NCBI GenBank assembly: GCA_021298655.1
Contig: JAJTFK010000008.1
Span: forward strand, 1 to 64,000
DNA: 64,000 nt
Direction: 5' to 3'
Source of the DNA: Cryomorphaceae bacterium
GTDB taxonomy: Bacteria > Bacteroidota > Bacteroidia > Flavobacteriales > Schleiferiaceae
Part shown: in pieces, positions 1 through 64,000 of the stretch
How positions within the stretch are numbered: position 1 is the stretch's first letter
How the letters are laid out: each line of letters starts with the position of its first letter
Translations under genes and position numbers: made by a program
The notes under the pieces: model-generated
Seen by the model: the letters and a program-made list of their open reading frames with translations, nothing else
Databases searched by the model: none
Told to the model about the DNA's origin: nothing

Positions 1-63
1 GAGCTCTTCACGTGGGAGAAGCTCGACGCCGTGGACTCGATCAAGAAGGCCTTCGGAATTTAA
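1..63 (+). CDS. 3' end of an unidentified protein (partial)
   Basis: An open frame enters from the left edge and ends with TAA at 61-63, leaving 20 C-terminal residues (ending SIKKAFGI). This is too little to assign a function. The frame is followed by a short 7-nt repeat array and a rho-independent terminator, which supports this being a true gene end. The next gene, ahcY, is convergent on the other strand. Confidence 0.6.
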   Translation, partial: ELFTWEKLDAVDSIKKAFGI

Positions 64-64
64 G

Positions 65-85
65 TAGCTGGTTTCTGGCTACCAG
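65..85. repeat. Heptad intergenic repeat array (3 units)
   Basis: Three 7-nt units, TAGCTGG, TTTCTGG and CTACCAG, lie directly after the stop codon of the partial gene. They match the degenerate heptad YWACYRG or its reverse complement, found at six other gene ends in this window. GTAGC at 64-68 and GCTAC at 78-82 could pair. Confidence 0.55.
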
Positions 86-88
86 TGA

Positions 89-118
89 CCCCGGCTGCGC
101 GAGCAGTCGGGGTTTTTT
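89..118 (+). terminator. Rho-independent terminator
   Basis: CCCCGGCTGC and GCAGTCGGGG form a 10-bp stem with one wobble pair around a GCGA loop, followed by six T. It ends the partial gene at the left edge. Confidence 0.85.
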
Positions 119-125
119 ATTTCAC

Positions 126-152
126 AAAAAAACCCGGCCTCGCGGCCGGGTT
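126..152 (-). terminator. Rho-independent terminator of ahcY
   Basis: On the minus strand AACCCGGCC and GGCCGGGTT form a perfect 9-bp stem with a 4-nt loop followed by a T run. It lies 24 nt beyond the ahcY stop and faces the plus-strand terminator at 89-118. Confidence 0.85.
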
Positions 153-175
153 CCGTGCAAAACCACCAACGTGGC

Positions 176-1495
<1,320 letters not shown>

Positions 1496-1499
1496 AGCA

Positions 1500-2687
1500 A
1501 TGATTAATTGGAGGCGCAAAGATACGGAATTATCGGGGGCGGAAGTCGCCGAACTCGGTCATTTTGGCCTCGTCCTGGCGCGGATTAACCTGGTCCAAGC
1601 CGCTGATTTTGAGGCTTCCGAACCGATTTGGGCGGAATTTTTTTCGCCCGCGGACTTTGCCCGATGGTCGGAATTTCAACCCGGTACACGGCGTACGGCC
1701 TTCGTGGCTGCCCGTTTGGCCCTTCGCGCGGCGACCGAAGGTTCCGCCCACGGAATTCACGGCATTTACTACGACGAGCGCCGTCCCCTGCTGCCCATGG
1801 GCTTCGTCAGCTTGTCCCACGGAGGCCAGTGGGCCGTGGCGGCCTACCATCCCCTGCTGCCGGTGGGGATCGATGTAGAGGGTCCGCGCGCTCAAATAGG
1901 CCGCGTCATCGCACGCGTGGCTTCCGAACAGGAAGTTGAGGCCCTAGATCACCGGCTTTTGTGGGGTGCCAAAGAGGCCGTGTACAAAGCTGCGGGCCAG
2001 GCTGGACTGGATTGGCGCCAGGACATCGCGGTACACCGTCCCAACCTGGCGCAGGCCCTCGGCCAAGGCTTCGCCCTGGAATCCATGGACTGGGGCGACG
2101 ACCGGGTCGTGGTGGCCGTACGCCAACCCCTGCGCGTGGTGATTACGGGGCCAGAAAGCACCGGAAAAACCCAGCTGGCTGCCCAACTTGCGCGGGAATT
2201 CGGCTGCCTCTGGACGCCCGAAATCGCCCGGGAATACCTAACCGAGCACGGTGCGGGGTACGGCCCTGAGGACGTGCGCACGATGGCGCGCCTTCAGGCC
2301 GAACGCTCCGCCGAATTGGCCGCTTCGAGTGCGCAGCTGGTTTTTGACGACACCGACGTGCTGACCCACCGCATTTGGTACCGCGAGAAGTACGGGGAGC
2401 GCGATCCAGAACTTGAGGCAATGCCGCTCGAGGGCGATCTGTACCTGCTCTGCGCGCCCGACTTAGCCTGGGCAGCAGACCCCCTGCGCGAACATCCTAA
2501 GGAATCCGATCGAGCACGACACTTTGAATTGTATAAAACTGAATTAGAATACAGTAAAAAAACATACGCAGTAGTTTCGGGCCAAGGTTCCGCCCGAAAA
2601 ATAAACGCCATGCGAACCCTAGAGGCAGGTCGCGCGTTACCTTTGGCGAAGCACAGGGGTGCCGGCGAGGAAGACCGGCTGAGATGA
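1500..2687 (+). CDS. 4'-phosphopantetheinyl transferase fused to a NadR-like ATPase/kinase
   Basis: A 395-residue two-domain protein. Residues 1-200 resemble Sfp-type phosphopantetheinyl transferases: a [13 protein letters not shown] motif near 104-116, the Mg-binding GID(V)E at 123-127, and [12 protein letters not shown] at 155-166. Such enzymes activate acyl or peptidyl carrier proteins. Residues 210-390 resemble the AAA_28/NadR-type ribosylnicotinamide kinase domain: P-loop GPESTGKT at 217-224, PEIAREYL at 240-247, and an acidic FDDTD at about 282-286. The ATG at 1500 is preferred; a GTG at 1482 would reach into ahcY. The last ~14 codons contain the promoter and first half of a TPP riboswitch, and the stop TGA (2685-2687) lies next to the conserved CTGAGA box. 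Separate PPTase genes beside ahcY are usual in flavobacteria as I recall; the fused form is unusual. The native substrate of the kinase half is unknown. Confidence 0.85.
1517..1524 (-). promoter_or_regulatory. -7 box TATCTTTG for ahcY
   Basis: TATCTTTG on the minus strand matches the Bacteroidota consensus TAnnTTTG. It lies 21 nt upstream of the ahcY ATG and inside the first codons of the divergent fusion gene. Confidence 0.55.
2638..2645 (+). promoter_or_regulatory. -7 box TACCTTTG of the TPP-riboswitch transcript
   Basis: TACCTTTG matches TAnnTTTG and lies inside the 3' end of the preceding coding region, just before the riboswitch aptamer. Transcription would start at about 2650, so most of the aptamer is transcribed. 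Confidence 0.6.
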
Positions 2688-2728
2688 AACCCTAGAACCT
2701 GGGCGGGTCATGCCGCCAAGGAAGTCGC
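2646..2728 (+). promoter_or_regulatory. TPP riboswitch (THI element)
   Basis: The conserved THI-box landmarks occur in order: GGGGTGC (2656-2662), CTGAGA (2679-2684), AACCC then GAACCTG (2695-2701), and GGTCATGCCGCCAAGGAAG with the pyrophosphate-sensing stretch near 2706-2724. GCGA (2646-2649) and TCGC (2725-2728) can close helix P1. It precedes a TonB-dependent receptor, the known position of THI elements upstream of omr1-type thiamine receptors in Bacteroidota. Its 5' half overlaps the end of the upstream coding region. Confidence 0.92.
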
Positions 2729-2732
2729 GAAG

Positions 2733-2787
2733 CCGCACCCCAGCGTGCGGGCATTTCTGTGCACGAGAACCGTTTAACCCCGTGCAC
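2733..2787 (+). promoter_or_regulatory. Putative expression platform of the TPP riboswitch
   Basis: Two hairpins follow the aptamer: CCGCAC/GTGCGG (2733-2738 with 2745-2750) and GTGCACG/CGTGCAC (2759-2765 with 2781-2787). The second ends 1 nt before the ATG at 2789. There is no T tract, so control is probably translational, by occluding the start codon. That is an inference from structure only. Confidence 0.5.
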
Positions 2788-2788
2788 G

Positions 2789-5068
2789 ATGAATCCTAAA
2801 TACTCCCTTTTTGCCGCAGTATTGAGTTTAACGCTTGGCCTTCGGGCGCAGCTTCCAAGCCCCAAGGTTGACACCGCAGACCGCTTGGTATTGAACGAGG
2901 TTTCGCTGGTAGCGAGCCGCCCGAGCGAGCGCAGCCCCATGCCCCAACTGCGCCTAAAACCCGCTGACCTGGCGAAGCAAAATGTGGGTCGCGACATCCC
3001 GTTTTTGCTCCAAGGCATGCCCTCGTTTACGGCGGCAAGCGATGCGGGTAACGGGTTCGGATACACGTACTTGAGGTTTCGCGGCATGGACCAGACGCGC
3101 ATCAACGTAACGGTCAATAACGTGGCGCTGAACGATCCCGAATCCCACGGGGTGTTTTGGGTCAACACCCCAGACCTGGGCTTGAACGCCAACTCACTGG
3201 TGGTGCAGCGCGGAGTCGGTACGTCGACGCTGGGAAGCGGAGCCTTCGGGGCGTCGCTCTCGTTTGAGGTCGGCGTGCCCAACGACAGCGCAAGCCAGGA
3301 GCTGACCGCCGCCTACGGCTCGTTCCAATCAGCCCGCCTGAGCTACGCGTTCCACAGCGGCCTGGTGGGCGCCAAAAAGCGCTGGTCCGCCACGGGGCGG
3401 GTGACCGCCATGGGCAGCGACGGAATGGTCGAACGGTCGGGCAGCCGCCTTCAAAGCTACCTGTTTGGGGCGCAGTACCGCCTGCCCGAGTTTACGTGGC
3501 GCCTGCTGCACTTTGCGGGCAGCGAGCGAACGCAGCAGGCCTGGTACGGCATTCCCGAAGCGAAGTTCCGCGGCGATTCCGCCGGAGTCGCCAGCTACAT
3601 TGGACGCAACGGCCTCACCGGAGCCGATTCCGTCAACCTGGTTCAAAGCGGCCCTTCGACCTACAATTTTTACCGATACGCGAACGAGATCGACCAATAC
3701 ACCCAGCGGCACTACCAAAGCATGATGACGTGGTCGCTGAGCCCGAAGTGGAGCTTCACACAAACCCTAGCCGTAGTTACCGGCAGGGGGTACTTTGAGC
3801 AGTACCGCGACTTCATGAGCTTCGCGTCATTGGGCCTTCCCAACATGCCCTTGGGTCAGGTGGTGCTCACGGGAACGGAAGGCGTGCGCCGCCGCTGGCT
3901 CGACAACGGAAGCTTCATGGCCGCTACGTCTATTCAGTACCGCGGCGAGAACCTGCGCTTCGCCGCCGGAATGCAGGACCAGATTTACGACGGGATGCAT
4001 TTTGGCACCCTGCCCTGGCTTCGCTACAACCCGATGGGCGGTTTGGACGGAAGCCAAACGGTGGACAGCCTAACGCTACCGACCAACTCCGCGCTGGACC
4101 ACCGATTTTATGAGGGTTCGAGCCTGAAGTACGACGAGTCCTACTTTGCCCGGGCCGAGTGGACTCGGGGGAAGTGGACGGCACTCGCCGACGCCCAATT
4201 GCGCCGAATCGAGTACGCCAGTTCGGGCACCGACGTGGATCAACATGCCTACGATTTTGACGTCAACTACCTGTTTTTTAATCCGAAGGCCGGACTTTCG
4301 TTCGCAGACAACGGCTGGACGGGACGCGCCTCCGTTGCCCTAGCCAACCGCGAACCCATTCGCTCGGATTTCATCGACAACGCGGTAGCGCCGAACCCCG
4401 AGCGCCTGACCGACGTCGAGCTGGGCGTTGAAAAACGCGGTGCGAAGTTCTGGGCGGAGGCCAACGTCTACCTGATGGAGTACGCAGATCAGCTGGTTCC
4501 AACCGGAGCGCTAAACGACGTGGGTGCCCTAATTCGAACCAATGTGGACCGAAGCCACCGCCGGGGCCTGGAATTGGCGGCCGTTTGGACCCCCTCTACC
4601 CCCTGGCTTTTCGGGGCCAACGCCACGCTGAGCCGAAACCGCATCGCGGAATTTGAGGAGGTACTCTATGACTACGCCGACGGCAGCGAGGTGCGGACTA
4701 CGTTCACGAATACACCAATCGCCCTTTCGCCCGAGGCCATGGGCAATGCCTGGGCGGAATGGACCCGAAAGGGACTCGGATTCCGCGCCACGCTGCATGC
4801 GGTTGGACGTCAGTTCCTCGACAATACGGGAGCGCTGGAACGCTCGCTGGACCCCTACCAAACCGTCGACGCCACGCTGAAGTGGACGCGCGGGGCCGTG
4901 CAGTGGCGCCTCGATGCGATCAACCTCTTGGGCCGTCCCTACGCGCCCAACGGCTACACCTGGGGCTACCTCTACCAAGGCCAGCGGACCGACGAAAACT
5001 TCGTCTACCCCATGGCGGGCACGCAGGTGCTCCTTGGGCTCAACGTGAAACTAGGAACCGGTTACTAG
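2789..5068 (+). CDS. TonB-dependent receptor, probable thiamine uptake (omr1-type)
   Basis: A 759-residue outer-membrane receptor expected to import thiamine or a precursor using TonB energy. The start ATG at 2789 gives a good signal peptide (MNPKYSLFAAVLSLTLGLRAQ); a GTG at 2759 is open but would disrupt it. A plug domain follows (about residues 45-165) with the typical YLRFRGMDQTRINVTVNNVALND stretch split here as RFRGMDQTRIN and NNVALND, then a 22-strand-type barrel ending in an amphipathic strand. Substrate assignment rests on the TPP riboswitch directly upstream. No pnuT, tnr3 or thi genes are adjacent. The stop codon TAG lies inside a heptad repeat and overlaps the stop of the convergent peptidase gene at a CTAG. 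Confidence 0.9.
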   Translation: MNPKYSLFAAVLSLTLGLRAQLPSPKVDTADRLVLNEVSLVASRPSERSPMPQLRLKPADLAKQNVGRDIPFLLQGMPSFTAASDAGNGFGYTYLRFRGMDQTRINVTVNNVALNDPESHGVFWVNTPDLGLNANSLVVQRGVGTSTLGSGAFGASLSFEVGVPNDSASQELTAAYGSFQSARLSYAFHSGLVGAKKRWSATGRVTAMGSDGMVERSGSRLQSYLFGAQYRLPEFTWRLLHFAGSERTQQAWYGIPEAKFRGDSAGVASYIGRNGLTGADSVNLVQSGPSTYNFYRYANEIDQYTQRHYQSMMTWSLSPKWSFTQTLAVVTGRGYFEQYRDFMSFASLGLPNMPLGQVVLTGTEGVRRRWLDNGSFMAATSIQYRGENLRFAAGMQDQIYDGMHFGTLPWLRYNPMGGLDGSQTVDSLTLPTNSALDHRFYEGSSLKYDESYFARAEWTRGKWTALADAQLRRIEYASSGTDVDQHAYDFDVNYLFFNPKAGLSFADNGWTGRASVALANREPIRSDFIDNAVAPNPERLTDVELGVEKRGAKFWAEANVYLMEYADQLVPTGALNDVGALIRTNVDRSHRRGLELAAVWTPSTPWLFGANATLSRNRIAEFEEVLYDYADGSEVRTTFTNTPIALSPEAMGNAWAEWTRKGLGFRATLHAVGRQFLDNTGALERSLDPYQTVDATLKWTRGAVQWRLDAINLLGRPYAPNGYTWGYLYQGQRTDENFVYPMAGTQVLLGLNVKLGTGY

Positions 5069-5085
5069 TTACTGGTTGCTGGTTT
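5058..5085. repeat. Heptad intergenic repeat array (4 units)
   Basis: Four units CCGGTTA, CTAGTTA, CTGGTTG, CTGGTTT (reverse complements of the YWACYRG heptad). The CTAG at 5065-5068 holds the stop codons of both convergent genes, and the last codons of the M1 peptidase (PATSN) are read from the array. Confidence 0.75.
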
Positions 5086-6918
5086 TGGCCAGGTGTTGTC
5101 GTCGCGGTTGACGTCGGCGGTCCACTGACCGGGATCGACCTCGATCGAACGAATGCCCTTCAGCGGGGATTCGATCATCAGGTCAAAGGTCTTTTGGGTG
5201 TAGTTCCAGGGGCCGGCGAGCACGAGCAGCGGATCCTTCTTGTGGCCCTGCTGCTCGAGTAGGGGAATCGTATAGGTCATGCTGGCTCCGCTTTCGTAGG
5301 TCACCTTCACGTCGACGGGCATCGCCATGGACCCGCGGCGCTCCAGGCGCACAAACGTCAGGGCGCGGTTGTCGCTCCACACGCTATCGATGCCGGTGTC
5401 GGGGTACTTGGTCGTGTTGATCCACTGGTCGTGGTACCAATCGAGCACCATGCCCGACTCGCGTTCCGCGATGCGCACGAAGTCTTCGGGGCGCGGATGC
5501 TTGAAGCTCCACTCGTCGAAGTAGCGGCGCATGGTACGCCAGAAGGCGTCGTCGCCGACGATTCCGCGCAGCTGGACCAGGTACAGCGAGCCCATCATGT
5601 AGGCGGCCATTTGGTACGGAAACTTGCCGTCAAAGTAGTTGGCCGGAGTGCTGGCGGGTTCGCGCCACGCAGCCTTGGCGGCGCGCTTGGCAAACGTACT
5701 GAGGTAGCCCTCGTGGGGGTTGGCTTTGTTGGCGCCCGAGATCACGTTCATGACCTCGTCTTCGGCGAAGCTGGTAAAGCCCTCGTCCATCCAATGGTAG
5801 CGCTGCTCGTCTGTGGCCAACATGCCGTAAAACCACATGTGGGAGCCCTCGTGGGCTACGACCCCGAAGGTTCCGAGGTAGTCGTCGCCGTGGGACTCCA
5901 TCAGGGTGCACATGGGGTATTCCATGGCGCCCTCGCCACCCTGAATCACGCTGAATTGGGGCCAGCGGTAGGGCCCAAAGCGCTCGTTCATGAAGGCAAA
6001 GTAGGTCGTTAGGTCGGCGCGGAACCGGTCGCTCTCGTACATCATGCGCGACTTGGCGTCGGGCAGGTAGAAGTAGTGGATTTCGGTTCCGCTCGGCAGG
6101 GTGAAGCGCTGGTGCTGGTATTCGCGGTCGGCCGTCCAGGCAAAGTCGTGGACGTTGTCGGCCGCAAAGCGCCAGGTGATGCGGGACTTTTTCTTGTGCT
6201 TGACGGGCTTTTCGCTGTAGCCGTGCCCTATTTCGTCGGGGTTTTGGAGGACGCCGGTTCCGCCCAACACAAAGCCGGCGTCGGCGGTAACGTTGACCTC
6301 AAAACGGCCAAAATCGCCGTAGAATTCGCGGGCCACGTACAGATCGGGGTGCCAGCCGTCGCGGTCGTACACGCACATTTTCGGATACCACTGCGTGAAG
6401 CTGTAGTCCACGCCCTCCTTGTTGTCTCGGCCGGCGCGCTCGATGACGATCGGAATCCGCGTGGTGTACTCGAGCTCGAACACATGGGTGGCTCCGGGCG
6501 CAATGGGCTCGGAGAGCCGCGCGTGGAGGATGGTTTGCTGTACGTCAAAAGCGACCTCGCGCCCGTTGTGCTTCACGACCCGAACGATTTGCTCGCCCTC
6601 CTCGTGGGGTTTGAGCGCTTCAATCTTGCCGCCAATGGCCTTGTCCTTGAACTGGGTCGGAATGTTGGCCATGTTGCTCATCATGCTTCCGGGCTGAAAG
6701 GCGTTCCAGTAGAGGTGCATGAAGATTTCGTCGAGGGCGTCGGGGCTGTGGTTGGTGTATTCCAGGCGCATTTTTCCCTCGAGCCGGTGCTGGCTGTGGT
6801 CGAGGTCCACATCGATTTGGTAGCGCACGGCCTGCTGCCAGTAGGGCGATTGGGGGGCGGTTTGGGCGATCGCCGCGAGGGACAGCACCGCGGCGGCGAA
6901 AACAACGATTTTTTTCAT
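5065..6918 (-). CDS. M1-family zinc metallopeptidase, secreted
   Basis: A 617-residue gluzincin aminopeptidase-like enzyme. The N-terminus is a signal peptide (MKKIVVFAAAVLSLAAIAQ), so it acts in the periplasm or outside the cell. The zinc motif HEGSH is at 356-360 with the third ligand Glu379 in MDEGFTSF, giving HExxH-x18-E. GEGAMEY at about 338-344 corresponds to the GxMEN substrate motif with Tyr in place of Asn. The beta-rich N-terminal half fits the family. It is the last gene of the operon tadA, MBL hydrolase, M1, 12 nt after the MBL gene. Its C-terminal residues are encoded by a heptad repeat and its stop overlaps that of the convergent receptor gene. Confidence 0.92.
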   Translation of the reverse strand: MKKIVVFAAAVLSLAAIAQTAPQSPYWQQAVRYQIDVDLDHSQHRLEGKMRLEYTNHSPDALDEIFMHLYWNAFQPGSMMSNMANIPTQFKDKAIGGKIEALKPHEEGEQIVRVVKHNGREVAFDVQQTILHARLSEPIAPGATHVFELEYTTRIPIVIERAGRDNKEGVDYSFTQWYPKMCVYDRDGWHPDLYVAREFYGDFGRFEVNVTADAGFVLGGTGVLQNPDEIGHGYSEKPVKHKKKSRITWRFAADNVHDFAWTADREYQHQRFTLPSGTEIHYFYLPDAKSRMMYESDRFRADLTTYFAFMNERFGPYRWPQFSVIQGGEGAMEYPMCTLMESHGDDYLGTFGVVAHEGSHMWFYGMLATDEQRYHWMDEGFTSFAEDEVMNVISGANKANPHEGYLSTFAKRAAKAAWREPASTPANYFDGKFPYQMAAYMMGSLYLVQLRGIVGDDAFWRTMRRYFDEWSFKHPRPEDFVRIAERESGMVLDWYHDQWINTTKYPDTGIDSVWSDNRALTFVRLERRGSMAMPVDVKVTYESGASMTYTIPLLEQQGHKKDPLLVLAGPWNYTQKTFDLMIESPLKGIRSIEVDPGQWTADVNRDDNTWPKPATSN

Positions 6919-6930
6919 CAGACCAGAAAA

Positions 6931-7764
6931 TTAAAGTTTTTGTACGTCGGCCAAGCGCGGACCCTTCTCGGTCTGCGCCAGCAAGGCGATTTCGTTTATG
7001 GGGTCGTGCTCGAGGTAGAGCAGGTACTGCCGGTCGGCCGCCTCGTTCAGGATGCGCGCCTTCTCGTCGAGGGTCAGCAGGGGCCGGGTGTCGTAGCCCA
7101 TGACGTAGGGCAGCGGAATGTGGCCCGTCGACGGCAGCAGGTCGGCCATGTAGACCAGCGTTTGGCCGTGGTGGTTGAGGATGGGGCACATTTGGGCGTC
7201 GGTGTGGCCGTTGACCACAAAGGCGTCGAAGCCCAGCGGGGTGGCGATGCGGGCGGAATCTCCGTCGATGAAGTTCAGCTGGCCCGACTCCTGGAGGGGC
7301 AGCATGTTTTCCTTGAGGAAGCTGGCTTTTTCGCGCGGATTGGGGTTGGTGGCCCATTCCCAGTGGCGGGTGTGGGTCCAGTAGCGGGCGTTGGCAAAAG
7401 TCGGGCGCAGTGCGTCGCCGTGGCGCGCCACGGCTCCGCCCACGTGGTCAAAATGCAAATGCGTCAAAAACACGTCGGTGATGTCGTCGCGGTGGAACCC
7501 GTGGGCCACCAAACTGCGGTCGAGCGTCGCATCTCCGTGAAGGTGGTAGTGGCTGAAGAACTTCGCGTCTTGCTTGGTTCCGATGCCCGTGTCGATCAGG
7601 GTCAGGCGGTCGCCGTCTTCGACGAGCAGGCAGCGCATTGCCCAGGTACACAGGTTGTTCGCGTCGGCGGGGTTGGTGCGCTCCCAGAGCGACTTGGGCA
7701 CGACGCCGAACATCGCGCCGCCGTCGAGCTTAAAAAAGCCCGTTTCGATGGTGTACAGCTTCAT
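6931..7764 (-). CDS. MBL-fold metallo-hydrolase (lactonase-like)
   Basis: A 277-residue metallo-beta-lactamase-fold hydrolase without a signal peptide, so probably cytosolic. The metal motif HLHFDH is at 102-107, with further ligands likely at the His of VNGHTDAQM and the Asp of YMADLLPS. The arrangement resembles N-acyl-homoserine-lactonase-like members of the family, but the substrate cannot be inferred. It starts within the stop codon of the tadA-like gene (4-nt ATGA overlap) and is followed 12 nt later by the M1 peptidase, so the three are one transcript. Confidence 0.88.
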   Translation of the reverse strand: MKLYTIETGFFKLDGGAMFGVVPKSLWERTNPADANNLCTWAMRCLLVEDGDRLTLIDTGIGTKQDAKFFSHYHLHGDATLDRSLVAHGFHRDDITDVFLTHLHFDHVGGAVARHGDALRPTFANARYWTHTRHWEWATNPNPREKASFLKENMLPLQESGQLNFIDGDSARIATPLGFDAFVVNGHTDAQMCPILNHHGQTLVYMADLLPSTGHIPLPYVMGYDTRPLLTLDEKARILNEAADRQYLLYLEHDPINEIALLAQTEKGPRLADVQKL

Positions 7765-8219
7765 TTTTGGCGTTTGGCTCTAAAAAAATCCGTGAGTAGG
7801 TCCCCGCAGAGCTCGGCTTCGACGCCCGTAGTGACCAGGGTTTTGGGGTGCAGCTGGCCGCCCATGGTGCGGAATCCGCGCTTTTCGTCGCTCGCCCCAT
7901 AGACGACGCGGCCGATTTGGCTCCAAAAGAGGGCCCCGGCGCACATCGTGCAGGGTTCCAGCGTAACGTACAGGGTGCAGTCGGGCAGGTACTTGGCCGC
8001 CAGCTCGTGGGAAGCGGCCGTAATGGCCTGCATTTCGGCGTGGGCGGTGACGTCGTGCAGCCGCTCGGTGAGGTTGTGGCCGCGGGCAATCACCCGGTTT
8101 TGCCAGACCACGACGGCGCCCACAGGCACCTCGTCTTGGTCCATGGCCTTGACGGCTTCTTGGATGGCAAGGCGCATGAAGCGCACGTCGTCTTCGGGCG
8201 TGGGTAGAGCTAGCGGCAT
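7761..8219 (-). CDS. tadA: Cytidine/deoxycytidylate-type deaminase, probable tRNA adenosine deaminase
   Basis: A 152-residue zinc deaminase with the HAE motif at 60-62 (zinc ligand His and catalytic Glu) and PCTMC at 89-93 (two Cys ligands), the TadA signature. TadA converts the wobble adenosine of tRNA-Arg(ACG) to inosine; guanine deaminases and other family members share these motifs, so the assignment is probable rather than certain. The ATG at 8219 is preferred because a -7 box TATTTTTA ends 4 nt upstream. The same frame stays open far upstream opposite aspS, which is a codon-bias artefact. First gene of the tadA, MBL, M1 operon. Confidence 0.88.
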
Positions 8220-8223
8220 GCCG

Positions 8224-8231
8224 TAAAAATA
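8224..8231 (-). promoter_or_regulatory. -7 box TATTTTTA of the tadA operon
   Basis: TATTTTTA on the minus strand, 4 nt before the tadA ATG. The same sequence at the same spacing precedes the gene at 10109. It predicts a leaderless mRNA. Confidence 0.5.
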
Positions 8232-8254
8232 CGGCCCGGCTTCGGGCGGCGCGT

Positions 8255-8262
8255 TACCTTTG
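8255..8262 (+). promoter_or_regulatory. -7 box TACCTTTG of aspS
   Basis: Exact TAnnTTTG match, separated from the aspS ATG by only 5 nt (CGGCT). The transcript start should fall on or next to the start codon. Confidence 0.65.
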
Positions 8263-8267
8263 CGGCT

Positions 8268-10028
8268 ATGTTCCGAAGCCATACTTGCGGCGAGCTCCGC
8301 CTGGACCACGTTGGTCAAACCGTCACCCTCTCGGGATGGGTGCAACGCCGCCGCGATTTTGGCGGAATGTCGTTTGTCGACCTGCGCGACCGCTACGGCA
8401 TCACCCAGCTGAGCTTCAATGACTTGGTCGACGCGGACCGCCTCGCCGAGGCGCGCAAGCTCCAGCGCGAATTCGTCGTTCAGGCCGTCGGAACCGTGGT
8501 CGAGCGCGAAAACAAGAACCCCAACCTCGCCACGGGCGACATCGAAATCAAGGTGACGCAGCTGACGGTGCTCAACGCGGCCGCCACGCCCCCCTTCACC
8601 ATCGAAGACGAAACCGACGGCGGCGAAGAGCTTCGCATGAAGTACCGCTACCTCGACATTCGCCGGGCGCCGGTGCGCAACAACCTCTTGCTGCGCCACC
8701 GCATCAACCGCTCGGTGCGCGGCTACCTCGACAACCTTGGCTTTGTGGACGTCGAAACCCCGTTTTTGATCAAGTCGACCCCCGAAGGCGCCCGCGACTT
8801 CGTCGTGCCTTCGCGCCTGAACCAAAACCAGTTTTACGCGCTTCCGCAGTCGCCCCAAACGTTTAAGCAGCTGCTGATGGTGGCCGGCATGGACCGCTAC
8901 TACCAAGTGGTGCGCTGCTTCCGCGACGAAGACCTGCGCGCCGACCGCCAGCCGGAATTCACGCAGATTGACTGCGAAATGGCCTTTGTCGAGCAGGAAG
9001 ACATTCTGAACACCTTCGAGGGCTTGGTGCGCCACGTGCTTCGCGACGTACACGGCATTGAGCTCAGCGAGGTTCCGCGCATGACCTACGCCGAGGCGAT
9101 GCGCCGCTACGGCAACGACAAGCCCGACATCCGCTTCGGCATGGAGTTCGTCGAGCTCACCGACCGCGTGAAGGGCCAGGGCTTCCCCGTGTTTGACCAG
9201 GCGGAATTGGTGGTGGGAATCAACGCCAAGGGATGCGGCGCCTACACCCGCAAGCAGCTCGACGCGCTGACCGACTACGTGAAGCGGCCGCAGCTCGGCA
9301 TGAGCGGGTTGATTTGGATGCGCGTCGACGAACAGGGCGTTCCCAGCTCGTCGGTGAACAAGTTTTTTGACGAGGCCGCTCTGGGCGGATGGGCCGAGGC
9401 CTTTGAAGCCGAGCCCGGCGACCTCGTGCTTGTGCTGGCCGGTGCCGCGAACAAAACCCGCAAGGCGCTCAGCGAGCTCCGACTGCACCTCGGCCAGGAA
9501 CTCGGCCTGCGCAAGCCCTTTGAGTTTGCGCCGCTTTGGGTGGTGGATTTTCCGCTGCTCGAGTGGGACGAAGAGTCCGGCCGCTGGTTCGCGATGCACC
9601 ATCCGTTCACGAGCCCGAAGCCCGAAGACATTCCGCTGCTCGAGACCGACCCCGGAGCGGTTCGCGCCAACGCCTACGACATCGTGCTCAACGGCAACGA
9701 GGTCGGCGGCGGCTCGATTCGAATCCACGACCGCGGCCTCCAAGCCCGCATGTTTGAGCTGCTCGGATTCAGCCCCGAAGAGGCCCAGGCGCAGTTCGGC
9801 TTCTTGATGAATGCCTTCGAGTACGGCGCACCGCCCCACGGCGGCATCGCCTTCGGGTTTGACCGCCTCGTGGCCCTGATGGGCGGCGACGAAGTCATTC
9901 GCGACTACATCGCCTTCCCCAAGAACAACGCAGGCCGCGACGTCATGATCGACGCCCCCTCGCCCATCGCCGAAGCCCAGCTGGAGGAACTCAACCTATT
10001 GCTGCGCCCCAACTCCAAGGCGAATTAG
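8268..10028 (+). CDS. aspS: Aspartate--tRNA ligase
   Basis: Class II aminoacyl-tRNA synthetase charging tRNA-Asp in the cytosol. The 586-residue product has the bacterial AspRS layout: an N-terminal OB-fold anticodon-binding domain (about 1-110, [20 protein letters not shown] region), the class II catalytic core with [13 protein letters not shown] and the motif 2 region [20 protein letters not shown] split across 220-240, the bacterial GAD insertion (about 290-410), and motif 3 with [12 protein letters not shown] near 530. Length matches the family (about 585-595). Divergent from the tadA operon; each has its own -7 box. An unusually long antisense open frame lies opposite and is not a gene. 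Confidence 0.97.
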
Positions 10029-10096
10029 GTAGGGGAACTGGGAGCTGGCCGCCCGCTCGGGTTGCTCGTTAAACAAAAAATGGGCGATTCGTAGCC

Positions 10097-10104
10097 TATT
10101 TTTA
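10097..10104 (+). promoter_or_regulatory. -7 box TATTTTTA upstream of the Asp-box protein
   Basis: TATTTTTA with a 4-nt gap (CCGG) to the ATG at 10109, identical to the element before tadA. Confidence 0.5.
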
Positions 10105-10108
10105 CCGG

Positions 10109-13100
10109 ATGCGCTTAAAACTTTTCGCCTTGCTCGCGGCAGGATCCGCCAGCCTTTTTGCCCAAAACCAACCTAAGTGGCTGGAACTGTGGAATGATCC
10201 GTCGAGCAACGTGTACGACGTGGTCCGCGAGTTTGACGCAGCCTTCGAAGGAAAAGCCGCCGAAAAAGGCAAGGGATGGAAGCAATTCAAGCGCTGGGAA
10301 GCGTTCATGGATCCGCGCGTCTACCCGACCGGGCAACGGCCTAATCCGAATTCGCTGCACCTGGGAATGCAGCAGATCCAGCAAAACTGGGGCAGCACTT
10401 CCGCCGGCGCCAGCGGCATCGGTCAGTGGACGCCCGTGGGGCCGTTTAATGGCAACCCAATTCAGGGCATTGGCCGCATCAACACCCTTGCGTTTCACCC
10501 GACGGACGCCAACGTGGTGTTTGCCGGCGCTCCGGCCGGCGGCCTTTGGAAGTCCAGCGACCAAGGCCTTACGTGGACGACCAATACCGACCTGCTCCCC
10601 AACCTGGGCGTGAGCGGCATCGCCATTGACCCGATGCACCCCGACACCATGTACCTTGCGACGGGCGACCGCGACGCCGACGACACCTACAGCATCGGAG
10701 TACTCAAATCCACCGACGGCGGTACCTCGTGGAATACGACGGGCCTCACCCTCCAGCTGACCAACTACGCGCGGTTGACCGGCATCGTGATCCACCCGAC
10801 CCAAACCCAGTACCTGGTCGTGGCGTCGCGCAACGGCATGTACCGCACCACCAACGGCGGCGCCACCTGGACCATGGTTCAGGGCGGAAGCTTTCAGTCC
10901 CTGACCTCGGTGACCGGCGCACCGCACCTGCTCTACGCCGGAACCAGCGCCAACGGCCGGGTATGGTTCTCGCGCGACTTTGGCGCCACCTGGACCCAGG
11001 TTACGGGCAACGGCCTGCCGACGAGCGGCCCCGCCCGGTGTGAGGTGGCCACCACAGGCGCCGACACCAACTACGTGTATGCGCTCTTTGGCGCCAACAA
11101 CAACGGACTCTATGGCGTGTACCGCTCCACCAACCGCGGCGCAACCTGGACCCAAATGCACGGCGCGACACCCAACCTCATGGACTGGTCCACCAACGGC
11201 GGCGGCAGCGGCGGACAAGCCTGGTACGACCTGGCGATTGCGGTTTCGCCGCTGAACAAAGAAGAGCTGCTCGTGGGCGGCGTCAACATCTGGCGTTCCA
11301 ACAACGGCGGCGCCAACTTCTCGATCAGCGCCCACTGGTACGGCGGCGGAGGCGTGGCGAACGTGCACGCCGACCAGCACTGGTTCACCTTCCGGCCCGG
11401 CACCAACGAGCTTTGGGTGGGTAACGACGGCGGAGTCTACGTTTCGCCCAACGGCGGCGTGGCCAACAACTGGCAGATCCGCAGCAACGGTCTGGGCATC
11501 ACGCAGTACTACAAGATCGCGACGACCCCGGTAAACCCCAACTGGACCTTGGCGGGTGCGCAAGACAACGGCACCCACCTGAACAAGACAAGCTGGGCCC
11601 GCGTGCGCGGCGGCGACGGCATGGACTGCGGCATGGACCCCACCAACGAGCTGGTGATGTACGCATCGATTTACTACGGCGACTTCGAGAAATCCAACAA
11701 CGGAGGCGCCAGCTTTAATGCGCCCTTCAACCTGACTCCGAGCGGAAGCGGCAACTGGGTCACGCCCTTTTTGGTGAGCCGCCACAACAACAACGTGCTC
11801 TACGCCGGCTTTACCCGCGTGTGGAAGTCGACCAACGGCGGCGTGAGCTTTGCGGCGACCAGCACATCGAACCTGCTCGGCGGCGACAACATCGACGTGC
11901 TCGCCGAGGCCCCCAGCAACCCCAACGTGCTCTACGCGGGCATCAACCAGTACCTGTTCCGCTCCACAGACGGCGGCCTGACCTGGACGCAGCACAGCGG
12001 CGGCTCCGGCAGCCAAGTGATCAGCGGCATCGCCGTTGACCCCAACGATCCCCTGCACATCGCCGTCAGCCGCAGCGGCTACGTGGGCGGTCAAAAAGTC
12101 TACGAGTCGTTCAACGGCGGACAAACCTACAGCAACCTCAGCGGAAGCCTGCCCAATATTCCCGCCAACGCCATTGCCTTTGAGCCGGGCGGGAACAACA
12201 TGCTCTACGTAGGCACCGACCTCGGCATGTTTGTGCGCGACAACCTCTTGGGTGATTGGGTTCCGTTTAATGCCGGACTGCCCAACGTGGTGGTAACCGA
12301 CATCGAGCTGCTCAGTACGCCACGTATCGTGCGCATTGGCACCTACGGACGAGGCGTCTGGCAGTCGCCCTTTGCCGGCGACCTGCTTCAGCGCCCCACC
12401 GCCGCATTGTCTGCCCAGCCTGCTTCTACCTGCGGACTCGGCGACACGATTCAGCTCCGCGACGCCTCGACGGGCCTCGTAACCGCTTGGAACTGGTCGG
12501 TGATCCCGTCAACCGGGACTACCTTGATCGGTGCCGCTACCGCCAACCCCAAGCTGGTATTGAGCCAAGCCGGGCTCTACACGCTGCGCCTGGTGGCCAG
12601 CAACGTCTACGGCAGCGACACGGCCCTAAGCGTTCAAACAGTGGCCGCGGGCGGATTCCCTTTGCCCGCCGGCGAAGGCTACACTGCCGGATTTAATCAG
12701 CGGTGGAGCATCGAAAACACCGACCGCAACGCCACATGGGAAGCATTTACCGCCGCTTCAAGCGACGGCGACGGCGCCTCGATGCGCATGCCGCACTTCG
12801 CGCTGCCGAGCCTGGCTTTTGGCCAACGCGATGCCCTGGTTTCGCCGGTCTACGTGCTCGACAGCGGCACGTCGTTGACGCTGGACGTGGCCTACCGTCA
12901 GGTTTCGACCACCCAAGCTCCCGACACGCTGCGCGTTTGGGTGCAGCCCTGCAGTTCGTCGAGTTGGACGCTGCTCGCGACCCGTTTTGAGTCCGGAACC
13001 CAGAATTGGGCGACGGGTCCGGCCCAGGCCGGCGCGTTTGTGCCCGCTGCGGCCGCCGACTGGCGCCGCGACAGTTTGTTCCTCGGGGCGCTGGCCGGGC

Positions 13101-14653
13101 CTGCGCGCTTCAAAATTGAAGCGCGCCACGGCGGCGGCAACCACCTGTACCTCGACCGGTTCCGTTTGAAGAAATCGGCCACCGCCGCCCCCGTCGCCAA
13201 CTTTATTGCCCCGGACACGGCCTGTGCGTCGCGGGGCATTCCGTTCTATGCATCGGGAATGCCGGCCCCAGGCAGCGCCTCGGGCTCCGCCCTCGGCGCC
13301 ACCTACACCTGGAGCTTCCCCGGCGGCACCCCCAGCAGCAGCACCTTGGCCAACCCCGTGGTGAGCTACGCAACGCCGGGCGTCAAGGCCGTGACCCTGA
13401 CGGTCACCACGGCCGGCGGAACGTCCAGCCTAAGCAAAAACGTGGTCGTGACGGCCGCCTCGGTTCCGAGCGTGAGCATCGTGAACCAAAGCGGAAGCAT
13501 TTGTGCCAACAGCCCGGCCACCTTTGCGGCGACGGCGGTCAACGGAGGCAGCAGCGTCCGCTACCAGTGGACGGTGAACAACCAACCGCGTGGATTCAAC
13601 ACGCCGACCTTCACCACGGTAAACCTCCAGAACGGCGACGTGGTGCGCTGCGCGGTCTACAGCAGCGAGGCCTGTGCCAGTGTCCCGGTAGTGTCCTCCA
13701 ACGCGATCACGGCGGTCGTACTCGCCCTGCCCACGGCGAACGCCGGCACCTACAACCCGGCCTGCGTCGGCGACGGTCCCATTGCCCTGAGCGGAACGCC
13801 GGCGGGCGGTGTGTGGAGCGGAACCGGCGTTTCGGGCACCAGCTTTGACCCGACGGGACTCGGGCCAGGCAACTACACGGTAACCTACGCCTACACCAAC
13901 AGCGCCGGATGCACCGGAACGGCCACGGCGGTCATTCAGCTTGCGGCGGCGCCGAACGTGTTCCTGACCTTCAACACCGACGTGCTGTGCATCAACGACG
14001 CGGCCGTAGCCCCCGGGGGCGGGTTCCCCGGTGGCGGAACCTACCTGGTTAACGGCACGGCGACGACCAGCATCGTTCCGGCCCAGCTCGGAACCGGCCA
14101 GCACGCCCTGACGTACCGCTTCAGCAACGGACTCTGTGTGGTGGAACGCGTCGACAGCTTCCACGTGGTGGCGGCTCCGCCGGTACCGACGATTCAGGAT
14201 TGGTTTGGCGATTCGCTCTACTGCCCCCAGGCTGCGTTGAACCCGCTGTGGAAGGTGCAGTGGCTGGACGGCAACCAAAATCCCATTTCTGGGGCCAATT
14301 CGGCGAGCTTCGTGGCGCCGGTACCGGGCACCTACTACGTTCGACTGCGCGCCGGAACCAGCTGCGTGGCGACCAGCGGCGGTTCCATCGTGCTCGGCAC
14401 TTCGGAGCGCGCACTCCGCGGCGTCACGCTGCAGCCCAATCCGACGCGGGATCGGGTAGAAATTTCGTGGAACGCCCAAGGTGCCCAAGCCTGGACGGCC
14501 GAACTCCGCAGCATGGACGGTGCCTTGATCGGAACCTACGAGGGAGCGGACGCCCGTTGGACGCTGGACCTTTCGTCGCTGCCCCAGGGCGTTTATGCCC
14601 TGCGCCTGTTCCAGGGCGACCGGACCCGCACCGAGCAGCTCGTGAAGCTGTAA
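10109..14653 (+). CDS. Giant secreted Asp-box/PKD protein with T9SS sorting domain
   Basis: A 1514-residue exported protein. After a signal peptide (MRLKLFALLAAGSASLFAQ), residues 100-760 hold about ten Asp-box (BNR) motifs such as SSDQGLTW, STDGGTSW, TTNGGATW, STNRGATW and STDGGLTW, which predicts one or two sortilin/VPS10-like beta-propellers. Immunoglobulin-like PKD domains follow (around 770-850 and 1030-1110), then adhesin-like Ig modules rich in Gly and Thr. The last ~85 residues (from about ERALRGVTLQPNPTRDRV) are a T9SS type A sorting domain, so the protein should be secreted across the outer membrane by PorT/SprA-type machinery and anchored or released. No catalytic residues are evident; adhesion or glycan binding is a guess. 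It is a single-gene transcript closed by a strong terminator. Confidence 0.93.
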   Translation: MRLKLFALLAAGSASLFAQNQPKWLELWNDPSSNVYDVVREFDAAFEGKAAEKGKGWKQFKRWEAFMDPRVYPTGQRPNPNSLHLGMQQIQQNWGSTSAGASGIGQWTPVGPFNGNPIQGIGRINTLAFHPTDANVVFAGAPAGGLWKSSDQGLTWTTNTDLLPNLGVSGIAIDPMHPDTMYLATGDRDADDTYSIGVLKSTDGGTSWNTTGLTLQLTNYARLTGIVIHPTQTQYLVVASRNGMYRTTNGGATWTMVQGGSFQSLTSVTGAPHLLYAGTSANGRVWFSRDFGATWTQVTGNGLPTSGPARCEVATTGADTNYVYALFGANNNGLYGVYRSTNRGATWTQMHGATPNLMDWSTNGGGSGGQAWYDLAIAVSPLNKEELLVGGVNIWRSNNGGANFSISAHWYGGGGVANVHADQHWFTFRPGTNELWVGNDGGVYVSPNGGVANNWQIRSNGLGITQYYKIATTPVNPNWTLAGAQDNGTHLNKTSWARVRGGDGMDCGMDPTNELVMYASIYYGDFEKSNNGGASFNAPFNLTPSGSGNWVTPFLVSRHNNNVLYAGFTRVWKSTNGGVSFAATSTSNLLGGDNIDVLAEAPSNPNVLYAGINQYLFRSTDGGLTWTQHSGGSGSQVISGIAVDPNDPLHIAVSRSGYVGGQKVYESFNGGQTYSNLSGSLPNIPANAIAFEPGGNNMLYVGTDLGMFVRDNLLGDWVPFNAGLPNVVVTDIELLSTPRIVRIGTYGRGVWQSPFAGDLLQRPTAALSAQPASTCGLGDTIQLRDASTGLVTAWNWSVIPSTGTTLIGAATANPKLVLSQAGLYTLRLVASNVYGSDTALSVQTVAAGGFPLPAGEGYTAGFNQRWSIENTDRNATWEAFTAASSDGDGASMRMPHFALPSLAFGQRDALVSPVYVLDSGTSLTLDVAYRQVSTTQAPDTLRVWVQPCSSSSWTLLATRFESGTQNWATGPAQAGAFVPAAAADWRRDSLFLGALAGPARFKIEARHGGGNHLYLDRFRLKKSATAAPVANFIAPDTACASRGIPFYASGMPAPGSASGSALGATYTWSFPGGTPSSSTLANPVVSYATPGVKAVTLTVTTAGGTSSLSKNVVVTAASVPSVSIVNQSGSICANSPATFAATAVNGGSSVRYQWTVNNQPRGFNTPTFTTVNLQNGDVVRCAVYSSEACASVPVVSSNAITAVVLALPTANAGTYNPACVGDGPIALSGTPAGGVWSGTGVSGTSFDPTGLGPGNYTVTYAYTNSAGCTGTATAVIQLAAAPNVFLTFNTDVLCINDAAVAPGGGFPGGGTYLVNGTATTSIVPAQLGTGQHALTYRFSNGLCVVERVDSFHVVAAPPVPTIQDWFGDSLYCPQAALNPLWKVQWLDGNQNPISGANSASFVAPVPGTYYVRLRAGTSCVATSGGSIVLGTSERALRGVTLQPNPTRDRVEISWNAQGAQAWTAELRSMDGALIGTYEGADARWTLDLSSLPQGVYALRLFQGDRTRTEQLVKL

Positions 14654-14683
14654 CGAACGGCGAAATCCGGTTTTAACCGAACG

Positions 14684-14711
14684 AAAAAACCCCGCCTCGG
14701 CGGGGTTTTTT
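14684..14711. terminator. Bidirectional rho-independent terminator
   Basis: CCCCGC/GCGGGG (14690-14695 with 14700-14705) flanked by six A and six T. It serves both the Asp-box protein gene and the convergent purQ transcript. Confidence 0.9.
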
Positions 14712-14729
14712 GGTGGGTGCTTCGGCCAA

Positions 14730-15425
14730 CTACCGCGAAACCGTGTAGTTCAGCAGGCTCTCGAAGAGGGCCACGCCGTCGGTGTTGAGCAGGTTGGCGT
14801 CGGCCGCGCGCTCCGGGTGGGGCATCATGCCCATGACGTTGCGCTTGTCGTTGCAGACGCCGGCGATGTTTTGCACCGAACCGTTGGGGTTGGCCTCGGG
14901 GGTGATGGCGCCGTCGGCTTCGGCGTAGTGGAACATCACTTGGCCGTTGTCGTTGAGGGCCTTGAGCGTGTCTTCGTCGGCGTGGTAGCGGCCCTCGCCG
15001 TGGGCGATGGGAATTTGGTATACGCCCGTGTCCGACAGACCGGCCGTCATGGGGCTAAGGCCCGATCCGCGCACCAGGTGCACGTTTTTGCAGATGAACT
15101 TGCCGGTGTGGTTGCGGAGCAGGGCACCCGGAACCAATCCGGCTTCCGTCAGAATTTGAAACCCGTTGCAGACGCCAAAAACGTAGCCGCCGCGGTCGGC
15201 GTGCTTGATCACTTCTTCCATAATCGGCGAGAAGCGGGCGATGGCGCCGGAGCGCAGGTAGTCCCCGTAGGAGAATCCGCCCGGAAGCACCACCATGTCC
15301 ACGCCCTGAAGGTCGCGGTCCTTGTGCCACAGGCTAACGGTTTCGCATCCCAGACCCTCGCGGAGGGTGTGGATCATGTCTTGGTCGCAGTTCGACCCGG
15401 GAAAAGTAACAACTCCGAATTTCAC
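14730..15425 (-). CDS. purQ: Phosphoribosylformylglycinamidine synthase, glutaminase subunit
   Basis: The glutamine amidotransferase subunit of FGAM synthase, supplying ammonia for step four of purine biosynthesis. The 231-residue class I GATase shows the nucleophile in FGVCNGFQ (Cys86) and the catalytic His-Glu in MPHPERAAD near the C-terminus. The start is GTG (MKFGVVTFPG): it overlaps the stop of the upstream agmatinase-family gene by 4 nt (GTGA), and a -7 box TACCTTTG ends exactly 4 nt before it. purQ could therefore be translationally coupled and also be made from its own leaderless mRNA. No purL or purS is nearby. Confidence 0.95.
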   Translation of the reverse strand: MKFGVVTFPGSNCDQDMIHTLREGLGCETVSLWHKDRDLQGVDMVVLPGGFSYGDYLRSGAIARFSPIMEEVIKHADRGGYVFGVCNGFQILTEAGLVPGALLRNHTGKFICKNVHLVRGSGLSPMTAGLSDTGVYQIPIAHGEGRYHADEDTLKALNDNGQVMFHYAEADGAITPEANPNGSVQNIAGVCNDKRNVMGMMPHPERAADANLLNTDGVALFESLLNYTVSR

Positions 15426-16501
15426 GCCGCAAAGGTACAGCGCCCGTTGGCCTTGCCGAGCAAATTGGCCAGTCGGTAGAGCAGCCGCGCCGCCACGTTG
15501 GCGTCCCAATCTCCCTCGGGGCCCGGAGCCACTTCGTTGAGGTCCATTCCGACCAGCACCCGACCCGAAGCCAGTACCTGCTCCACCAAGTAAAGTACCT
15601 GCTCGGCTTCCAAGCCGCCGGCCACCGGGGTGCCGGTGTGCGGGCATAATTTGGGATCCAGCCCGTCGATGTCGAAGCTCAGGTAGACCTGCTGCGGAAG
15701 CTCCGCCACGATCGCGTCCACTTGCTGGGCCCAGGTGCGCCCGCCGTAGGCGGCGTGCTTGAGGTCGCGGTCGTAAAACACGCTGCAGCGCTTCCCCAAT
15801 TCGGCCGCAACCGCCACCTCTTCGGCGCAGTAGTCGCGGATTCCGACCTGAACGATTTTGGCAATGCCCTCGTGCTTCATGGCATTGTACATGATCGAAG
15901 CGTGGCTGTAGGTAAAGCCTTCGTAGGCCACCCGAAAGTCCATGTGGGCGTCAATTTGCAAAACACCCATGCCCGGATGCCGGTCCGCCAGCGCCCGGAT
16001 GTAGCCCAGCGGCGTGCTGTGGTCTCCGCCCAAGAGCGCAACCAACTGCCCGCGATCCAGGTAGGTTTCGGCGTCGTGGCGCACCTTTTCAACCATCCAT
16101 TCGCAGGCCTCGTTGATCTTGGCCAGCAGCTTTTGGCTCGAGGCCATTGCCGCGGTTCCGTCGGCCAGGGCCGCCAGATATACTTCGGCGCGTTCGCGGT
16201 TTCGCTCGGACTTTTCGGCCAGCTTGGCCGAAGCCGGCGCCATGGCCAAGCCCATCTTCCACGCATCCGGCACCGACGGATCCCATAAATCCACCTGAGC
16301 CGAGGCCTCCTTAATGACGGCGGGACCCTGGGCCGTGCCCGAGGCGTAGCTCACCGTAACCTCCCAGGGCACCGGCAAAATCACGACCTCGGCGTCTTCG
16401 ACCGCGTAGGGAAGTCCATAAATCTGGTCCCCCGTGGCCAAGCCATTCGGGTCAAAATCTGCCTGCGCAAGGGCGCGGCGCTTGCGGCGTACTTCGTCCA
16501 T
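15422..16501 (-). CDS. Agmatinase/arginase-family (ureohydrolase) enzyme
   Basis: A 359-residue binuclear-manganese ureohydrolase. The metal-binding signatures are GGDHS at 158-162, DAHMD at 184-188 and SFDIDGLDP near 263-271. Family members hydrolyse agmatine, arginine or formimidoylglutamate. The length with an ~110-residue N-terminal extension matches the 'agmatinase family' of Bacteroidota rather than a classical ~300-residue SpeB. Arginine decarboxylase is encoded elsewhere in the window (54911-56314), so a role in putrescine synthesis from agmatine is possible but not proven by linkage. The ATG at 16501 follows a -7 box TAGCTTTG by 4 nt. The gene is upstream of and coupled to purQ. Confidence 0.85.
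   Translation of the reverse strand: MDEVRRKRRALAQADFDPNGLATGDQIYGLPYAVEDAEVVILPVPWEVTVSYASGTAQGPAVIKEASAQVDLWDPSVPDAWKMGLAMAPASAKLAEKSERNRERAEVYLAALADGTAAMASSQKLLAKINEACEWMVEKVRHDAETYLDRGQLVALLGGDHSTPLGYIRALADRHPGMGVLQIDAHMDFRVAYEGFTYSHASIMYNAMKHEGIAKIVQVGIRDYCAEEVAVAAELGKRCSVFYDRDLKHAAYGGRTWAQQVDAIVAELPQQVYLSFDIDGLDPKLCPHTGTPVAGGLEAEQVLYLVEQVLASGRVLVGMDLNEVAPGPEGDWDANVAARLLYRLANLLGKANGRCTFAA
15430..15437 (-). promoter_or_regulatory. Internal -7 box TACCTTTG for purQ
   Basis: Exact TAnnTTTG match inside the last codons of the agmatinase-family gene, 4 nt (CGGC) before the purQ GTG. Confidence 0.6.
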
Positions 16502-16505
16502 ACCG

Positions 16506-16513
16506 CAAAGCTA
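16506..16513 (-). promoter_or_regulatory. -7 box TAGCTTTG of the agmatinase-family gene
   Basis: TAGCTTTG on the minus strand, 4 nt (CGGT) before the ATG. The upstream side runs straight into a nine-unit heptad repeat array, so the -33 region would be made of repeat sequence. Confidence 0.55.
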
Positions 16514-16573
16514 GCTTCTAGGTAGCAGTTACGGGTTGCTGGTTGCTGGTAACGAGTTACTAGTAACTGATTG
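16511..16573. repeat. Heptad intergenic repeat array (9 units)
   Basis: The longest heptad array: CTAGCTT, CTAGGTA, GCAGTTA, CGGGTTG, CTGGTTG, CTGGTAA, CGAGTTA, CTAGTAA, CTGATTG, each the reverse complement of a YWACYRG-like unit. It fills the gap between the lamin-tail gene and the agmatinase-family gene. The TAG stop and last residues (PISY) of the lamin-tail protein are read from it. Confidence 0.8.
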
Positions 16574-18848
16574 GAAAGGATCGCCGAAGCGGACCGCCCT
16601 CGCTCGGCGTGAAGCGGATCTCCCAAAGCCAAACGCCTCGGTGCGGGGGCTCGTCGCGGGCTTCCCACGCAGTTTGGGGCGGAACCGGAGCGGGATCGGA
16701 CCATTCCGTGGCCCATCGGCCCTCGGGGTCGGCCCAGCGGGTTTCGAGCAGCCAGGCTTGGTTCGGTTCCAAGTCCCACCCCAAGGCGGGAGGCCACCGG
16801 CGCTCCAGAAGGTACACGCGGCCCTGGGGTGCATTGCTGCGGGCTTCGGGCCAGCGGCCCGGGGTGGCGGAGTCTTCGCGGGCGATTCCCCAATCCTCGG
16901 GGCCCGGGCCGCGGCGTTCCAGCGACATACCCTCGCCCTTGCCCGGGGACTCCCGAACGGACGGAGGGAAGTGCTCTGGGCCCAGCCGAGCCACGTCGAG
17001 GAGCGCAGCGTCGGCCCGACGGAGTTCCAGCCGACCTCCTTCGTCGGAAATGGGCAAAGCCTGGTTGGTGGCGCCGGGGCCGCCCGGCACCGCCGGCCGG
17101 TCCCAGGCCCCGGGGCGCGGGGCGCCCCGGGGGCCCGCCGCCGAGTCGCCGCCCGGGTAGCGCTTCAGCAGGGCCGCGGGGTCGGCCCCCACGAAGACCA
17201 CCCCGCCCGGGAGCAAATACGAGCCGGCGACGGCGGCGCGGCGCCAAACCCCCGAATCGGCGGTCGCCCAAAAGAGTCCAGACAAGTCCACCACCCTTCC
17301 GCCCAGGTTGCGCAGCTCGGTAAAACGCCCCTCGCCCGGCAAGGGATTGAAGAGGACCTCGGAAATCTGAAGCTCGCCCGAATCCGGCGGTACCGGCCAT
17401 CCCGCGATCACCCGGGTGCAGTCGCCGGGGGTTCCGTCGGCGTGCATCCACCCCGAACGCAACGGGAGTTCCAGAACTTCGCCCGGAGCACAAGGCCAAC
17501 CCAAACCTGCGTTGTCGGAGGACCAAGTCAGCCGCGTCGCCTCCGAATGCAGGCGCTCGACCGACCAGCGCCCGCCCGGACGCCGAGGCAAACCGGCCGA
17601 ATCAAAGGGATACCACATGGAACCGCCTAAGGGCAGCGGGTGGCGCCAGTCCACGATCAATCCGCGGTCGGCCCGCAGTCCGAGGATTCCGCCCCGCCGG
17701 GGCTCCACCGGAGCGAACTCGATCCAGCCGGGGCTGGACCCTAATGCGCTGCGCGCGGACTGCCAGGCCCGCGGAAGCTCGGAACGATCCGGATCGGCCT
17801 CCAGCGACCAACCGCCCAGGGATTTTTCAGCGGGTTGGTGCATGTCGGGCTGGGTTCGGCCCCAAGCCACGACGGAATCCGAGGCGTCGCGCAGCGACCA
17901 AAAGGCCGGCGAAGCGCTGAGGGCCAGCGGGGCGTTCCAAACCCGAAGCGAATCGGGCCATGCCATTCGTTCGTCGGCCAGCACCACGATCTCGCCGGGA
18001 TAAAGCATCCGGTCGGGAAGGGTCCAGCGTCCGCTTCCGTGCCAAAAGGTCCAGCCGGAAGCCCAGCAGACCGAATCCGCGTTAACCCGCAATTCAACGA
18101 AGTCGCCCGGGGCCGAGCGCCAGGAAACCCTGGGTTCGGAGTCCACCAGGATTTCGGTCACCGCCACGTCGCCGCGCCGCGCCAAACGCCGAACCGGAAC
18201 CTTCCGAATTTCGGAAGCCGCGAATCGGTGGGGGCCCCAGCGAAGGCCGCGGACGCGGGTCGCCGTCACCGTGGCCCCCAGGCGGATTCGACCCAGGCTG
18301 GCCACCGACGAATCGGCGTTGCCCCAGGCGGCCCCGCTGTCGAGCACGGTTCCGAGCGTGTCGCGCAGCACCCATGCCACCCGGTGGCCGGCCAAGGAAT
18401 CCCAGGCCCAGGACCAATCCACCAGCGAGGCAGTACGGTCGAGCAGGCCGCTTGGGCTCGCGGCCAGCACAAGCCCGTCGGGAATCCGCAGGAGCCGAAG
18501 CTGGTCGTTGGTCCGGCCGAATTCGAGCCGGTAGCCCGCCGACGAACCAAAACCGGTCCAGGCCGTGGTGTCGAACAGCTCGGCAAAGGCGAAGTTGACC
18601 GACGACGGGTTAAAATCGAGGCGAATCCGCCCCGAGGCCACTGCGGGTCGCGCTCCGCGTCCGTCGCGCCACAGCGCATAGGTTCCCGCGCCCGGTGCGT
18701 TCAAGCGGAGCCCTTCGCCCGGCGCAAAGGCTGCCGTGTCGCCCCGCCATGCGCCCAGGCCCTGCGTCCATTCTTCGGTCCAAGGCCCCCACTGGGCGCG
18801 CAATCCCGAAACCAAAAGGGCAAAGCCCCAAACGAGTATCCTTTTCAT
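16560..18848 (-). CDS. Secreted lamin-tail-domain protein, extremely G+C-rich
   Basis: A 762-residue exported protein starting at MKRILVWGFALLVSGLRAQ (ATG at 18848; signal peptide). The first ~220 residues look like a beta-sandwich laminin-G/concanavalin-like region. Two lamin-tail (LTD)-like domains follow, with EILVDSEPRVSWRSAPGDFVELR at about 235-257 here split as EILVDSEPRVSW and GDFVELR, and ISEVLFNPLPGEGRFTELRNLGG later as ISEVLFNP and FTELRN. The pattern 'ITEIL/EVLFNP...FVEL' is diagnostic of LTD proteins in Bacteroidota. I see no convincing T9SS tail; the protein ends in repeat-encoded residues, so its C-terminus may be truncated. Composition is unusually rich in Arg, Gly, Pro, Trp and Ala. 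Divergent from asd. Confidence 0.8.
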   Translation of the reverse strand: MKRILVWGFALLVSGLRAQWGPWTEEWTQGLGAWRGDTAAFAPGEGLRLNAPGAGTYALWRDGRGARPAVASGRIRLDFNPSSVNFAFAELFDTTAWTGFGSSAGYRLEFGRTNDQLRLLRIPDGLVLAASPSGLLDRTASLVDWSWAWDSLAGHRVAWVLRDTLGTVLDSGAAWGNADSSVASLGRIRLGATVTATRVRGLRWGPHRFAASEIRKVPVRRLARRGDVAVTEILVDSEPRVSWRSAPGDFVELRVNADSVCWASGWTFWHGSGRWTLPDRMLYPGEIVVLADERMAWPDSLRVWNAPLALSASPAFWSLRDASDSVVAWGRTQPDMHQPAEKSLGGWSLEADPDRSELPRAWQSARSALGSSPGWIEFAPVEPRRGGILGLRADRGLIVDWRHPLPLGGSMWYPFDSAGLPRRPGGRWSVERLHSEATRLTWSSDNAGLGWPCAPGEVLELPLRSGWMHADGTPGDCTRVIAGWPVPPDSGELQISEVLFNPLPGEGRFTELRNLGGRVVDLSGLFWATADSGVWRRAAVAGSYLLPGGVVFVGADPAALLKRYPGGDSAAGPRGAPRPGAWDRPAVPGGPGATNQALPISDEGGRLELRRADAALLDVARLGPEHFPPSVRESPGKGEGMSLERRGPGPEDWGIAREDSATPGRWPEARSNAPQGRVYLLERRWPPALGWDLEPNQAWLLETRWADPEGRWATEWSDPAPVPPQTAWEARDEPPHRGVWLWEIRFTPSEGGPLRRSFPISY
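17108..17132. repeat. Perfect all-GC inverted repeat inside the lamin-tail gene
   Basis: CCCCGGGGCGC (17108-17118) and GCGCCCCGGGG (17122-17132) are perfect reverse complements separated by GGG. The 25-nt element lies in a Gly/Pro/Arg-rich coding segment and would form a very stable hairpin. Confidence 0.8.
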
Positions 18849-18854
18849 AATCCG

Positions 18855-18862
18855 TACCTTTG
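18855..18862 (+). promoter_or_regulatory. -7 box TACCTTTG of asd
   Basis: Exact TAnnTTTG match 28 nt upstream of the asd ATG, in the 42-nt gap between the divergent lamin-tail and asd genes. A short leader is expected here, unlike several neighbours. Confidence 0.6.
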
Positions 18863-18890
18863 CGGCCAAACTAAATCCCCCTGCCGCGCT

Positions 18891-19889
18891 ATGCGTTTAG
18901 CTCTAGTTGGTGCCACCGGAATGGTGGGCGAAGTCATGCGAAAAGTCCTGGTGGAACGCGGGTTCCCGGTGACGGAATTTATTCCCGTGGCCTCCGAGAA
19001 GTCCGCGGGAAGCGTTTTACGCTGGAACGGCGCGGACTACGTGGTGCGCACCCTGGCCGAAGCCGTTGCGATGAAGCCGGACTTGGCCATTTTCTCGGCG
19101 GGCGGAGCCACCTCGACCGAGTGGGCGCCGAAGTTTGCCGAAGCGGGGTGCTTTGTGGTCGACAACAGTTCCGCCTGGCGGATGGAGCCGGGGATTCCGC
19201 TCGTGGTTCCCGAAATCAACGCAGACGCCCTGTCGGCGGACGCCAAAATCATCGCCAATCCCAACTGCTCGACGATTCAGCTGGTGATGGCGCTCAAGCC
19301 GCTGCACGACGCACACCCCATTTCGGGCGTCCGGGTCAGTACCTACCAAAGCGTGACCGGAACCGGCAAGGCCGCGGTGGACCAGCTCGAAAACGAGCGC
19401 AACGGGAATTTTGACGGTCCCATGGCCTACGCCTACCCGATTGACAAGAACTGCATTCCGCACTGCGACGTGTTTACCGAAAACGGCTACACTAAGGAGG
19501 AAATGAAGCTGCACCACGAGACCAAGAAAATTTTGGGCGACCAGTCGGTGCAGGTCAGCGCGACCGCCGTGCGCGTTCCGGTTCAGGGCGGCCACTCGGA
19601 ATCGGTGCTCGTGACCTTCCGCAGCGCCCGTCCGACCCTCGCCGAGGTGCGCCGCCTGCTCGCCGCCATGCCGGGTGTCGTGGTCCAAGACAACCCCGCC
19701 GCCAAGGAATACCCCATGCCCCGATTTGCCGAGGGCCGCGACGAGGTTTTTGTGGGCCGAATCCGAGAAGATTTGGTCTGCGACCGCTCGATTCACCTTT
19801 GGATTGTGGCCGACAACCTGCGAAAGGGCGCCGCCACCAACGCGGTGCAAATCGCCGAACGCCTTATTTCGGCCGGATTTTTGCGGTAG
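18891..19889 (+). CDS. asd: Aspartate-semialdehyde dehydrogenase
   Basis: NADP-dependent conversion of beta-aspartyl phosphate to aspartate semialdehyde, the branch point to lysine/diaminopimelate, threonine and methionine. The 332-residue product starts MRLALVGATGMVG with the Rossmann GATGMVG motif at 7-13, has the active-site cysteine in NPNCSTIQL (Cys126), and the substrate-binding stretch VPVQGGHSESV near 227-237. Length is normal. The reading frame is open far upstream through the antisense of the lamin-tail gene; the ATG at 18891 is set by homology and by the -7 box at 18855-18862. Confidence 0.97.
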   Translation: MRLALVGATGMVGEVMRKVLVERGFPVTEFIPVASEKSAGSVLRWNGADYVVRTLAEAVAMKPDLAIFSAGGATSTEWAPKFAEAGCFVVDNSSAWRMEPGIPLVVPEINADALSADAKIIANPNCSTIQLVMALKPLHDAHPISGVRVSTYQSVTGTGKAAVDQLENERNGNFDGPMAYAYPIDKNCIPHCDVFTENGYTKEEMKLHHETKKILGDQSVQVSATAVRVPVQGGHSESVLVTFRSARPTLAEVRRLLAAMPGVVVQDNPAAKEYPMPRFAEGRDEVFVGRIREDLVCDRSIHLWIVADNLRKGAATNAVQIAERLISAGFLR

Positions 19890-19939
19890 TTCGCGCCGCG
19901 AATTCCGCCCACTAAACCTTTGACCTGTTCCGTAGTCCC

Positions 19940-22363
19940 ATGAATATGTTCCGAATTTTGAGCCTTTGCCTGGCCCTCGCTGCGGGCCCCTTGCTCGCAC
20001 AAACGCTGATTGTCGGACAGGTGGTCGACGGGGACGAACCCTTGCCCAACACCGCCGTGCGCGTACTGGGCCCCAACGGGCCGGTAGCCCAAACCGTGAC
20101 CAACACCCAGGGTCAATTTCAGCTGAACGTGCCCAACGGCAGCTACCGATTGGTCGCCCGCCCGCTCGGCTACCAGCCGCTGATGCGCCCCATTGAGGCC
20201 AACGGAACCCCCATAAAGTTGGGCATACTCAAGGCCATCGCCAGCACCACGGAACTCGAGGAGGCCAAGGTCGAAGCCCAATCGGCCCGAGCCCTGTTGG
20301 GCATGGACCGCAAGGTCTACGACGTCGCCCAAGACCTCAACGTTCAGGGCGGAACCGGCACCGACATCCTTCGCCAAGTACCCAACGTGTCGCTCGACAT
20401 GGACGGCAACGTGCAGCTGCGCGGGGACGAGAACGTGACCGTGCTCATCGACGGCCGGCCCGCTTCGCTGCTCGGATTTTCGGGCACCAATGCCTTCGAC
20501 CGACTGCCGGCCGGCAGCGTGCAGCGCGTCGAGGTCATCACCAACCCGGGCGCCCAGTTTGACGCCCAGGGGTCCGGCGGCGTCATCAACATCGTGACCA
20601 AAAAGAACCGTGAGCTTCCGCTCAACGGCAACGTGGTCGCGGGCGTAGGCAGCAACGCCAAGTACAACGCCTCGACCAGCGTTTCGGTGCCGGTCGGGAA
20701 GGTTCGCGTCTTCACCAACCTTTCGTGGGACAACCGCCGCAGTTTTTCGGGCGGAACCGTCGCCCGCGATTTTGCCTTCCCGGACACGGCCTACGGTCAG
20801 CGCAGCTGGTCGTACGGCACCAGCATTGGCGGCGGACTCAGCGGGCGCATCGGCCTCGACCTTCCGTTGAACAAGGTTTGGAGCGCCAACCTTTCGGTGG
20901 GCCTGAACCAAGACCTGCGCACCGAGACCGACACGACCTCGTACGAAAACAGCTCGGTAGCCACTAAACTGACTGCGGTGCAGCGCGTCAACACCGAGCG
21001 CACATCCGCCAACGGCGACGTCGCCCTGCGCTTGGAGCGCAAGTTCAAAACCGACGGCGAAAAATGGACCGTCGACGTCAACTACGCCGACCGGGGCCGC
21101 AACGAGTGGAACAACAACCAGTTCACGGCCGACGCCGGATACCCCAGCTTGCTCACCTACGGCGGGGTCTACCTGCAGCGCTTCGAAACCCTTGAGGCCA
21201 CCCAAAACCTCAACATCCAAACCGACGCCGAACAGGTCCTGAACGCCAAAAGCAAGCTGAGCCTGGGCGGGCGGAGCACCTACTTTGCCCGCGACAGCAA
21301 GCGCGACGCCATGTACCTGCCGACGCCCTTCAGCAGCTCGTTTTTAGACGACACGCTGCGCACCCAGTCGGTCGATCAGTGGCAGTGGGTTCACGCCCTG
21401 TACGCGACCTACGGCTACGTGTTCAGCCCCAAGTGGAAGGCCCAGTTGGGCATGCGCTACGAGGTGGCCAACCTCAGCTTCATCCTCAAAACCGGAAGCC
21501 AACTGGACTTTGTTTACCCGGGCTACTTCCCGAGCGCGTTCGTGACCTACTCGCCCAAAAAAGGCACGGACTTCCAGGCCAGCTACGCGATGCGCGTCAA
21601 CCGCCCCGGCGAGGAGCAGCTCAATCCCATCGTCGACTACTCCAACCCGCAGTCGTTCCGCAAGGGAAACCCCGAGTTGATGCCAGAATACACCCACGCC
21701 TTTGAGGTCAGTGCCGCCCAGTACGCCAAGTGGGGCTCGGCCACCCTCAGCGGCTACGTCAACCACACCACCAACATGTTTTCGCGCTTTGTCGAAGTGG
21801 ACGAAAGCGGGCTAGTGACCGTGACGTGGGCAAACTTCGACACCCGCGACCGCTTTGGTCTCAGCGCGAACACGATGGCCCGTTTCGGCAAAAAACTGAG
21901 CATTCAGGCTTCGGGCGACGCCTTTTGGTCGGTAATCAACGCCCAAAACCTTCAATCGGGCCTAACCCAGTCCGGATTCGGCTGGTCGGGCCGCGCCAAC
22001 GCCATGTACAATCCCACGCCGGCCCACCAGATTCAGCTGACATTCAATCAAATGGGTGCGGGCCCAACCGGCCAAGGCTACTTTAGGGGCATGCAGGCCT
22101 GGGACCTGGGCTACAAGTACGACCTCGTGAAAAACAAGCTCTCGATGACGTTCCGACTCAGCGACGTGTTCAACCAGCGCCGGTTCCGCGTGGAACAGCA
22201 CCCGCCCTTTACCGACATTTACTTCATGCGCTACCGAGAGAGCCGCATCGCCTTCTTGACGCTTCAGTACAATTTTGGCAAGCAGGACCGGAGCATGCAG
22301 CGCGGCGGGCGCGGAATGGGCCCCGGCGGCATGGGCGGCGGCGGCGAAGACATGGGCATGTAA
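19940..22363 (+). CDS. TonB-dependent receptor with carboxypeptidase-regulatory-like domain
   Basis: An 807-residue outer-membrane beta-barrel protein. Signal peptide MNMFRILSLCLALAAGPLLAQ, then a CarboxypepD_reg-like domain (about 22-95), a plug domain (about 110-225, with LIDGRPASLLGFSGTNAFDR split as IDGRPASLL and NAFDRLPAGSVQRVEVITNPGAQFDA region), and a long barrel of the 'outer membrane beta-barrel family' type. The C-terminus is a 26-residue tail rich in Gly, Met and Arg, a feature of this family whose role is not known to me. The cargo is unknown. AACCTTTG about 20 nt upstream may be the -7 box. Confidence 0.88.
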   Translation: MNMFRILSLCLALAAGPLLAQTLIVGQVVDGDEPLPNTAVRVLGPNGPVAQTVTNTQGQFQLNVPNGSYRLVARPLGYQPLMRPIEANGTPIKLGILKAIASTTELEEAKVEAQSARALLGMDRKVYDVAQDLNVQGGTGTDILRQVPNVSLDMDGNVQLRGDENVTVLIDGRPASLLGFSGTNAFDRLPAGSVQRVEVITNPGAQFDAQGSGGVINIVTKKNRELPLNGNVVAGVGSNAKYNASTSVSVPVGKVRVFTNLSWDNRRSFSGGTVARDFAFPDTAYGQRSWSYGTSIGGGLSGRIGLDLPLNKVWSANLSVGLNQDLRTETDTTSYENSSVATKLTAVQRVNTERTSANGDVALRLERKFKTDGEKWTVDVNYADRGRNEWNNNQFTADAGYPSLLTYGGVYLQRFETLEATQNLNIQTDAEQVLNAKSKLSLGGRSTYFARDSKRDAMYLPTPFSSSFLDDTLRTQSVDQWQWVHALYATYGYVFSPKWKAQLGMRYEVANLSFILKTGSQLDFVYPGYFPSAFVTYSPKKGTDFQASYAMRVNRPGEEQLNPIVDYSNPQSFRKGNPELMPEYTHAFEVSAAQYAKWGSATLSGYVNHTTNMFSRFVEVDESGLVTVTWANFDTRDRFGLSANTMARFGKKLSIQASGDAFWSVINAQNLQSGLTQSGFGWSGRANAMYNPTPAHQIQLTFNQMGAGPTGQGYFRGMQAWDLGYKYDLVKNKLSMTFRLSDVFNQRRFRVEQHPPFTDIYFMRYRESRIAFLTLQYNFGKQDRSMQRGGRGMGPGGMGGGGEDMGM

Positions 22364-22393
22364 ACCCTTTGGGGCGCCCTGCGTTATGTAGGT

Positions 22394-22993
22394 ATGCGTC
22401 GTCTTCTCCAATTTTGCTTTCTTAGCGCACTAGGCGCACTCACCGCCTGTGCCCAACCCAGTAAAAAATCTGCTCCCGTGACTCTTTTGCCCGCAACCCC
22501 AGCCCAGCCCGGTAACGAAACCCTCATTCTCGCCTCAGGCTGTTTTTGGGGCACCGAGTACTTTCTCAAGCGCATCGACGGCGTGGTCGCCACCACGGTA
22601 GGTTACACGGGCGGACACGTCGAAAACCCCAGCTACGAACAGGTTTGCACCAAAAAAACGGGTCACTACGAGGCCTGCCTGGTGGAGTACGACCCGACGC
22701 GCACCAATGCCGAAACCGTGCTGCGCATGTTTTTTGAGACCCACGATCCCACGCAGCGCAACGGCCAGGGCCCCGACATCGGTCCCCAGTACCGCAGCGC
22801 CGTTTTTTACCAAAACGAGGCCCAGCGCGAACTGGCCGCGTCCCTTGTGGCGCAGCTCCGTGCACGGGGCTACGACGTGGCCACCGAATTGCTTCCGGCA
22901 GCCCCGTTTTATTCGGCCGAAGGCTACCACCAAGACTACTACGACATTAAGGGCGGAACGCCCTACTGCCACGGCTACCGACCGTTGTTTTAG
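22394..22993 (+). CDS. msrA: Peptide-methionine (S)-S-oxide reductase, lipoprotein form
   Basis: MsrA reduces the S-epimer of methionine sulfoxide in proteins. The 199-residue product has the catalytic GCFWG motif with Cys50, GYTGGHVENPSYEQVC downstream, and the family's HQDYY near the C-terminus (GYHQDYYDIKGG). The N-terminus carries a signal peptide with a lipobox LTAC (Cys19), so this copy is exported and lipid-anchored and would repair envelope proteins. Its TAG stop is followed without a gap by a heptad repeat array. Confidence 0.95.
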   Translation: MRRLLQFCFLSALGALTACAQPSKKSAPVTLLPATPAQPGNETLILASGCFWGTEYFLKRIDGVVATTVGYTGGHVENPSYEQVCTKKTGHYEACLVEYDPTRTNAETVLRMFFETHDPTQRNGQGPDIGPQYRSAVFYQNEAQRELAASLVAQLRARGYDVATELLPAAPFYSAEGYHQDYYDIKGGTPYCHGYRPLF

Positions 22994-23035
22994 CAACCAG
23001 TAGCTAGTAACCCGTTGCTGGCTATTGGCTTTGGG
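22994..23035. repeat. Heptad intergenic repeat array (6 units)
   Basis: CAACCAG, TAGCTAG, TAACCCG, TTGCTGG, CTATTGG, CTTTGGG start at the base after the msrA stop codon. Units of both orientations occur, and AGCAAC (22992-22997) can pair with GTTGCT (23014-23019). Confidence 0.75.
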
Positions 23036-23064
23036 GATAACCTGTTCATAACTCTCGTTGATAA
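23032..23064. other. Cluster of DnaA-box-like 9-mers (tentative)
   Basis: TGGGGATAA (23032-23040), TGTTCATAA (23043-23051) and CGTTGATAA (23056-23064) resemble the reverse complement of the DnaA box TTWTNCACA with one, one and two mismatches, in one orientation at 11-13-nt spacing. They lie before a SPOR-protein/thioesterase gene pair. No dnaA gene is present, so this is only a candidate replication-related site. Confidence 0.2.
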
Positions 23065-23077
23065 GTCGGCTCTATGG

Positions 23078-23102
23078 TTCATGAAGCGATTAACTTCGTG
23101 AA
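23078..23102 (+). promoter_or_regulatory. Inverted repeat just upstream of the SPOR-domain gene
   Basis: TTCATGAAG (23078-23086) and CTTCGTGAA (23094-23102) form a 9-bp stem with one G-T pair around a 7-nt loop, ending 2 nt before the ATG. It could be an operator or a translational hairpin. Confidence 0.4.
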
Positions 23103-23104
23103 TT

Positions 23105-24184
23105 ATGGCCTCGCTCCGCTACGAACTCGACCTGCACCTCGCTTACCTTCTGTTTCAGGAGGATAGCTTGGCGGTACCGGGTTTGGGTACCTTCAGCGTC
23201 CGCCGTTACGGAGCCGAAATTCAGCTGCCGGCGGGCTTGATTTTGCCGCCAGCGCGCCGGGTGACCTTTTCGCCCGAAGTTGGGGGCGACGACGCCGTAC
23301 TGGTGGCCCACCTCGTCCACATCGAGGGACTGAGTCCCGAAGAGGCTTCCGCCGGGGTAGCCGATGAAGTTCGCGGCTGGCAACGGGTACTCGAACGCGG
23401 CGACCGACTGAACCTGCGGGGCATCGGCTCGCTCCGCCGCGCCGATTCAGCCTGGGTCTTCAAAGCGAGCCTGGAGACCAACTTCCTGGCGGACTCATTC
23501 GGCCTCCCCATGTTCCGCATGGACCTGCTCGCATCGGCCGATCCCTACGCCCCGATATACCTCGACCGACCGGCACCGCGCACGCGATCCTGGCAGGCGG
23601 CCGCCGTGGTTGCCGGGGCCTTAGGTCTTGCCGCCATTGGCGGAAGCAAGGACGACTTTCGCGTATTCGTTCAGTCGGCATCCGTACGCACCGAACTTCA
23701 TGCCTGGTGGCAGGGTTCACGCGGCCAACTTGAATTCGCGGGCCGCCAAAGCGCGGAATGGCTGAGTTCGGCGGTTCGCGAGGTAGAACAGCTTTTTTCG
23801 GGCAGCGATGCCTCGGAGCCCATCGAAGCCCCCGCGGCCCCAGCGGTTGCTGCTCCGGCGGGCGAAGAGCCCGTGGCTGCGGCGTCCAAAACTCCCGAAA
23901 AGCTGCGCGAAGTGCCGGTAGCCCAACCCCGTGCCGATGAGCCGGCGCCAGAAGACGGCGCGTTTTCGGGCTACGCGCTCGTGGTAGGTGCCTTTGAGGA
24001 CGATTCCAATGCACAGCGGTTGGCTCAGCGCCTTCGCAAGGCGGGGTACCCCGCCCGGGTGCTCCAATCACGCGTCGGGCTGAAGAAGGTAGCCCTGCGT
24101 ACCTTTGCCGACGCCGATTCGGCGCGCAACGCCAAGACCGAACTCAAATCGGACTTCCCGGCGATTTGGATCTACCACGAATGA
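23105..24184 (+). CDS. HU/CCDC81-like and SPOR-domain protein
   Basis: A 359-residue protein of a Bacteroidota-specific architecture. The N-terminal ~130 residues resemble two CCDC81-like prokaryotic HU domains (LFQEDSLAVPGLGTFSVRRYG, here PGLGTFSVRR, and ERGDRLNLRGIGSLRR region as LRGIGSLRR). A hydrophobic stretch at about 160-180 (AAAVVAGALGLAAIGG) may be a membrane anchor, followed by an Ala/Pro/Glu-rich linker and a C-terminal SPOR domain (about 282-357, YALVVGAFEDDSNAQRLAQR as YALVVGAF...AQRLAQRLRKAG). SPOR domains bind denuded septal peptidoglycan, so a cell-division role is likely. It overlaps the thioesterase start by 4 nt (ATGA). Confidence 0.85.
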   Translation: MASLRYELDLHLAYLLFQEDSLAVPGLGTFSVRRYGAEIQLPAGLILPPARRVTFSPEVGGDDAVLVAHLVHIEGLSPEEASAGVADEVRGWQRVLERGDRLNLRGIGSLRRADSAWVFKASLETNFLADSFGLPMFRMDLLASADPYAPIYLDRPAPRTRSWQAAAVVAGALGLAAIGGSKDDFRVFVQSASVRTELHAWWQGSRGQLEFAGRQSAEWLSSAVREVEQLFSGSDASEPIEAPAAPAVAAPAGEEPVAAASKTPEKLREVPVAQPRADEPAPEDGAFSGYALVVGAFEDDSNAQRLAQRLRKAGYPARVLQSRVGLKKVALRTFADADSARNAKTELKSDFPAIWIYHE

Positions 24185-24711
24185 ACGCAAAAAATCCCTC
24201 GGTTTCCCGTACGGTAATGACCGAGATCGTTCTCCCGAACGACACCAACAACCTCCACAACCTATTTGGCGGCCAGCTCCTGAGCTGGATGGATCGCTGC
24301 GCCGCCATTGCGGCCCACCGCCACTGCCGCCGCACGGTCGTCACGGCGTCGGTAAACAACGTTTCGTTTAACGAAGCCATTCCCCAAGGGGCGATCGTCA
24401 CCCTGGAGTCCAAGGTTTCCCGCGCCTTCAGTACCTCGATGGAGGTCTGGGTTGATGTGTTTATGGAGGACCAACGGGGCAGCGGCAAGCAAACGAAGTG
24501 CAACGAAGCGATTTACACCTTTGTGGCCGTAGACGATCTGGGGCGGCCCATTCCCATTCCGCCAATTGAACCCGAAACCGAGGAAGAGCAGCGCCGGTAC
24601 GACGGGGCGCTTCGCCGACGCCAACTGGCGCTGATTTTGGCGGGAAAGATGAAACCGGCCGAGGCGCACGAACTCCGCGCGCTGTTTTTACCCCAGGAAG
24701 ACGCTAAGTAG
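24181..24711 (+). CDS. Acyl-CoA thioesterase (hotdog fold)
   Basis: A 176-residue cytosolic hotdog-fold thioesterase of the YciA/BACH type, hydrolysing acyl-CoA to free acid and CoA. The segment NDTNNLHNLFGGQLLSWMD at about 20-38 carries the family's N-x-x-G-x-x-FGG-like active-site stretch, and VNNVSFNEAIPQG follows. ATG at 24181 is chosen because it overlaps the SPOR gene stop (ATGA), indicating coupling. The last 24 nt overlap the convergent DUF6427 gene. In flavobacteria, as I recall, this gene often lies next to dnaA, which is not seen here. Confidence 0.9.
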   Translation: MNAKNPSVSRTVMTEIVLPNDTNNLHNLFGGQLLSWMDRCAAIAAHRHCRRTVVTASVNNVSFNEAIPQGAIVTLESKVSRAFSTSMEVWVDVFMEDQRGSGKQTKCNEAIYTFVAVDDLGRPIPIPPIEPETEEEQRRYDGALRRRQLALILAGKMKPAEAHELRALFLPQEDAK

Positions 24712-25584
24712 TCCGCCGACCAAGAGGCTGGGTCCGAGAAGAACCCGCATCCAGTATTTGGGCAGGTAATCCTGCAGGTTGAGCAACTGGGGTGCAGCAA
24801 AAACGGCGAGCATGCCGCTCGTTGACGCGTCGGGGTGCGCCACCCGCCAAACAATTGCCACCAAGATTCCGGACCACGATAGGTAAAGCCCTTGACGCTT
24901 CGTGCGCTTGGCCGAAACCGCGGCCCGAAGGGTTTGGGGTATGGCCACAAGCAACCAAAACAGCAGCACCCATTCCCCGGGACTGGGCCAAAACCACGCA
25001 AGCCGCGGCGCCAACGGCGCAATCCATGCGTAAAAGGACTGGGGGCCCGCAACCGTCCACTGGTAGGTCGCGATGGCGGCTGCCGGAACCATCCAGCCCA
25101 AAATGAGCTGAAGAAATCCGCGGCCCGAACGGCTGGTTCCCCAGCCTATGGCCCAAAGACTGACGATAATAAAGTAGGAAAAGCGCACATTCCACAGCAA
25201 AAGCAAGCCGGTAGCAAACCCAAGGTTGATTCTTCGCGTGAGTGCGCTCCGTTCGTCCGACGACATCTCGTAGGCCAAGGCCATCCAGGTCGCGGCGGCG
25301 AGCGCACCCCCAACGGTGTGCCACTGAAATCCCTGGCGCCCGCTGCTCAGCGCAAAAGCCGCTAGGAACCATAGCCATCCGTACAAGTAGTTCATTTTGA
25401 GGTAGCGGCTGCGGTAGACCAAAATGAAGTTGAAAAACCAGGCGGCAATGCCGGTTGCCGCCGCAAGCACCCAAGGAATGGGCTGAAGCATGAGGGTATT
25501 CAAGGCCACCGTGAGCAGGGCCGCCAGCAGAACCAAAACCACGGCGACCCCGGGGTGTGCGTTGCGAAAGAGAAGATTGGGCAT
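24688..25584 (-). CDS. DUF6427-family membrane protein
   Basis: A 298-residue polytopic inner-membrane protein with about ten hydrophobic segments and no soluble domain (start MPNLLFRNAHPGVAVV). It resembles the DUF6427 family of Bacteroidota, whose function is unknown. In flavobacteria DUF6427 usually sits beside a small DUF6341 protein and purD, and the same neighbours occur here. Its 3' end overlaps the convergent thioesterase gene by 24 nt. The ATG at 25584 was preferred over upstream codons because the upstream region holds a plus-strand promoter box. Confidence 0.8.
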   Translation of the reverse strand: MPNLLFRNAHPGVAVVLVLLAALLTVALNTLMLQPIPWVLAAATGIAAWFFNFILVYRSRYLKMNYLYGWLWFLAAFALSSGRQGFQWHTVGGALAAATWMALAYEMSSDERSALTRRINLGFATGLLLLWNVRFSYFIIVSLWAIGWGTSRSGRGFLQLILGWMVPAAAIATYQWTVAGPQSFYAWIAPLAPRLAWFWPSPGEWVLLFWLLVAIPQTLRAAVSAKRTKRQGLYLSWSGILVAIVWRVAHPDASTSGMLAVFAAPQLLNLQDYLPKYWMRVLLGPSLLVGGLLSVFLG

Positions 25585-25599
25585 TTGGTCGCGTTGGGT

Positions 25600-25607
25600 T
25601 ACCTTTG
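25600..25607 (+). promoter_or_regulatory. -7 box TACCTTTG of the DUF6341-like gene
   Basis: Exact TAnnTTTG match 22 nt upstream of the small gene's ATG, in the 45-nt divergent gap. Confidence 0.6.
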
Positions 25608-25629
25608 GGCATCTCAAAAGTACATTGCT

Positions 25630-25797
25630 ATGCCGCTGCGCTCCATTTTTGAAGGATTAGGTGATCTGTTTACGTGGACCTTTAAGGCCATGCCCTACAT
25701 CGGGCCGGCAGCCAATGTGGTTTTTTGGTCCATTATTGCGGGCGGAATTTTCTACTGGCTCCGCGAAATGAGCCGGCACGAAAAGCAGCAGGGATAA
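25630..25797 (+). CDS. DUF6341-like small membrane protein (55 aa)
   Basis: A 55-residue protein, MPLRSIFEGLGDLFTWTFKA at its start, one predicted membrane helix at about residues 24-44 (ANVVFWSIIAGGIFYWL), and a charged tail. It resembles DUF6341 proteins that accompany DUF6427 and purD in flavobacteria. Function unknown. Reality is supported by a -7 box, conserved neighbourhood and a clean gap of 4 nt to the convergent purD stop. Confidence 0.75.
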   Translation: MPLRSIFEGLGDLFTWTFKAMPYIGPAANVVFWSIIAGGIFYWLREMSRHEKQQG

Positions 25798-25801
25798 TTC
25801 C

Positions 25802-27094
25802 CTAGCTCTTGAGCGGCCAGCCGTAGATCGTACCGATGTCGCGGCGCACCTGCTTTCCCTCAAACGAAATTTGATCTACTCGAGCGTAGGCTCGCTGCTT
25901 GGCCTCTTCGGGTGTCGAGCCCAATCCGGTTACGGCAAGCACCCGGCCTCCGTTGGTCACCAAGCTACCGTCCCGTAGGGCGGTTCCCGAATGGAACAGC
26001 AAGCTGCCTTCGCTCGGCACATCGGCACCCGATACCTCCAAGCCCTTGGGGTAGGCGCCGGGGTAGCCCGGAGCCGTAAGCACCACCGTGACGGCCGATT
26101 CGCGCTTGACGGCTGCCGGTCGGGTGTTGACTTGGCCGCGGGCCGCGTCAATCAGGAGGGATAACAGGTCTTCGTCGATGCGCGGAAGCACCGCCTCGGT
26201 TTCGGGATCGCCCATGCGCACGTTGTACTCGATGACCTTGGGTCCGTCCGCGGTGAGCATCAGTCCGAAGAAAATAAATCCGCAGTAGGGAATCTCCTCT
26301 TCCTGAAGACCGTCGAGGGTCGGCTGAATGATTTCAGCATGCACCCGGCCGAGCACCTCAGGAGTTACGAAGGGCACGGGGCTGATGGCGCCCATTCCGC
26401 CCGTATTGGGTCCGGTTTGGCCCTCGCCCACCCGCTTGTAGTCGGTGGCTTGGGGCAGCAACACGTAGCGTTCGCCGTCGGTAACCACAAAAACCGAAAA
26501 CTCGGGGCCGGTCAGGTGCTCTTCGACCACCACGCGCTTGGATGCGTCGCCAAATTTGCCTTCGCCCAGCATGGCGTCCAGCTCCTTGAGGGCGTCCACG
26601 ACGTCGTCAAGAATGACCACGCCCTTGCCCGCCGCCAACCCGTCGGCCTTGAGTACGTAGGGACCGTCGTAGCTCAGCACATACATTTTTGCCGCTTCAA
26701 GTTCGTCCGCACCAAAGCTGCGGTATCCTGCGGTGGGAATGTCGTGCCGCATCATAAATGCCTTCGCGAAGTCCTTGGAACCCTCGAGCTGGGCCGCCTC
26801 GGCCTTGGGCCCGATGAAGTGGATGTGCTGCAGGTTGGGGTGCTCCGCAAAAAAGTCACCGAGCCCGTAAACCAGGGGTTCTTCGGGGCCAACCACCACA
26901 ATGTGGATGTCTTCGCGCACGCAGAAGTGAACGACGGCTTCGCGGTCGCGCCAGTCGAGGTCCACGCACGAAGCCAGACCGGCCAAGCCCGGATTTCCCG
27001 GTGCCACAAAAAGGTTCGAAAGAAGGGGACTTTGGGCGATGCTCCACGCAAAAGCGGATTCTCGGCCGCCCGAGCCAACGATCAGTACGTTCAT
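25802..27094 (-). CDS. purD: Phosphoribosylamine--glycine ligase
   Basis: GAR synthetase, the ATP-grasp enzyme that joins glycine to phosphoribosylamine in purine biosynthesis. The 430-residue product has the normal length. Visible landmarks are MNVLIVGSGGRESAFAW at the start (GSGGRE), the ATP-binding KADGLAAGKGVV near 145-156, GPEFSVFVV, and the catalytic-core FGLMLTADGPKVIEYNVRMGDPE region (EYNVRMGDPE near 285-294). The start ATG at 27094 follows GACCTTTG by 4 nt. It is transcribed alone, convergent with the small DUF6341-like gene. Confidence 0.97.
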   Translation of the reverse strand: MNVLIVGSGGRESAFAWSIAQSPLLSNLFVAPGNPGLAGLASCVDLDWRDREAVVHFCVREDIHIVVVGPEEPLVYGLGDFFAEHPNLQHIHFIGPKAEAAQLEGSKDFAKAFMMRHDIPTAGYRSFGADELEAAKMYVLSYDGPYVLKADGLAAGKGVVILDDVVDALKELDAMLGEGKFGDASKRVVVEEHLTGPEFSVFVVTDGERYVLLPQATDYKRVGEGQTGPNTGGMGAISPVPFVTPEVLGRVHAEIIQPTLDGLQEEEIPYCGFIFFGLMLTADGPKVIEYNVRMGDPETEAVLPRIDEDLLSLLIDAARGQVNTRPAAVKRESAVTVVLTAPGYPGAYPKGLEVSGADVPSEGSLLFHSGTALRDGSLVTNGGRVLAVTGLGSTPEEAKQRAYARVDQISFEGKQVRRDIGTIYGWPLKS

Positions 27095-27098
27095 GGGG

Positions 27099-27106
27099 CA
27101 AAGGTC
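27099..27106 (-). promoter_or_regulatory. -7-like box GACCTTTG of purD
   Basis: GACCTTTG (one mismatch to TAnnTTTG) with a 4-nt gap (CCCC) to the purD ATG, the same geometry as other leaderless candidates. Confidence 0.45.
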
Positions 27107-27194
27107 GGACGTCTTGGCGCAATACCCAACGGCCCCCCTGGCCCCGTTTTAGCGCCGTACACGGCCCGGAAATCGGGCACCGAGGCCTAGGTTA

Positions 27195-27209
27195 GTGTAG
27201 AATTTACAC
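27195..27209. promoter_or_regulatory. Dyad 1 upstream of susC: GTGTA-N5-TACAC
   Basis: Perfect 5-bp arms GTGTA and TACAC around GAATT. It shares the pattern nnGTA-N5-TACnn with dyad 3 at 27307-27321. Candidate operator of the PUL. Confidence 0.4.
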
Positions 27210-27270
27210 AGCATTTTTTTGGATTAAAAAACTGAATTACAGAATATTAAATACACGTTCGCAACCCGCG

Positions 27271-27286
27271 TACATTTAGCAATGTA
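27271..27286. promoter_or_regulatory. Dyad 2 upstream of susC: TACATT-N4-AATGTA
   Basis: Perfect 6-bp arms TACATT and AATGTA around TAGC, in the A+T-rich leader of the polysaccharide utilisation locus. Confidence 0.4.
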
Positions 27287-27305
27287 AAGTATATTGCAGC
27301 AATTA

Positions 27306-27322
27306 ATGGTACATTTTACCAT
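27306..27322. promoter_or_regulatory. Dyad 3 upstream of susC: ATGGTA-N5-TACCAT
   Basis: Perfect 6-bp arms ATGGTA and TACCAT around CATTT, ending 14 nt before the susC ATG. Its position near the start fits a repressor site. The 27187-27336 leader is strikingly A+T-rich against its surroundings. Confidence 0.45.
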
Positions 27323-27336
27323 AAGATAAAAAGCTC

Positions 27337-30300
27337 ATGATAAAGCGCATTATTCGTTTCGCCGCCGCCGCGGTGCTGCTGACCGCCCAATCGGCTTGGG
27401 GTCAGACCTCAAGTATTCAAGGAAGCGTGGTCGAGGCCGGGGATGGCAGCCCCATTCCCAATGCCGTGGTGCTGTCCGCGGGATCGGGTAGCGTCCTGGG
27501 GAGTACCGACGGCCAGGGCAAGTTCAGCGTGCGCGCCGCCGAGGGAAGCGCACTGAAGTTCCGCGCCCCAGGCTATTCAGAGGCCACGGCGCCCGCTCGA
27601 GACGGTATGCGCGTGGCGCTCCGTGCTGAAGTTACCGAGCTCGACGAAATCGTGGTCGTGGGCTTCGGTACCCAGAAAAAAAGCAACGTAACGGGCTCCA
27701 TTGCCCAAGTCAAGGCCAAGGACCTCGAAAACATGAGCCTGTTCCGCGTGGAGCAAGCGCTTCAGGGTCGCACAGCGGGGGTTCAGATTACCCAGAATTC
27801 GGGCCAACCCGGCGCAGGCAGTGTGGTGCGTATTCGCGGTACGGCGTCCATTAACGGTTCCGACCCGCTGTACGTGGTAGACGGCGTCGTGATCGGCGGC
27901 GGCATCGACTACCTGAATCCGAACGACATTGAAACGATTGAAGTACTTAAGGACGCGGCTTCGGCGGCAATTTATGGGGCGCGCGGCGCCAACGGCGTCA
28001 TCATCGTGACGACCAAAAGCGGCAAGGGCGCCGGAGGCCAGATGAACGTCAGCGTTTCGGCCTACCAAGGCATTCAAAATCCCTGGAGAAAGGTGTCCAC
28101 GCTCAACGCAACGGAGTACGCCACGCTTCAAAACGAAATGGCCGGGGCTGCGGGTCAAGCCATTCCCTACCTGAATCCGCGCGCGCTGGGCGAGGGTACG
28201 GACTGGCAAGACGCGGTGTTCAACCGCAACGCGCCCGTTCAGTCACTGGACGTGAGCATGTCGCAGAGCAGCAAGGAAGGCAGCTACTTCGCCTCGGTTG
28301 GCCGCTACCGCCAAGAAGGTATTGTGGCGCCCGGGCGTTCGAATTTTGAGCGCATTTCGGCCCGCCTCAACACGACCAATCAGGTGCACCGGGCCATTAA
28401 AGTGGGCATGAGCACCGCCTTCACACACAACACGAGCCAGTCGGTCGCCGAAAACACCGAGTTTGGATCGCCGCTGGGCCGTGCGCTCAACATGGACCCC
28501 ATTACGCCGGTTTACGAAACCAATCCGCTGCTGCTGAGCCAATCGCCCTACACGGTGGGCGGGGCATTGCGCGGAAACCTGGTTCGCGACGCGGGCGGCA
28601 TTTACGCCATTTCGCCGCGCGTAACGAGCGAAGTGGTGAACCCGGTTGCGGCGCTGCTGACCAACACCAACGTGGGCTGGTCCGACAAGCTGGTCCACCA
28701 GTCCTACGCTGAGGCCAAACTGGCCGAAGGCCTAACCGCCCGAACGAGCATGGGCATTGACCTCGCGTTTTATGGCGGCAACGGCTTCGTTCCGTCCTAC
28801 TACCTCAATGCGACCAACTTCTTGGATACCAACTTGGTAACCCAAAATTTCAACCGCGCCTTTTCGTGGATGTGGGACAACACCATTGCCTACACCAAGG
28901 ACTTTGGCGCGCACCACATCGATGGGGTAGTTGGCCACTCGGCGCAGGCGGTGAACGGCAGCTTTATGGGCGGCAGCAAGCGCGACGTGCCGACGGACCA
29001 GTTTGGTTTTGCCACGATTAGCTACGCACGCAACGCCGAATCGGAGCGCGTTTACGGCGGAAAATGGGAACGCTACGCCATTGAGTCCTACTTCGGACGC
29101 GTCAACTACGACTACGACGACCGCTTCTTGGCCACCGTGATTTTGCGCGCCGACGCGTCGAGCCGATTCGGACCCAACTACCGATGGGGCTACTTCCCGT
29201 CGATTTCGACGGGCTGGAACCTGCACAAGGAGGCCTGGTGGAATTCCGACCTGATCACGAGCATGAAAATCCGCGCGGGATACGGCATGAGCGGCAACGA
29301 CGCCGCCGGTTCGCTGGAGTACGCGGCCACCATTTCGGGTGGACGCAACTACAGCTTCGGCTACAACGAGTTCATGCAAAACGGAACGTCTCCAAGCCAA
29401 ATCGCCAACCCCGACCTGCGTTGGGAGCGGGTGGGCCAGGCCAACGTCGGAGCCGACGTGCGCTGGGGTAAGTACCTGTACACCAATGTGGATTTGTACC
29501 ACCGCGCCACCTACGACATGAAGACCCGACCGGTACTGCCCGACTACATTGGCAACAACGCGCCGACCGCCAACGTGGGCCGAATGCTGAATATGGGCCT
29601 TGACCTCGAGGCGGGCTACGAGCGCAGCTTCAACCCCACCCGCAGCATTCGGGTTGCCGGCAACGTGAGCTTCCTGCGCAACGAAGTAGTGTACCTCGGC
29701 AACGACGGCGGCTACCTCCCGGGGCAGCGCTGGGGTCCGCAAGGTCTTGAAATCACGCGCATTCAAGAAGGTTTGCCGATCGGCTACTTCTTTGGATACC
29801 TTACTAATGGGGTGTTCCAGAACTCGGGCGAGGTTACGGCCCACGCCAACGCCGAAGGCGACCTGCTTCAGCCCGACGCAGTGGCCGGAGACTTCCGCTT
29901 TGTCGACGTCAACGGCGACGGCAAGCTCAACGCCGACGACCGAACCTACTTGGGCAACCCAACCCCCGATGTCACGTTTGGCGCCACGCTCAACGCCCGC
30001 TGGGGCGGATTTGACGCCGTAGTCTTCCTGCAGGGCGTAGCCGGTAACCAGATCTACAATGCCACACGCCGCTACGACTTGCCGACGGCGAACCTCAACG
30101 GGTCCGCCCTGGACCGCTGGACCGGCGAGGGAAGCACCAACGACTACGCCCGCCTGACCGCGCTGGACAAAAACATGAACTTCGCCCGCAGCTCGAATTT
30201 TTACGTCGAGGACGGCAGCTTTCTTCGCGTGAAAACCGCGCAGTTGGGCTACACGCTTCCGGAAGGCCTGGCAGCCAAGCTCGGCCTCAAGCGCACCCGA

Positions 30301-30444
30301 CTGTACTACTCGGGGAACAACCTGCTTACGCTGACCAAGTACCGCGGCTTTGATCCCGAAATCGGCAACGGTTTTGGCGTGGACCGGGGCATTTACCCAC
30401 AAGCTCGCATGCACAGTATCGGATTTTCAACCTCTTTGAACTAA
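27337..30444 (+). CDS. SusC/RagA-family TonB-linked outer-membrane protein
   Basis: The 1035-residue glycan importer of the PUL. Signal peptide MIKRIIRFAAAAVLLTAQSAWG, a CarboxypepD_reg-like domain (about 25-90), the SusC signature EIVVVGFGTQKKSNVTGSIA around 105-124 (VVGFGTQKK), the plug domain with VDGVVIGGGIDYLNPNDIE near 188-206 and IEVLKDAASAAIYGARGANG (AIYGARGANGVI), and a large barrel to the C-terminus. It forms a pedal-bin complex with the SusD lipoprotein encoded next; the stop and the susD ATG overlap (TAATG). Substrate is inferred from the downstream GH16 and GH3 genes: oligosaccharides of beta-1,3-glucan. Confidence 0.95.
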   Translation: MIKRIIRFAAAAVLLTAQSAWGQTSSIQGSVVEAGDGSPIPNAVVLSAGSGSVLGSTDGQGKFSVRAAEGSALKFRAPGYSEATAPARDGMRVALRAEVTELDEIVVVGFGTQKKSNVTGSIAQVKAKDLENMSLFRVEQALQGRTAGVQITQNSGQPGAGSVVRIRGTASINGSDPLYVVDGVVIGGGIDYLNPNDIETIEVLKDAASAAIYGARGANGVIIVTTKSGKGAGGQMNVSVSAYQGIQNPWRKVSTLNATEYATLQNEMAGAAGQAIPYLNPRALGEGTDWQDAVFNRNAPVQSLDVSMSQSSKEGSYFASVGRYRQEGIVAPGRSNFERISARLNTTNQVHRAIKVGMSTAFTHNTSQSVAENTEFGSPLGRALNMDPITPVYETNPLLLSQSPYTVGGALRGNLVRDAGGIYAISPRVTSEVVNPVAALLTNTNVGWSDKLVHQSYAEAKLAEGLTARTSMGIDLAFYGGNGFVPSYYLNATNFLDTNLVTQNFNRAFSWMWDNTIAYTKDFGAHHIDGVVGHSAQAVNGSFMGGSKRDVPTDQFGFATISYARNAESERVYGGKWERYAIESYFGRVNYDYDDRFLATVILRADASSRFGPNYRWGYFPSISTGWNLHKEAWWNSDLITSMKIRAGYGMSGNDAAGSLEYAATISGGRNYSFGYNEFMQNGTSPSQIANPDLRWERVGQANVGADVRWGKYLYTNVDLYHRATYDMKTRPVLPDYIGNNAPTANVGRMLNMGLDLEAGYERSFNPTRSIRVAGNVSFLRNEVVYLGNDGGYLPGQRWGPQGLEITRIQEGLPIGYFFGYLTNGVFQNSGEVTAHANAEGDLLQPDAVAGDFRFVDVNGDGKLNADDRTYLGNPTPDVTFGATLNARWGGFDAVVFLQGVAGNQIYNATRRYDLPTANLNGSALDRWTGEGSTNDYARLTALDKNMNFARSSNFYVEDGSFLRVKTAQLGYTLPEGLAAKLGLKRTRLYYSGNNLLTLTKYRGFDPEIGNGFGVDRGIYPQARMHSIGFSTSLN

Positions 30445-31934
30445 TGAAGGCGCTTCACCTCTCCCTGTTCGCCGCGGGAACGCTGGCCCTAGCCAGCTGC
30501 GGCAAAGATTTCCTAAACGTCGACCCCATTGGGCGCGAACTCGAAATCAACTACTACCAAAATCCGGGTCAAGCTTATGAAGCGCTGGTAAGCGTGTACG
30601 ACGTGCTGCAGTGGAACGATCAGACGGGCTTTTCCATCATGTACCTGCTGCAAACCGTGGCTTCGGACGACGCCCATGCCGGAGGAAGCGACGCCAGCGA
30701 CCAGCCCGCGTTCGTCGCCTACGACAACTTCTCGTTGACGCCCAACTTGGGTCCCCAAGCCGGACTTTGGCGCAAGAACTACCGCGGGGTATACCGGGCC
30801 AACTTGTTTCTCGAGAAAATTCAAAACGTTCCCGGAACCAGCGACGAATTTGTGCGCCGAACCAGCGCAGAAGCCAAGTTCCTGCGCGCCTACTTCTACC
30901 TTGACCTGCTCCGCTTGTTCGGAAAGGTGCCCTTGATTACCAAAACCTTGAGTCCCTCGGAATACTACGAGGTCACCATGGCGACGCCCGAAGCGGTTTT
31001 TGCCCAAATTGAGGCCGACCTGCTCGCGGCCATTCCGGACCTTCCGCTGAGCGTTGGGGGTTCCGAAAAAGGTCGCGTGACCCAGGGCGCCGCCAAGGCG
31101 CTTTTGGCCCGCGGCTACCTCTACATGAACGTCAAAATGGACCAAGTCGCCCAGCTCAGCGAAGAAGTGATTCAGTCCAACGTCTACTCCTTGACGCCCA
31201 ACTTCGCCGACATCTTTACCCGCGCCAACGAGCACGGTCCCGAGAGCGTATTTGAAATTGCGTACAGCGAAAACTCCACCGTGGGTTGGGAAGTATTTGG
31301 AAGCGGATATGGTGAGGGCAACGTAGGTGTGCAATTCTGTGGAATGCGCGACTTCGACGGTCCCGTTTACTCGCCCGGATGGGGTTTTGCGCCCGTGAGC
31401 CAGGAGCTGTACGATGCCATGGCCGGCGATCCCCGCAGGCCCTTCACGATCATCAACGCCGACTCGCTGGCGGGCTCCAGCTACAGCCCGGGCTACCAAA
31501 ATACCGGCTACTTCATGTACAAGTACGCGCCCCGCAAGGACGCGCTTTCGCCCGACGGCGAACCCGCCCTGAACTGGGGCACCAACGTGCGCGTGATTCG
31601 CTACGCCGACGTGCTGCTGATGGCCGCCGAAGGCCTGGCGCGGAGTGGGGGTAGCGAGGCCACCGCCCGCGGGTACCTGAACCAGGTTCGCCAGCGTGCG
31701 GGGCTCCAGCCCATCCAGGCCAGCGGCTCCGCCCTGATCGACGCGATTGCCACTGAGCGCCGACTCGAGCTGGCTACCGAAGGACACCGCTTTTTTGACT
31801 TGGTCCGCACCGGTAAAGCCGCCCAGGTATTGGGCGCCAAGGGCTTTGTTGCCAACAAGCACGAGTGGCTTCCCATTCCGCAAACCGAAATCGACGCCGC
31901 CCAAGGCGCCCTAACGCAAAACCCGAACTACTGA
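30444..31934 (+). CDS. RagB/SusD-family glycan-binding lipoprotein
   Basis: A 496-residue surface lipoprotein, lipobox LASC (Cys19), that captures oligosaccharides and caps the SusC barrel. Sequence landmarks are FLNVDPIGRELE near the mature N-terminus, the tetratricopeptide-like helical core, and the C-terminal RERRLELATEGHRFFDLVR-like stretch, here TERRLELATEGHRFFDL. The gene overlaps susC by one base and the next lipoprotein gene by one base (TGATG), so translation of the first four PUL genes is probably coupled. Confidence 0.95.
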   Translation: MKALHLSLFAAGTLALASCGKDFLNVDPIGRELEINYYQNPGQAYEALVSVYDVLQWNDQTGFSIMYLLQTVASDDAHAGGSDASDQPAFVAYDNFSLTPNLGPQAGLWRKNYRGVYRANLFLEKIQNVPGTSDEFVRRTSAEAKFLRAYFYLDLLRLFGKVPLITKTLSPSEYYEVTMATPEAVFAQIEADLLAAIPDLPLSVGGSEKGRVTQGAAKALLARGYLYMNVKMDQVAQLSEEVIQSNVYSLTPNFADIFTRANEHGPESVFEIAYSENSTVGWEVFGSGYGEGNVGVQFCGMRDFDGPVYSPGWGFAPVSQELYDAMAGDPRRPFTIINADSLAGSSYSPGYQNTGYFMYKYAPRKDALSPDGEPALNWGTNVRVIRYADVLLMAAEGLARSGGSEATARGYLNQVRQRAGLQPIQASGSALIDAIATERRLELATEGHRFFDLVRTGKAAQVLGAKGFVANKHEWLPIPQTEIDAAQGALTQNPNY

Positions 31935-32821
31935 TGAAGGCACTTGTTCGTTCCCTGACGCTGGCGGCCCTCGCGCTGCTCGCCGCCTGCCAACCCTACG
32001 AGGGCGGCAAAACGCCGCTGGGCGATTTGCCCACTGCATCGTTTACCGTCAACATGGTGGATTCCAACACCGTGCAGCTGGTGAGCACCGCAACCGGAGA
32101 CCCCTTTATGTACCGCTGGGAGGTTTCCAACGGAGCCCTCGCCGAAGGCCAGGAGGCGACCATTACCCTTTCGCGCGCCGGAACCTACACGGTGAAGCAC
32201 TTCGTCTTCAACCAAGGCGGAATGGCCGTGGACTCCGCCCAAGTGGTGATTTACCGCGACGCGGCGCCCCCCTGTACCGGACTGGTTGAGTTCCTGACCG
32301 GCTGCACCGAGCGCACGTGGAAGCTTGCGCCCATAGCGGGTTCACTTTGGGTTGGCCCCCCCGACGGCAGCCAGACCTGGTGGGCCATTGGCGCCACGGC
32401 GGCAACCGACCGCCCCTGCATGTACAACGACGAATGGGTATTCCGCGCCGACGGAACCGTGGACTACGACACCAAGGGCGATATCTGGGCAGAAACCTAC
32501 ATGGGCGTTTCAACCGACGGCTGCCATCCCGAGAGCGTACTGACCGGCGCCAAAGCAGCCTGGGGCAGTGGAACCCATGCCTTCTCCCTGATTCCCGCGG
32601 GCGGTGCCGTGACGCGCGACCAGCTCAAGATGGAGGGCTTAGGGGCCTTTATTGGCCTTCCCAAGGCGGCGAACGGCGGCGAAGTGTTTGCGCCGATTAA
32701 CTCGATTACGTACGACATCCTGTGGACCAGCGAAGACGCCGCCACCGGGGTGCGCAGCATGGAAATCGAAGTCAACTGGGGCACCGGACTCTGGCGCTTC
32801 ACCCTAAGGTCTAATCCCTAA
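31934..32821 (+). CDS. PKD-containing surface lipoprotein (SusE/F-like position)
   Basis: A 295-residue lipoprotein, lipobox LAAC (Cys19). Residues about 35-115 look like a PKD/Ig-like domain (TASFTVNMVDSNTVQLV, YRWEVSNG). The remainder is a beta-rich region starting CTGLVEFLTGCTERTWKLAP that resembles glycan-binding lipoproteins often encoded after susD. It has several aromatic clusters (TWWAIG, WAETYMG) but no catalytic signature. By position it likely binds laminarin-type glycans at the surface; not proven. Coupled to susD (TGATG) and to the GH16 gene (TAATGG). Confidence 0.75.
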   Translation: MKALVRSLTLAALALLAACQPYEGGKTPLGDLPTASFTVNMVDSNTVQLVSTATGDPFMYRWEVSNGALAEGQEATITLSRAGTYTVKHFVFNQGGMAVDSAQVVIYRDAAPPCTGLVEFLTGCTERTWKLAPIAGSLWVGPPDGSQTWWAIGATAATDRPCMYNDEWVFRADGTVDYDTKGDIWAETYMGVSTDGCHPESVLTGAKAAWGSGTHAFSLIPAGGAVTRDQLKMEGLGAFIGLPKAANGGEVFAPINSITYDILWTSEDAATGVRSMEIEVNWGTGLWRFTLRSNP

Positions 32822-33963
32822 TGGCTCGCTGGATGCTGCTTAGCGCACTTGCTTTGGTCGCCTGTGGAACAGCAGAGGTTCCCTACCTGGTCGCGGACGA
32901 CGTGCGGCTGGACGAGGGCAATGCGACCCTGGTGCGCACGCTGAATGTCGAATTAAGTGAGCCCGCTCCGCGCGCAACGTCCGCCCGGGTCGAGTTTATT
33001 GGCCAAACGGCCACCGCGGGCGAGGATTTCTCGGCCTATTCGGGGACGGTCACCTGGCCCAAAGGCGAAAAAGTCGCCGCCGTTAGCCTCGAGGTGCGCG
33101 GAGACAGCAGCTACGAACCCGACGAAACGCTCTGGGTATCCTTCTCACAACCCGAGCACGTGCTGCTGCCCAATCCCTTTTTCACGGTTACGCTCGAGAA
33201 CGACGACCCCTACTCGGGGTCCGACAGCGGCTACGTCACGCCGACGAGCTACCCCGGTTATTCGCTGGTTTGGGCCGAGGAATTCGAGGGATCTGCGCTC
33301 AGCAGCGCCCACTGGAACTACGAAACCGGGGCCACGGGCTGGGGCAACAACGAGCTGCAGTTTTACCGCAACGACCCAGGTAACGTGCGCGTCGAAAACG
33401 GGCGAATGATCATTACCGCCCGCAAGGAGCAGTTCGGCGGCGCCGAATACACGTCGGCACGAGTGACCACCAAGGGTAAAAAAGAGTTTCAGTACGGACG
33501 CATCGACATCCGCGCCAAACTGCCTAAAGGCCAAGGAATTTGGCCCGCGCTGTGGATGCTTGGGGGCAACATCAGCCAAGTGGGCTGGCCCGTTTGCGGC
33601 GAAACCGACATCATGGAGCTCATCGGCCACCAGCCCAACAAGGTTCACGGAACCGCGCACTGGGGGGCCGCGCCGCCAAGCACCTACCGCACCGGTACCT
33701 ACACCCTGAGTCAGGGCGATTTTTCGCAGGAGTACCACGTGTTTAGCCTGATCTGGGTCGAAAACTCAATGCAGTTCTTGGTGGACGACCAGCTGTACCA
33801 CACCGTGAACGTGGGCCACGTGAGCCCGGCTACCTACCGCCACAACGCGCCCTTCTTCTTCATCGCCAACGTGGCGGTGGGCGGAAACTGGCCCGGGTCG
33901 CCCGACGCGAGCACCGTTTTTCCGCAATCCATGTACGTCGACTACATCCGCGTATTTCAGTAA
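32821..33963 (+). CDS. GH16 endo-beta-1,3-glucanase (laminarinase-like) lipoprotein with Calx-beta domain
   Basis: A 380-residue lipoprotein (lipobox LVAC, Cys15). Residues about 25-127 form a Calx-beta-like domain (ATAGEDFSAYSGTVTWPKGE as EDFSAYSGTVTW, ending VTLENDD). Residues about 148-380 are a GH16 domain with the catalytic motif ETDIME at 261-266 (nucleophile Glu261, acid/base Glu266), preceded by WPALWMLG and followed by GTAHWG. The extra residue in ExDxxE and WPALWMLG are typical of laminarinases and lichenases. As a surface enzyme it would cut beta-1,3-glucan for import by SusCD. Confidence 0.92.
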   Translation: MARWMLLSALALVACGTAEVPYLVADDVRLDEGNATLVRTLNVELSEPAPRATSARVEFIGQTATAGEDFSAYSGTVTWPKGEKVAAVSLEVRGDSSYEPDETLWVSFSQPEHVLLPNPFFTVTLENDDPYSGSDSGYVTPTSYPGYSLVWAEEFEGSALSSAHWNYETGATGWGNNELQFYRNDPGNVRVENGRMIITARKEQFGGAEYTSARVTTKGKKEFQYGRIDIRAKLPKGQGIWPALWMLGGNISQVGWPVCGETDIMELIGHQPNKVHGTAHWGAAPPSTYRTGTYTLSQGDFSQEYHVFSLIWVENSMQFLVDDQLYHTVNVGHVSPATYRHNAPFFFIANVAVGGNWPGSPDASTVFPQSMYVDYIRVFQ

Positions 33964-33998
33964 CCGATAACTATCCTTTTTTTTAATTCTAACTAACT

Positions 33999-35336
33999 AT
34001 GAAACAACTCCTTACTCTGGTGGCGGTGCTTTCGGCTTTTGCCGGCTTCGCCCAAAAGCAGGTAACCTTCATTGTCGATATGCGCGGCTACACGGGCGCG
34101 ACCTATACCGGCGTTTTTGTGAACGGAACCTGGAACAACTGGTGCGGCAGCTGCAACCCGCTGACCGACCCTGAAAACGACTCGGTGTGGACCACCACAC
34201 TGCCCCTTACGGCGGACTCGGTGGAATACAAATTCACGCTGGACGGCTGGAGCGGTCAAGAAATGCTGACTGCGGGCTCGGCCTGTACCAAGACTACGGG
34301 CACGTTCACCAACCGCTTCGCACGACTTAATGCCGACACGATCCTCACGGGCGTATGCTGGCAGTCCTGCGCAAGCTGCACGGGCGTCAAGTACGCTACC
34401 TGGCAGGTCAACATGGCCAACGTAACCGTCGATACCACGGGGGTTTATGTTGCGGGCGGAACCGGAATGGGCCTGCCCGGCGACCACAAGATGGCGTTGA
34501 TCCCGGGAACCACGCGCTACACCAAAACGCTGCGCAAGCCCACGGGCTGGTCTTCGGACTTCACCTTCTTGAACGGTAACTGCCCGAGCTGGGGCTGTAA
34601 GGAAAACCTCGCGGGCAAGTCCTGTGCGGTAGGTCCCTACAACGACCGCGGCATGTCGGCCATGAACAGCGACTTCCACTTGCGCACCTGCTTTGGCGAG
34701 TGCACCACCGACGGAAGCTGCCCAGCCGCCGCCACAACCCAGAACATCACGTTCCAGGTGGACATGACCGGCCTGACCAGCACCTTCACCAGCCTTTACG
34801 TCAGCGGCCAATTCAACAACTGGAGCGGCAATGCCAACCAGATGACGGACCCCGACAACGACAACGTGTTCACGGTAACCCTGCCGTTGGTAACCGGCCA
34901 GTGGGAATACAAGTACTCGATGGACAACTGGGCCAGCAGCGAACAGCTTGCGCCCAACTCCAGCGATTCGCTCTGCACTAAGACGACGGGCGCATTCACG
35001 AACCGCGTGCTTCAGAGCGTAAGCGGCCAGAACACGACCCTGCCGGTGGTGTGCTACGCTTCGTGCTTGGCCTGCGGTGCCGACGCTTCGTTGGCCGAGG
35101 GCTTGATCTCCGCCCGCATATTCCCGAACCCCGCACAAGGTCACTTCGTGGTTGAAGCCGGCGTCGCCGAAGCCATTCGCGTTGAGGTAACCAACCTAAC
35201 CGGTCAAGTAGTGCACGTTGCGGAGTCGGCCAACGGGCAGGTCCGCATCGCCACCGAAGGATGGGCCCCGGCCGTGTACTTCGTGCGCACCGTCAGTGAG
35301 CGCGGCCAAAACCTGGCTCGCGTTACGGTACAGTAA
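33999..35336 (+). CDS. Secreted protein with three carbohydrate-binding-like modules and T9SS tail
   Basis: A 445-residue exported protein (MKQLLTLVAVLSAFAGFAQ). Modules 1 (about 20-120) and 3 (about 245-350) are homologous: VTFIVDM/ITFQVDM, VFVNGTWNNW/LYVSGQFNNW, PLTDPENDSVW/QMTDPDNDNVF, YKFTLDGW/YKYSMDNW, and a disulfide pair pattern around CTKTTG. They resemble CBM20/CBM48-like beta-sandwich modules. Module 2 (about 125-240) is a diverged relative with extra cysteines. Residues about 370-445 are a T9SS type A sorting domain (IFPNPAQGHFVVEA). No catalytic site is seen; a glycan-binding role in the PUL is likely. The gene is 35 nt after GH16 and ends at a terminator. Confidence 0.85.
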   Translation: MKQLLTLVAVLSAFAGFAQKQVTFIVDMRGYTGATYTGVFVNGTWNNWCGSCNPLTDPENDSVWTTTLPLTADSVEYKFTLDGWSGQEMLTAGSACTKTTGTFTNRFARLNADTILTGVCWQSCASCTGVKYATWQVNMANVTVDTTGVYVAGGTGMGLPGDHKMALIPGTTRYTKTLRKPTGWSSDFTFLNGNCPSWGCKENLAGKSCAVGPYNDRGMSAMNSDFHLRTCFGECTTDGSCPAAATTQNITFQVDMTGLTSTFTSLYVSGQFNNWSGNANQMTDPDNDNVFTVTLPLVTGQWEYKYSMDNWASSEQLAPNSSDSLCTKTTGAFTNRVLQSVSGQNTTLPVVCYASCLACGADASLAEGLISARIFPNPAQGHFVVEAGVAEAIRVEVTNLTGQVVHVAESANGQVRIATEGWAPAVYFVRTVSERGQNLARVTVQ

Positions 35337-35363
35337 GCAAAATTGGTGTTGATGTACCCCTAG

Positions 35364-35390
35364 GGGGAGGGGTTTTTCCCCTCCCCTTTT
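35364..35390 (+). terminator. Rho-independent terminator within the PUL
   Basis: GGGGAGGGG (35364-35372) and CCCCTCCCC (35378-35386) form a perfect 9-bp stem with a TTTTT loop and a T tail. It separates the binding-protein gene from the GH3 gene, so GH3 and the Nudix regulator may need their own promoter or readthrough. Confidence 0.85.
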
Positions 35391-35407
35391 TAATTTCCCC
35401 CCTTCGT

Positions 35408-37615
35408 ATGCGCTTCGGAACCCTCCTACTTTTTGCCCTTCCCTTGGCCGCAGTGGCCCAGCGCAAGCCCGTTGCGGCCCGCGTGGACAGCGTGCTTTCG
35501 CTGATGACCCTGCCCGAACTCGTTGGCCAAACGAATCAGTACAACGGATTCTGGAACGCCACCGGCCCAATGCCGGCGGGCAACGAGTGGGTCGAGCAGC
35601 GCGTCAAGGCACTGAAGCAGGGCGGAGTTGGGTCCGTGCTGAACGTCGCCGGGGTGGACCAAGTCCGCGCCCTGCAAAAAGTGGCGGTCGAAGAGACCCG
35701 CCTGGGAATTCCCCTGATTTTTGGCCTGGACGTGATCCACGGCTACCAAACCCTCAGCCCAATTCCCCTGGCTGAAGCCGCCAGCTGGGACCTTGAGGCC
35801 ATTAAGCGCTCTGCGCGCGCCGCCGCCCTCGAGGCCACAGCCGACGGGATCAACTGGACGTTTGCGCCCATGGTCGACATCAGCCGCGACCCGCGATGGG
35901 GCCGCGTCATGGAAGGCGCCGGCGAGGACCCCTACCTCGGAGCGCGCATCGCCGAAGCCCGCGTGCGCGGATTTCAGGGCGACAACTTGAGCGATCCCAC
36001 CACGCTAGCCGCATGCTTAAAGCACTTCGCGGGCTACGGGTTCCCGGTCTCGGGCAAGGACTACCACACGACCGACTACAGTGCCCACACGCTGTACAAC
36101 TGGATTTTGCCGCCGTTTGAAGCCGGAGTCAAGGCCGGAGCGGCCACGGTGATGAACGCGTTCAGCGCGGCCAACGGCATTCCCGCGACCGGCGATTCTG
36201 CGCTCGTCTGGGGCGAACTGCGCCGCCGCATGGGTTTTGGAGGCGTTCTGGTATCGGACTGGGGCTCGATCGGCGAAATGATCCCCCACGGCTACGCCAG
36301 GGACCTGCGCGACGCCGCCGACCGCGCACTGGCCGCAGGATGCGACATCGACATGGAATCGGATGCCTACCTGCGCCACGGCGTGGAGCTGGCCCGAAGC
36401 CATCCCGCCGACAGCCTTCGGTTCCGGGAAGCGGCCCGACGGATTTTGACGCTGAAGTTCGAACTCGGCTTGATGGACGACCCGTACCGCTACTGCAGAG
36501 CGACCAAGCCCGACGTGCGGGCAGAGGCCTACGATATGGCCGTGAGGTCTTCGGTGCTGCTCCAGAACAAGGGCGTGCTTCCGATCGGGAGCGTGCTCGT
36601 CGGGTTGACCGGCCCCATGGCGGCCGAGAAAAACGGCGTGCTGGGCAACTGGCGCGTGTCGGCCAAGGACCAATCCGCGCAGTCGCTGGCCGAAGCCGTT
36701 GAGGGTCGTTGCTGGACCTACGCGGCCTCGGCACCGCATTCGGTGGGCCAGGAAGCGTTTCACGCAGAACTCACCTTGAACGCCGCAGACACGAAGGCCA
36801 ACGATGCCGCCCTTAAGGCGCTGCGCAAGCACGACGTGCTCGTGCTGGCCGTGGGCGAGCACGGCTACGAGTCGGGCGAAGGACGAAGCCGCGCTTCGCT
36901 GCGCCTGAGTGCGGTTCAGCAGGACTTAATCCGCAAAGCGTACAAAACGGGCAAGCCCGTGGTCTTGGTCGTCTACGCCGGACGGCCGCTGGTGCTTGAA
37001 CCGTGGATTCAGGAGGGTGCCGCGGCCATTCTTTGGGCCTGGCAGCCCGGTACCCTTGGCGGTCAAGCAGTGGTCGACGTACTGTGCGGGAAAAGCGAGC
37101 CCTACGGCCGTTTGCCCATGACCTTTCCGCGCAGCGAGGGCCAAATTCCGATTCACTACGACGCCTTCAGCACGGGCCGCCCCGGACCCAAATCCGAGGT
37201 TTTTTGGTCGCACTATACCGACGAGTCCAACGCACCGGCCTACCCGTTTGGCTACGGCCTGAGCTACACCTCGTTTGCGTACGAAAACCTGCAGGTACGT
37301 GAAGCGCCTGGGGGATGGTCCGCCACGGTAACCGTCAGGAACACCGGCGCCCGATCCGGCAGCGACGTCGTGCAGCTCTACGTGGGCCGCGAAGGCAACG
37401 GCCAGATTTACCCCGTTAAATCGCTCAAAGCATTCAAACGCGTAGTACTGGAGCCCGGATCCAGCGCCGCCGTGGAACTCGAACTGCCTCGCGAAGCACT
37501 GACGCAGCGCGACGGCCAGGGGCGAAGCATCCCGTTCACCCACGGAACCCTTCGAATCACCGTCGGACCCAACAGCGCCGAAGGCCTGACGTGGACCACA
37601 AACCTCATCCCATGA
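35408..37615 (+). CDS. GH3-family beta-glucosidase (BglX-like)
   Basis: A 735-residue exported beta-glucosidase (signal MRFGTLLLFALPLAAVAQ) acting in the periplasm on oligoglucosides released by GH16. It has the GH3 (alpha/beta)8 domain with PLIFGLDVIHGY (about 100-111), KHFAGYG near 205, and the nucleophile in GGVLVSDWG (Asp284). The GH3_C domain follows, with LAVGEHGYESGEGRSR containing the likely acid/base region, then a C-terminal fibronectin III-like domain. Domain order and length match BglX. It overlaps the downstream Nudix gene by 4 nt (ATGA). Confidence 0.95.
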   Translation: MRFGTLLLFALPLAAVAQRKPVAARVDSVLSLMTLPELVGQTNQYNGFWNATGPMPAGNEWVEQRVKALKQGGVGSVLNVAGVDQVRALQKVAVEETRLGIPLIFGLDVIHGYQTLSPIPLAEAASWDLEAIKRSARAAALEATADGINWTFAPMVDISRDPRWGRVMEGAGEDPYLGARIAEARVRGFQGDNLSDPTTLAACLKHFAGYGFPVSGKDYHTTDYSAHTLYNWILPPFEAGVKAGAATVMNAFSAANGIPATGDSALVWGELRRRMGFGGVLVSDWGSIGEMIPHGYARDLRDAADRALAAGCDIDMESDAYLRHGVELARSHPADSLRFREAARRILTLKFELGLMDDPYRYCRATKPDVRAEAYDMAVRSSVLLQNKGVLPIGSVLVGLTGPMAAEKNGVLGNWRVSAKDQSAQSLAEAVEGRCWTYAASAPHSVGQEAFHAELTLNAADTKANDAALKALRKHDVLVLAVGEHGYESGEGRSRASLRLSAVQQDLIRKAYKTGKPVVLVVYAGRPLVLEPWIQEGAAAILWAWQPGTLGGQAVVDVLCGKSEPYGRLPMTFPRSEGQIPIHYDAFSTGRPGPKSEVFWSHYTDESNAPAYPFGYGLSYTSFAYENLQVREAPGGWSATVTVRNTGARSGSDVVQLYVGREGNGQIYPVKSLKAFKRVVLEPGSSAAVELELPREALTQRDGQGRSIPFTHGTLRITVGPNSAEGLTWTTNLIP

Positions 37616-38319
37616 GCCTCGAATCGGAACGCCAACGCCTCAGCCCCTTCTTTCAGTTCGGTCAGTCCGTGGACTGCGTCGTATTCGGATTTGATGGGGT
37701 TAGTCTGCAAATTCTGGTCATTGAACGCGGAGCAGAGCCCTTTTTCGGCTACGAAGCCCTGCCCGGTGACCTGGTGCGCCTGGACGAAGACATCGACGAA
37801 GCGGCCACCCGGATTCTCCACGACCTGACGGGACTCAATAACGTCTTTCTGGACCAGCTTAAAACCTTTGGACGGGTCGACCGCCACCCCCTGGGACGCG
37901 TGGTCACCACCGCGTTTTACTCGCTAATCAACCAGACCAAATACAACCCGCGCCCGGCCTCTTGGGCCGTCAAAGCGCGCTGGAAGTCGCTCAGCGAGCT
38001 CGAAGAAATGGCGTTCGACCACCGGGAGCTGCTGCAAACCGCCCTGGATGCCTTGCAGCGCCAGGTGCGCCAGCACCCCATCGGGTTTGAGCTGCTGCCC
38101 GAGGAGTTCACGCTGGCCCAGCTCCAAACGCTGTACGAAGCCGTGCTCAATACGCAGTTTGACAAGGCCAACTTCCGCAAAAAAATCCTGAGTATGGAGG
38201 TGCTGAAGGCCCTCGACAAGACGCAGCAGGCGGTACGCCACCGTCCGGCGCGCCTGTACCGCTTTGACACCCAGCGCTATACTTCGCTGGCCAAGCAGGG
38301 GTTCCTGTTTGAGCTGTAG
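37612..38319 (+). CDS. NrtR/AraR-type Nudix-domain transcription regulator
   Basis: A 235-residue regulator. Residues about 15-140 are a Nudix fold (CVVFGFDGVSLQILVIERG as VVFGFDG...LVIERG), but the catalytic Nudix box GX5EX7REUXEEXGU is degenerate: the RE-U-x-EE-x-G core reads RILHDLTGL, lacking the metal-binding glutamates. Residues about 150-235 are a winged helix ending RPARLYRFDTQRY, typical of NrtR-like regulators. In Bacteroides a member (AraR) senses arabinose as known from the literature. Here the gene is coupled to GH3 (ATGA), so it probably senses a glucan-derived metabolite and controls the PUL; the dyads upstream of susC are candidate sites. Confidence 0.85.
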   Translation: MSLESERQRLSPFFQFGQSVDCVVFGFDGVSLQILVIERGAEPFFGYEALPGDLVRLDEDIDEAATRILHDLTGLNNVFLDQLKTFGRVDRHPLGRVVTTAFYSLINQTKYNPRPASWAVKARWKSLSELEEMAFDHRELLQTALDALQRQVRQHPIGFELLPEEFTLAQLQTLYEAVLNTQFDKANFRKKILSMEVLKALDKTQQAVRHRPARLYRFDTQRYTSLAKQGFLFEL

Positions 38320-38353
38320 CCCAAGCGGGCGGTGTTCTGGCACGGTGCTTGAG

Positions 38354-38361
38354 TACCTTCG
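38354..38361 (+). promoter_or_regulatory. -7-like box TACCTTCG of the DUF5686 gene
   Basis: TACCTTCG with a 4-nt gap (CGCC) to the GTG at 38366. This geometry is the main reason for choosing that GTG as start. Confidence 0.55.
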
Positions 38362-38365
38362 CGCC

Positions 38366-40606
38366 GTGGTTCGGGTTCACATTCTGGGATTATTGCTGCT
38401 CATTCAGGCCGGTAGTGCCTGGGGTCAAGTCCGTTCCGATTCGCTTCGGAACATAGACCTCGACGCCGTGCTGGTGGTCGCGGAACCCATCGACAAAGCC
38501 TATGAGGTCCTTCGCGAGGCCGGGCGTCGCAACCAACCCCTACCCAGTTTTCAGTGCAGTACGGCGGTGAAGTCGAGCTACGGGGGCGGCTCCGGACTCC
38601 ACCTTCGCGAAGCCTTAAGTGTGAGCCTGTTCGCGGCCCCCGACCGATTCAGTGAGCGCATTTACCTGGCCGACGAGCACCAAGGCGGACGCAGCCTGAG
38701 CGATGGCCGAACCGCCGAAGTGCGGTTCAGCGTAGGGCGCGACGACGGCATCGTCCCCCAAGAGCGCGGGGCCGTGCTGGGCAAGCACTTTTTTGAATCC
38801 TACGCCGACGGGAACCTCGACCTTTACCGGAGTAGCATTGAGCTGCCGCGGCTTGCTACGGTACCCATTCCCTCCCCGCTGGCCTGGGATGCCGAGTTGC
38901 AGTACCGTGCGCGGGTGGTCCAGGCCGAGGCCAAGGGCAACGCGGTACACTGGACCGTCTCGGTCGCGCCGCGAACGGCTTCTGGAGCCCTGCTGCGCGG
39001 TACCCTGGTCATCGAAGACAGCGCCTACACGGTGGTCCGTGCCGACCTGGAGCTTCCCGCCCAAAGTCTGGTTCGCTACACGCAGGTTCGCGTGCAGCAG
39101 TCCTACCGGTTCGCGGCGGGGCGTTCGGTGGTTTCGGCGCGGAATTTCGAACTAATCGACGCGGCAGGCGACACGGCGCGCACCCAGATCCTGCACGACG
39201 AATACGATTTCAACGGCCAACTCCGACCCAAAGACCTCGGGCTTGCGGCCGTGGCCTACGACCAAAAGGCCTTCGACGCCAGCCCAACCGATTGGGCCGC
39301 CGCCCGCAAAATCGCCCTGGATCCGGGCGAATCGCGCCACATCACCTACCAAGACAGCCTGACCTTGTTCTACGATTCGGACAGCTACAAGGACAGTGTC
39401 GACGCCGTGTACAACAAATTTCACTGGTGGGAGCCCCTGGTTTCCGGGGTTGGATTCCGCTCCAGCAAAAAAGGGGTTGAGTGGTTTGTGCTTCCTGTAG
39501 TCGCCCAAATGCGCTTTTTTGGCGTCGGCGGCTACCGCCACAACCTGGGCGGAAGCTTTGCGCGGACGTTTCCGGACCGCCGCCGTCTGGACGTGGAAGG
39601 CAACCTCGACTACGGCGTGGTCAACCGAGACGTCCGCGGCGATCTGAGCTTGAGCTACCTCTACAATCCGCGCAACTTTGGCCTGCTGCGGGTCGAGCTG
39701 GGCGACAACTACACGTTTGTCAACACCTACGAACCCATCTTGGGCACCTTTGCCCGCGGAAACTACGTGCGAAAAACGTTTTTTCAGGGTTCGCACCGAA
39801 TGGAGCTGACCAACGGACTGTACCTGCGGACGTCCTTTGATTTTTCGCGCCGCGAGGCCATAACCGGGCTCAAGCTCGAGGACTGGTCCAACCAGCTGTT
39901 TGGCGAACTCAACGACCCCACGCCGTTTAGAACCTACACGATTGCCTTGGTAGGCGCCGACCTGAGCTACACCCCCGGGCAGCGCTACGTCATGAAGGGG
40001 CCGCGCAAAATTGCGCTTGGCAGCACCTGGCCGACCTTTACGCTGCAGGCCAAGCAGGGCATTCCCGGCCTGCTCGGAGGCATGGTGAACTTCACGTCGC
40101 TCCGACTCAACGCCAAGGACTTCCGGCAGTCGCGCTTTTGGGGCACCACGAATTGGAACCTCGGCGTCGGCACCTTCCTCGCCAAGGAACTGGACTCGAT
40201 TCGCTTCATTGAGCACCGCTTTTTTCGGGGGTCGGACCAGCTGCTGCTCAGCAACCCCACGGCCAGCATGCAGGCCCTGGACTCGACCTACCACACCGCG
40301 CGTCCCTGGGCCGAGGCCTATTTTATTCACCACTTTGACCGCTCCCTGCTCGACCGCGTGCCCCTGGTTCGCGCCCTGCATCTGGTGCCGGTGGTGGGGG
40401 GCGGAATGCTGTACGTCGCCGAGGCCAAGGTTTTTCACGCCGAAGTGTACGGCGGACTCGAGCTGCCCTTCCGACTGTGGGACCAGCGCATGCGCGTTGG
40501 CGCCTACCGCGTTTGGACCGACCAAGGAAATCCGGTTATTCCCGGATTTCGGCTCAAGCTCGGGGTTGATTTTTACGACAGCTACCAAGGCCGATGGTCG
40601 TATTAA
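38366..40606 (+). CDS. DUF5686-family outer-membrane protein
   Basis: A 746-residue beta-barrel protein of the DUF5686 family common in Bacteroidota; function unknown. The GTG start gives a signal peptide (VVRVHILGLLLLIQAGSAWGQ read from fMet) and follows a -7 box by 4 nt; upstream in-frame codons belong to the end of the Nudix gene. Most family members have an N-terminal CarboxypepD_reg-like domain, which is missing here. The barrel part (from about 330) contains the repeated aromatic strand pattern and ends FYDSYQGRWSY. The TAA stop is the first three bases of a heptad array. Confidence 0.82.
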   Translation: MVRVHILGLLLLIQAGSAWGQVRSDSLRNIDLDAVLVVAEPIDKAYEVLREAGRRNQPLPSFQCSTAVKSSYGGGSGLHLREALSVSLFAAPDRFSERIYLADEHQGGRSLSDGRTAEVRFSVGRDDGIVPQERGAVLGKHFFESYADGNLDLYRSSIELPRLATVPIPSPLAWDAELQYRARVVQAEAKGNAVHWTVSVAPRTASGALLRGTLVIEDSAYTVVRADLELPAQSLVRYTQVRVQQSYRFAAGRSVVSARNFELIDAAGDTARTQILHDEYDFNGQLRPKDLGLAAVAYDQKAFDASPTDWAAARKIALDPGESRHITYQDSLTLFYDSDSYKDSVDAVYNKFHWWEPLVSGVGFRSSKKGVEWFVLPVVAQMRFFGVGGYRHNLGGSFARTFPDRRRLDVEGNLDYGVVNRDVRGDLSLSYLYNPRNFGLLRVELGDNYTFVNTYEPILGTFARGNYVRKTFFQGSHRMELTNGLYLRTSFDFSRREAITGLKLEDWSNQLFGELNDPTPFRTYTIALVGADLSYTPGQRYVMKGPRKIALGSTWPTFTLQAKQGIPGLLGGMVNFTSLRLNAKDFRQSRFWGTTNWNLGVGTFLAKELDSIRFIEHRFFRGSDQLLLSNPTASMQALDSTYHTARPWAEAYFIHHFDRSLLDRVPLVRALHLVPVVGGGMLYVAEAKVFHAEVYGGLELPFRLWDQRMRVGAYRVWTDQGNPVIPGFRLKLGVDFYDSYQGRWSY

Positions 40607-40638
40607 CCCGTAACAAGTAACCAGTAACCAGCAACCAA
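40604..40638. repeat. Heptad intergenic repeat array (5 units)
   Basis: TAACCCG, TAACAAG, TAACCAG, TAACCAG, CAACCAA in register from the stop codon of the DUF5686 gene, ending 5 nt before the M61 ATG. The clearest example of the unit (consensus TAACCAG). Confidence 0.85.
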
Positions 40639-40643
40639 GCAAT

Positions 40644-42509
40644 ATGATTCGTTCCTTCTTTTTTGCCGCCCTCGCGCTGGCTGCGACGGCCAAGGCCCAG
40701 TCCGTTTACCGAGTTGACCTCACGGCCGACGGAGCCACTGTGGCGCACACGGGCTTTGCGGCCCCCGACGCGAACCCAGCTGACGGGTTTTCGGCGACCT
40801 ACCACCTGCCCAAGACGGTGCCCGGCACCTACGCCACCCTCGACTACGGGCGGTACGTGACGGACTTTACGGCCACAGACGCCCAAGGCAAGGCCTTGAA
40901 GGTCAAAAAAATGGGGAACAACAGCTGGAAGGTCAGCGGCACCTCAGCCCCCGTCGCCGTGCGCTACAGCGTGGCCAGTATCATGGAGCTCGAAGTCAAA
41001 AAGAACAAGATTTTTGAGCCCGCGAGCACCTTCCACGACGACCAAAAAGGTTCCGTGCTGAACGGCGGCGGCGTGTACGGATTCTGGACCGGCCAAGAGC
41101 GCGGATCGGTGCGCGTAGACCTGGGCACCCCGGCCGGATGGTTCGCGGCTACTTCGCTCGATGGCGAAGCGGGCAACGGACGCACCCTACTGCGCGCCGA
41201 CAGCTACCACGCGCTGCTCGACAACCCCGTGCTGCTGACCAAGCCGGACACGGCCGGATTTTGGGTTGCCAACACCCGCGTGACCATTGCGGTCCTGGAC
41301 CTCAACGGAACCCCACGCGCAGCGGACTTCAAGCGCGAGCTCGAGGCCGATATGGCCGCGGTCGCGCGCTTCCTGCCCCAGCTGCCGGTGGACCGCTACA
41401 CCTTTTTGACGATGGTGGGCGACTTCCGTTGGGCCGGCGACATTTTGTTCAGCGGAAAACCCAGCCTTGGCGGCATCATCAAGGTGGCCAAATCCTTGGG
41501 GAGCCAAGGTTTTGGCGCGCTGGAGCACAATACCTCGTCGGTGTACTACCTCGGCGACTTTGGAACCGGCGAGCGCATGCCCAAGGAGCTCCGCGTCGAA
41601 AAGCAGCTTCTGGACGCCGCCGTTCACGAGTTCATGCACATCATCACGCCGCTGGGCCTGCATGCCCCGGCGATCCACGACTTTGACTACGCCAATCCCA
41701 GCATGAGCCAGCACCTCTGGCTCTACGAGGGCGTGACCGAGTACTTTGCGCAACTGATTCGCTACCAGGGCGGACGCCTCAGCGAAAAGGAGTACCTCGA
41801 CGCGATGCGCGGCAAAATCGTTCAGGGCGAGAAGTTTCCCAACAGCAAGTTCAGCTTCACCGAAATGTCGCGAAACGTGCTCGACAAGCCCTACAAAGAC
41901 GCCTACCTGCACGTGTACGACCGCGGAGCCGTGATGGCCTGGCTGATCGACGCCCGGATTCGCGGTGCGCACGAAGGCCAGAAGTCCCTGATCGACGTCA
42001 TTATGGCGCTGCACACGCAGTACGGTCCGAGCCGCCCCTTCGACGAGGCCGGGTTCTTTGACGCCTTCTGCGAAGTGGCCGAAACCCCGGGGCTGCGCGA
42101 GTTTTTTGCGCGCCACGTCGAAGGCCGGGAGCCGCTTCCCTACGCCGAGGCCCTGAAGCTCGTCGGCCTGGACTACGCCGCAGAGGGCAGCGAAGTAAAA
42201 ACGCTCAACCCGGTTGAAGCGGGTAAAAACGACCTAAAGGTTTCGGTCGAAAACATGGGGATGACCCGTGTGGTGAAAAAGGTAGGGCCCAACGAGTGGG
42301 CCGGGCTCAAGGTGGGCGACGAAGTTTCGATGACGGAATTGGTCGCGGCCCGAAACGAGGCGGTCGACGGAGTCATGAAGTTGCCCGTCACCCGCGGCAG
42401 CGAGCGCGTGGTGCTCGACGTTCCGGTCAAAACCGAAACCGTGGCACGCCCGCACCACCTCAAGGTGGCCAACGACGCGCTTTGGAAGGGCTTTAGCACA
42501 AGGCCGTAG
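40644..42509 (+). CDS. M61-family (glycyl aminopeptidase-like) metallopeptidase with PDZ domain
   Basis: A 621-residue exported peptidase (signal MIRSFFFAALALAATAKAQ). An N-terminal beta domain (about 20-190) is followed by the gluzincin catalytic domain with HEFMH at 328-332 and the third ligand in WLYEGVTEYFAQ about 27 residues later. Residues about 515-600 form a PDZ-like domain (GMTRVVKKVGPNEWAGLKVGDEV as GPNEWAGLKVGDEV). Typical family length. A promoter is not obvious because the upstream region is a heptad array; co-transcription with the DUF5686 gene is likely. The TAG stop starts another heptad array. Confidence 0.92.
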   Translation: MIRSFFFAALALAATAKAQSVYRVDLTADGATVAHTGFAAPDANPADGFSATYHLPKTVPGTYATLDYGRYVTDFTATDAQGKALKVKKMGNNSWKVSGTSAPVAVRYSVASIMELEVKKNKIFEPASTFHDDQKGSVLNGGGVYGFWTGQERGSVRVDLGTPAGWFAATSLDGEAGNGRTLLRADSYHALLDNPVLLTKPDTAGFWVANTRVTIAVLDLNGTPRAADFKRELEADMAAVARFLPQLPVDRYTFLTMVGDFRWAGDILFSGKPSLGGIIKVAKSLGSQGFGALEHNTSSVYYLGDFGTGERMPKELRVEKQLLDAAVHEFMHIITPLGLHAPAIHDFDYANPSMSQHLWLYEGVTEYFAQLIRYQGGRLSEKEYLDAMRGKIVQGEKFPNSKFSFTEMSRNVLDKPYKDAYLHVYDRGAVMAWLIDARIRGAHEGQKSLIDVIMALHTQYGPSRPFDEAGFFDAFCEVAETPGLREFFARHVEGREPLPYAEALKLVGLDYAAEGSEVKTLNPVEAGKNDLKVSVENMGMTRVVKKVGPNEWAGLKVGDEVSMTELVAARNEAVDGVMKLPVTRGSERVVLDVPVKTETVARPHHLKVANDALWKGFSTRP

Positions 42510-42541
42510 CGAGCAACCAGTTACTAGCAACTAGTTACTGG
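42507..42541. repeat. Heptad intergenic repeat array (5 units)
   Basis: TAGCGAG, CAACCAG, TTACTAG, CAACTAG, TTACTGG from the stop codon of the M61 gene. The following CTAG carries the stop of the convergent gene at 42542. Confidence 0.85.
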
Positions 42542-44626
42542 CTAGGCCCATACCACCTTCTCGACCTTGGCCGCCAGGCCGTGCACCAAGTCGTGGTAGA
42601 AGGCCTCAACCTGATTGCGCTTGATTTTCAAACTGGGCGTGATGAAGCCGTTGTCGATTTCCCAGCGCTCTCGGACCACGATGAGCTGAGCAATCCGCTC
42701 GTGCTGGGGTAGTTCGCGGTTCACGGATTCCAGCAGCTGCTGCAGGCGGTGTTCGACCGCCTCGCGGGCTTGAGTCAGGGCATGCTCGGTCAGCACCGCC
42801 AGCGCCACGGGCTGCGGAAGGTTAACGCCAAACAAGCAAACCTGCTCGACTTCGTCGGCCTCCATGATGCGGCCCTCGATGGGCGCGGGGGCCACGTACT
42901 TGCCCTTGGCGGTCTTGAAGATGTCTTTGATGCGGCCGGTGATAAACAGGTAGCCGTCGGCGTCAAAGCGTCCAACGTCGCCGGTGTGCAGCGCGCCGCC
43001 GCGAAAGAGCTCGGCGGTCAGCTCGGGTTCGCGGTAGTAGCCCAGCGTGTTGGTCGGGCTTTCAAGCAAAATTTCGTCGCCGTCGCCCAAAAAGACGCGG
43101 GTTCCGCTAAACGGCTGGCCGACGCTGCCCACGCGCACCTTGCCGCGGAAGTTGACCGTCGTGATGCCCAGGTTTTCGGTCATGCCGTACACCTCTTGAA
43201 TCACGATGCCCAGCGACGCGAACTCGTCGATCAGGCTGGCGCGAATGGGGGCCGCCCCGCTGAGCACGAGCCGCGCCCGCGACAGGCCGAGCTTCTTGCG
43301 CAGCACCGGGGCCAGGGCCCGGCGGAGCCAGGCCGCAGGCAGCTTTCGGTGCAGGTTTTCGGCGAACTTTTCCCAGATGCGCGGAACCGCCAAAAAGACG
43401 GTCGGCTGCGCCCGCTCCAGGTCCGCCGCAAACGTTTCAAGCGACTGCACAAAGTGTACCCTGCCCGTTAGGTAGACGCCGGCAGCCGAAATAATCATGC
43501 GCTCCGCCACGTGGCACAGCGGCAGGTAGCTCAAAAACACCTCTTGGTGCAGGAAGTCAAACTGCGTTAAAATGATGCGAAACGCTTCCTGGAAGTTGCG
43601 GTAGCTGTGCATCACGCCCTTCGGCATTCCGGTGGTGCCCGAGGTGTAAATGACCGTCATCAGGTCGTCGGCGTGCAGCGTCGGCAGCGCCGCGTCGGGG
43701 TCACCGAGCGCGCAGACTTCGTCCCAGCTTCGATCGCCCTCCAGCTGGTGGTCGGGCGTGGTCACCACCTCGATTCCGTGCGGAACGCAGTCCCGGTAGC
43801 GCGCGACGTCGTCGAGCTTGCCCAGCACCACCACTTTGGACTCGGAGTGCTCGAGCACCGCCCGCGCGGTGGGCGCATCAATCGTCGGATAAATGGGCAC
43901 CGAGACCGCTCCGGCCAGCGAAACCCCGTAGTCGTATATCAGCCAGTGGGCCGAATTCTTGCCGATCAGCGCCACCCGATCCCCCGGTTTTACGCCCAGC
44001 GCGTAGAGTCCGCGGGCAAATCGCGCCGCCTCGGCGTAGGCCTCGGCATTGGTAAACTGAATGCGTCCGCCTTCGACGGGCTGGTCCAAAAACAAGCGGT
44101 GCGGAAACGTTTGGGCGTTCCACGCCAGCTGCTCGGGCATCAATCGGCTCGCGCGGTCGGGCGTCAGGTGCTGCAGGCCCTTTTCGGGCACAAATCCTTC
44201 GAGCGGACCCAGAATTTCGAGCACCCGCGCGTCGGTCGCCTCTTTGGTGTCGAGCGGCATGATGGGCGCACTGATGCTCACCACCTTGCGGCCCGCGTCG
44301 ATGCCCAACACCACAATCGGAACCCCCGCCGCCTTGGCGATTTCGTAGTAGCCGCTGCGCAGCGCGTCCACCTTAGCCCGCGTCCCCTCGGGAGCCAGGG
44401 CGAGGCAAAAATTTGGATCGTTTTTAAAATGCTCGACGACTTGGCCTACCACGCCGCCTGCCGCGTGCTGGTCAACCGGAATTCCGCCCAATTGGCGCAA
44501 AAACCAGCCCTGAATGCCGCGGAACAGCGGTTTTTTGCCCAAAACATGCAGGTGGTGCAGCCCGAGGTCCTCGCGAATGCAGAGTCCGGCCCAAAAATCC
44601 TTGCTGTGGGTAAAGCTCCATTTCAT
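42542..44626 (-). CDS. Acyltransferase/AMP-dependent acyl-CoA(ACP) synthetase fusion (Aas-like)
   Basis: A 694-residue two-domain enzyme. Residues 1-145 are a PlsC-type glycerophospholipid acyltransferase domain (KKPLFRGIQGWFLRQLGGIPVD, seen as LFRGIQGWFLRQLGGIPVD, and APEGTR at 78-83). Residues about 165-694 are an AMP-forming long-chain acyl-CoA synthetase with YTSGTTGMPKG at 327-337, YGMTENLG and TGRIKDIFKTAKGKYVAPAP. The order recalls E. coli Aas, which re-acylates lysophospholipids. The HX4D motif of block I is not intact (FTHSKDFWAG where HxxxxDF is expected), and the protein starts right there. A TATCTTGG box 4 nt before the ATG argues the start is real. Activity of the first half is uncertain. 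Confidence 0.87.
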   Translation of the reverse strand: MKWSFTHSKDFWAGLCIREDLGLHHLHVLGKKPLFRGIQGWFLRQLGGIPVDQHAAGGVVGQVVEHFKNDPNFCLALAPEGTRAKVDALRSGYYEIAKAAGVPIVVLGIDAGRKVVSISAPIMPLDTKEATDARVLEILGPLEGFVPEKGLQHLTPDRASRLMPEQLAWNAQTFPHRLFLDQPVEGGRIQFTNAEAYAEAARFARGLYALGVKPGDRVALIGKNSAHWLIYDYGVSLAGAVSVPIYPTIDAPTARAVLEHSESKVVVLGKLDDVARYRDCVPHGIEVVTTPDHQLEGDRSWDEVCALGDPDAALPTLHADDLMTVIYTSGTTGMPKGVMHSYRNFQEAFRIILTQFDFLHQEVFLSYLPLCHVAERMIISAAGVYLTGRVHFVQSLETFAADLERAQPTVFLAVPRIWEKFAENLHRKLPAAWLRRALAPVLRKKLGLSRARLVLSGAAPIRASLIDEFASLGIVIQEVYGMTENLGITTVNFRGKVRVGSVGQPFSGTRVFLGDGDEILLESPTNTLGYYREPELTAELFRGGALHTGDVGRFDADGYLFITGRIKDIFKTAKGKYVAPAPIEGRIMEADEVEQVCLFGVNLPQPVALAVLTEHALTQAREAVEHRLQQLLESVNRELPQHERIAQLIVVRERWEIDNGFITPSLKIKRNQVEAFYHDLVHGLAAKVEKVVWA

Positions 44627-44630
44627 ATTT

Positions 44631-44638
44631 CCAAGATA
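44631..44638 (-). promoter_or_regulatory. -7-like box TATCTTGG of the Aas-like gene
   Basis: TATCTTGG with a 4-nt gap (AAAT) to the ATG at 44626. An in-frame TAA lies 10 codons upstream of that ATG. Confidence 0.5.
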
Positions 44639-44703
44639 ACCAATCGGTTGGATTTAACCGTTTCGTTACATTAGCCGTACCTAAACGCAAACAGTCACTT
44701 AAC

Positions 44704-45630
44704 ATGATTAAAACGGCAAGTATTCTTGGCCTAACCCTACTTGGCGCCGTCGCTTGGTCCTGGTTCTACAGCCCCGAACTCGAACCGCTTCAACGGCAAC
44801 TCCTTGACAACCTGATCACTATATGGGCCGGATTCACCGCCTACACCTTCGTCGCCGGAGTCCTCACCAGCAACCACAGCCAAGTGGACCGACTTTGGAG
44901 CACCGTGCCCATCGTCTACGCCGTATACGCCGCCTGGTTTACCCAATGGGACCCCCGCGCCACCTTGATGGCCGGGCTCGTCGGCCTTTGGGGTGCGCGC
45001 CTCACCTTCAACTTTGCGCGCCGCGGAGGCTACAGCTGGCTCCCCTGGAAGGGCGAAGAAGACTACCGCTGGGAAGTCCTGCGCCGCATGCCGCCCCTCG
45101 ATAAACCCTGGGTTTGGCAGCTCTTTCACCTGCTCTTCATCTGCGTCTACCAAATGGGCCTGATCCTGCTCTTCACCCTGCCCATCGCCTACGCCTGGCG
45201 CCCGAGTGCCGGACCCAGCGTGCTCGGCAGCGCTGACCTCCTCTTAGCCCTGCTCATGATCGCCCTCATCGCACTTGAATTCGTGGCCGACCAGCAGCAG
45301 TGGACCTTTCAGCGCGAAAAGCACCGCCGCCGCGCCGCCGGCGAAGACCTCGGACCCGTCTACGGCAAAGGCTTTGTGCACACCGGCCTCTGGGGCCTGT
45401 CGCGCCACCCAAACTACGCCTGCGAACAGTCCATCTGGGTCGTATTCTACCTCTTCACTGGGGCCGCCACCGGCGAATGGCTCAACGCCAGCATCGTCGG
45501 CTGCATCCTGCTCATCCTCCTCTTTCACGGAAGCGCCAACTTCAGCGAAGGCATCAGCGCCGGCAAGTACCCGGACTACGCAGACTACCAAAAGCGCGTG
45601 GCGCGCTTCCTGCCGGGGCTCAAAGGCTAG
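44704..45630 (+). CDS. DUF1295-family (steroid 5-alpha-reductase-like) membrane protein
   Basis: A 308-residue integral membrane protein with about seven hydrophobic segments. Conserved C-terminal features LGLSRHPNY-type (here WGLSRHPNYACEQSIW) and KYPDYADYQKRVARFLP define the DUF1295/ICMT-like family, whose members reduce or methylate lipid-like substrates; the actual substrate is unknown. It is divergent from the acyl-CoA synthetase fusion, which suggests, weakly, a lipid role. Its TAG stop lies in the first unit of an octad array. Confidence 0.88.
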   Translation: MIKTASILGLTLLGAVAWSWFYSPELEPLQRQLLDNLITIWAGFTAYTFVAGVLTSNHSQVDRLWSTVPIVYAVYAAWFTQWDPRATLMAGLVGLWGARLTFNFARRGGYSWLPWKGEEDYRWEVLRRMPPLDKPWVWQLFHLLFICVYQMGLILLFTLPIAYAWRPSAGPSVLGSADLLLALLMIALIALEFVADQQQWTFQREKHRRRAAGEDLGPVYGKGFVHTGLWGLSRHPNYACEQSIWVVFYLFTGAATGEWLNASIVGCILLILLFHGSANFSEGISAGKYPDYADYQKRVARFLPGLKG

Positions 45631-45680
45631 GTGGCTGGTTGGCTAGGTGGCTGGTTAGCTAGGTGGCTGGTTAGCCAGCC
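45625..45680. repeat. Octad intergenic repeat array (7 units)
   Basis: GGCTAGGT, GGCTGGTT, GGCTAGGT, GGCTGGTT, AGCTAGGT, GGCTGGTT, AGCCAGCC: an 8-nt period with a 16-nt super-period. It contains the stop codons of the DUF1295 gene (TAG 45628-45630) and of the convergent glycosyltransferase (TAA, 45655-45657), and codes for the latter's last residues NQPPS. Confidence 0.9.
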
Positions 45681-46545
45681 AGAATTCCTTGAACTTTGTT
45701 CGATAGGGCTTAAAGCGCTCATCTTCCGTTTTTACCTGACTGCACGCAATAATGTTCTGATCGAAGCTAAAGTCTGAATCAGCATACCCAAAAGCGACCT
45801 GCCGTCTATTGCGCTTTAGTTCAAAAAACTCCTCTGTTCGAAAGTAATAGTGATTAAGGAAGCCGCTGGCCTTCGATGGTCGCGCGCCACCATAAAGCAA
45901 AGGTTCATGTGGTCCGAATTGAAAAGAGAAAAACCGATCGCACCTGAAGAACGATTTATATTGAGCATGGGGAGGATATTTTTCTTCTGCTCTGCCTAAA
46001 GAGGCTAAAATCAACGACTTCGTGGCATTAAACGATTCGGGATCTGCTGGACCATAAAACTGCCAATAAAGTCGAACACTTGAATGCTCTTCTACTAAAT
46101 GACTTTCTAAGAAATCCCCTACGGAGTAAAATCCGTCAAAAAAAACAAACTCATCGGTGTCGATTAAGGCTAACCATTTAAAATCGGCCATGAATTTTTT
46201 AACGTATTCATTAAAAAGTGCAACCTGAGTCTGTACCCCACTAAATGGTGTACAATCATGAATTAATGTCACACGAATTCGCACACTTTCAGGAAGATAT
46301 GAATAATCGCCACACACTTCATTATTGTCAATGAGCACAATATGGTCAACCTCTGCCACGAACAAATGGTAAATTAACCATTCGGCTAGGTACTTTTCCT
46401 CGCCCTTAGTAAACGTCAACAAACCGGTATGAAACTTCGGCAAATTATTGGTCCGCGGAATCCTAATCCAATTTGCAAGAAGCAAATAGAGTTGCAGGGC
46501 TTTTAACCACCCCCCCCCCGCTTTAATTAGTCTAGAATAACTCAT
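45655..46545 (-). CDS. Glycosyltransferase (GT2/GT92-like) with in-frame poly-G tract
   Basis: A 296-residue probable glycosyltransferase of the 'glycosyl transferase family 92/DUF23-like' group. The motif IDTDEF at 128-133 would bind metal and nucleotide sugar, and LLTFTKGEEKYLAEWLIYHL (first part LLTFTKGEEKYLAEW, 42-56) is characteristic of the group. No signal peptide. The gene is clearly A+T-richer than all neighbours and uses AAA/TTT/ATT codons, a sign of recent transfer. Codons 9-12 contain a run of ten G, so slippage could switch the gene on and off. Sugar and acceptor are unknown; a surface glycan or O-glycan is likely. Confidence 0.8.
   Translation of the reverse strand: MSYSRLIKAGGGWLKALQLYLLLANWIRIPRTNNLPKFHTGLLTFTKGEEKYLAEWLIYHLFVAEVDHIVLIDNNEVCGDYSYLPESVRIRVTLIHDCTPFSGVQTQVALFNEYVKKFMADFKWLALIDTDEFVFFDGFYSVGDFLESHLVEEHSSVRLYWQFYGPADPESFNATKSLILASLGRAEEKYPPHAQYKSFFRCDRFFSFQFGPHEPLLYGGARPSKASGFLNHYYFRTEEFFELKRNRRQVAFGYADSDFSFDQNIIACSQVKTEDERFKPYRTKFKEFWLANQPPS
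46510..46519 (-). repeat. Homopolymer of ten G near the start of the glycosyltransferase
   Basis: Ten C on the plus strand, ten G in the coding strand at codons 9-12 (Ala-Gly-Gly-Gly). In this window I noticed no other homopolymer of this length. A change of one or two bases would frameshift the gene after residue 12. Confidence 0.85.
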
Positions 46546-46717
46546 TTATTCAATTTCAACATTCTTCATTGACGCTAGCGCGTGATGCAAGTTATTGCCG
46601 CCAAGCGCTGTTCACGATAATCCAATAGAACACCGCATTGGCTCATCCATTGTAGCCGAACGACCTTCCCATTAGACTAAGCGTCCGTTGGCCGCGTTCT
46701 TGGTTCAAATTCCATTC

Positions 46718-48031
46718 ATGAAAAGCCACTCCAACACCCTCAAGGCCGCTGTAATTGGTGCCTTAGCTCTGATTTTGCTCATTCCCGCAGCCTTGGTCCA
46801 GGAAGTTGTGGATGAACGGTCCGCGCTCGCCGAAGAGGTGCAAACGGAACTTGGCGAACAGTGGGGGCGTCCCCAAACCGTCGTGGGGCCCTACCTCGTG
46901 GTGCCCTACCGATACTCCGCTTCTGAAACATCCAGCAGCGGCCGCAGCAGCAAGACCATCCGCACCGGATACCTGCACATTCTACCCGAAAAATTGACGG
47001 TCAACGGGCGAATTGAGCCCGAAGTCCGTCGGCGCGGAATCTTTGATGCCGTCGTCTACGCGACCCACCTCAGCATGTCGGCCCGCTTTCGCAAGCCCAA
47101 CCTGAACGAGCTCGGCATCGACCCGAGTTCCGTCTCGTGGTCCCTGGCCACCCTGAACTTGGGCATCAGCGACGCGCGCGGACTCAAGGGAACGTCCAGT
47201 GTACGCTGGAACGGCACCAAAATCTCCCTCGCCTCGGGATTGGCAAGCGACAACCTCGCCGAGCAAGGGGTGCGCGCCCCGGTAAACGTAGACGGCAACC
47301 TGAGCGTTGAGGTCGACCTCGACCTCCTGGGGAACGGCGGATTTTGGGTGGCCCCCACGGGCTCTACAACCGACGTAACCATGACCTCGCCCTGGACGTC
47401 GCCGAGCTTTAGCGGTGCCTTTCTGCCCGACAAGCACGACCTTACCTCAGAGGGCTTTCACGCCACCTGGACCGTCAACCACCTCAACCGCTCCTACGGC
47501 GAGGTGCTCCAAGAAGGCGATTTTCAAGACTTAGTCAGACAATCTGCGCTCGGCGTCGACCTCATTCAGCCGGTGGGGCACTACCAAAAAGCCCACCGCG
47601 CCGGCCGCTACGCCATTCTGTTCATCGGCCTGTCCTTTGTCACCTTCTTTTTGATGGAAGTCCTCAACCGACTGCGCATTCACCCCATTCAGTACGCTTT
47701 GGTCGGAATCGCGCTGGTACTCTTCTACTCGCTGCTGCTTTCCATCTCGGAGCACGTCGGATTTAACTGGGCCTACGTGGCCGCGGCTACGGCCACCGTG
47801 TCGTTGGTCACGGCGTATTCGGCCACCGTGCTTAAGGCCCGCAAACTGAGCGCCGGAGTCGGAACCCTTTTGACGGTCCTGTACGTGTTCTTATTTGTCG
47901 TGATCCAGCTCGAAGACTACGCCCTCCTCGTCGGAAGCCTTGGCCTCTTTGCCGTCGTCGCCGCCGTCATGTACTTCAGCCGAAACGTAAACTGGTACGA
48001 CAATCCAAGTCCCGGCGAACAAACTAACTAA
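46718..48031 (+). CDS. creD: CreD-family inner-membrane protein
   Basis: A 437-residue membrane protein of the CreD (cell envelope integrity) family: an N-terminal helix (KAAVIGALALILLIPAALVQ), a ~270-residue periplasmic domain with the conserved RSALAEEVQTELGEQWG-type opening (RSALAEE...GRPQTVVGPYLVVPY), and five C-terminal helices. In gamma-proteobacteria creD is induced by CreBC; no such regulators are here. The ATG at 46718 is preferred over an in-frame ATG-like start 10 codons upstream because MKSHSNTLK matches the family's start. The stop TAA and last codons lie at the beginning of an octad array. Confidence 0.9.
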   Translation: MKSHSNTLKAAVIGALALILLIPAALVQEVVDERSALAEEVQTELGEQWGRPQTVVGPYLVVPYRYSASETSSSGRSSKTIRTGYLHILPEKLTVNGRIEPEVRRRGIFDAVVYATHLSMSARFRKPNLNELGIDPSSVSWSLATLNLGISDARGLKGTSSVRWNGTKISLASGLASDNLAEQGVRAPVNVDGNLSVEVDLDLLGNGGFWVAPTGSTTDVTMTSPWTSPSFSGAFLPDKHDLTSEGFHATWTVNHLNRSYGEVLQEGDFQDLVRQSALGVDLIQPVGHYQKAHRAGRYAILFIGLSFVTFFLMEVLNRLRIHPIQYALVGIALVLFYSLLLSISEHVGFNWAYVAAATATVSLVTAYSATVLKARKLSAGVGTLLTVLYVFLFVVIQLEDYALLVGSLGLFAVVAAVMYFSRNVNWYDNPSPGEQTN

Positions 48032-48061
48032 CTAACCAACTAGCCAACTAGCTAACCAGCC
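48022..48061. repeat. Octad intergenic repeat array (5 units)
   Basis: AACTAACT, AACTAACC, AACTAGCC, AACTAGCT, AACCAGCC between the convergent creD and sbtA-like genes. Stop codons of both genes (TAA 48029-48031; TAG on the minus strand at 48048-48050) and the last residues of the permease (WLVS) come from it. Confidence 0.9.
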
Positions 48062-48986
48062 AATAATACCACGGAATCCCCAGCGTCATGTTGACCGGGA
48101 AGGTCAACGCAAGCGCCATGGGCAGGTACACTCCGGGGTTGGCCTCAGGCAGGGCGATGCGCATGGCTGCAGGGACTGCGATGTAGCTGGCGCTGGCCGC
48201 CAGCACGCTCAGCACAAAGCGGGCTTCCGCTGGGGCCCCGGTGACGCTGGAAATCAGGGCCATAAGCGTTCCGTTGACCAAGGGAAGCAGCAGCGCCAGG
48301 GCAAAGGGCTGCCAGCCGGCGGCGAGTAGGGCTTTGATGTTGCGTCCGCTGGACAAGCCCATGTCAAGCAGGAAGACGGCCAAAAAGCCCTTAAACAGGT
48401 CGTTGGTGAAGGGACGAATGCCCTCGGCCTGTACGTCGTCGGTCAGGAATCCGACCAAGAGGCTTCCGAGAACGAGGACCACCGAGCCGTTGGTCAGGGC
48501 GTGGCGCAGCCAAGAATTCGTTCCGCCCGAAGCCCCGGCCCGGCGCGCCAACCAGAGGCCCACGACGATGGCCGGTGCCTCCATGAAGGCCATGACGGCC
48601 ACCATGTAGCCCGGAAGGTGCAGGCCGAGGCGCTCAAGGAAGGTGCCGGCGGCCACAAACGTTACGGCGCTCACCGACCCGTAGGCGGCGGCGACGGCTC
48701 CGGCGTTGGCCACCCCGAGGGAGCGCTTGGCAATCCAAAACACGTAGACCGGAATCAGCACCGACGAGGCGAGGGCCAGGAACAGCACCGCGGTACTGTC
48801 GGGCCGAAGGGCTTCGTGGGCCAGCTCTTGTCCGCCTCGAAACCCGATCGACAAGAGCAGGTAGATCGAAATGAACTTCGACGAGGTTCCGGGAAGCTCC
48901 AGGTCGCTCCGAATGAGGGCCGCAGCAATTCCGAGCAAAAAGAAGAGCAGCGCAGGGCTGGTGAAGTTTTCAAGCAGTAGGCTCAT
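48048..48986 (-). CDS. Sodium-dependent bicarbonate transport family permease (SbtA-like)
   Basis: A 312-residue inner-membrane protein with about ten helices, related to SbtA/DUF897 permeases that import bicarbonate with sodium in cyanobacteria. Typical features are the two inverted five-helix halves, FLLGIAAALIRSDLELP near 20-36, and LLSIGFRGGQEL near 49-60. Start ATG at 48986 overlaps the dihydroorotase stop (ATGA). With the SulP/carbonic anhydrase pair 8 kb away it points to active inorganic-carbon supply. A divergent LysR gene lies upstream of the operon. Confidence 0.88.
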   Translation of the reverse strand: MSLLLENFTSPALLFFLLGIAAALIRSDLELPGTSSKFISIYLLLSIGFRGGQELAHEALRPDSTAVLFLALASSVLIPVYVFWIAKRSLGVANAGAVAAAYGSVSAVTFVAAGTFLERLGLHLPGYMVAVMAFMEAPAIVVGLWLARRAGASGGTNSWLRHALTNGSVVLVLGSLLVGFLTDDVQAEGIRPFTNDLFKGFLAVFLLDMGLSSGRNIKALLAAGWQPFALALLLPLVNGTLMALISSVTGAPAEARFVLSVLAASASYIAVPAAMRIALPEANPGVYLPMALALTFPVNMTLGIPWYYWLVS

Positions 48987-50344
48987 GACGTGGGGGCAAA
49001 AAGACAGGATTGGCCGGGCGCCTGAGGGGCCCAAAGGCGTTGATCCGCGTTAAATGCCTCGAAGCCGTTGACAAACGTGGCGACCACGCGGCTTTGAAAG
49101 CGCTTGCGCTCCCAGGGCGACCAGCCGCAGGCGTAGTAGCTGGTGTCGGGCCGTACTTCGGTTCCGCCGTGAGGGTCGACCAGTACAAAGTCGGCCCAGC
49201 ACCCGGGGTCCAGGAATCCGCGTTCGCGCAGCCCAAAGTGCTCCGCCACGCCATGGCTGGTCAGCTGCACCAGCTGAGGCAGCGTCCACTCGCCGCCGTG
49301 CACCCATTCGAGGGCCTGGACCAAAAGGTGCTGAACCGAGGGCGCACCCGAGCAGCCGCAGGGGTAGGGACCGCCCTTCTCGCTCCAGCGGTGCGGAGCA
49401 TGGTCGGTGGCCAGCGTGGCCATCCAGCCCTTGGACGCCGCCTGGCGCAGGTAGTCGCGGTCGGTGCTCGCCTTGACCGACGGATTCCACCGAATGGCAG
49501 CGCCCAAACGACCGTAGTCGCCCTGGCTAAAGGTGGCGTGGTGCACACAAAGCTCGGCGGTTGCCGGCAATCCCTCGGCGGCGGCGGCGCGGATCAACTG
49601 CACCTCGCGGGCGGTCGAAACGTGCAAAACGTGAATGGGCCGCGGAACCGCGCGCTGCACCTCGAGCACGCGCTGGGTCGCCGTCACGCAGGCCTCCTCG
49701 TCGCGAATTTGGCTGTGAAGGCGCACGGGCAGCTCCGCGCCGAATTCGCGCTGGGCCTCCAGCAGCTGGGCCTGAATCCGAACTTCGTCTTCGCAGTGCA
49801 GCGCCAAGAGCTTGGGCACCTCGAGCAAAACCCGCTCGAGCACTTCGGGGCGGTTGCAGAGCAGGACGTCGCGTTCCTGCATGTACAGCCCGTCGTCGGT
49901 GTAACCGGGAATCTGCGTCGGGTCGATGGCCAGCGCATCCTGCCAGCGCTCGGCGTGCACCCCGGCGTAGAAGGCGTAGTTGGTCCACATGCGCTGCCGG
50001 GCCCGGCGCATTTTGTCGGTCCAGGATTCCACGTTCATGGTGGGCGGAAGCGTGTTGGGCATGTCGAACACCGTGGTCACGCCACCCGCCACCGCGGCGC
50101 GCGATTCGCTGTGCATGCTTCCTTTGGCCGGAAACCCGGGGTCCCGAAAGTGGACGTGGCTGTCGATGACGCCGGGAAAAAGCCAGAGTCCGCGGGCGTC
50201 GAGTTCGCGCGGAGAAGCCCCGGGCGGCAGCGAAATGGAGGGTTCGAGGCGTTCCACACGGCCGCCGCGCACCCAGAGGTCGCAGACCGAGGTGGTGCCG
50301 CGGTGGGTGACGGTCGCCCCCCGCACGATCAGGTCAGGATTCAC
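48983..50344 (-). CDS. pyrC: Dihydroorotase (class I type)
   Basis: Zinc amidohydrolase of pyrimidine biosynthesis, converting carbamoyl aspartate to dihydroorotate. Landmarks are DSHVHFRDPGFPAKGSMHSE (first part DSHVHFRDPG, the metal-binding HxH), GYTDDG, the His-containing HVLHVSTA, and ATDHAPH. I chose the GTG at 50344 because it overlaps the upstream stop as GTGA, the same coupling as purQ; ATG codons at 50353 and 50362 are alternatives that add 3 or 6 residues. Length (453) fits class I. Middle gene of DUF6671, pyrC, sbtA-like. Confidence 0.93.
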   Translation of the reverse strand: MNPDLIVRGATVTHRGTTSVCDLWVRGGRVERLEPSISLPPGASPRELDARGLWLFPGVIDSHVHFRDPGFPAKGSMHSESRAAVAGGVTTVFDMPNTLPPTMNVESWTDKMRRARQRMWTNYAFYAGVHAERWQDALAIDPTQIPGYTDDGLYMQERDVLLCNRPEVLERVLLEVPKLLALHCEDEVRIQAQLLEAQREFGAELPVRLHSQIRDEEACVTATQRVLEVQRAVPRPIHVLHVSTAREVQLIRAAAAEGLPATAELCVHHATFSQGDYGRLGAAIRWNPSVKASTDRDYLRQAASKGWMATLATDHAPHRWSEKGGPYPCGCSGAPSVQHLLVQALEWVHGGEWTLPQLVQLTSHGVAEHFGLRERGFLDPGCWADFVLVDPHGGTEVRPDTSYYACGWSPWERKRFQSRVVATFVNGFEAFNADQRLWAPQAPGQSCLFAPTS

Positions 50345-51186
50345 GGGTTGCATCGGTCGCATTGGCCCGGGTCAACGCCCTGAAGTTGGTGGGGGGAGGC
50401 AAGGCTTTGCGCGGCGTGGCATTGCCGGCATTCGGCGCGGAGTTCGGCGGGGAGCCGCGTGGGCGCGCCGCAGGCGCGGCAGGGCGCGCCCGGCGAAGCG
50501 GGGCGCGGAACAAAGCCGGGAAATCCGCAGGACGGGCACAGCGCGTGCATGGACTCCACGGTTTTGCGCGCCAGTTCCCGCAGCGCTTCCTGACGGCGGG
50601 GATTTCGGTCGGCCCGCATGTCGGTTTCGAGCAAAGGTGCCCCGTGGGCCGCCGAGGCTTCGCGCCAAAGCCCTTCCAATTCCGTCCAATTTCGAAGGCC
50701 CTTCGCCAGAACCACACCGTCGCCACGGCGCAGAATTAGGTGGGCCGCCGGGAACCCAACCCGCTCCGCCCATTGCCGCACGGCTCCCCAGTCGGATTCG
50801 CTGCAGGCGCTGAAGTTGGTGTCGTGGCTTCGATGGGTCACCCAAAGTTCTGCTCCGGCGCGGGGCCAGGCCCAGAGCAGAACCTCTTCGTGCAACGGAA
50901 TCCATCCCAGCACCGGGTCGGGGCCAAAGGAGCCCTCGGTGGCCACGACGACTTCGGCCTCGGGGTGCCGGTCCGCTGCCAGCGCCACCTTGCGGCGCAG
51001 GGTGGTGGGCACGTCGCCGGGGCGCGGAACTTCGCCGCTGAAGGTGCCCAAAATGTCGGTGTCAATGCCCGGTACGGGCTTGAGTGCGCAGCCCCAGGCC
51101 GCATAAAAAATGGGGTTAAGCCACTCCTCCTTGCGGTGCATGCTTGCGATCCACGCGGATTGCCACGGATGGGGGCGCCATTTCAC
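50341..51186 (-). CDS. DUF6671-family protein with C-terminal zinc-ribbon motifs
   Basis: A 281-residue cytosolic protein. The N-terminal half has the DUF6671 pattern ASMHRKEEWLNPIF and GIDTDILGTFSGEV; the function of the family is unknown. The C-terminal part has two Cys pairs, CPSCG...CRACG and CRQCH...CDRCN, predicting zinc ribbons. The start is GTG at 51186, preceded by CAGTTTTG with a 4-nt gap, and it is supported by the family's N-terminus. First gene of the operon with pyrC and the SbtA-like permease. Confidence 0.8.
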   Translation of the reverse strand: MKWRPHPWQSAWIASMHRKEEWLNPIFYAAWGCALKPVPGIDTDILGTFSGEVPRPGDVPTTLRRKVALAADRHPEAEVVVATEGSFGPDPVLGWIPLHEEVLLWAWPRAGAELWVTHRSHDTNFSACSESDWGAVRQWAERVGFPAAHLILRRGDGVVLAKGLRNWTELEGLWREASAAHGAPLLETDMRADRNPRRQEALRELARKTVESMHALCPSCGFPGFVPRPASPGAPCRACGAPTRLPAELRAECRQCHAAQSLASPHQLQGVDPGQCDRCNP

Positions 51187-51190
51187 AGCG

Positions 51191-51198
51191 CAAAACTG
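51191..51198 (-). promoter_or_regulatory. -7-like box CAGTTTTG of the DUF6671-pyrC-sbtA operon
   Basis: CAGTTTTG (one mismatch to TAnnTTTG) with a 4-nt gap (CGCT) to the GTG start, back to back with the LysR promoter. Confidence 0.4.
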
Positions 51199-51230
51199 CC
51201 GCGAATTGAACTTTTATAAACATAGGGTGT

Positions 51231-51254
51231 TAGCTTTGCAAACATTAAATGTTT
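51231..51254 (+). promoter_or_regulatory. LysR gene promoter and palindromic operator
   Basis: A -7 box TAGCTTTG (51231-51238) abuts the perfect palindrome AAACATT-A-AATGTTT (51240-51254), which ends 2 nt before the LysR ATG and covers the expected transcription start. It has the T-N11-A geometry of LysR sites. The intergenic gap to the divergent operon is 70 nt, so one regulator could control both sides. Confidence 0.6.
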
Positions 51255-51256
51255 TT

Positions 51257-52189
51257 ATGAAGTACACCCTGCATCAGCTCGAGATTTTTGTGCGCCTGTC
51301 GCGCACCCTGAGCGTTACCCAAACCGCCGAGGAGCTCAACCTCTCGCAGCCTGCGGTGTCGATTCAACTCAAAAATTTTCAGGCCCATTTTCCGCTTCCG
51401 CTGACCGAAATCGTGCACAAGCGGCTGTACCTGACGGAGTTTGGACGCTCGGTGGCCAAGAAGGCCGAGGACGTGCTGCGCAGTACCCAGGGGGTTAATC
51501 AGTGCCTGGCCGACTACCAGGGTGAAATTTCGGGGACCCTTCGCCTGAGCACGGTGTCCACGGGCAAGTACATCGCGCCCTACCTGCTCGCTCCGTTCGC
51601 GCACAGCAATCCGTCGGTGGACATCAGCTTGAGCGTGTCCAATAAGGCCCAAGTGATGGCGCAGCTCGCGGCCAATGAGGTGGACCTGGCGCTGATTTCG
51701 CTTAAGCCCGACATGCGCTTGGCGGAGTTTCCGGTGATGGACAACGAGTTTGTGCTGGTGGGGGCCACGCCGCCCAGTTCGGGGGAGGTTTGGTCTCCCG
51801 ACCGCCTTGGAAGTATTTCGCTGCTGTTCCGCGAGCCCGGTTCCGCAACCCGGCAGATGATGGAGCGCTACGTGCAGCAGCACGGGATCAACGTGAAGAT
51901 GCGCCTGGAGCTTTCGTCCAACGAGGCCATCAAGCAGTCAATTCTCGCGGGGCTCGGGTATTCGATTATGCCCAAGGTCAGTATTTTGTCGGATCTCGAG
52001 CAGCGCAACCTGTTTATTCAGCCGGTGCGCGGACTTCCGATTCGCAGTTACTGGTCGCTGGTGTGGCCCGAGGGCAAGAATTTAAGTCCCCAGGCTCAGG
52101 AGTTTATTGAGTCGGTGAAGCGTAATCTCCACGAGCACCTGACGCGCTTTCAGTCCAAGAAGGTGTCGAAGGGCGGAGGGAAGTCCTGA
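51257..52189 (+). CDS. LysR-family transcriptional regulator
   Basis: A 310-residue regulator with an N-terminal winged helix-turn-helix (about 5-60: LSVTQTAEELNLSQPAVSIQ, seen as TAEELNLSQPAVSIQL) and a two-lobed effector domain (about 90-295). The ATG at 51257 starts directly after the palindrome. Divergent from the DUF6671/pyrC/SbtA-like operon; LysR proteins (CbbR, CmpR, CcmR) control bicarbonate uptake in autotrophs, so control of the permease is a reasonable inference. Followed by a bidirectional terminator. Confidence 0.93.
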   Translation: MKYTLHQLEIFVRLSRTLSVTQTAEELNLSQPAVSIQLKNFQAHFPLPLTEIVHKRLYLTEFGRSVAKKAEDVLRSTQGVNQCLADYQGEISGTLRLSTVSTGKYIAPYLLAPFAHSNPSVDISLSVSNKAQVMAQLAANEVDLALISLKPDMRLAEFPVMDNEFVLVGATPPSSGEVWSPDRLGSISLLFREPGSATRQMMERYVQQHGINVKMRLELSSNEAIKQSILAGLGYSIMPKVSILSDLEQRNLFIQPVRGLPIRSYWSLVWPEGKNLSPQAQEFIESVKRNLHEHLTRFQSKKVSKGGGKS

Positions 52190-52208
52190 TTTTCTTTTGG
52201 TTGTGAAT

Positions 52209-52240
52209 AAAAAAACCCCGCCGAATCGGCGGGGTTTTTT
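52209..52240. terminator. Bidirectional rho-independent terminator
   Basis: CCCCGCC (52216-52222) and GGCGGGG (52228-52234) with A run before and T run after. It lies between the LysR gene and the convergent tRNA-Ala. Confidence 0.9.
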
Positions 52241-52249
52241 CGTGTTCCG

Positions 52250-52323
<74 letters not shown>

Positions 52324-52389
52324 AAGTGGACGGCAAATGTACTAAACGACTGCTTACGTTTACTACCGACTCCGAGATTTTCGGCGTGC

Positions 52390-52397
52390 GACCTTGG
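52390..52397 (+). promoter_or_regulatory. -7-like box GACCTTGG of dprA
   Basis: GACCTTGG, a weak match to TAnnTTTG, with a 4-nt gap (GACC) to the dprA ATG. Confidence 0.35.
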
Positions 52398-52401
52398 GAC
52401 C

Positions 52402-53448
52402 ATGACTGAAGAACACGAATACCTCCTGGCCCTGCGCCTCCTCGAAGCGGAGCACAAGCAACCCCTGAACTGGCTCCGCCAAATCGCCCCGACGTTTGCC
52501 GCGTTTCAGCAAGAATCGCAGCAGATTCCGAGCCGTTGGAACAAGACGGTGCTCCACCAGCTGCACGAGGTTCGCCGCACGGTGCAGCAGCACGCGGACC
52601 ACGGGATTCGCTGCATCCCGATTGAGTCGCCCGACTATCCGTCCCGGCTTGCGCATTCCAGCGACCCGCCGCCGCTGCTGTTTGTTCGCGGATCCCTTGG
52701 CGAGAGCGACCGGGTGCTCGCGGTGGTCGGTACGCGATCGCCCACACCCGATGGGTTGCTCCACACCGAGTTTTGGGTGCACGCGCTCGGGGCGGCCCAG
52801 CCCACGATCGTCAGCGGGCTGGCTTTGGGCATCGACGCGGCCGCCCACGGCGAGGCCTTGCGGTCGGGGCTTCCGACCTGGGCGGTGCTGGCCCACGGCC
52901 TCGACGCCGCGCAGCCGCGCGCCAACGCGCGGCTCGCCGAGCGCATCCTCCTGTCCGGGGGGGCATGGATTTCTGAGTGGCCTTTTGGGGTTCCCGCCCG
53001 AGCAAGCAATTTTCCGCGCCGAAACCGCATCATTGCTGGCCTTAGCGACGCGGTGCTCGTGGTCGAAGCGTCCGTGCAAAGCGGCGCATCCATCACCGCC
53101 AAGCTGGCCCATGGCTACGACCGCAGCGTTTTTGCCCTGCCGGGAAGGGTACACGACGTACACAGCCAGGGCTGCCTGAGCTTGATTGCCGACCAAGTCG
53201 CCCAAATGGCCCTACATCCCGACCAAGTTTTGGCTCACCTCAACTGGTCTGTCCGAAGCCCGAGCGAAGCCGGTGATCCGCTAAAGGGCCACCTCGCGGC
53301 CGTCCTGAACGCCCTTCAGGGCCCCTGCCGGGTTGACGAGCTCCAGCGCGCGACCGGGCTAAGCACCGAGCATGTGCTTTCGGCACTGGCCGAACTCGTA
53401 TGGACCGGCCGAGCCGTTGCGCGAGCCGGCGCCTACCACAAACGCTGA
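52402..53448 (+). CDS. dprA: DNA-processing protein DprA
   Basis: A 348-residue protein that binds incoming single-stranded DNA and loads RecA during natural transformation. The Rossmann-like DprA core (about 100-275) shows VVGTRSPTPDGL, SGLALGIDAAAH, FPRRNRIIAGLSDAVLVVEA (part: FPRRNRIIAGLS) and SGASITAKLA. The C-terminal ~60 residues form the DprA winged helix (LNALQGPCRVDELQRATG region). The ATG at 52402 is chosen; the same frame runs back through the antisense of the tRNA and is not coding there. Confidence 0.95.
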   Translation: MTEEHEYLLALRLLEAEHKQPLNWLRQIAPTFAAFQQESQQIPSRWNKTVLHQLHEVRRTVQQHADHGIRCIPIESPDYPSRLAHSSDPPPLLFVRGSLGESDRVLAVVGTRSPTPDGLLHTEFWVHALGAAQPTIVSGLALGIDAAAHGEALRSGLPTWAVLAHGLDAAQPRANARLAERILLSGGAWISEWPFGVPARASNFPRRNRIIAGLSDAVLVVEASVQSGASITAKLAHGYDRSVFALPGRVHDVHSQGCLSLIADQVAQMALHPDQVLAHLNWSVRSPSEAGDPLKGHLAAVLNALQGPCRVDELQRATGLSTEHVLSALAELVWTGRAVARAGAYHKR

Positions 53449-53464
53449 ATTAGCCAGAAACATG

Positions 53465-53485
53465 TAACTCGTTACTGGTAACTGG
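53465..53485. repeat. Heptad intergenic repeat array (3 units)
   Basis: TAACTCG, TTACTGG, TAACTGG, 16 nt after the dprA stop and just before the terminator hairpin of the convergent operon. Confidence 0.7.
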
Positions 53486-53520
53486 CAAAAAAATCCAGCC
53501 CCGCGTTGACGAAGCTGGAT
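53486..53520 (-). terminator. Terminator of the speA operon (minus strand)
   Basis: ATCCAGC (53493-53499) and GCTGGAT (53514-53520) form a 7-bp stem with a 14-nt loop, followed on the minus strand by seven T. Confidence 0.7.
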
Positions 53521-53539
53521 CTTAAAAAGATAGGAAGGC

Positions 53540-53839
53540 TTAGTCGTCGAGGTCTTCGGCCACTTCGGCTTCGGGAGCGGAATCTTCTTCGGTGGCGGGT
53601 TCCGCATCGTCGTCCTCGTCCATGAAGGCCTCCATGCGGCGCTCCATTTCGATGGATACCTTGAACAAATATTTGGTGTCTTCGGTCTCCAAGGGCACCG
53701 CGCGCACGGTCTCCCCCTTGGCGTTTTTGAACGAAATCATGTCTTCGGGAGCGAATCCCTCCGGGTATCGATCGGTGATCAGCGAGAGCTGTTCCGAGGT
53801 AATGTTCTTGTAGTCAACGATAATGCGTCGCTTTTCCAT
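53540..53839 (-). CDS. Small acidic conserved protein of unknown function
   Basis: A 99-residue protein, MEKRRIIVDYKNITSEQLSL at its start, with a compact N-terminal ~65 residues (FKNAKGETVRAVPLETEDTKYL) and a strongly acidic tail of about 30 residues. I recall similar short acidic proteins in many Bacteroidota but know no function. It follows the deoxyhypusine synthase-like gene by 9 nt in the same operon and is closed by the terminator at 53486-53520. Confidence 0.75.
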   Translation of the reverse strand: MEKRRIIVDYKNITSEQLSLITDRYPEGFAPEDMISFKNAKGETVRAVPLETEDTKYLFKVSIEMERRMEAFMDEDDDAEPATEEDSAPEAEVAEDLDD

Positions 53840-53848
53840 GAGGGTAGA

Positions 53849-54847
<999 letters not shown>

Positions 54848-54910
54848 GGCCGAGGGGAATTTAAGGGATTGCGAAACAAACGTACGGAGCCCCGTGGGCT
54901 CCCAAATGAC

Positions 54911-56314
54911 TTAGTAGCCGAGAATTTTGAGCATGGATTTGTAGCTCTGCTCCTTGGCGAAGAGGCGGGTATTCCAGTCTCCGTTGGCGTCGCGGCTGAT
55001 GACCACGTGCTTGGGCGCGGGAATCAGGCAATGCTGAATGCCCCCGTAGCCGGCGATGGACTCCTGGTAGGCGCCGGTATTGAAAAATCCGATGTACTGG
55101 GGCGTTTCGCCCTTGAGTTTGGGCAAGAAAATCGCGTTGGAGTGCTGTTCGGAATTGTAGTAGTCGTCGCTGTCGCAGGTGAGTCCGCCCAAGAGTACGC
55201 GCTCGTAGTCAAGGTCCCAATTGTTGATGGCCAGCATGATGAAGCGCTTGTTGATGGCCCAGGCGTCGGGAAGCGTCGTCATAAAACTCGAGTCGATCAT
55301 GAACCACTTTTCGCGGTCGTTCTGCTTTTTCTCGCCCATGATGCTGTAGAAGGTGGCGCCCGATTCACCGACGGTGTAGCTGCCGAACTCGGTGAAGATG
55401 TGGGGTTCCTCAATGCCCTCGGCGTTGCAGGTCTGCTTGACCTGCGCCATGATTTCTTCGGCCATGTACTCGTAGTCGTAGCTGAACGACAGCGAGTTCT
55501 TAATGGGAAATCCGCCGCCGATGTTGAGCGAGTCCAGCGAAGGGCAAATCTTCTTGAGCTGGATGTACACGCGCACCGCCTTGTTGAGCTCGTTCCAGTA
55601 GTAGGCCGTGTCGTTGATGCCCGTGTTAATGAAGAAATGGAGCATTTTCAACTCCACATTAGGCTGATTTTGGATGTAGTTCTTGTACATCGGCACCACT
55701 TCCTTGTAGCCAATGCCCAAGCGCGACGTGTAGAACTCGAACTTGGGTTCCTCTTCGGCTGCGATGCGAATGCCCACCTTGACCGGATGCGCGTTGTCTG
55801 GATTGACCTGTTCCATGAGCAACTCGAGCTCTTCGCGGTTGTCCAATACGGGAATCACGCTCGTCCACCCGTTGTTGATCAGGCGCGCAATGTTCTCGGT
55901 ATACTGGGCGCGCTTGTAGCCGTTGCACACGACGAACTGGTCTTTGGTAATGCGTCCCTCCTCTTCAAGGGTCTCGATGAGGTTGATGTCGAAGGCCGAG
56001 GAGGTCTCCAAATGGATGTCGTTTTTGAGCGCTTCTTCGAGCACGAACTGAAAGTGCGACGACTTGGTGCAGTAGCAAAAATGGTAGTCCGACTGGTAAT
56101 CGACCTTGGCCATGGCCACGTTGAACATGCGCTTGGCGCGCTGAATGTGTTCCGAAATTTTAGGCAGGTAGGTCACCTTTAGGGGCGTGCCGTACTGCTT
56201 GATGATCTCCATGACGGGAATGTCGTGCCAGTAGAGTTCGGAGTCGTGCGTCGAAAACTCTTGCTGCGGCCACTCGAAGGTCTGTTCGATAAGGTCTTGG
56301 TACTTAGTGCGCAT
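54911..56314 (-). CDS. speA: Arginine decarboxylase (fold type III PLP enzyme)
   Basis: A 467-residue PLP-dependent decarboxylase of the alanine-racemase-fold group, the short form used for arginine in flavobacteria. The PLP lysine lies in CYCTKSSHF (about residue 84), the phosphate-binding GGGFPIKNSLSF near 268, and the family's TEFGSYTVGESG and CDSDDYYNS (active-site Cys/Asp) follow. The product would be agmatine. In many relatives an agmatinase gene sits between speA and the deoxyhypusine synthase gene; here it does not, and a ureohydrolase gene is 39 kb away in the window. Confidence 0.88.
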   Translation of the reverse strand: MRTKYQDLIEQTFEWPQQEFSTHDSELYWHDIPVMEIIKQYGTPLKVTYLPKISEHIQRAKRMFNVAMAKVDYQSDYHFCYCTKSSHFQFVLEEALKNDIHLETSSAFDINLIETLEEEGRITKDQFVVCNGYKRAQYTENIARLINNGWTSVIPVLDNREELELLMEQVNPDNAHPVKVGIRIAAEEEPKFEFYTSRLGIGYKEVVPMYKNYIQNQPNVELKMLHFFINTGINDTAYYWNELNKAVRVYIQLKKICPSLDSLNIGGGFPIKNSLSFSYDYEYMAEEIMAQVKQTCNAEGIEEPHIFTEFGSYTVGESGATFYSIMGEKKQNDREKWFMIDSSFMTTLPDAWAINKRFIMLAINNWDLDYERVLLGGLTCDSDDYYNSEQHSNAIFLPKLKGETPQYIGFFNTGAYQESIAGYGGIQHCLIPAPKHVVISRDANGDWNTRLFAKEQSYKSMLKILGY

Positions 56315-56336
56315 GGAGTGAGGTTAAAAGGGGCGC

Positions 56337-56344
56337 CAAAGGTA
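56337..56344 (-). promoter_or_regulatory. -7 box TACCTTTG of speA
   Basis: Exact TAnnTTTG match 22 nt upstream of the speA ATG, so this transcript has a short leader. Confidence 0.6.
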
Positions 56345-56468
56345 ATCCAAGTTAGTCGGATGGGAATTTTTTTACCCAAGTAATTGAGTTGGATTGCCCA
56401 AAAAAGTAGACGACAGGGCAGTGCTCCCTGCATAAGTGCCCCCTATATTCGCTATCAAGACCCGTTAT

Positions 56469-58001
56469 ATGAAGATCAATTCGTTTGTGCCCAGTGCTGA
56501 TTTGCCCGCCTCGCTGGTTGTTTTTCTCGTGGCCTTGCCCCTTTGCTTGGGCATTGCCTTGGGCTCGGGCGCTCCCCTGCTGAGCGGAATTATTGCCGGA
56601 GTTGTTGGGGGCGTAGTTATTGGTTTGCTCAGCCAATCGCCGCTGAGCGTGTCCGGCCCGGCCGCCGGGTTGACGACGGTGGTTTTGGCCGCAATTTCCG
56701 ATCTCGGAAGCTTTGAACTCTTCTTGGTGGCCGTAGTGCTGTCGGGCGCATTTCAGGTAGGGCTTGGCTTGCTTCGCCTGGGCGTGGTGGGCCACTACGT
56801 ACCCAATACCGTCATTAAAGGCATGATGGCTGCCATCGGGCTCATCCTTATACTAAAGCAGGTTCCGCACCTGGTCGGCTACGACGCCGACTACTTCGGC
56901 GACGAGGGCTTCGACCAACCCGGCTCCGAAAACACCTTCAGCGCCGTGGTTCATGCCCTTGGGTCGCTCACTCCCGGCGCCGCCCTGGTGGGTTTTGCTA
57001 CGCTCGCCGTGCTGCAGCTCGCCGAGTACGTTGGCTACACCAAATCGGCCTTAGGTAAAATTCTCCCCGCAGCCCTGATCGCGGTCGCCGGAGGCACCTT
57101 ACTCGCCCACCTGCTCCCCGACCTGTTGGGTCCGGGTTGGGCCATCGGTTCGACCCACCGCGTGCAACTCCCCGAGTTCGGAAGCACCTGGGCCACGCCC
57201 CAATGGAGCGGCCTTGCCAACCCCTTGGTATGGACCACCGCGCTCTCCCTCGCAATCATTGCCAGCCTCGAAAGCCTGTTAAGCATCGAAGCCGCCGACC
57301 GCATCGATCCGCTCAAACGGGTAACGCCAACCAACCGCGAACTGATGGCCCAGGGGGCCGGCAACCTGATTTCGGGGGCGCTCGGCGGCCTGCCGGTAAC
57401 CTCCGTCGTGGTGCGCACCAGCGTAAACGCCCAAGCGGGTGCGCAATCCCGGTGGAGTGCCGTGCTTCACGGGGTGATCCTCGCCCTGAGTGCGGTGCTC
57501 CTGACCCGGGTGCTCAACCTGATTCCTCTGGCCTCCTTGGCCGCCGTCCTCATTGCCACCGGCTACAAGCTAACCCACCCTACCCGAGTCATCAAGCCGC
57601 TCGCACTCCAGGGCCCGCTTCAATGGATCCCCTTCGCCGTCACGGTCTTCGCCATTTTGTTCACCGACCTGCTCCGGGGCATTTCGGTCGGACTCCTGGT
57701 CGCCACGGTGTTCATCGCGTTCAACGACTTCAAGAGCTCCGTTTCCCTGACCCACATCGGCAGCAACTACATCCTCCAGCTTCGCCGCAACGTGAGCTTT
57801 TTGAACAAAGGCAAGCTCAAGCAATCGCTTGAAGCGCTTCCAAACGGCGCCGAACTGCTCCTGGACTTTACCCAAGCCGACTTCGTCGATCCCGACATTC
57901 TCGAAGTAGTCCTCGACTTCGCTCGCCATTCAGCCCTTAAAAACATCCAGGTCACCGTGCGCCGCAGTCCGCACCAGAACTACCTTCCCGAACTTAATTA
58001 A
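56469..58001 (+). CDS. SulP-family inorganic anion transporter
   Basis: A 510-residue inner-membrane transporter of the SLC26/SulP family: about 12-14 helices (residues 10-420), including SVSGPAAGLTTVV near 65-77 and the GALGGLPVTSVVVRTSVN stretch near 302-319, and a short C-terminal STAS-like domain (about 430-510). The ATG at 56469 fits the family's N-terminus MKINSFVPSADLPASLVVF. The beta-carbonic anhydrase gene follows after 8 nt, so the likely substrate is bicarbonate rather than sulfate. TATATTCG some 14 nt upstream may be the -7 box. Confidence 0.92.
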   Translation: MKINSFVPSADLPASLVVFLVALPLCLGIALGSGAPLLSGIIAGVVGGVVIGLLSQSPLSVSGPAAGLTTVVLAAISDLGSFELFLVAVVLSGAFQVGLGLLRLGVVGHYVPNTVIKGMMAAIGLILILKQVPHLVGYDADYFGDEGFDQPGSENTFSAVVHALGSLTPGAALVGFATLAVLQLAEYVGYTKSALGKILPAALIAVAGGTLLAHLLPDLLGPGWAIGSTHRVQLPEFGSTWATPQWSGLANPLVWTTALSLAIIASLESLLSIEAADRIDPLKRVTPTNRELMAQGAGNLISGALGGLPVTSVVVRTSVNAQAGAQSRWSAVLHGVILALSAVLLTRVLNLIPLASLAAVLIATGYKLTHPTRVIKPLALQGPLQWIPFAVTVFAILFTDLLRGISVGLLVATVFIAFNDFKSSVSLTHIGSNYILQLRRNVSFLNKGKLKQSLEALPNGAELLLDFTQADFVDPDILEVVLDFARHSALKNIQVTVRRSPHQNYLPELN

Positions 58002-58009
58002 GCCCCGTT

Positions 58010-58645
58010 ATGCGCGACATTGACCAACTGCTGCTTGCCAATAAGGCCTGGTCCGAGGGCCGGCACCACGACGACCCGGAGTACTTCAACCGGCTTTCGA
58101 GCATTCAAACGCCCAAGTATTTATGGATCGGCTGCAGCGACAGCCGGGTTCCGGCCGACACCATAACGGGTACGGCTCCGGGCGAAATTTTTGTGCACCG
58201 AAACATCGCCAACATGGTGGTGCACACGGACCTCAACCTGCTCTCGGTGCTGGAGTACGCCGTTCACTACCTCAAGGTGGAGCACGTAATCGTTTGCGGA
58301 CACTACGGCTGCGGCGGGGTAGCGGCTTCCTTGACCAACAATTCCTTCGGAATCATTAACAAATGGCTGCGCAACATCAAAGACGTTCACCGAATTTATT
58401 CTGAGGATATTGACCGGTCGACCGACCCCACGGAGCGAGTCAACCGACTGGTGGAATACAACGTCCGCGAACAGGTACAGAACCTTGCGAAGACCAGCAT
58501 CATTCAACGAGCTTGGAAGGAGCGCCAGGCGCCTACCCTGCACGGCTGGGTGTACGGGCTTACCGACGGGCTGATCAATCCGCTCTGCGAACTGCAGCAC
58601 GACCACGAGCTGGATCCGCTCTACCGATTTGATAATCTGGATTAA
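58010..58645 (+). CDS. can: Beta-class carbonic anhydrase
   Basis: A 211-residue zinc enzyme interconverting CO2 and bicarbonate in the cytosol. Zinc ligands are Cys42 of CSDSR (with the Asp44/Arg46 dyad), His98 and Cys101 of GHYGCGG. Length and motifs match clade-A-type bacterial enzymes. It is 8 nt downstream of a SulP transporter, a frequent pair in marine Bacteroidota, which suggests bicarbonate import coupled to its use in carboxylations or pH balance. Confidence 0.96.
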   Translation: MRDIDQLLLANKAWSEGRHHDDPEYFNRLSSIQTPKYLWIGCSDSRVPADTITGTAPGEIFVHRNIANMVVHTDLNLLSVLEYAVHYLKVEHVIVCGHYGCGGVAASLTNNSFGIINKWLRNIKDVHRIYSEDIDRSTDPTERVNRLVEYNVREQVQNLAKTSIIQRAWKERQAPTLHGWVYGLTDGLINPLCELQHDHELDPLYRFDNLD

Positions 58646-58670
58646 TCTCGGTCAGGTCTAGGGAAAGGCG

Positions 58671-58678
58671 TACCTTCG
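58671..58678 (+). promoter_or_regulatory. -7-like box TACCTTCG of typA
   Basis: TACCTTCG 19 nt upstream of the typA ATG. Confidence 0.5.
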
Positions 58679-58697
58679 CGGCGCTTTTCCCTACCCC

Positions 58698-60458
58698 ATG
58701 ACTCCGATTCGAAATATTGCGATTATCGCCCACGTTGACCACGGCAAAACCACGCTGGTCGACAAAATCCTGCACCACTGCCAGCTGTTTCGCACGAATC
58801 AGGAGACCGGGGAGCTCATTCTCGACAACAACGATCTGGAGCGCGAGCGCGGAATCACGATTTTGGCGAAAAACGTAAGCGTCAACTACAAGGGCGTTAA
58901 AATCAACATTATTGATACTCCGGGGCACGCCGACTTCGGGGGTGAAGTGGAGCGCGTACTGAACATGGCCGACGGCGTTTTGCTGCTGGTCGACGCCTTC
59001 GAGGGCCCCATGCCCCAGACCCGATTTGTGCTCCAGAAGGCCCTGCAAATGGGCCTCCGCCCCATTGTCGTGGTGAATAAGGTCGACAAGCCCAACTGCG
59101 ACCCCGAGCAGGCCCACGAAATGGTCTTTGACCTCATGTTTTCGCTTGACGCTACCGAAGAACAGCTTGATTTTCCCTGCGTCTACGGCTCGGCCAAAAA
59201 CAACTGGATGGGCCCGGACTGGAAAACCCCGACCGAGAACATCGAACACCTGCTCGACGTCGTTTTGGAGCACGTGCCCGCGGCCGAAGTGCGCACGGGT
59301 ACGCCCCAAATGCTGATCACCAGCTTGGACTACAGCAGCTACCAGGGTCGTATGGCCATCGGACGCCTGCACCGCGGCAGCCTTAAAGAAGGCGCCAACG
59401 TGGCGGTGGTGAAGCGCGACGGCAGCATTACCAAGGCCAAAATCAAGGAACTTTTCACGTTTGAAGGCCTCGGCAAAGCCAAGGTGAGCGAAGTGCACGC
59501 GGGCGAACTCTGCGCAGTAGCCGGAATCGAGGGTTTTGAAATCGGCGATACCATTGCCGACGCCGAGAACCCCGAGGGCCTGCCCACGATTGCCATTGAC
59601 GAACCGACGCTGAGCATGCTGTTCATGATCAACGACTCGCCCTTCTTTGGCCGCGAGGGCAAGTTTGTGACCAGCCGCCACCTCAAGGACCGCCTCGAAA
59701 AGGAACTGGAGAAGAACCTGGCCCTGCGCGTGGTGCCGGGCGCAACCGCCGATTCGTTTTATGTCTACGGCCGCGGGGTACTCCACCTTTCGATTTTGAT
59801 TGAAACGATGCGCCGCGAGGGCTACGAGCTGCAAATTGGCCAACCCACCGTCATCACCAAGGAAATTGACGGCGTGAAGTGCGAGCCCGTGGAAGAACTG
59901 ATCATTGACCTGCCCGAAGAAAACAGCGGAACGGCGGTCGAAATGGCCAGCCTCCGCAAGGGCGAAATGACCAACATGACCCCTAAGGGCGACCGCATGG
60001 TGGTAACGTTTAAAATTCCATCTCGAGGCATTATTGGCATGCGTTCGGCGCTGCTCACGGCGACCGCGGGAGAGGCCATTATGAACCACCGTTTCACCGG
60101 CTTTGAACCGATGCGGGGTGAAATTCCGCGCCGAATGAACGGTTCGCTGATTTCCATGGAACAGGGCACGGCCCTGGCCTATTCGATCGACCGCCTGCAG
60201 GACCGCGGCATTTTCTTCATCGAGCCCGGCGAAGAAATCTACAAGTCGCAGATTGTGGGCGAACACACGCGCGGCAACGACCTTGAGGTCAACCTGACCA
60301 AGGGCAAGAAGCTGACCAACATGCGCGCCTCGGGATCCGACGAAAAAATGCGCATCGCCCCCGCAAAGGTGCTGCGCCTTGAAGAGGCCCTGGAGTACGT
60401 GCAAACCGGCGAATTCGTCGAGGTAACGCCCAAGAGCATCCGCCTGCGCAAGCGCTAA
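58698..60458 (+). CDS. typA: Translational GTPase TypA/BipA
   Basis: A 586-residue ribosome-associated GTPase linked to assembly of the large subunit and to stress tolerance. G1 motif [10 protein letters not shown] at 11-20, switch [14 protein letters not shown]4 NKVDKP, then domain II, EF-G-like domains III and V, and the BipA-specific C-terminal domain. It is slightly shorter than the usual ~600-610 residues because the C-terminus ends at IRLRKR. Single-gene transcript with a -7-like box. Confidence 0.97.
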
Positions 60459-60467
60459 GAATTCCGC

Positions 60468-60475
60468 TATATTTG
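60468..60475 (+). promoter_or_regulatory. -7 box TATATTTG of the antiporter gene
   Basis: Exact TAnnTTTG match with a 4-nt gap (GGCC) to the ATG at 60480, immediately after the typA stop. Confidence 0.6.
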
Positions 60476-60479
60476 GGCC

Positions 60480-61715
60480 ATGGAGCACCTGCCCGCACTG
60501 CACTTACCGTTTTTTGCGAACCTGCTCCTGCTCCTCGTGCTGGCGCGGGTGTTTGGCGAGGTCATGGAGCGCTTCAAGCAGCCCGCCATGATCGGCGAAA
60601 TCATGGCCGGCGTCGTCTTGGGGCCCACCATGCTCAACGTCATGGTGCGCAACGAGGAACTCAAGGTGATTAGCGAGCTCGGCGTCTTTCTGCTCGTCAT
60701 CATTGCGGGACTCGAAATCAACATCCGCGACATTGCCAAGACCTCGAGGGGCCGAAGTTTGGTTACCTCGCTCCTCGCCTTTTTTATTCCCATCGGATCG
60801 GGTTTTGCCGTAGCCCAAGCCTTTGACCTTGAACTGGTGCCCGCCATTTTCGTCGGACTCTGCGTGGCCATCACCGCCCTGCCGGTAAGCGTTCGTATTT
60901 TGATGGATTTGGGGCAACTCAAGTCCGAAATCGGCCAGCGCATCATTTCGGTGGCCATATTTGACGACGTGTTGGCCTTGACCATTTTGGGCGTTTTGCT
61001 GGACGTAAACAGTGCGAGCAACTCCAACCTCGAGGTCCTGGGCCAAACCATTGCCATCACCGTCGGCAAAATCGTGATCCTCATCGCGGCGCTGGTCCTG
61101 GCCTACCGCCTGATCAACAAGCTCACCGACCGCGAGAACTTTATTGAGGCCCAACTCGACAAACTGCTCACCCTGATGCGCGGCAAGGAATCGCTGCTGG
61201 CCATCATGTTTGCCTTCATTTTGATCTTTGCTTCGATGACCGAAGCGGCCGGCCTCCACTTCATTATCGGTGCGTTTTTTGCGTCCATGCTCTTGAGCAA
61301 GGAATTGGTTGGAGCCACTCATTTTCAGGAATTTGAAAAAACCACCCACGGCATGGCCATGGGCTTCCTCGCCCCCATTTTCTTTGCCGGAATCGGCCTG
61401 GAGTTCCAGTTCTCGTCGATTTCGGAATGGGGTCTGTTGGCCGCCATCATTGGGGTTTCGTTCGGAAGCAAAATTGTCGGTGGATACCTTGGCGCCCGCT
61501 TCGCCGGACTCCGCCACCGCAAGGCCTTGACCCTCGGTATCGGCCTGAATGCGCGGGGAATCATGGAGTTAGTCATCGCCAACATCGCCTACCGCGAGGG
61601 GCTCATTGGAACCGAGCTCTTCAGCATCCTGGTGATTATGGGCGTCGTGACTACGTTGAACACCCCCATGCTGCTCAAGCGCTCTTTTGCGTGGTTGGGC
61701 ACGGAGCGCGATTAA
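60480..61715 (+). CDS. CPA2-family cation:proton antiporter (Na+/H+ exchanger domain)
   Basis: A 411-residue membrane protein with about 12-13 helices of the Na_H_Exchanger family (KefB/NapA-like). Features: MIGEIMAGVVLGPTML near 38-53, LFLLVIIAGLEIN-like (FLLVIIAGLEINI), FVGLCVAITALPVSVRIL near 127-144 and FDDVLALTILGVLL. It lacks the TrkA-N/RCK regulatory domain found in many KefB proteins. A role in sodium or potassium/proton exchange is likely. The M28 peptidase gene follows after 7 nt. Confidence 0.9.
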   Translation: MEHLPALHLPFFANLLLLLVLARVFGEVMERFKQPAMIGEIMAGVVLGPTMLNVMVRNEELKVISELGVFLLVIIAGLEINIRDIAKTSRGRSLVTSLLAFFIPIGSGFAVAQAFDLELVPAIFVGLCVAITALPVSVRILMDLGQLKSEIGQRIISVAIFDDVLALTILGVLLDVNSASNSNLEVLGQTIAITVGKIVILIAALVLAYRLINKLTDRENFIEAQLDKLLTLMRGKESLLAIMFAFILIFASMTEAAGLHFIIGAFFASMLLSKELVGATHFQEFEKTTHGMAMGFLAPIFFAGIGLEFQFSSISEWGLLAAIIGVSFGSKIVGGYLGARFAGLRHRKALTLGIGLNARGIMELVIANIAYREGLIGTELFSILVIMGVVTTLNTPMLLKRSFAWLGTERD

Positions 61716-61722
61716 TCTCCTA

Positions 61723-62805
61723 ATGGGTTTCCTGAACCGCGTCTTAGCCCTCGCCCTGGCGGTTGCGCCCGGACTGGTTTTTGCTCAGGCCGAAGGCCCC
61801 AACCCAAAGGTTGCTCGGCGACTGCGCGCCGATGTGTTTACCCTGGCCGACGACGCCATGGAGGGCCGAAAGGTCGGCACCCGCGGCGAGCGAATGGCCG
61901 CCGACTACCTCACGGGGCGCATGGCGAAGCTCAAGTTGGTGCCCCATGAACTTGCTCCGGCCTTTCGCAGCACCTTCACCGCGCAGCCCAAAGTCCACGG
62001 CGTGGCCCACGGCGCACCTGTTACCGGAACCAACGTGCTCGGCGTCGTGCGCGGCCGCCGACCCGAACTCGCCCCGCTCGTCGTCGGGGCCCACTACGAC
62101 CACTGGGGCTGGGGCGGCGAGGGAAGCCTTTACCGCGGCAAGGATTCCGCCATCCACAACGGCGCCGACGACAACGCCAGCGGGGTGTCCGCCGTGCTCG
62201 AGTTGGCCTACCGACTGCAGCGCGCCAAGCCCAACCGAAGCGTGATCGTAGTAGCCTTTTCGGGCGAAGAACAGGGCCTTTGGGGTTCAAACGACCTCGC
62301 CAAAAAGCTGGCCGCACTGCCGGTTAAGCCCGCTGCGATGGTCAATATGGACATGGTGGGTCGCCTGGGTTCCACCCGCCAACTGGCCCTGTACGGGGTG
62401 GGGACCTCGCCCGCTTGGCCCGAGGCCCTTTCCGCGGCGGGCGCACACGAAAAATTCCGCGACCTGGTCGAAACCGTGCTGCGCCAGCTCGACGAACGCA
62501 CCGAGGTTCCGTTCACCAAAACCAAGAGCAGCGCCAGCGACACCCCGCGATTCAAGGTGACGCTCGGCGTCGTGCCCGACTACCTCTACGACGGCCAAGG
62601 CATGCGCATTGACGGCACCACCGACGGCAAACCGGCCGCCCGCGCCGGTCTGCAGCGAGGCGATGTGGTTGTGGCCATCGGCTGGCACCCCGTGGCCGGC
62701 ATGACGGGCTACATGGAGGCCCTGTCCAAATTCGCGTCCGGTCAAGAAACCACGGTAACGGTGCTGCGCGACGGGGTGAAGCTGGTGCTTCCGCTAACGT
62801 TTTGA
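61723..62805 (+). CDS. M28-family peptidase with PDZ domain, internally shortened
   Basis: A 360-residue exported protein (signal MGFLNRVLALALAVAPGLVFAQ) with most of an M28 aminopeptidase domain: His114/Asp116 in GAHYDHWG, Asp139/140 in NGADDNASG, Glu172/173 in SGEEQGLWG and Asp200 in NMDMVG. The region that should follow VGTSPAWPEAL, containing the SDH-type stretch and the last zinc-binding His, is absent: the chain passes at about residues 216-225 straight to a helix KFRDLVETVLRQL that normally lies ~70 residues later. A PDZ domain (about 265-355, DGKPAARAGLQRGDVVVAIG, part: ARAGLQRGDVV) closes the protein. It may be catalytically dead. Confidence 0.85.
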   Translation: MGFLNRVLALALAVAPGLVFAQAEGPNPKVARRLRADVFTLADDAMEGRKVGTRGERMAADYLTGRMAKLKLVPHELAPAFRSTFTAQPKVHGVAHGAPVTGTNVLGVVRGRRPELAPLVVGAHYDHWGWGGEGSLYRGKDSAIHNGADDNASGVSAVLELAYRLQRAKPNRSVIVVAFSGEEQGLWGSNDLAKKLAALPVKPAAMVNMDMVGRLGSTRQLALYGVGTSPAWPEALSAAGAHEKFRDLVETVLRQLDERTEVPFTKTKSSASDTPRFKVTLGVVPDYLYDGQGMRIDGTTDGKPAARAGLQRGDVVVAIGWHPVAGMTGYMEALSKFASGQETTVTVLRDGVKLVLPLTF

Positions 62806-62845
62806 TTCAGCCAAGGGTTGCCAGATTAGCTTAGAAACAGCGCGC

Positions 62846-62885
62846 AACCAACCAGCCATCTAGCCGCCCAGCCAGCCACCTAGTG
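62846..62885. repeat. Octad intergenic repeat array (about 5 units)
   Basis: AACCAACC, AGCCATCT, AGCCGCCC, AGCCAGCC, ACCTAG(TG) between the M28 gene and the convergent polA. The TAG stop of polA (minus strand, 62880-62882) lies in the last unit. Confidence 0.8.
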
Positions 62886-64000
62886 CGCCTGCAACCACGT
62901 CCGCCCTACGCCCGTTTCGGCCACCAAGGGGACTTTGAGCGTGAACGCCGCCTCCATCTCGGCCTTGACCACCGCCCGAAGCGCCTCAACCTCTGAGGAG
63001 TAGGCATCGAACACGAGTTCGTCGTGCACCTGCAAAATCATGGGGCTGGCAAATCCGTCGCGCTTCAAGCGGTCGTGAATGCGGATCATCGCCAACTTGA
63101 CGATGTCGGCCGCCGTACCCTGGATGGGGGCGTTGATGGCGTTGCGCTCGGAATGGCCCCGCACCGCCTGGTTGCGCGAATCAATGTCGCGCAGGTAGCG
63201 GCGACGGCCCAGTAAGGTCTCGACGTAGCCCTTGGCTCGGGCGGCCGCAACCTGGTCGTCGATGTACTTTTTGATTCCCGGGTAGGTGGCAAAGTACTGC
63301 CCGATCACTTCCTTGGCCTCGGTGCGCGACAGGCTGCTCTGCTGGCTAAGTCCGAACGCCGAAACGCCGTAAATAATGCCGAAATTGACCGTTTTGGCTT
63401 GGGAGCGCTGCTCGCGGGTCACCTCGCCCAACGGAACCCCAAACACCTTTGAGGCCGTGGCCGCGTGGATGTCTTCGCCGCTCAAAAACGCGTCAATCAT
63501 GCCCGAGTCGCCGCTCATGGAGGCGATCACGCGCAGTTCGATCTGCGAGTAGTCGGCGCTGAGCAGCACGCGGTCGGGTCCGCCGGCCACAAAAAGGTCG
63601 CGCACCCGTTGCCCGCGCTCGGTGCGGACCGGGATGTTTTGAAGGTTGGGATTCGTCGACGAAAGCCGGCCGGTCGCCGCCACCGCCTGGTTAAAGGTGG
63701 TGTGAATGCGTCCCGTGCGCGGATTCACGAGCTCGGGTAGCGCGTCGACGTAGGTGCTCTTGAGCTTGCCTACCTGCCTCCATTCCAGCAGCTTGTCGAC
63801 AATCGGGTGGGCCGAGCGAAAGTTTTCGAGGACTTCTTCGCCCGTAGCGTACTGGCCCGTTTTGGTCTTTTTGGCCTTGGGGTCGAGCTTCAGTCGGTCA
63901 AACAGCACTTCACCTAGCTGCTTGGGCGAACCAAGGTTAAAATCCACCCCCGCGAGTTCGCGGACTTCGGCCTCGAGTCGGGCGGAATCTTCGCCCAGTT
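62880..64000 (-). CDS. polA: DNA polymerase I, C-terminal part (5' end beyond the window)
   Basis: The polymerase domain of a family A DNA polymerase; at least 373 residues are visible and the frame continues past the right edge. Motif A is SADYSQIELRVIA, motif B is around RSQAKTVNFGIIYG, and motif C is QVHDELVFDA. NQAVAATGRLSSTNPNLQNIP precedes motif A (part: TGRLSSTNPNLQNIP). Function: replication primer processing and repair synthesis. The exonuclease parts are not in the window. The stop lies in an octad array. Confidence 0.97.
   Translation of the reverse strand, partial: LGEDSARLEAEVRELAGVDFNLGSPKQLGEVLFDRLKLDPKAKKTKTGQYATGEEVLENFRSAHPIVDKLLEWRQVGKLKSTYVDALPELVNPRTGRIHTTFNQAVAATGRLSSTNPNLQNIPVRTERGQRVRDLFVAGGPDRVLLSADYSQIELRVIASMSGDSGMIDAFLSGEDIHAATASKVFGVPLGEVTREQRSQAKTVNFGIIYGVSAFGLSQQSSLSRTEAKEVIGQYFATYPGIKKYIDDQVAAARAKGYVETLLGRRRYLRDIDSRNQAVRGHSERNAINAPIQGTAADIVKLAMIRIHDRLKRDGFASPMILQVHDELVFDAYSSEVEALRAVVKAEMEAAFTLKVPLVAETGVGRTWLQAH

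Follow-up and report, generated by a model that had tools for sequence, protein, structure and literature searches.

Cyanobacterial STRR sequences consist of short tandem units, with heptanucleotides the commonest, and lie mainly between genes. REP sequences are palindromes associated with a transposase. The closest described system, in the passages of MacGregor 2015 (PMC4679880) drawn on here, is a family of TAACTGA heptamer direct repeats in Beggiatoaceae, Cyanobacteria and some Bacteroidetes. TAACTGA repeats provide stops in all three forward frames, and 13 sets overlap the stop of the upstream gene; most sets lie just upstream of start codons, and those inside proteins are mostly at the periphery. 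The unit is a single sequence with stops on one strand, and translational regulation was proposed. Table 3 of that paper includes TAACTAG, gives its translations as LVTSN- and LLVTSY- and predicts a stem-loop for it, and the paper's summary of earlier work describes "long simple sequence repeats", which are short, tandem, most commonly heptanucleotides and mainly intergenic. For yeast and fly, the portion of PMC4494051 used here describes C-termini that arose de novo by stop loss.

The main idea pursued below, that heptamer arrays overlap stop codons, is already in print for TAACTGA in those same passages (PMC4679880). The arrays analyzed here are likewise intergenic 7-mer direct repeats, patchy over distant lineages and overlapping stops, and the TAACTAG of Table 3 is the T-form of the Schleiferiaceae unit. 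They differ from the TAACTGA repeats as there described in that the unit is degenerate, AACYAGY or AACYAGCC (7 and 8 nt), rather than perfect; starts are avoided (1 of 30 overlapped), convergent ends are favoured, and CTAG closes both strands. The units given in the consulted sources for cyanobacterial STRR and long simple sequence repeats also differ from AACYAGY and AACYAGCC. Like REP/BIME sequences, the arrays are numerous short extragenic elements with alternating orientations and hairpin potential, but they are built from a 7-nt tandem unit. As in the yeast and fly cases of PMC4494051, old proteins acquire their final residues from non-coding DNA; here, however, the source is a repeat that brings its own stops, so that ends shift mostly by 0-5 residues. 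New are the unit, the two-strand stops via CTAG, the convergent-end bias, the comparison with orthologues and an insertion in MutS. Searches of one open-licence library gave no paper on any of these points or on the repeats of this clade.

The window, by which we mean the whole 64,000-nt stretch analyzed, is part of a 1.6-Mb bin that is 97% complete. To locate arrays we used a hidden-Markov detector that models two units, the 7-mer AACYAGY and the 8-mer AACYAGCC, in either orientation. Genes were called by codon usage, and at least one real gene was missed, the minus-strand ORF 45655-46545, which has a glycosyltransferase domain (Pfam PF13704). Nine degenerate arrays were detected in the window and none in its reversed sequence; their units are AACYAGY or 8-mers such as AACTAGCC, and several arrays mix both orientations. 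The arrays are listed here with the two genes that meet at the first of them; a strand is given where one was assigned.

2789 to 5068, plus strand: gene for a TonB-dependent receptor plug-domain protein, ending ...NVKLGTGY
5049 to 5084: 7-mer array, overlapping both flanking genes by 20 nt; RNA fold z -4.9 on the plus strand
5065 to 6918, minus strand: gene for an M1-family peptidase, ending ...PATSN
16510 to 16573: 7-mer array in minus orientation, containing the stop 16560 of a minus-strand gene (ending ISY)
22991 to 23028: 7-mer array, beginning with the TAG that ends the methionine sulfoxide reductase gene 22478-22993 (PF01625)
40601 to 40637, plus strand: 7-mer array, containing the TAA of 38345-40606 (DUF5686)
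42506 to 42545: 7/8-mer array in a convergent gap, containing TAG 42507-42509 (plus) and the stop 42542-42544 (minus)
45625 to 45682: 8/16-mer array (GCTAGGTGGCTGGTTA) in a convergent gap, with stops 45628-45630 (plus) and 45655-45657 (minus); all six frames closed
48022 to 48063, plus strand: 8-mer array (AACTAGCC) in a convergent gap, with stops 48029-48031 (plus) and 48048-48050 (minus); all six frames closed
53451 to 53488, plus strand: weak 7-mer array (detector score only 0.8), 2 nt past the TGA of 52402-53448 (DprA family)
62845 to 62882, plus strand: 8-mer array (detected to 62878), reaching the minus-strand TAG 62880-62882 of a DNA polymerase A gene

A reading of the window from its sequence alone had attributed the stop codons of at least nine genes to these arrays. 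This was borne out: 11 stop codons lie within arrays, at the positions which that reading had named, apart from the stop at 62880, which lies 1 base outside, and the one at 22993, which it had not included. The TGA at 53448 is 2 bases off its array. The CTAG at 5065-5068 serves, as had been proposed, as the stop common to two convergent genes, 5068 on the plus strand and 5065 on the minus strand, according to both the window sequence and the gene calls. The suggestion that the last residues of several proteins are encoded by the repeat likewise held for the termini TSN, ISY, LVS and NQPPS.

DNA of relatives was picked mainly by synteny with the window. The relatives to which a single conserved gene pointed are MAGs carrying the labels Schleiferiaceae, Cryomorphaceae, Flavobacteriales or Bacteroidota. 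The genus falls into two clades: an array-rich one of nine genomes (G000, which holds the window, and G001, G004, G006, G007, G010, G017, G032 and G033), with about 90% protein identity to the window in one gene, and an array-free one with about 60%, also in one gene. The habitat of the array-rich clade is presumably freshwater, as we read some isolate names (Baikal, Loclat). The detector found 39 arrays in 458 kb of the nine array-clade genomes versus one in 199 kb of nine array-free-clade genomes; period-7 tandem units thus exceeded chance in the array clade, and reversed controls of both clades gave no arrays. One member of the array clade, G006, had none in its 50 kb. More widely, at least one exact three-unit array was present in 15 of 395 genomes drawn from the class, and a scan of viral contigs gave 8 stretches with a pure four-unit array. 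The assemblies of MAGs are possibly error-prone at repeats.

A position between called genes could be assigned to 37 of the 39 arrays. Convergent gaps, 6.4 kb in total, held 18 of them; 17 fell in tandem gaps (18.8 kb) and 2 in divergent gaps (46 gaps, 12.9 kb), with array 45625 counted as tandem though it is really convergent, its minus-strand neighbour having been missed by the gene caller. Arrays overlapped 25 of 53 adjacent stops versus 1 of 21 adjacent starts in this sample. At other sites in the genome of the window, found by pattern (19 loci used of 39 pattern matches, 11 of 30 loci being omitted as in the window or duplicates), the corresponding numbers were 17 of 29 and 0 of 9. Pooled overlap was 42 of 82 stops versus 1 of 30 starts (p = 7e-7, with orthologous sites counted more than once), and in tandem gaps alone arrays overlapped the stop side in 12 of 16 and the start side in 1 of 16.

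Stop overlap was also compared with random placement of each array in its own gap, with at most 20 nt of overlap permitted (28 nt where the window was tested by itself). In the sample of nine genomes 25 stops were overlapped against an expected 12.2 +/- 2.2, and none of 20000 draws was as high. The window alone showed no excess (11 of 15 stops against 9.3 expected, p = 0.16), nor did the other sites in its genome (17 of 29 against 16.2, p = 0.44), because gaps there are about as long as the arrays. Tight gaps therefore account for part of the stop overlap, a possibility for which the sequence-only reading had itself allowed among its refuting conditions, but not for the asymmetry between stops and starts. 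Overlap with stops exceeds chance in the nine-genome sample and in the asymmetry, but neither in the window by itself nor at the other sites in its genome.

These observations are best read, with a probability of roughly 0.68, as a slippage-prone repeat that is tolerated at 3' ends thanks to the stops that it brings, the AACYAGY/AACYAGCC family having spread in one small-genome Schleiferiaceae clade (Flavobacteriales). This degenerate 7-mer or 8-mer tandem repeat would be maintained and renewed, presumably through slippage during replication, mostly in 3' intergenic DNA; in these compact genomes an array often occupies the entire gap and extends into the preceding gene. Stops are present in units that have T at position 4 (CTAG) or at position 7 (TAA), so that an array at a gene end exchanges the stop trinucleotide for its own, along with a few final codons at most, and it is because the array carries its own stops that it would be tolerated there. 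Overrunning a start, which needs an ATG and a ribosome site, would not be. The boundary would then be set by selection rather than by function. Stop-free units, with C at the two in-frame critical positions, survive within genes, in flexible loops or as linkers of the QPATSNQ type.

The main rival takes the arrays to be functional bidirectional 3' elements, either terminators or mRNA-stabilising hairpins, with the stop overlap incidental. The strong bias to convergent gaps and the near-palindromic unit would suit such a role, as would the folding of some arrays relative to shuffles (5049-5084, z -4.9; 45625-45682, z -4.8; 22991-23028, z -4.0); the mean array z was about -1.05 per strand versus -0.35 at non-array 3' ends of the same clade. 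Mixed orientation and strong folding (z to -4.9) are not predicted by simple slippage. On the other hand, both strands fold well (z below -1.5) in only 6 of 39 arrays (15%), the array at 40601-40637 lacks plus-strand structure, and arrays also occur inside genes. Structure is moreover lost across orthologous sites, with z values of 0.7, 1.0, 0.3, 1.4 and -0.2 for 40606 and of -2.9, 1.0, -0.1, -1.6 and -0.7 for 22993. We regard a functional 3' element as unlikely. Folding of arrays and of orthologous 3' ends gave some strong hairpins, but a hairpin conserved at orthologous gene ends was looked for and not found, which speaks against an intrinsic terminator.

Gene ends were compared with those of orthologues from the array-free clade and from the eight further species of the array clade. 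Thirteen gene ends of the window are at arrays (12 called, plus 45655), of which 10 were comparable, with 45655 and 48031 left out for want of the orthologue end and 48048 for want of a clearly array-free orthologue. Seven of the ten (5065, 16560, 22993, 40606, 42509, 42542 and 62880) have an array-free orthologue whose final residue matches or lies at most one position away and whose downstream sequence is unrelated. Residues were identical for the DUF5686 gene (40606; array-free G007), the M61 peptidase (42509; G010 and G006, with TAA), the AMP-binding protein (42542, with TAG; G006, with TGA) and DNA polymerase A (62880; G006 and G004); the last residue of the methionine sulfoxide reductase (22993, ending LF) is identical in relatives with and without arrays. 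The 16560 gene ends PIRY or PIRF in the array-free relatives G004, G006 and G007.

The remaining three genes differ by 4-5 residues. The protein of 2789-5068 has 4 more than five orthologues ending ...KLVF or ...KLVL. The plus-strand DUF1295 protein (45630) is 5 longer than its orthologues, although these relatives look array-like by eye where the detector scores G001, G010 and G017 as having none. DprA (53448) is 5 residues shorter than three relatives and 1 shorter than three others. The terminus WLVS or WLIS at array 48022-48063 is found in 4 of the 4 species having that end.

The sequence-only reading had proposed that the original ends of genes may have been eroded or replaced by arrays. 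Erosion as a rule was not supported when all window gene groups with orthologues were considered: C-terminal lengths differed by a mean of 0.76 residues in the 12 groups with an array and by 0.63 in the 32 groups without, so that arrays brought no increase (Mann-Whitney p = 1.0). What survives of the proposal is small replacement of the last 1-3 codons, such as PIRY to PISY or LVTSN. At a convergent junction outside the window, between genes that we take from their sequences to be uvrC-like and lolD-like, array-free relatives have overlapping genes ending ...ALGL and ...GRLQA; in the genome of the window they end ...ALGTSN and ...GKLVASN. Judging by these alignments, the usual effect of an array is a changed stop codon, sometimes with the last 1-3 residues and rarely more. 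Array-bearing and array-free sister species thereby present a case in which a simple repeat takes over a gene end harmlessly, bringing its own stop; for annotation, recurrent TSN or ASN termini should be treated as repeat products, not as homology.

Arrays occurred at 13 of 58 orthologous stops where the window has one versus 3 of 187 where it does not, with changed units; both copy number and units vary between species at a shared site. Persistence of sites with changing units fits turnover by slippage.

Two side observations concern array junctions. One convergent junction in the bin of the window was assembled twice, at the ends of contigs C35 and C36 (L029 and L030, 94% identity), with different array copy number, array sequence and last residues, representing either two strain versions or an assembly duplicate. 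In other array-clade species, the 3' ends next to the orthologues of the 5065 gene (L031, L032, L039 and L040) carry GC-rich palindromic repeats such as GCGCTTCGCGC, a second repeat family.

The orthologues also bear on whether arrays insert or nucleate at pre-existing TAG or CTAG stops and do not replace other stops. Several arrays do start exactly at a TAG (22991, and those of L139, L140, L158 and L163), and some array-free relatives have TAG at the site of the 16560 gene. Against this, the TAA at 42509 and the TGA at 42542 in array-free relatives indicate that stop identity changed together with the array (an unrooted comparison), and at 22993 two of three array-free relatives within the array clade have TAA (also unrooted). 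Insertion at existing TAG stops is accordingly given still less credence than a functional 3' element.

Two of the 21 arrays at other sites in the genome of the window are inside genes, in frame and free of stops. One (L015 594-642; L207-L211) lies in a protein that we take from its motifs to be MutS, before GRHPVIEQ and the TGPNMSGKS motif, ahead of the ATPase domain. It is present in 5 of 6 array-clade species (G000, G001, G004, G010 and G033) versus none of 12 array-free ones; left out were G007, whose contig begins past the site, and G017 and G032, neither of which yielded a MutS covering it. G006 has an insert without array units, and all 12 MutS proteins of the array-free clade lack the insert. 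The other (L016 1500-1571, G000:C40) encodes a linker with QPATSNQ repeats in a 188-aa protein, found in 5 of 8 array-clade species versus 0 of 10 others. The repeat is therefore not confined to gene ends but lives where its reading is harmless, and the in-gene insertions, MutS included, form a testable set.

Two further features of these proteins were seen. The MutS of the genome of the window has the terminus GTSN, derived from a second array. The 188-aa protein of this genome lacks, beside the array, some 30 residues that are conserved in relatives, through a real deletion or an assembly fault.

A bolder version, which we hold to be very improbable, makes the repeat a translation-compatible genome filler: the choice of pyrimidine at two positions per three units would yield either a stop or a harmless QPATSNQ linker, so that it could fill gene ends and interiors and remodel proteins, and an array in the MutS loop before the ATPase domain could weaken repair and feed repeat instability. 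MutS, the mismatch-repair protein that would police such repeats, is itself a carrier of one.

The supply of stops by the arrays was assessed with the stop codon masked before detection. TAG made up 21 of 30 stops in or within 5 nt of an array versus 81 of 259 elsewhere (p = 6e-5); most genes of the clade have no array. TAG stops inside arrays were in the context CTAG in 25 of 32 cases, versus 23 of 77 elsewhere. Arrays contain 1.41 CTAG each versus 0.18 in length-matched other intergenic DNA.

Closure of reading frames depends on the unit. Pure AACCAGC has no stop in any frame and AACCAGT has stops on one strand only, whereas 26 nt of AACTAGT, AACTAGC or AACTAGCC are enough to close all six frames; a unit needs CTAG to close both strands. 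On average 3.9 frames are closed by an array versus 2.5 by length-matched intergenic DNA, and all six are closed by 8 of 39 arrays versus 3.4% of such DNA. The statement that a few units give stops in all six frames on both strands holds for 2 of the 9 window arrays and those 8 of 39, but is not general because AACCAGC units carry no stop. The related description of the arrays as stop cassettes is apt insofar as they supply stops, on both strands where CTAG is present, but not for the stop-free versions inside genes. That arrays were selected as two-way stop cassettes against read-through or frameshift products is the least probable account of all, since, in spite of the concentration in arrays of a tetramer depleted in these genomes (438 CTAG versus 873 expected under a Markov model), only those 8 arrays close six frames, stop-free AACCAGC units are common, just 30 of 289 array-clade stops adjoin an array, and array-free sister species manage without.

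The genome G019, from another family of the order (35% GC in the stretches analysed), has long pure AACCAGT arrays in tandem gaps, the longest intergenic one measuring 148 nt (L170-L184). Used as a replicate (15 stretches, with 11 arrays between genes and 4 at contig edges dropped), it showed no abutment to stops, its arrays overlapping 2 stops and 1 start out of 11 each; stop abutment is thus a trait of the compact clade and not of the repeat.

The depletion of CTAG in the 458-kb array-clade sample ranged from about twofold (Markov) to fourfold (base composition), yet CTAG is the core of the repeat. Away from arrays, TAG still accounted for 77 of 255 stops in the array clade, a larger share than the 19 of 101 seen in the array-free clade.

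Follow-up and report, generated by a model that had tools for sequence, protein, structure and literature searches.

How a tandem repeat can persist in a very compact bacterial genome, and why its arrays should be met where genes end, is the question raised by the DNA stretch analysed here. This stretch, called the window, covers 64,000 nt (G000:C29:1-64000) of a 1.60 Mb genome in 45 contigs (G000, hereafter the own genome). Its G+C content is 61%, and it encodes SusC/RagA and a T9SS sorting domain, both marks of Bacteroidota. Our gene-calling script, which was trained on the fetched stretches, placed 44 genes in the window with about 94% coding, and missed one ORF at 45655-46545 (-).

Degenerate heptad arrays in the window

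A preliminary description had listed seven arrays of 7-nt units fitting YWACYRG, confined to gene 3' ends and never inside a gene. Here, an array was called from three YWACYRG units with at most one mismatch, followed by extension. Six of the seven pass this strict rule, while the array at 65-85 fails it and is marginal. No array arose in 100 dinucleotide shuffles of the window or in 300 of its intergenic part; the shuffle check proposed earlier thus favours the family, and the period of 7 kept by degenerate units is real. Genome-wide, the array pattern gave 114 matches compared with 0 for the reversed control, far above chance.

YWACYRG turned out to combine two kinds of unit, YAACYAG in the forward sense (F) and its reverse complement TTRCTRG (R). 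Both share one 7-nt register because CYRG, as a degenerate pattern, is its own reverse complement, and the AACNAG cores lie mainly 7 nt and rarely 8 nt apart. The W position and the transitions at fixed positions that were noted earlier mostly reflect the mixing of F and R units. The six arrays that pass the rule, the marginal one and two related arrays of longer period are as follows.

5041-5085 (unstranded): 7-nt array of mixed orientation, FFFRRR, spanning the overlapping convergent 3' ends of 2891-5068 (+) and 5065-6918 (-), with both stops inside
16511-16573 (-): 7-nt array of nine units filling the gap between tandem minus-strand genes, with the stop of 16560-18848 inside
22990-23024 (unstranded): 7-nt array with the TAG stop of 22487-22993 inside; the relative G010 has an array at the same place
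40604-40638 (+): forward-only 7-nt array of five units, whose first letters are the TAA stop of 38345-40606; 5 nt separate its end from the ATG of 40644-42509
42503-42544 (unstranded): 7-nt array of mixed orientation between the convergent genes 40644-42509 (+) and 42542-44626 (-), with both stops inside
53465-53485 (+): short 7-nt array of three units, 16 nt past the TGA of 52402-53448
65-85 (-): marginal array lying between the TAA at 61-63 and a hairpin that resembles an intrinsic terminator
45625-45675 (-): sister 8/16-nt array (AACCAGCC / ACCTAGCC) with two stops inside, TAG for 44704-45630 (+) and TAA for the ORF 45655-46545 (-)
48018-48063 (+): sister array of 8-nt units (AACTAGCC) across the 3' ends of the convergent genes 46718-48031 (+) and 48048-48986 (-)

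The last two had been overlooked before. Rfam models matched only the tRNA at 52250-52323 in the window, and no known RNA family at the arrays. CTAG is scarce in the window: trinucleotides predict about 93 occurrences and there are 37, of which 8 fall inside the 241 nt of arrays. By eye, AACYAG singletons showed no visible excess in the window, and a reading as DNA-uptake sequences was considered and set aside.

Neighbouring units agree with each other at 4.94 of 7 positions, compared with 4.84 between arrays (p 0.135), and the near-identical units within an array that are expected of heptanucleotide tandem repeats were not found. Between orthologous arrays, C4 and G7 were substituted at 3 of 72 positions and the four degenerate positions at 25 of 144, as counted in ten gap-free array pairs that were picked and aligned by hand.

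Placement on stop codons, orientation and RNA structure

Existence, placement, stop-codon supply, turnover, leuS invasion and strand-specific structure of the arrays were all computed. The statistics are exploratory and not pre-planned, the RNA structures are predicted and the gene calls are our own. The arrays of the own genome were found by search and read in stretches, so that the resulting sample of 46 arrays placed in the fetched stretches is array-centred.

Forty-one of these 46 arrays are not gene-internal, though most of them reach the last codons of genes, so that the family lies predominantly outside coding sequence, as intergenic heptanucleotide repeats do. The other five lie in frame inside three genes (leuS, mutS and one short ORF). 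The claim that no array is inside a gene was therefore wrong; even in the window, the array at 5041-5085 lies almost wholly within genes, where two convergent ones overlap at their 3' ends, and further arrays hold the stop and last codons of a gene.

Both neighbours are known for 38 non-genic arrays, which occupy 20 convergent, 18 tandem and no divergent junctions. The 164 array-free junctions of the same stretches comprise 15 convergent, 121 tandem and 28 divergent ones, which makes convergent junctions strongly enriched (Fisher p 1e-8) and divergent junctions depleted (p 0.003) among arrays. The convergent bias was found again in the relative G020 (15/28, p 2e-7). The proposed confinement to gene 3' ends agrees with the lack of divergent placements among these 38, but it is not strict, since one array of G020 is divergent and, in two relatives, the divergent junction that is orthologous to 44626|44704 contains an array.

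That arrays start close to or at a stop codon, as stated earlier, is correct but says too little. At 47 of the 51 gene ends touched by arrays, the stop codon lies within the array itself, as TAG in 33 cases, TAA in 14 and TGA in none. Other genes in the same stretches end with TGA in 62 of 169 cases (Fisher p 7e-6). Furthermore, within 27 nt past the stop of the gene, 1.74 of the three frames are closed at arrays in the own genome compared with 0.73 at other gene ends, and 2.0 compared with 0.88 in G020.

Among tandem arrays located less than 15 nt before the next start, a cut-off of our own choice, 12 of 14 are mainly forward. Their predicted energy on the transcribed strand is -4.2 kcal per 35 nt, compared with -10.8 for longer gaps (p 1.6e-4); the opposite strand lacks this contrast (p 0.32), and the contrast is present in the own genome and in G020 separately. 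We take the forward, open arrays near starts as a sign of selection that keeps the start region open, as translation in general would lead one to expect. At stops, the own genome shows a real forward bias (35 F to 6 R), while G020 has 17 to 14; since the bias was not repeated in G020, a gene-directed unit orientation was dropped as a general property.

The predicted RNA hairpins of the arrays are not stronger than those of column-permuted arrays, and selection for hairpins as a general property was rejected. Canonical terminators are few at gene ends with or without arrays, and the arrays neither clearly replace nor accompany them; the idea of replacement gave no clear signal. Neither comparison gave clear backing to transcript-end formation, one of the roles first suggested for the arrays.

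Turnover among relatives and arrays inside leuS and mutS

A 17-nt pattern was found in 8 other species of the genus. No other sampled genus of the family has it, and beyond the family it recurs here and there, in further families of the order and in many phyla. Where a copy of the window's peptidase gene was found in array-bearing species, protein identity was 84-89%, compared with at most 44% in array-free members. Clean YAACYAG arrays were seen in many phyla, with cases in Chryseobacterium, Bacteroidales, Chloroflexi, Omnitrophota, Acidobacteria, Planctomycetes, Clostridium and others (L058-L137).

At the junctions of G010 orthologous to 30 arrays, about half of the arrays are kept, some nearly base for base, and the kept arrays include indels of 7 or 28 nt relative to the own genome, which are changes of unit size. 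At the other half or so of these junctions, G010 has either no array or a different repeat in its place, namely 8-nt AACGAGCC arrays, CCGGTTATAACCGG palindromes or hairpin arrays. The junction orthologous to the array at 53465-53485 is about 10 nt long and array-free in G010, G001 and G019. At two contig ends (L032 in C35 and L033 in C36), a single convergent junction is present in two diverged versions. Each version has its own array, and the arrays differ at degenerate positions only; the two look like alleles and are probably strain variants that broke the assembly.

Three kinds of other repeats were observed at gene ends of the relatives. The 8-nt arrays (AACGAGCC / GGCTCGTT) stand where the own genome has 7-nt arrays (G010 L209, L215, L199, L210, L221 and L224; G001 L181 and L183). 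A repeated palindrome, AAATCCGGTTATAACCGGATTTTACTTTTTCTC, which is often paired, occurs in G010 (L220, L219, L212), G001 (L183) and G017 (L189). G+C-rich tandem hairpin arrays (GGGCTGCTTCGCAGCTAG..., CGCGAAGCGC..., GCGCGCTTCC...) are present in G010 (L218, L215), G020 (L180), G006 (L187) and G007 (L193).

In the own genome, in-frame repeats lie within two conserved proteins.

L036:3083-3203 (G000:C39): leuS loop array, an in-frame repeat insert
L031:3031-3079 (G000:C31): mutS linker array, an in-frame heptad array

Between fixed motifs, the LeuRS loop before the editing domain counts 75 residues in the own genome and 108 in G001, compared with 41-67 in most other species of the subclade, 26 in G007 and 23-24 in the rest of the genus. 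It is filled by 7-nt arrays in the own genome, G020, G019, G017 and G004, and by 8-nt arrays in G010 and G001, while it is short and without repeats in G007 and the rest of the genus. In MutS, the in-frame array occupies the linker before domain V in the own genome, G010 and G020.

A probable invasive repeat family and its alternatives

Our preferred explanation, to which we give a probability of about 0.6, is that one invasive, fast-turnover tandem-repeat family survives where translation tolerates its arrays. This family, with its AACNAG core every 7 nt (occasionally 8) and its F and R units in one register, would have been acquired, or have expanded, in a single subclade of the genus, slippage or short-repeat recombination being the presumed generator. 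Arrays would grow and shrink by whole units and would repeatedly be lost or replaced by other short repeats. An array reaching a gene end would close the frame within a few codons, because its units carry TAA and TAG and its period is not a multiple of 3. Convergent gene ends would then be a favoured niche, both genes being able to stop inside the array. Stop-free versions may survive in frame in protein loops, and arrays beside a following start would be kept forward and weakly structured. Selection, acting as a filter, would in this way be the cause of array placement.

The selfish, slippage-driven element suggested at first fits best among the roles considered, given the gain and loss of whole 7-nt units, the changes of presence between relatives and the in-frame invasion of leuS. 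As the leuS and mutS arrays lie inside conserved proteins, far from 3' ends, and empty and filled leuS loops can be compared, the family appears to spread and then to be filtered. These copies are the strongest argument for reading the 3' ends as a refuge of the arrays and not as their purpose. Several points count against an invasive family. Fresh local slippage alone does not predict that neighbouring and non-neighbouring units are equally alike, the scarce change at C4 and G7 gives a weak hint of constraint on the consensus, and no mobilising enzyme is known. The forward bias at stops also fails to recur in G020, and the 15-nt limit behind the near-start contrast was set by us.

Short heptamers (STRR) of heterocystous cyanobacteria occur at many loci as fairly clean arrays, and to our knowledge neither overlap with stop codons nor a mixed register has been described for them. 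The present arrays share heptanucleotide units and many loci with STRR and long simple sequence repeats (LSSR). The LSSR have been reviewed (PMC4679880), and the same work describes TAACTGA heptamer direct repeats in marine Beggiatoaceae, Cyanobacteria and some Bacteroidetes (MacGregor 2015, PMC4679880). Like the present arrays, the TAACTGA repeats are intergenic 7-nt tandem arrays with stops in all forward frames, some over gene ends, and they share a sporadic phylogeny, indels in 7-nt steps and strain-specific gain and loss (PMC4679880). Their units, however, are nearly invariant, one-directional and mostly just upstream of starts (PMC4679880), unlike the degenerate units described here, which occur in both orientations in one register. 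The present arrays also contain the stop codon, are commonest at convergent ends and have spread into leuS and mutS. The arrays are no TAACTGA repeats, their unit being YAACYAG plus its reverse complement and sitting on stops, with only the near-start subset forward. The preliminary view that such a family was undescribed needs correcting, as intergenic heptanucleotide arrays were already known (PMC4679880); for YAACYAG arrays themselves, no description was found in a literature search that covered few subscription journals, and this one paper is the direct analogue. Since the uniform, one-directional, pre-start TAACTGA units do not match and both REP/RAYT and Rfam fail, we file the arrays as a new variant of intergenic heptamer repeats. 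They belong with TAACTGA repeats and cyanobacterial STRR, but as a distinct and odd variant.

This kinship leads to the first alternative, that the arrays are ordinary drifted heptamer microsatellites of the STRR/LSSR type with nothing else special about them. Sporadic arrays of YAACYAG heptamers, longer and cleaner than the present ones, do occur in other phyla and families and in G037, and the indels are unit-sized. In G037 and in most of the stretches read from other phyla, however, arrays are clean and for the most part run in one direction, unlike those of this clade, and G037 has the stop inside the array at only 2 of 5 nearby gene ends. As neighbouring units also show no extra similarity, we consider this explanation rather unlikely.

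A function of the arrays at 3' ends is possible. They would act as bidirectional stop modules that close every frame and contribute to the formation or protection of RNA 3' ends, especially where genes converge, which accords with the convergent bias and the supply of stops. Mixed units fold into predicted hairpins at convergent and terminal sites, operon-like arrays are weakly structured on the transcribed strand, and array position is kept at several junctions though the sequence turns over. Against such a role, the energies are no better than those of column-permuted arrays, forward-only arrays fold weakly or not at all and canonical terminators bear no clear relation to the arrays. Since about half of the arrays are lost or replaced in the close relative G010 and the same repeats occur inside leuS and mutS, a 3'-end element seems rather improbable as the general explanation.

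At longer odds, a dedicated process in the subclade might write or exchange arrays. It would place units of one consensus, in either orientation and fixed register, at stops, in one leuS loop and in one mutS linker, and would swap 7-nt arrays for 8-nt or other repeats on site. If true, it would account for units being no closer to their neighbours than to members of other arrays. The same lack of local similarity despite a common consensus, together with the low rate of change at C4 and G7, would suit a protein binding site, in which AACNAG every 7 nt is read in DNA or RNA and selection keeps the degenerate consensus; RNA-binding proteins were proposed by MacGregor for the TAACTGA repeats (PMC4679880). 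This is quite doubtful: no candidate binder was identified, the arrays turn over fast, a binder would have to accept either orientation and a spacing of 7 or 8 nt, and leuS and mutS contain arrays as well. REP-type palindromes moved by a RAYT transposase (REP/BIME elements; PMC2817692, PMC3733652) resemble the arrays as short, many-copy extragenic repeats, often of alternating orientation and at convergent ends, but can be dismissed with near certainty, since the arrays have period 7 without a fixed 20-40 nt palindrome and no RAYT gene (Y1_Tnp, PF01797) was found in 22 genomes of the genus, compared with 5 positives among 14 control genomes.

An invasive family filtered by translation would show how tandem repeats manage to live in a genome as compact as this one, in which about 94% of the examined stretches is coding: by providing the genes that they touch with stop codons. 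Translation would then act as a filter on the position, orientation and structure of arrays. The orthologous series, above all the leuS loop that is empty, filled with 7-nt units or filled with 8-nt units in sister species, would be a natural experiment on how heptamer repeats spread, a question that has stood since the cyanobacterial and Beggiatoaceae repeats were described.

Follow-up and report, generated by a model that had tools for sequence, protein, structure and literature searches.

Poly-G/C tracts within coding regions are well known in Campylobacter, and a poly-G phase-variable galactosyltransferase of Campylobacter jejuni was reportedly described by Linton in 2000. In the passages of PMC6321876 that deal with these tracts, a cut-off of 7 G/C was applied and tract length peaked at 9 (53%) and 10 (26%); the same source gives evidence that every poly-G/C tract with at least eight repeats varies in C. 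jejuni NCTC 11168. Capsule and glycan genes of Bacteroides use inversion systems for phase variation (PMC11868660, PMC3090145). Homopolymer slippage is already known as a mechanism from Campylobacter, Helicobacter and Neisseria, and little published was found for Bacteroidota: a limited open-access search, with few subscription papers, returned no homopolymer-switched glycosyltransferase from this phylum as judged by title or start of the abstract. Ornithobacterium hominis is also a member of the Bacteroidota. Its adhesin genes were assigned a "putative phase variation mechanism", given without detail in the relevant part of the source (PMC13183296).

The window, i.e., the whole stretch of 64,000 nucleotides that was analyzed, contained a single G or C run longer than 7, located at 46510..46519. 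The plus strand reads C10 at this position, so that the coding (minus) strand carries G10. The run starts at the third base of codon 9 and extends through codon 12 of a 296-aa ORF (45655..46545, minus strand). The ATG at 46543..46545 (minus strand), preceded by the A-rich leader GAAATTGAATAA, is the only start codon of the ORF upstream of the tract, and the N-terminus reads MSYSRLIKAGGGWLKAL. The product matched PF13704 (Glyco_tranf_2_4) with 35.8 bits against a cut-off of 27.5 (E 1.2e-8), the match beginning at residue 49. The sequence-only reading had described ten G at codons 9-12 of an A+T-rich glycosyltransferase, and this description proved correct in coordinates, codons and gene family, with the gene on the minus strand and a GC content of 42% compared with 61% for the window. 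With ten G, the tract lies within the Campylobacter cut-off of 7 or more G/C for phase-variable homopolymers. The closest contig end is 30 kb away, and the contig is unbroken at the position of the tract.

We consider it likely that G10 acts as a contingency site of the slipped-strand (simple sequence repeat) type, switching the translation of the glycosyltransferase, and that the assembly represents the on state. In the proposed mechanism, the replicating polymerase would add or drop one G in the tract by slipped-strand mispairing, the frame would be lost after codon 12, the ribosome would stop after 13 or 27 residues and the enzyme would be off, until a further slip restored both frame and enzyme. 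Tract length would accordingly be expected to vary in the population; the genomes compared comprised one assembly per species, and the locus was seen at ten G only. The enzyme may modify a surface glycan, and switching would then change how phages, predators or a host recognize the cell.

The reading frames were compared in silico for tract lengths of 8-12, and the products were 26, 13, 296, 27 and 14 aa for 8, 9, 10, 11 and 12 G, respectively, so that the full frame was open at 10 G only. The frame entered with 9 G ended at a TAA (46503..46505, minus strand) and the one entered with 11 G at a TAG (46463..46465, minus strand; both positions worked out by hand), which bears out the earlier prediction that a slip of one base would frameshift the gene near its start. 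Slippage of RNA polymerase or of the ribosome, by which a fixed mix of full-length and truncated protein would arise from unchanged DNA, was also considered. Homopolymers can be slippery for both, but the usual transcriptional motif consists of A or T runs, as stated in the sections of PMC3711429 on this subject, and the off frames at this locus yield no useful product. This explanation is therefore regarded as extremely improbable.

A different objection is that the tract belongs to an untranslated leader, with translation starting at a downstream TTG (codon 21, 35, 42 or 43) and with an effect on mRNA structure at most. In-frame starts past the tract were TTG at codons 21, 35, 42, 43 and 61, GTG from codon 63, and ATG not before codon 119; the Pfam match starting only at residue 49 would also permit a later start. 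However, apart from the first ATG, neither ATG nor GTG occurs before codon 63, and this ATG with its A-rich leader fits a real start. Homologues were surveyed for the conserved motif K.E....EW, which was matched in 17 of 22 loci; in six of the 17 the open frame lacked an ATG ahead of the motif, and in the other eleven, where an ATG precedes the motif, 20-50 residues lie ahead of it. Moreover, from residue 13, directly after the tract, the protein could be aligned with the nearest homologue. On the basis of the N-terminal lengths of homologues, the start-codon survey and this alignment, the ribosome most likely starts at the first ATG and reads through the tract, and a start downstream of the tract is very unlikely. 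The sequence-only reading had itself raised a real start downstream of the tract as a counter-argument; this was checked and is not favoured, given the homologue leaders of 20-50 residues and the fact that the next starts are TTG.

Within the genus, a single close homologue was found (G017:C17), with 39% identity and an open frame of 293 codons. This homologue carried its own G10, located at codon 215, so that both genus members with the gene (2/2) contain a tract, at different positions (codons 9 and 215). In other genera of the family, none of the 21 homologues had a G/C run above 6. A broad search of 395 genomes of the order, a run that also missed the G017 homologue, found no further close homologue. 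Inheritance of the tract by descent shared with the G017:C17 homologue was considered and rejected on the basis of the different positions. Alignment with this homologue showed the three tract-encoded glycines as inserted residues, while the motifs DTDE, HP, HY and R were kept. The different codon positions and the glycine insertion therefore indicate that the gene gained G10 twice.

Twelve aligned homologues were invariant at D129, D131, E132, K197, P212-H213, H232-Y233 and R236. The DTDE motif (D129-E132; 46150..46161, minus strand), in which D129, D131 and E132 are the invariant residues, is a probable metal-binding DxD and was taken by us to be the DxD of a GT-A glycosyltransferase. Since the invariant motifs are kept, the on form of the glycosyltransferase looks intact. 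Searching solved chains with the alignment profile yielded a galactan synthase (8d3t, E 3.8e-5) and GmaR (22ao, E 0.0023); both are distant and align with the first half of the protein.

Upstream and downstream genes of this locus were compared with those of relatives. A DUF1295 gene (44704..45630, plus strand) forms the left border of an insert that contains the glycosyltransferase and a gene for a creD-like inner membrane protein (PF06123; 46709..48031, plus strand). With the creD start taken as the ATG at 46709, the two genes of the insert are separated by a divergent intergenic region (46546..46708), which presumably holds their promoters. The right border is a membrane transporter-like gene (48048..49034, minus strand), the protein of which holds MSLLLENFTSPALLFFLLG and which we take to be a transporter from the look of the sequence. 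In G010, G017 and G001, the DUF1295 gene was followed directly by the transporter-like gene, without glycosyltransferase and creD between them, and the DUF1295 protein of G010 was 94% identical to that of the window; in G004, G002, G012, G014 and G021, different genes followed DUF1295. Among the 22 genomes of the genus, creD was present in one and the glycosyltransferase in two. The occurrence of the insert between these borders only here and the sparse presence in the genus suggest that the glycosyltransferase was probably acquired. Around the glycosyltransferase no glycan gene cluster was found, the neighbours being creD, DUF1295 and the transporter-like gene, and this was counted against the contingency reading. 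A surface role of the enzyme can be proposed from its family only, because the gene lies outside any glycan cluster.

The length of the tract was compared with several chance expectations. In dinucleotide shuffles of the window, G10 was present in 33 of 100 (mean 0.50), so that this null was not rejected; G10 is unremarkable window-wide by this measure, which was counted against the contingency reading. The dinucleotide null overstates long runs, however, because, from lengths 4 to 7, every additional base lowered the number of G/C runs in the window about four- to eightfold, and none but G10 exceeded 7. Markov models of orders 2, 3, 4 and 5, trained on the window with the tract removed, expected 0.11, 0.06, 0.014 and 0.004 G10, respectively. 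The corresponding models of the gene only, also with the tract removed, expected 0.0003, 0.00001 and 0.003 at orders 1, 2 and 3, and 0 at orders 4 and 5, because too few runs remain in the gene to learn from. Under synonymous choice at the gene's own usage, the exact four codons of the tract had a probability of about 0.001-0.002, which is low yet not negligible across a genome of genes. Across all 45 contigs of the genome (1.60 Mb), a tally derived from pattern searches for G7 and G8 gave 31 G/C runs of 7, four of 8, none of 9, two of 10 and one of 11. Under a geometric tail, 0.06-0.24 runs of at least 10 would be expected, and three were seen (Poisson P 3e-5 to 2e-3). The tract is thus unusual by the run-length tail of the genome and by the composition of its gene, and not by the window-wide dinucleotide shuffle.

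These figures bear on the view that the homopolymer arose by chance or codon choice (three GGG next to GCG), has no switching role and slips only as a rare accident. Besides the shuffles, this view can draw on a G10 in a housekeeping gene, the 3-dehydroquinate synthase of G008, and on the accidental short tract in a capsule gene of meningococci that a section of PMC11868660 mentions. However, the genome has an excess of runs of 10-11 G with none of 9, an independent G10 occurs in the only close homologue and in none of the 21 others, and the tract glycines are an insertion. Chance is therefore considered an unlikely explanation of the tract.

The second coding G10 of the genome was located in a methyltransferase-like ORF (L054 6812-7546, G000:C3) in an A+T-richer stretch; the Pfam match of this ORF was weak (E 0.008) and below the cut-off. 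A relative in G019 with 84-90% identity reads CAT GGT GGC GGA AGC where the present genome reads GCG GGG GGG GGG AGT. Because these glycines have mixed codons in the G019 relative, the G10 of the methyltransferase-like gene is probably recent in origin. Conversion of three consecutive glycines into 9 G is one possible origin of phase-variable loci according to a passage in PMC6321876. Compared with G019, the methyltransferase-like ORF lacks about 63 residues, in frame; the gene may be inactive, and this was counted against the contingency reading.

A total of 10 G/C tracts of at least 10 were detected in 7 of the 22 genomes of the genus. Two were in the glycosyltransferase, one in the methyltransferase-like gene, five in an intergenic element, one beyond a SusD-like gene and one in the gene for 3-dehydroquinate synthase. 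The long tracts of the genus are not all in surface genes, and this was counted against the contingency reading. The tract in the 3-dehydroquinate synthase gene (G10/C10; L064 2034-3215, G008:C29) is a housekeeping counterexample to a surface-only rule. The one beyond the SusD-like gene (G10; L059 9151-9160, G018:C7) stands behind a terminator-like hairpin downstream of that gene, 21 bases from the contig end.

Two of these 10 tracts, against 0.11 expected, were no more than 100 bases away from a contig end. Such contig breaks were considered as proof of length polymorphism and taken as suggestive only, since two of ten tracts are concerned and sequencing artefacts do the same. They also bear on the possibility of an assembly error at the glycosyltransferase, in which the true consensus would be 9 or 11 G with the gene off, or the tract would be a sequencing artefact. 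Poly-G at contig ends, which is typical of short-read artefacts, was also seen in some genomes of the family. However, the tract in the window is far (30 kb) from any contig end, and among lengths of 8-12, 10 alone gives the full frame; an assembly error is thus highly improbable.

The intergenic element was conserved and was found in six of the 88 family genomes, all six in this genus (L055 7337-7465 in G000:C11, L058, L061, L062, L063 and L159). In G000:C11, where it carries G11, it stands behind a transporter-like gene with an MFS match below the cut-off. Its tract length was 11 in the present genome and 12, 10, 12 and 11 in G004, G006, G017 and G020, respectively; the tract was missing in G010. 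In the predicted structure, a stem encloses the tract, and a hairpin and a terminator-like end are also present. Among the 45 predicted pairs, eight had double changes, but the covariation term was near zero (0.03). The element had no Rfam match at the gathering score, and its sub-threshold Rfam matches were taken as chance. It may be a small RNA, so far undescribed, whose G tract varies in length.

In the wider family, G/C runs of at least 10 were present in 30 of 88 genomes. SusD-like and T9SS domains encoded by related genomes place the organism probably in the Bacteroidota. Outside the genus, 28 tracts were chosen from the list, one of which (L091) adjoins masked sequence; the selection excluded tracts at contig ends, places not listed and a single run longer than 50 G. 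The run of over 50 G (G035:C3:214276-214328), in a genome of 8 contigs, is perhaps a sequencing artefact. Six of the 28 tracts were located close behind an ATG, between the ATG and a signal peptide, at the head of large proteins. Two of these were in similar genes of one genome, both with T9SS tails (G10 in G028:C24 and G11 in G028:C27; L119/L120). A G11 behind the ATG was likewise found in a gene with a T9SS tail in G023:C41 (L124), and a G12 behind the ATG of a large protein in G076:C9 (L116). The remaining two, in G027:C51 and G027:C199 (L130, L133), had C10 behind the ATG and a common leader. By our reading of the frames, each of the six start-adjacent tracts puts its gene out of frame as assembled, which is what would be expected of off states. 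The rest of the 28 tracts were intergenic, unclear or inside ordinary genes such as L095, the protein of which presumably resembles a purine-synthesis enzyme. In L122 (1999-2009, G034:C1), a G11 (C11 on the coding strand) was located in a proline stretch just before a CHU_C type IX secretion domain, and a slip in this tract would remove the secretion signal. Enrichment of tracts in surface genes across the family is plausible.

Taken together, the contingency reading of the glycosyltransferase tract was preferred because, of the lengths 8-12, only 10 G opens the frame, because the glycines were inserted with the motifs kept and because G10 recurs in the homologue. The excess of long G runs in the genome, the probably recent G10 of the methyltransferase-like gene and the start-adjacent tracts of the family point in the same direction. 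The strongest support came from the comparison with other genomes. For the family as a whole, whose members are mostly uncultured, we propose tentatively, at somewhat under even chances, that homopolymer slippage and not only DNA inversion serves as a phase-variation system, with tracts recurring in glycan-modifying enzymes and before the signal peptides of secreted, partly T9SS, proteins, and with one genus that would also have a length-variable G10-G12 tract in an sRNA-like intergenic element.

If the proposed switching is true, homopolymer-slippage contingency loci work also in uncultured Bacteroidota with small genomes, and selection may come from phages or grazers instead of an immune system. 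Annotation of such genomes would then label genes in the off state as broken. The idea could be tested from existing metagenome reads, and the recurrence in the family makes such a test clear and cheap.

Compared with known systems, the locus resembles those of C. jejuni in having a run of 9-10 G in a coding region, a frame that is lost with one base and a glycan-modifying product. Campylobacter differs in having many loci per genome and proven switching, whereas the present genome has two coding G10, putative switching and a different lineage; applying the behaviour of Campylobacter tracts to the present organism is thus an extrapolation. In Helicobacter and Neisseria, the homopolymer is also inside the gene and many such genes are for surface components, but these are pathogens with proven loci and the present organism is uncultured and has a small genome. 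The adhesin genes of Ornithobacterium hominis are similar in encoding surface proteins with putative phase variation, and differ in that the mechanism is unnamed there and that adhesins instead of a glycosyltransferase are concerned. The invertible promoters of Bacteroides share with the proposed switch a random on/off control of surface glycans within the Bacteroidota. They act by site-specific DNA inversion, whereas the switch proposed here would act through a homopolymer, for which an invertase is not needed.
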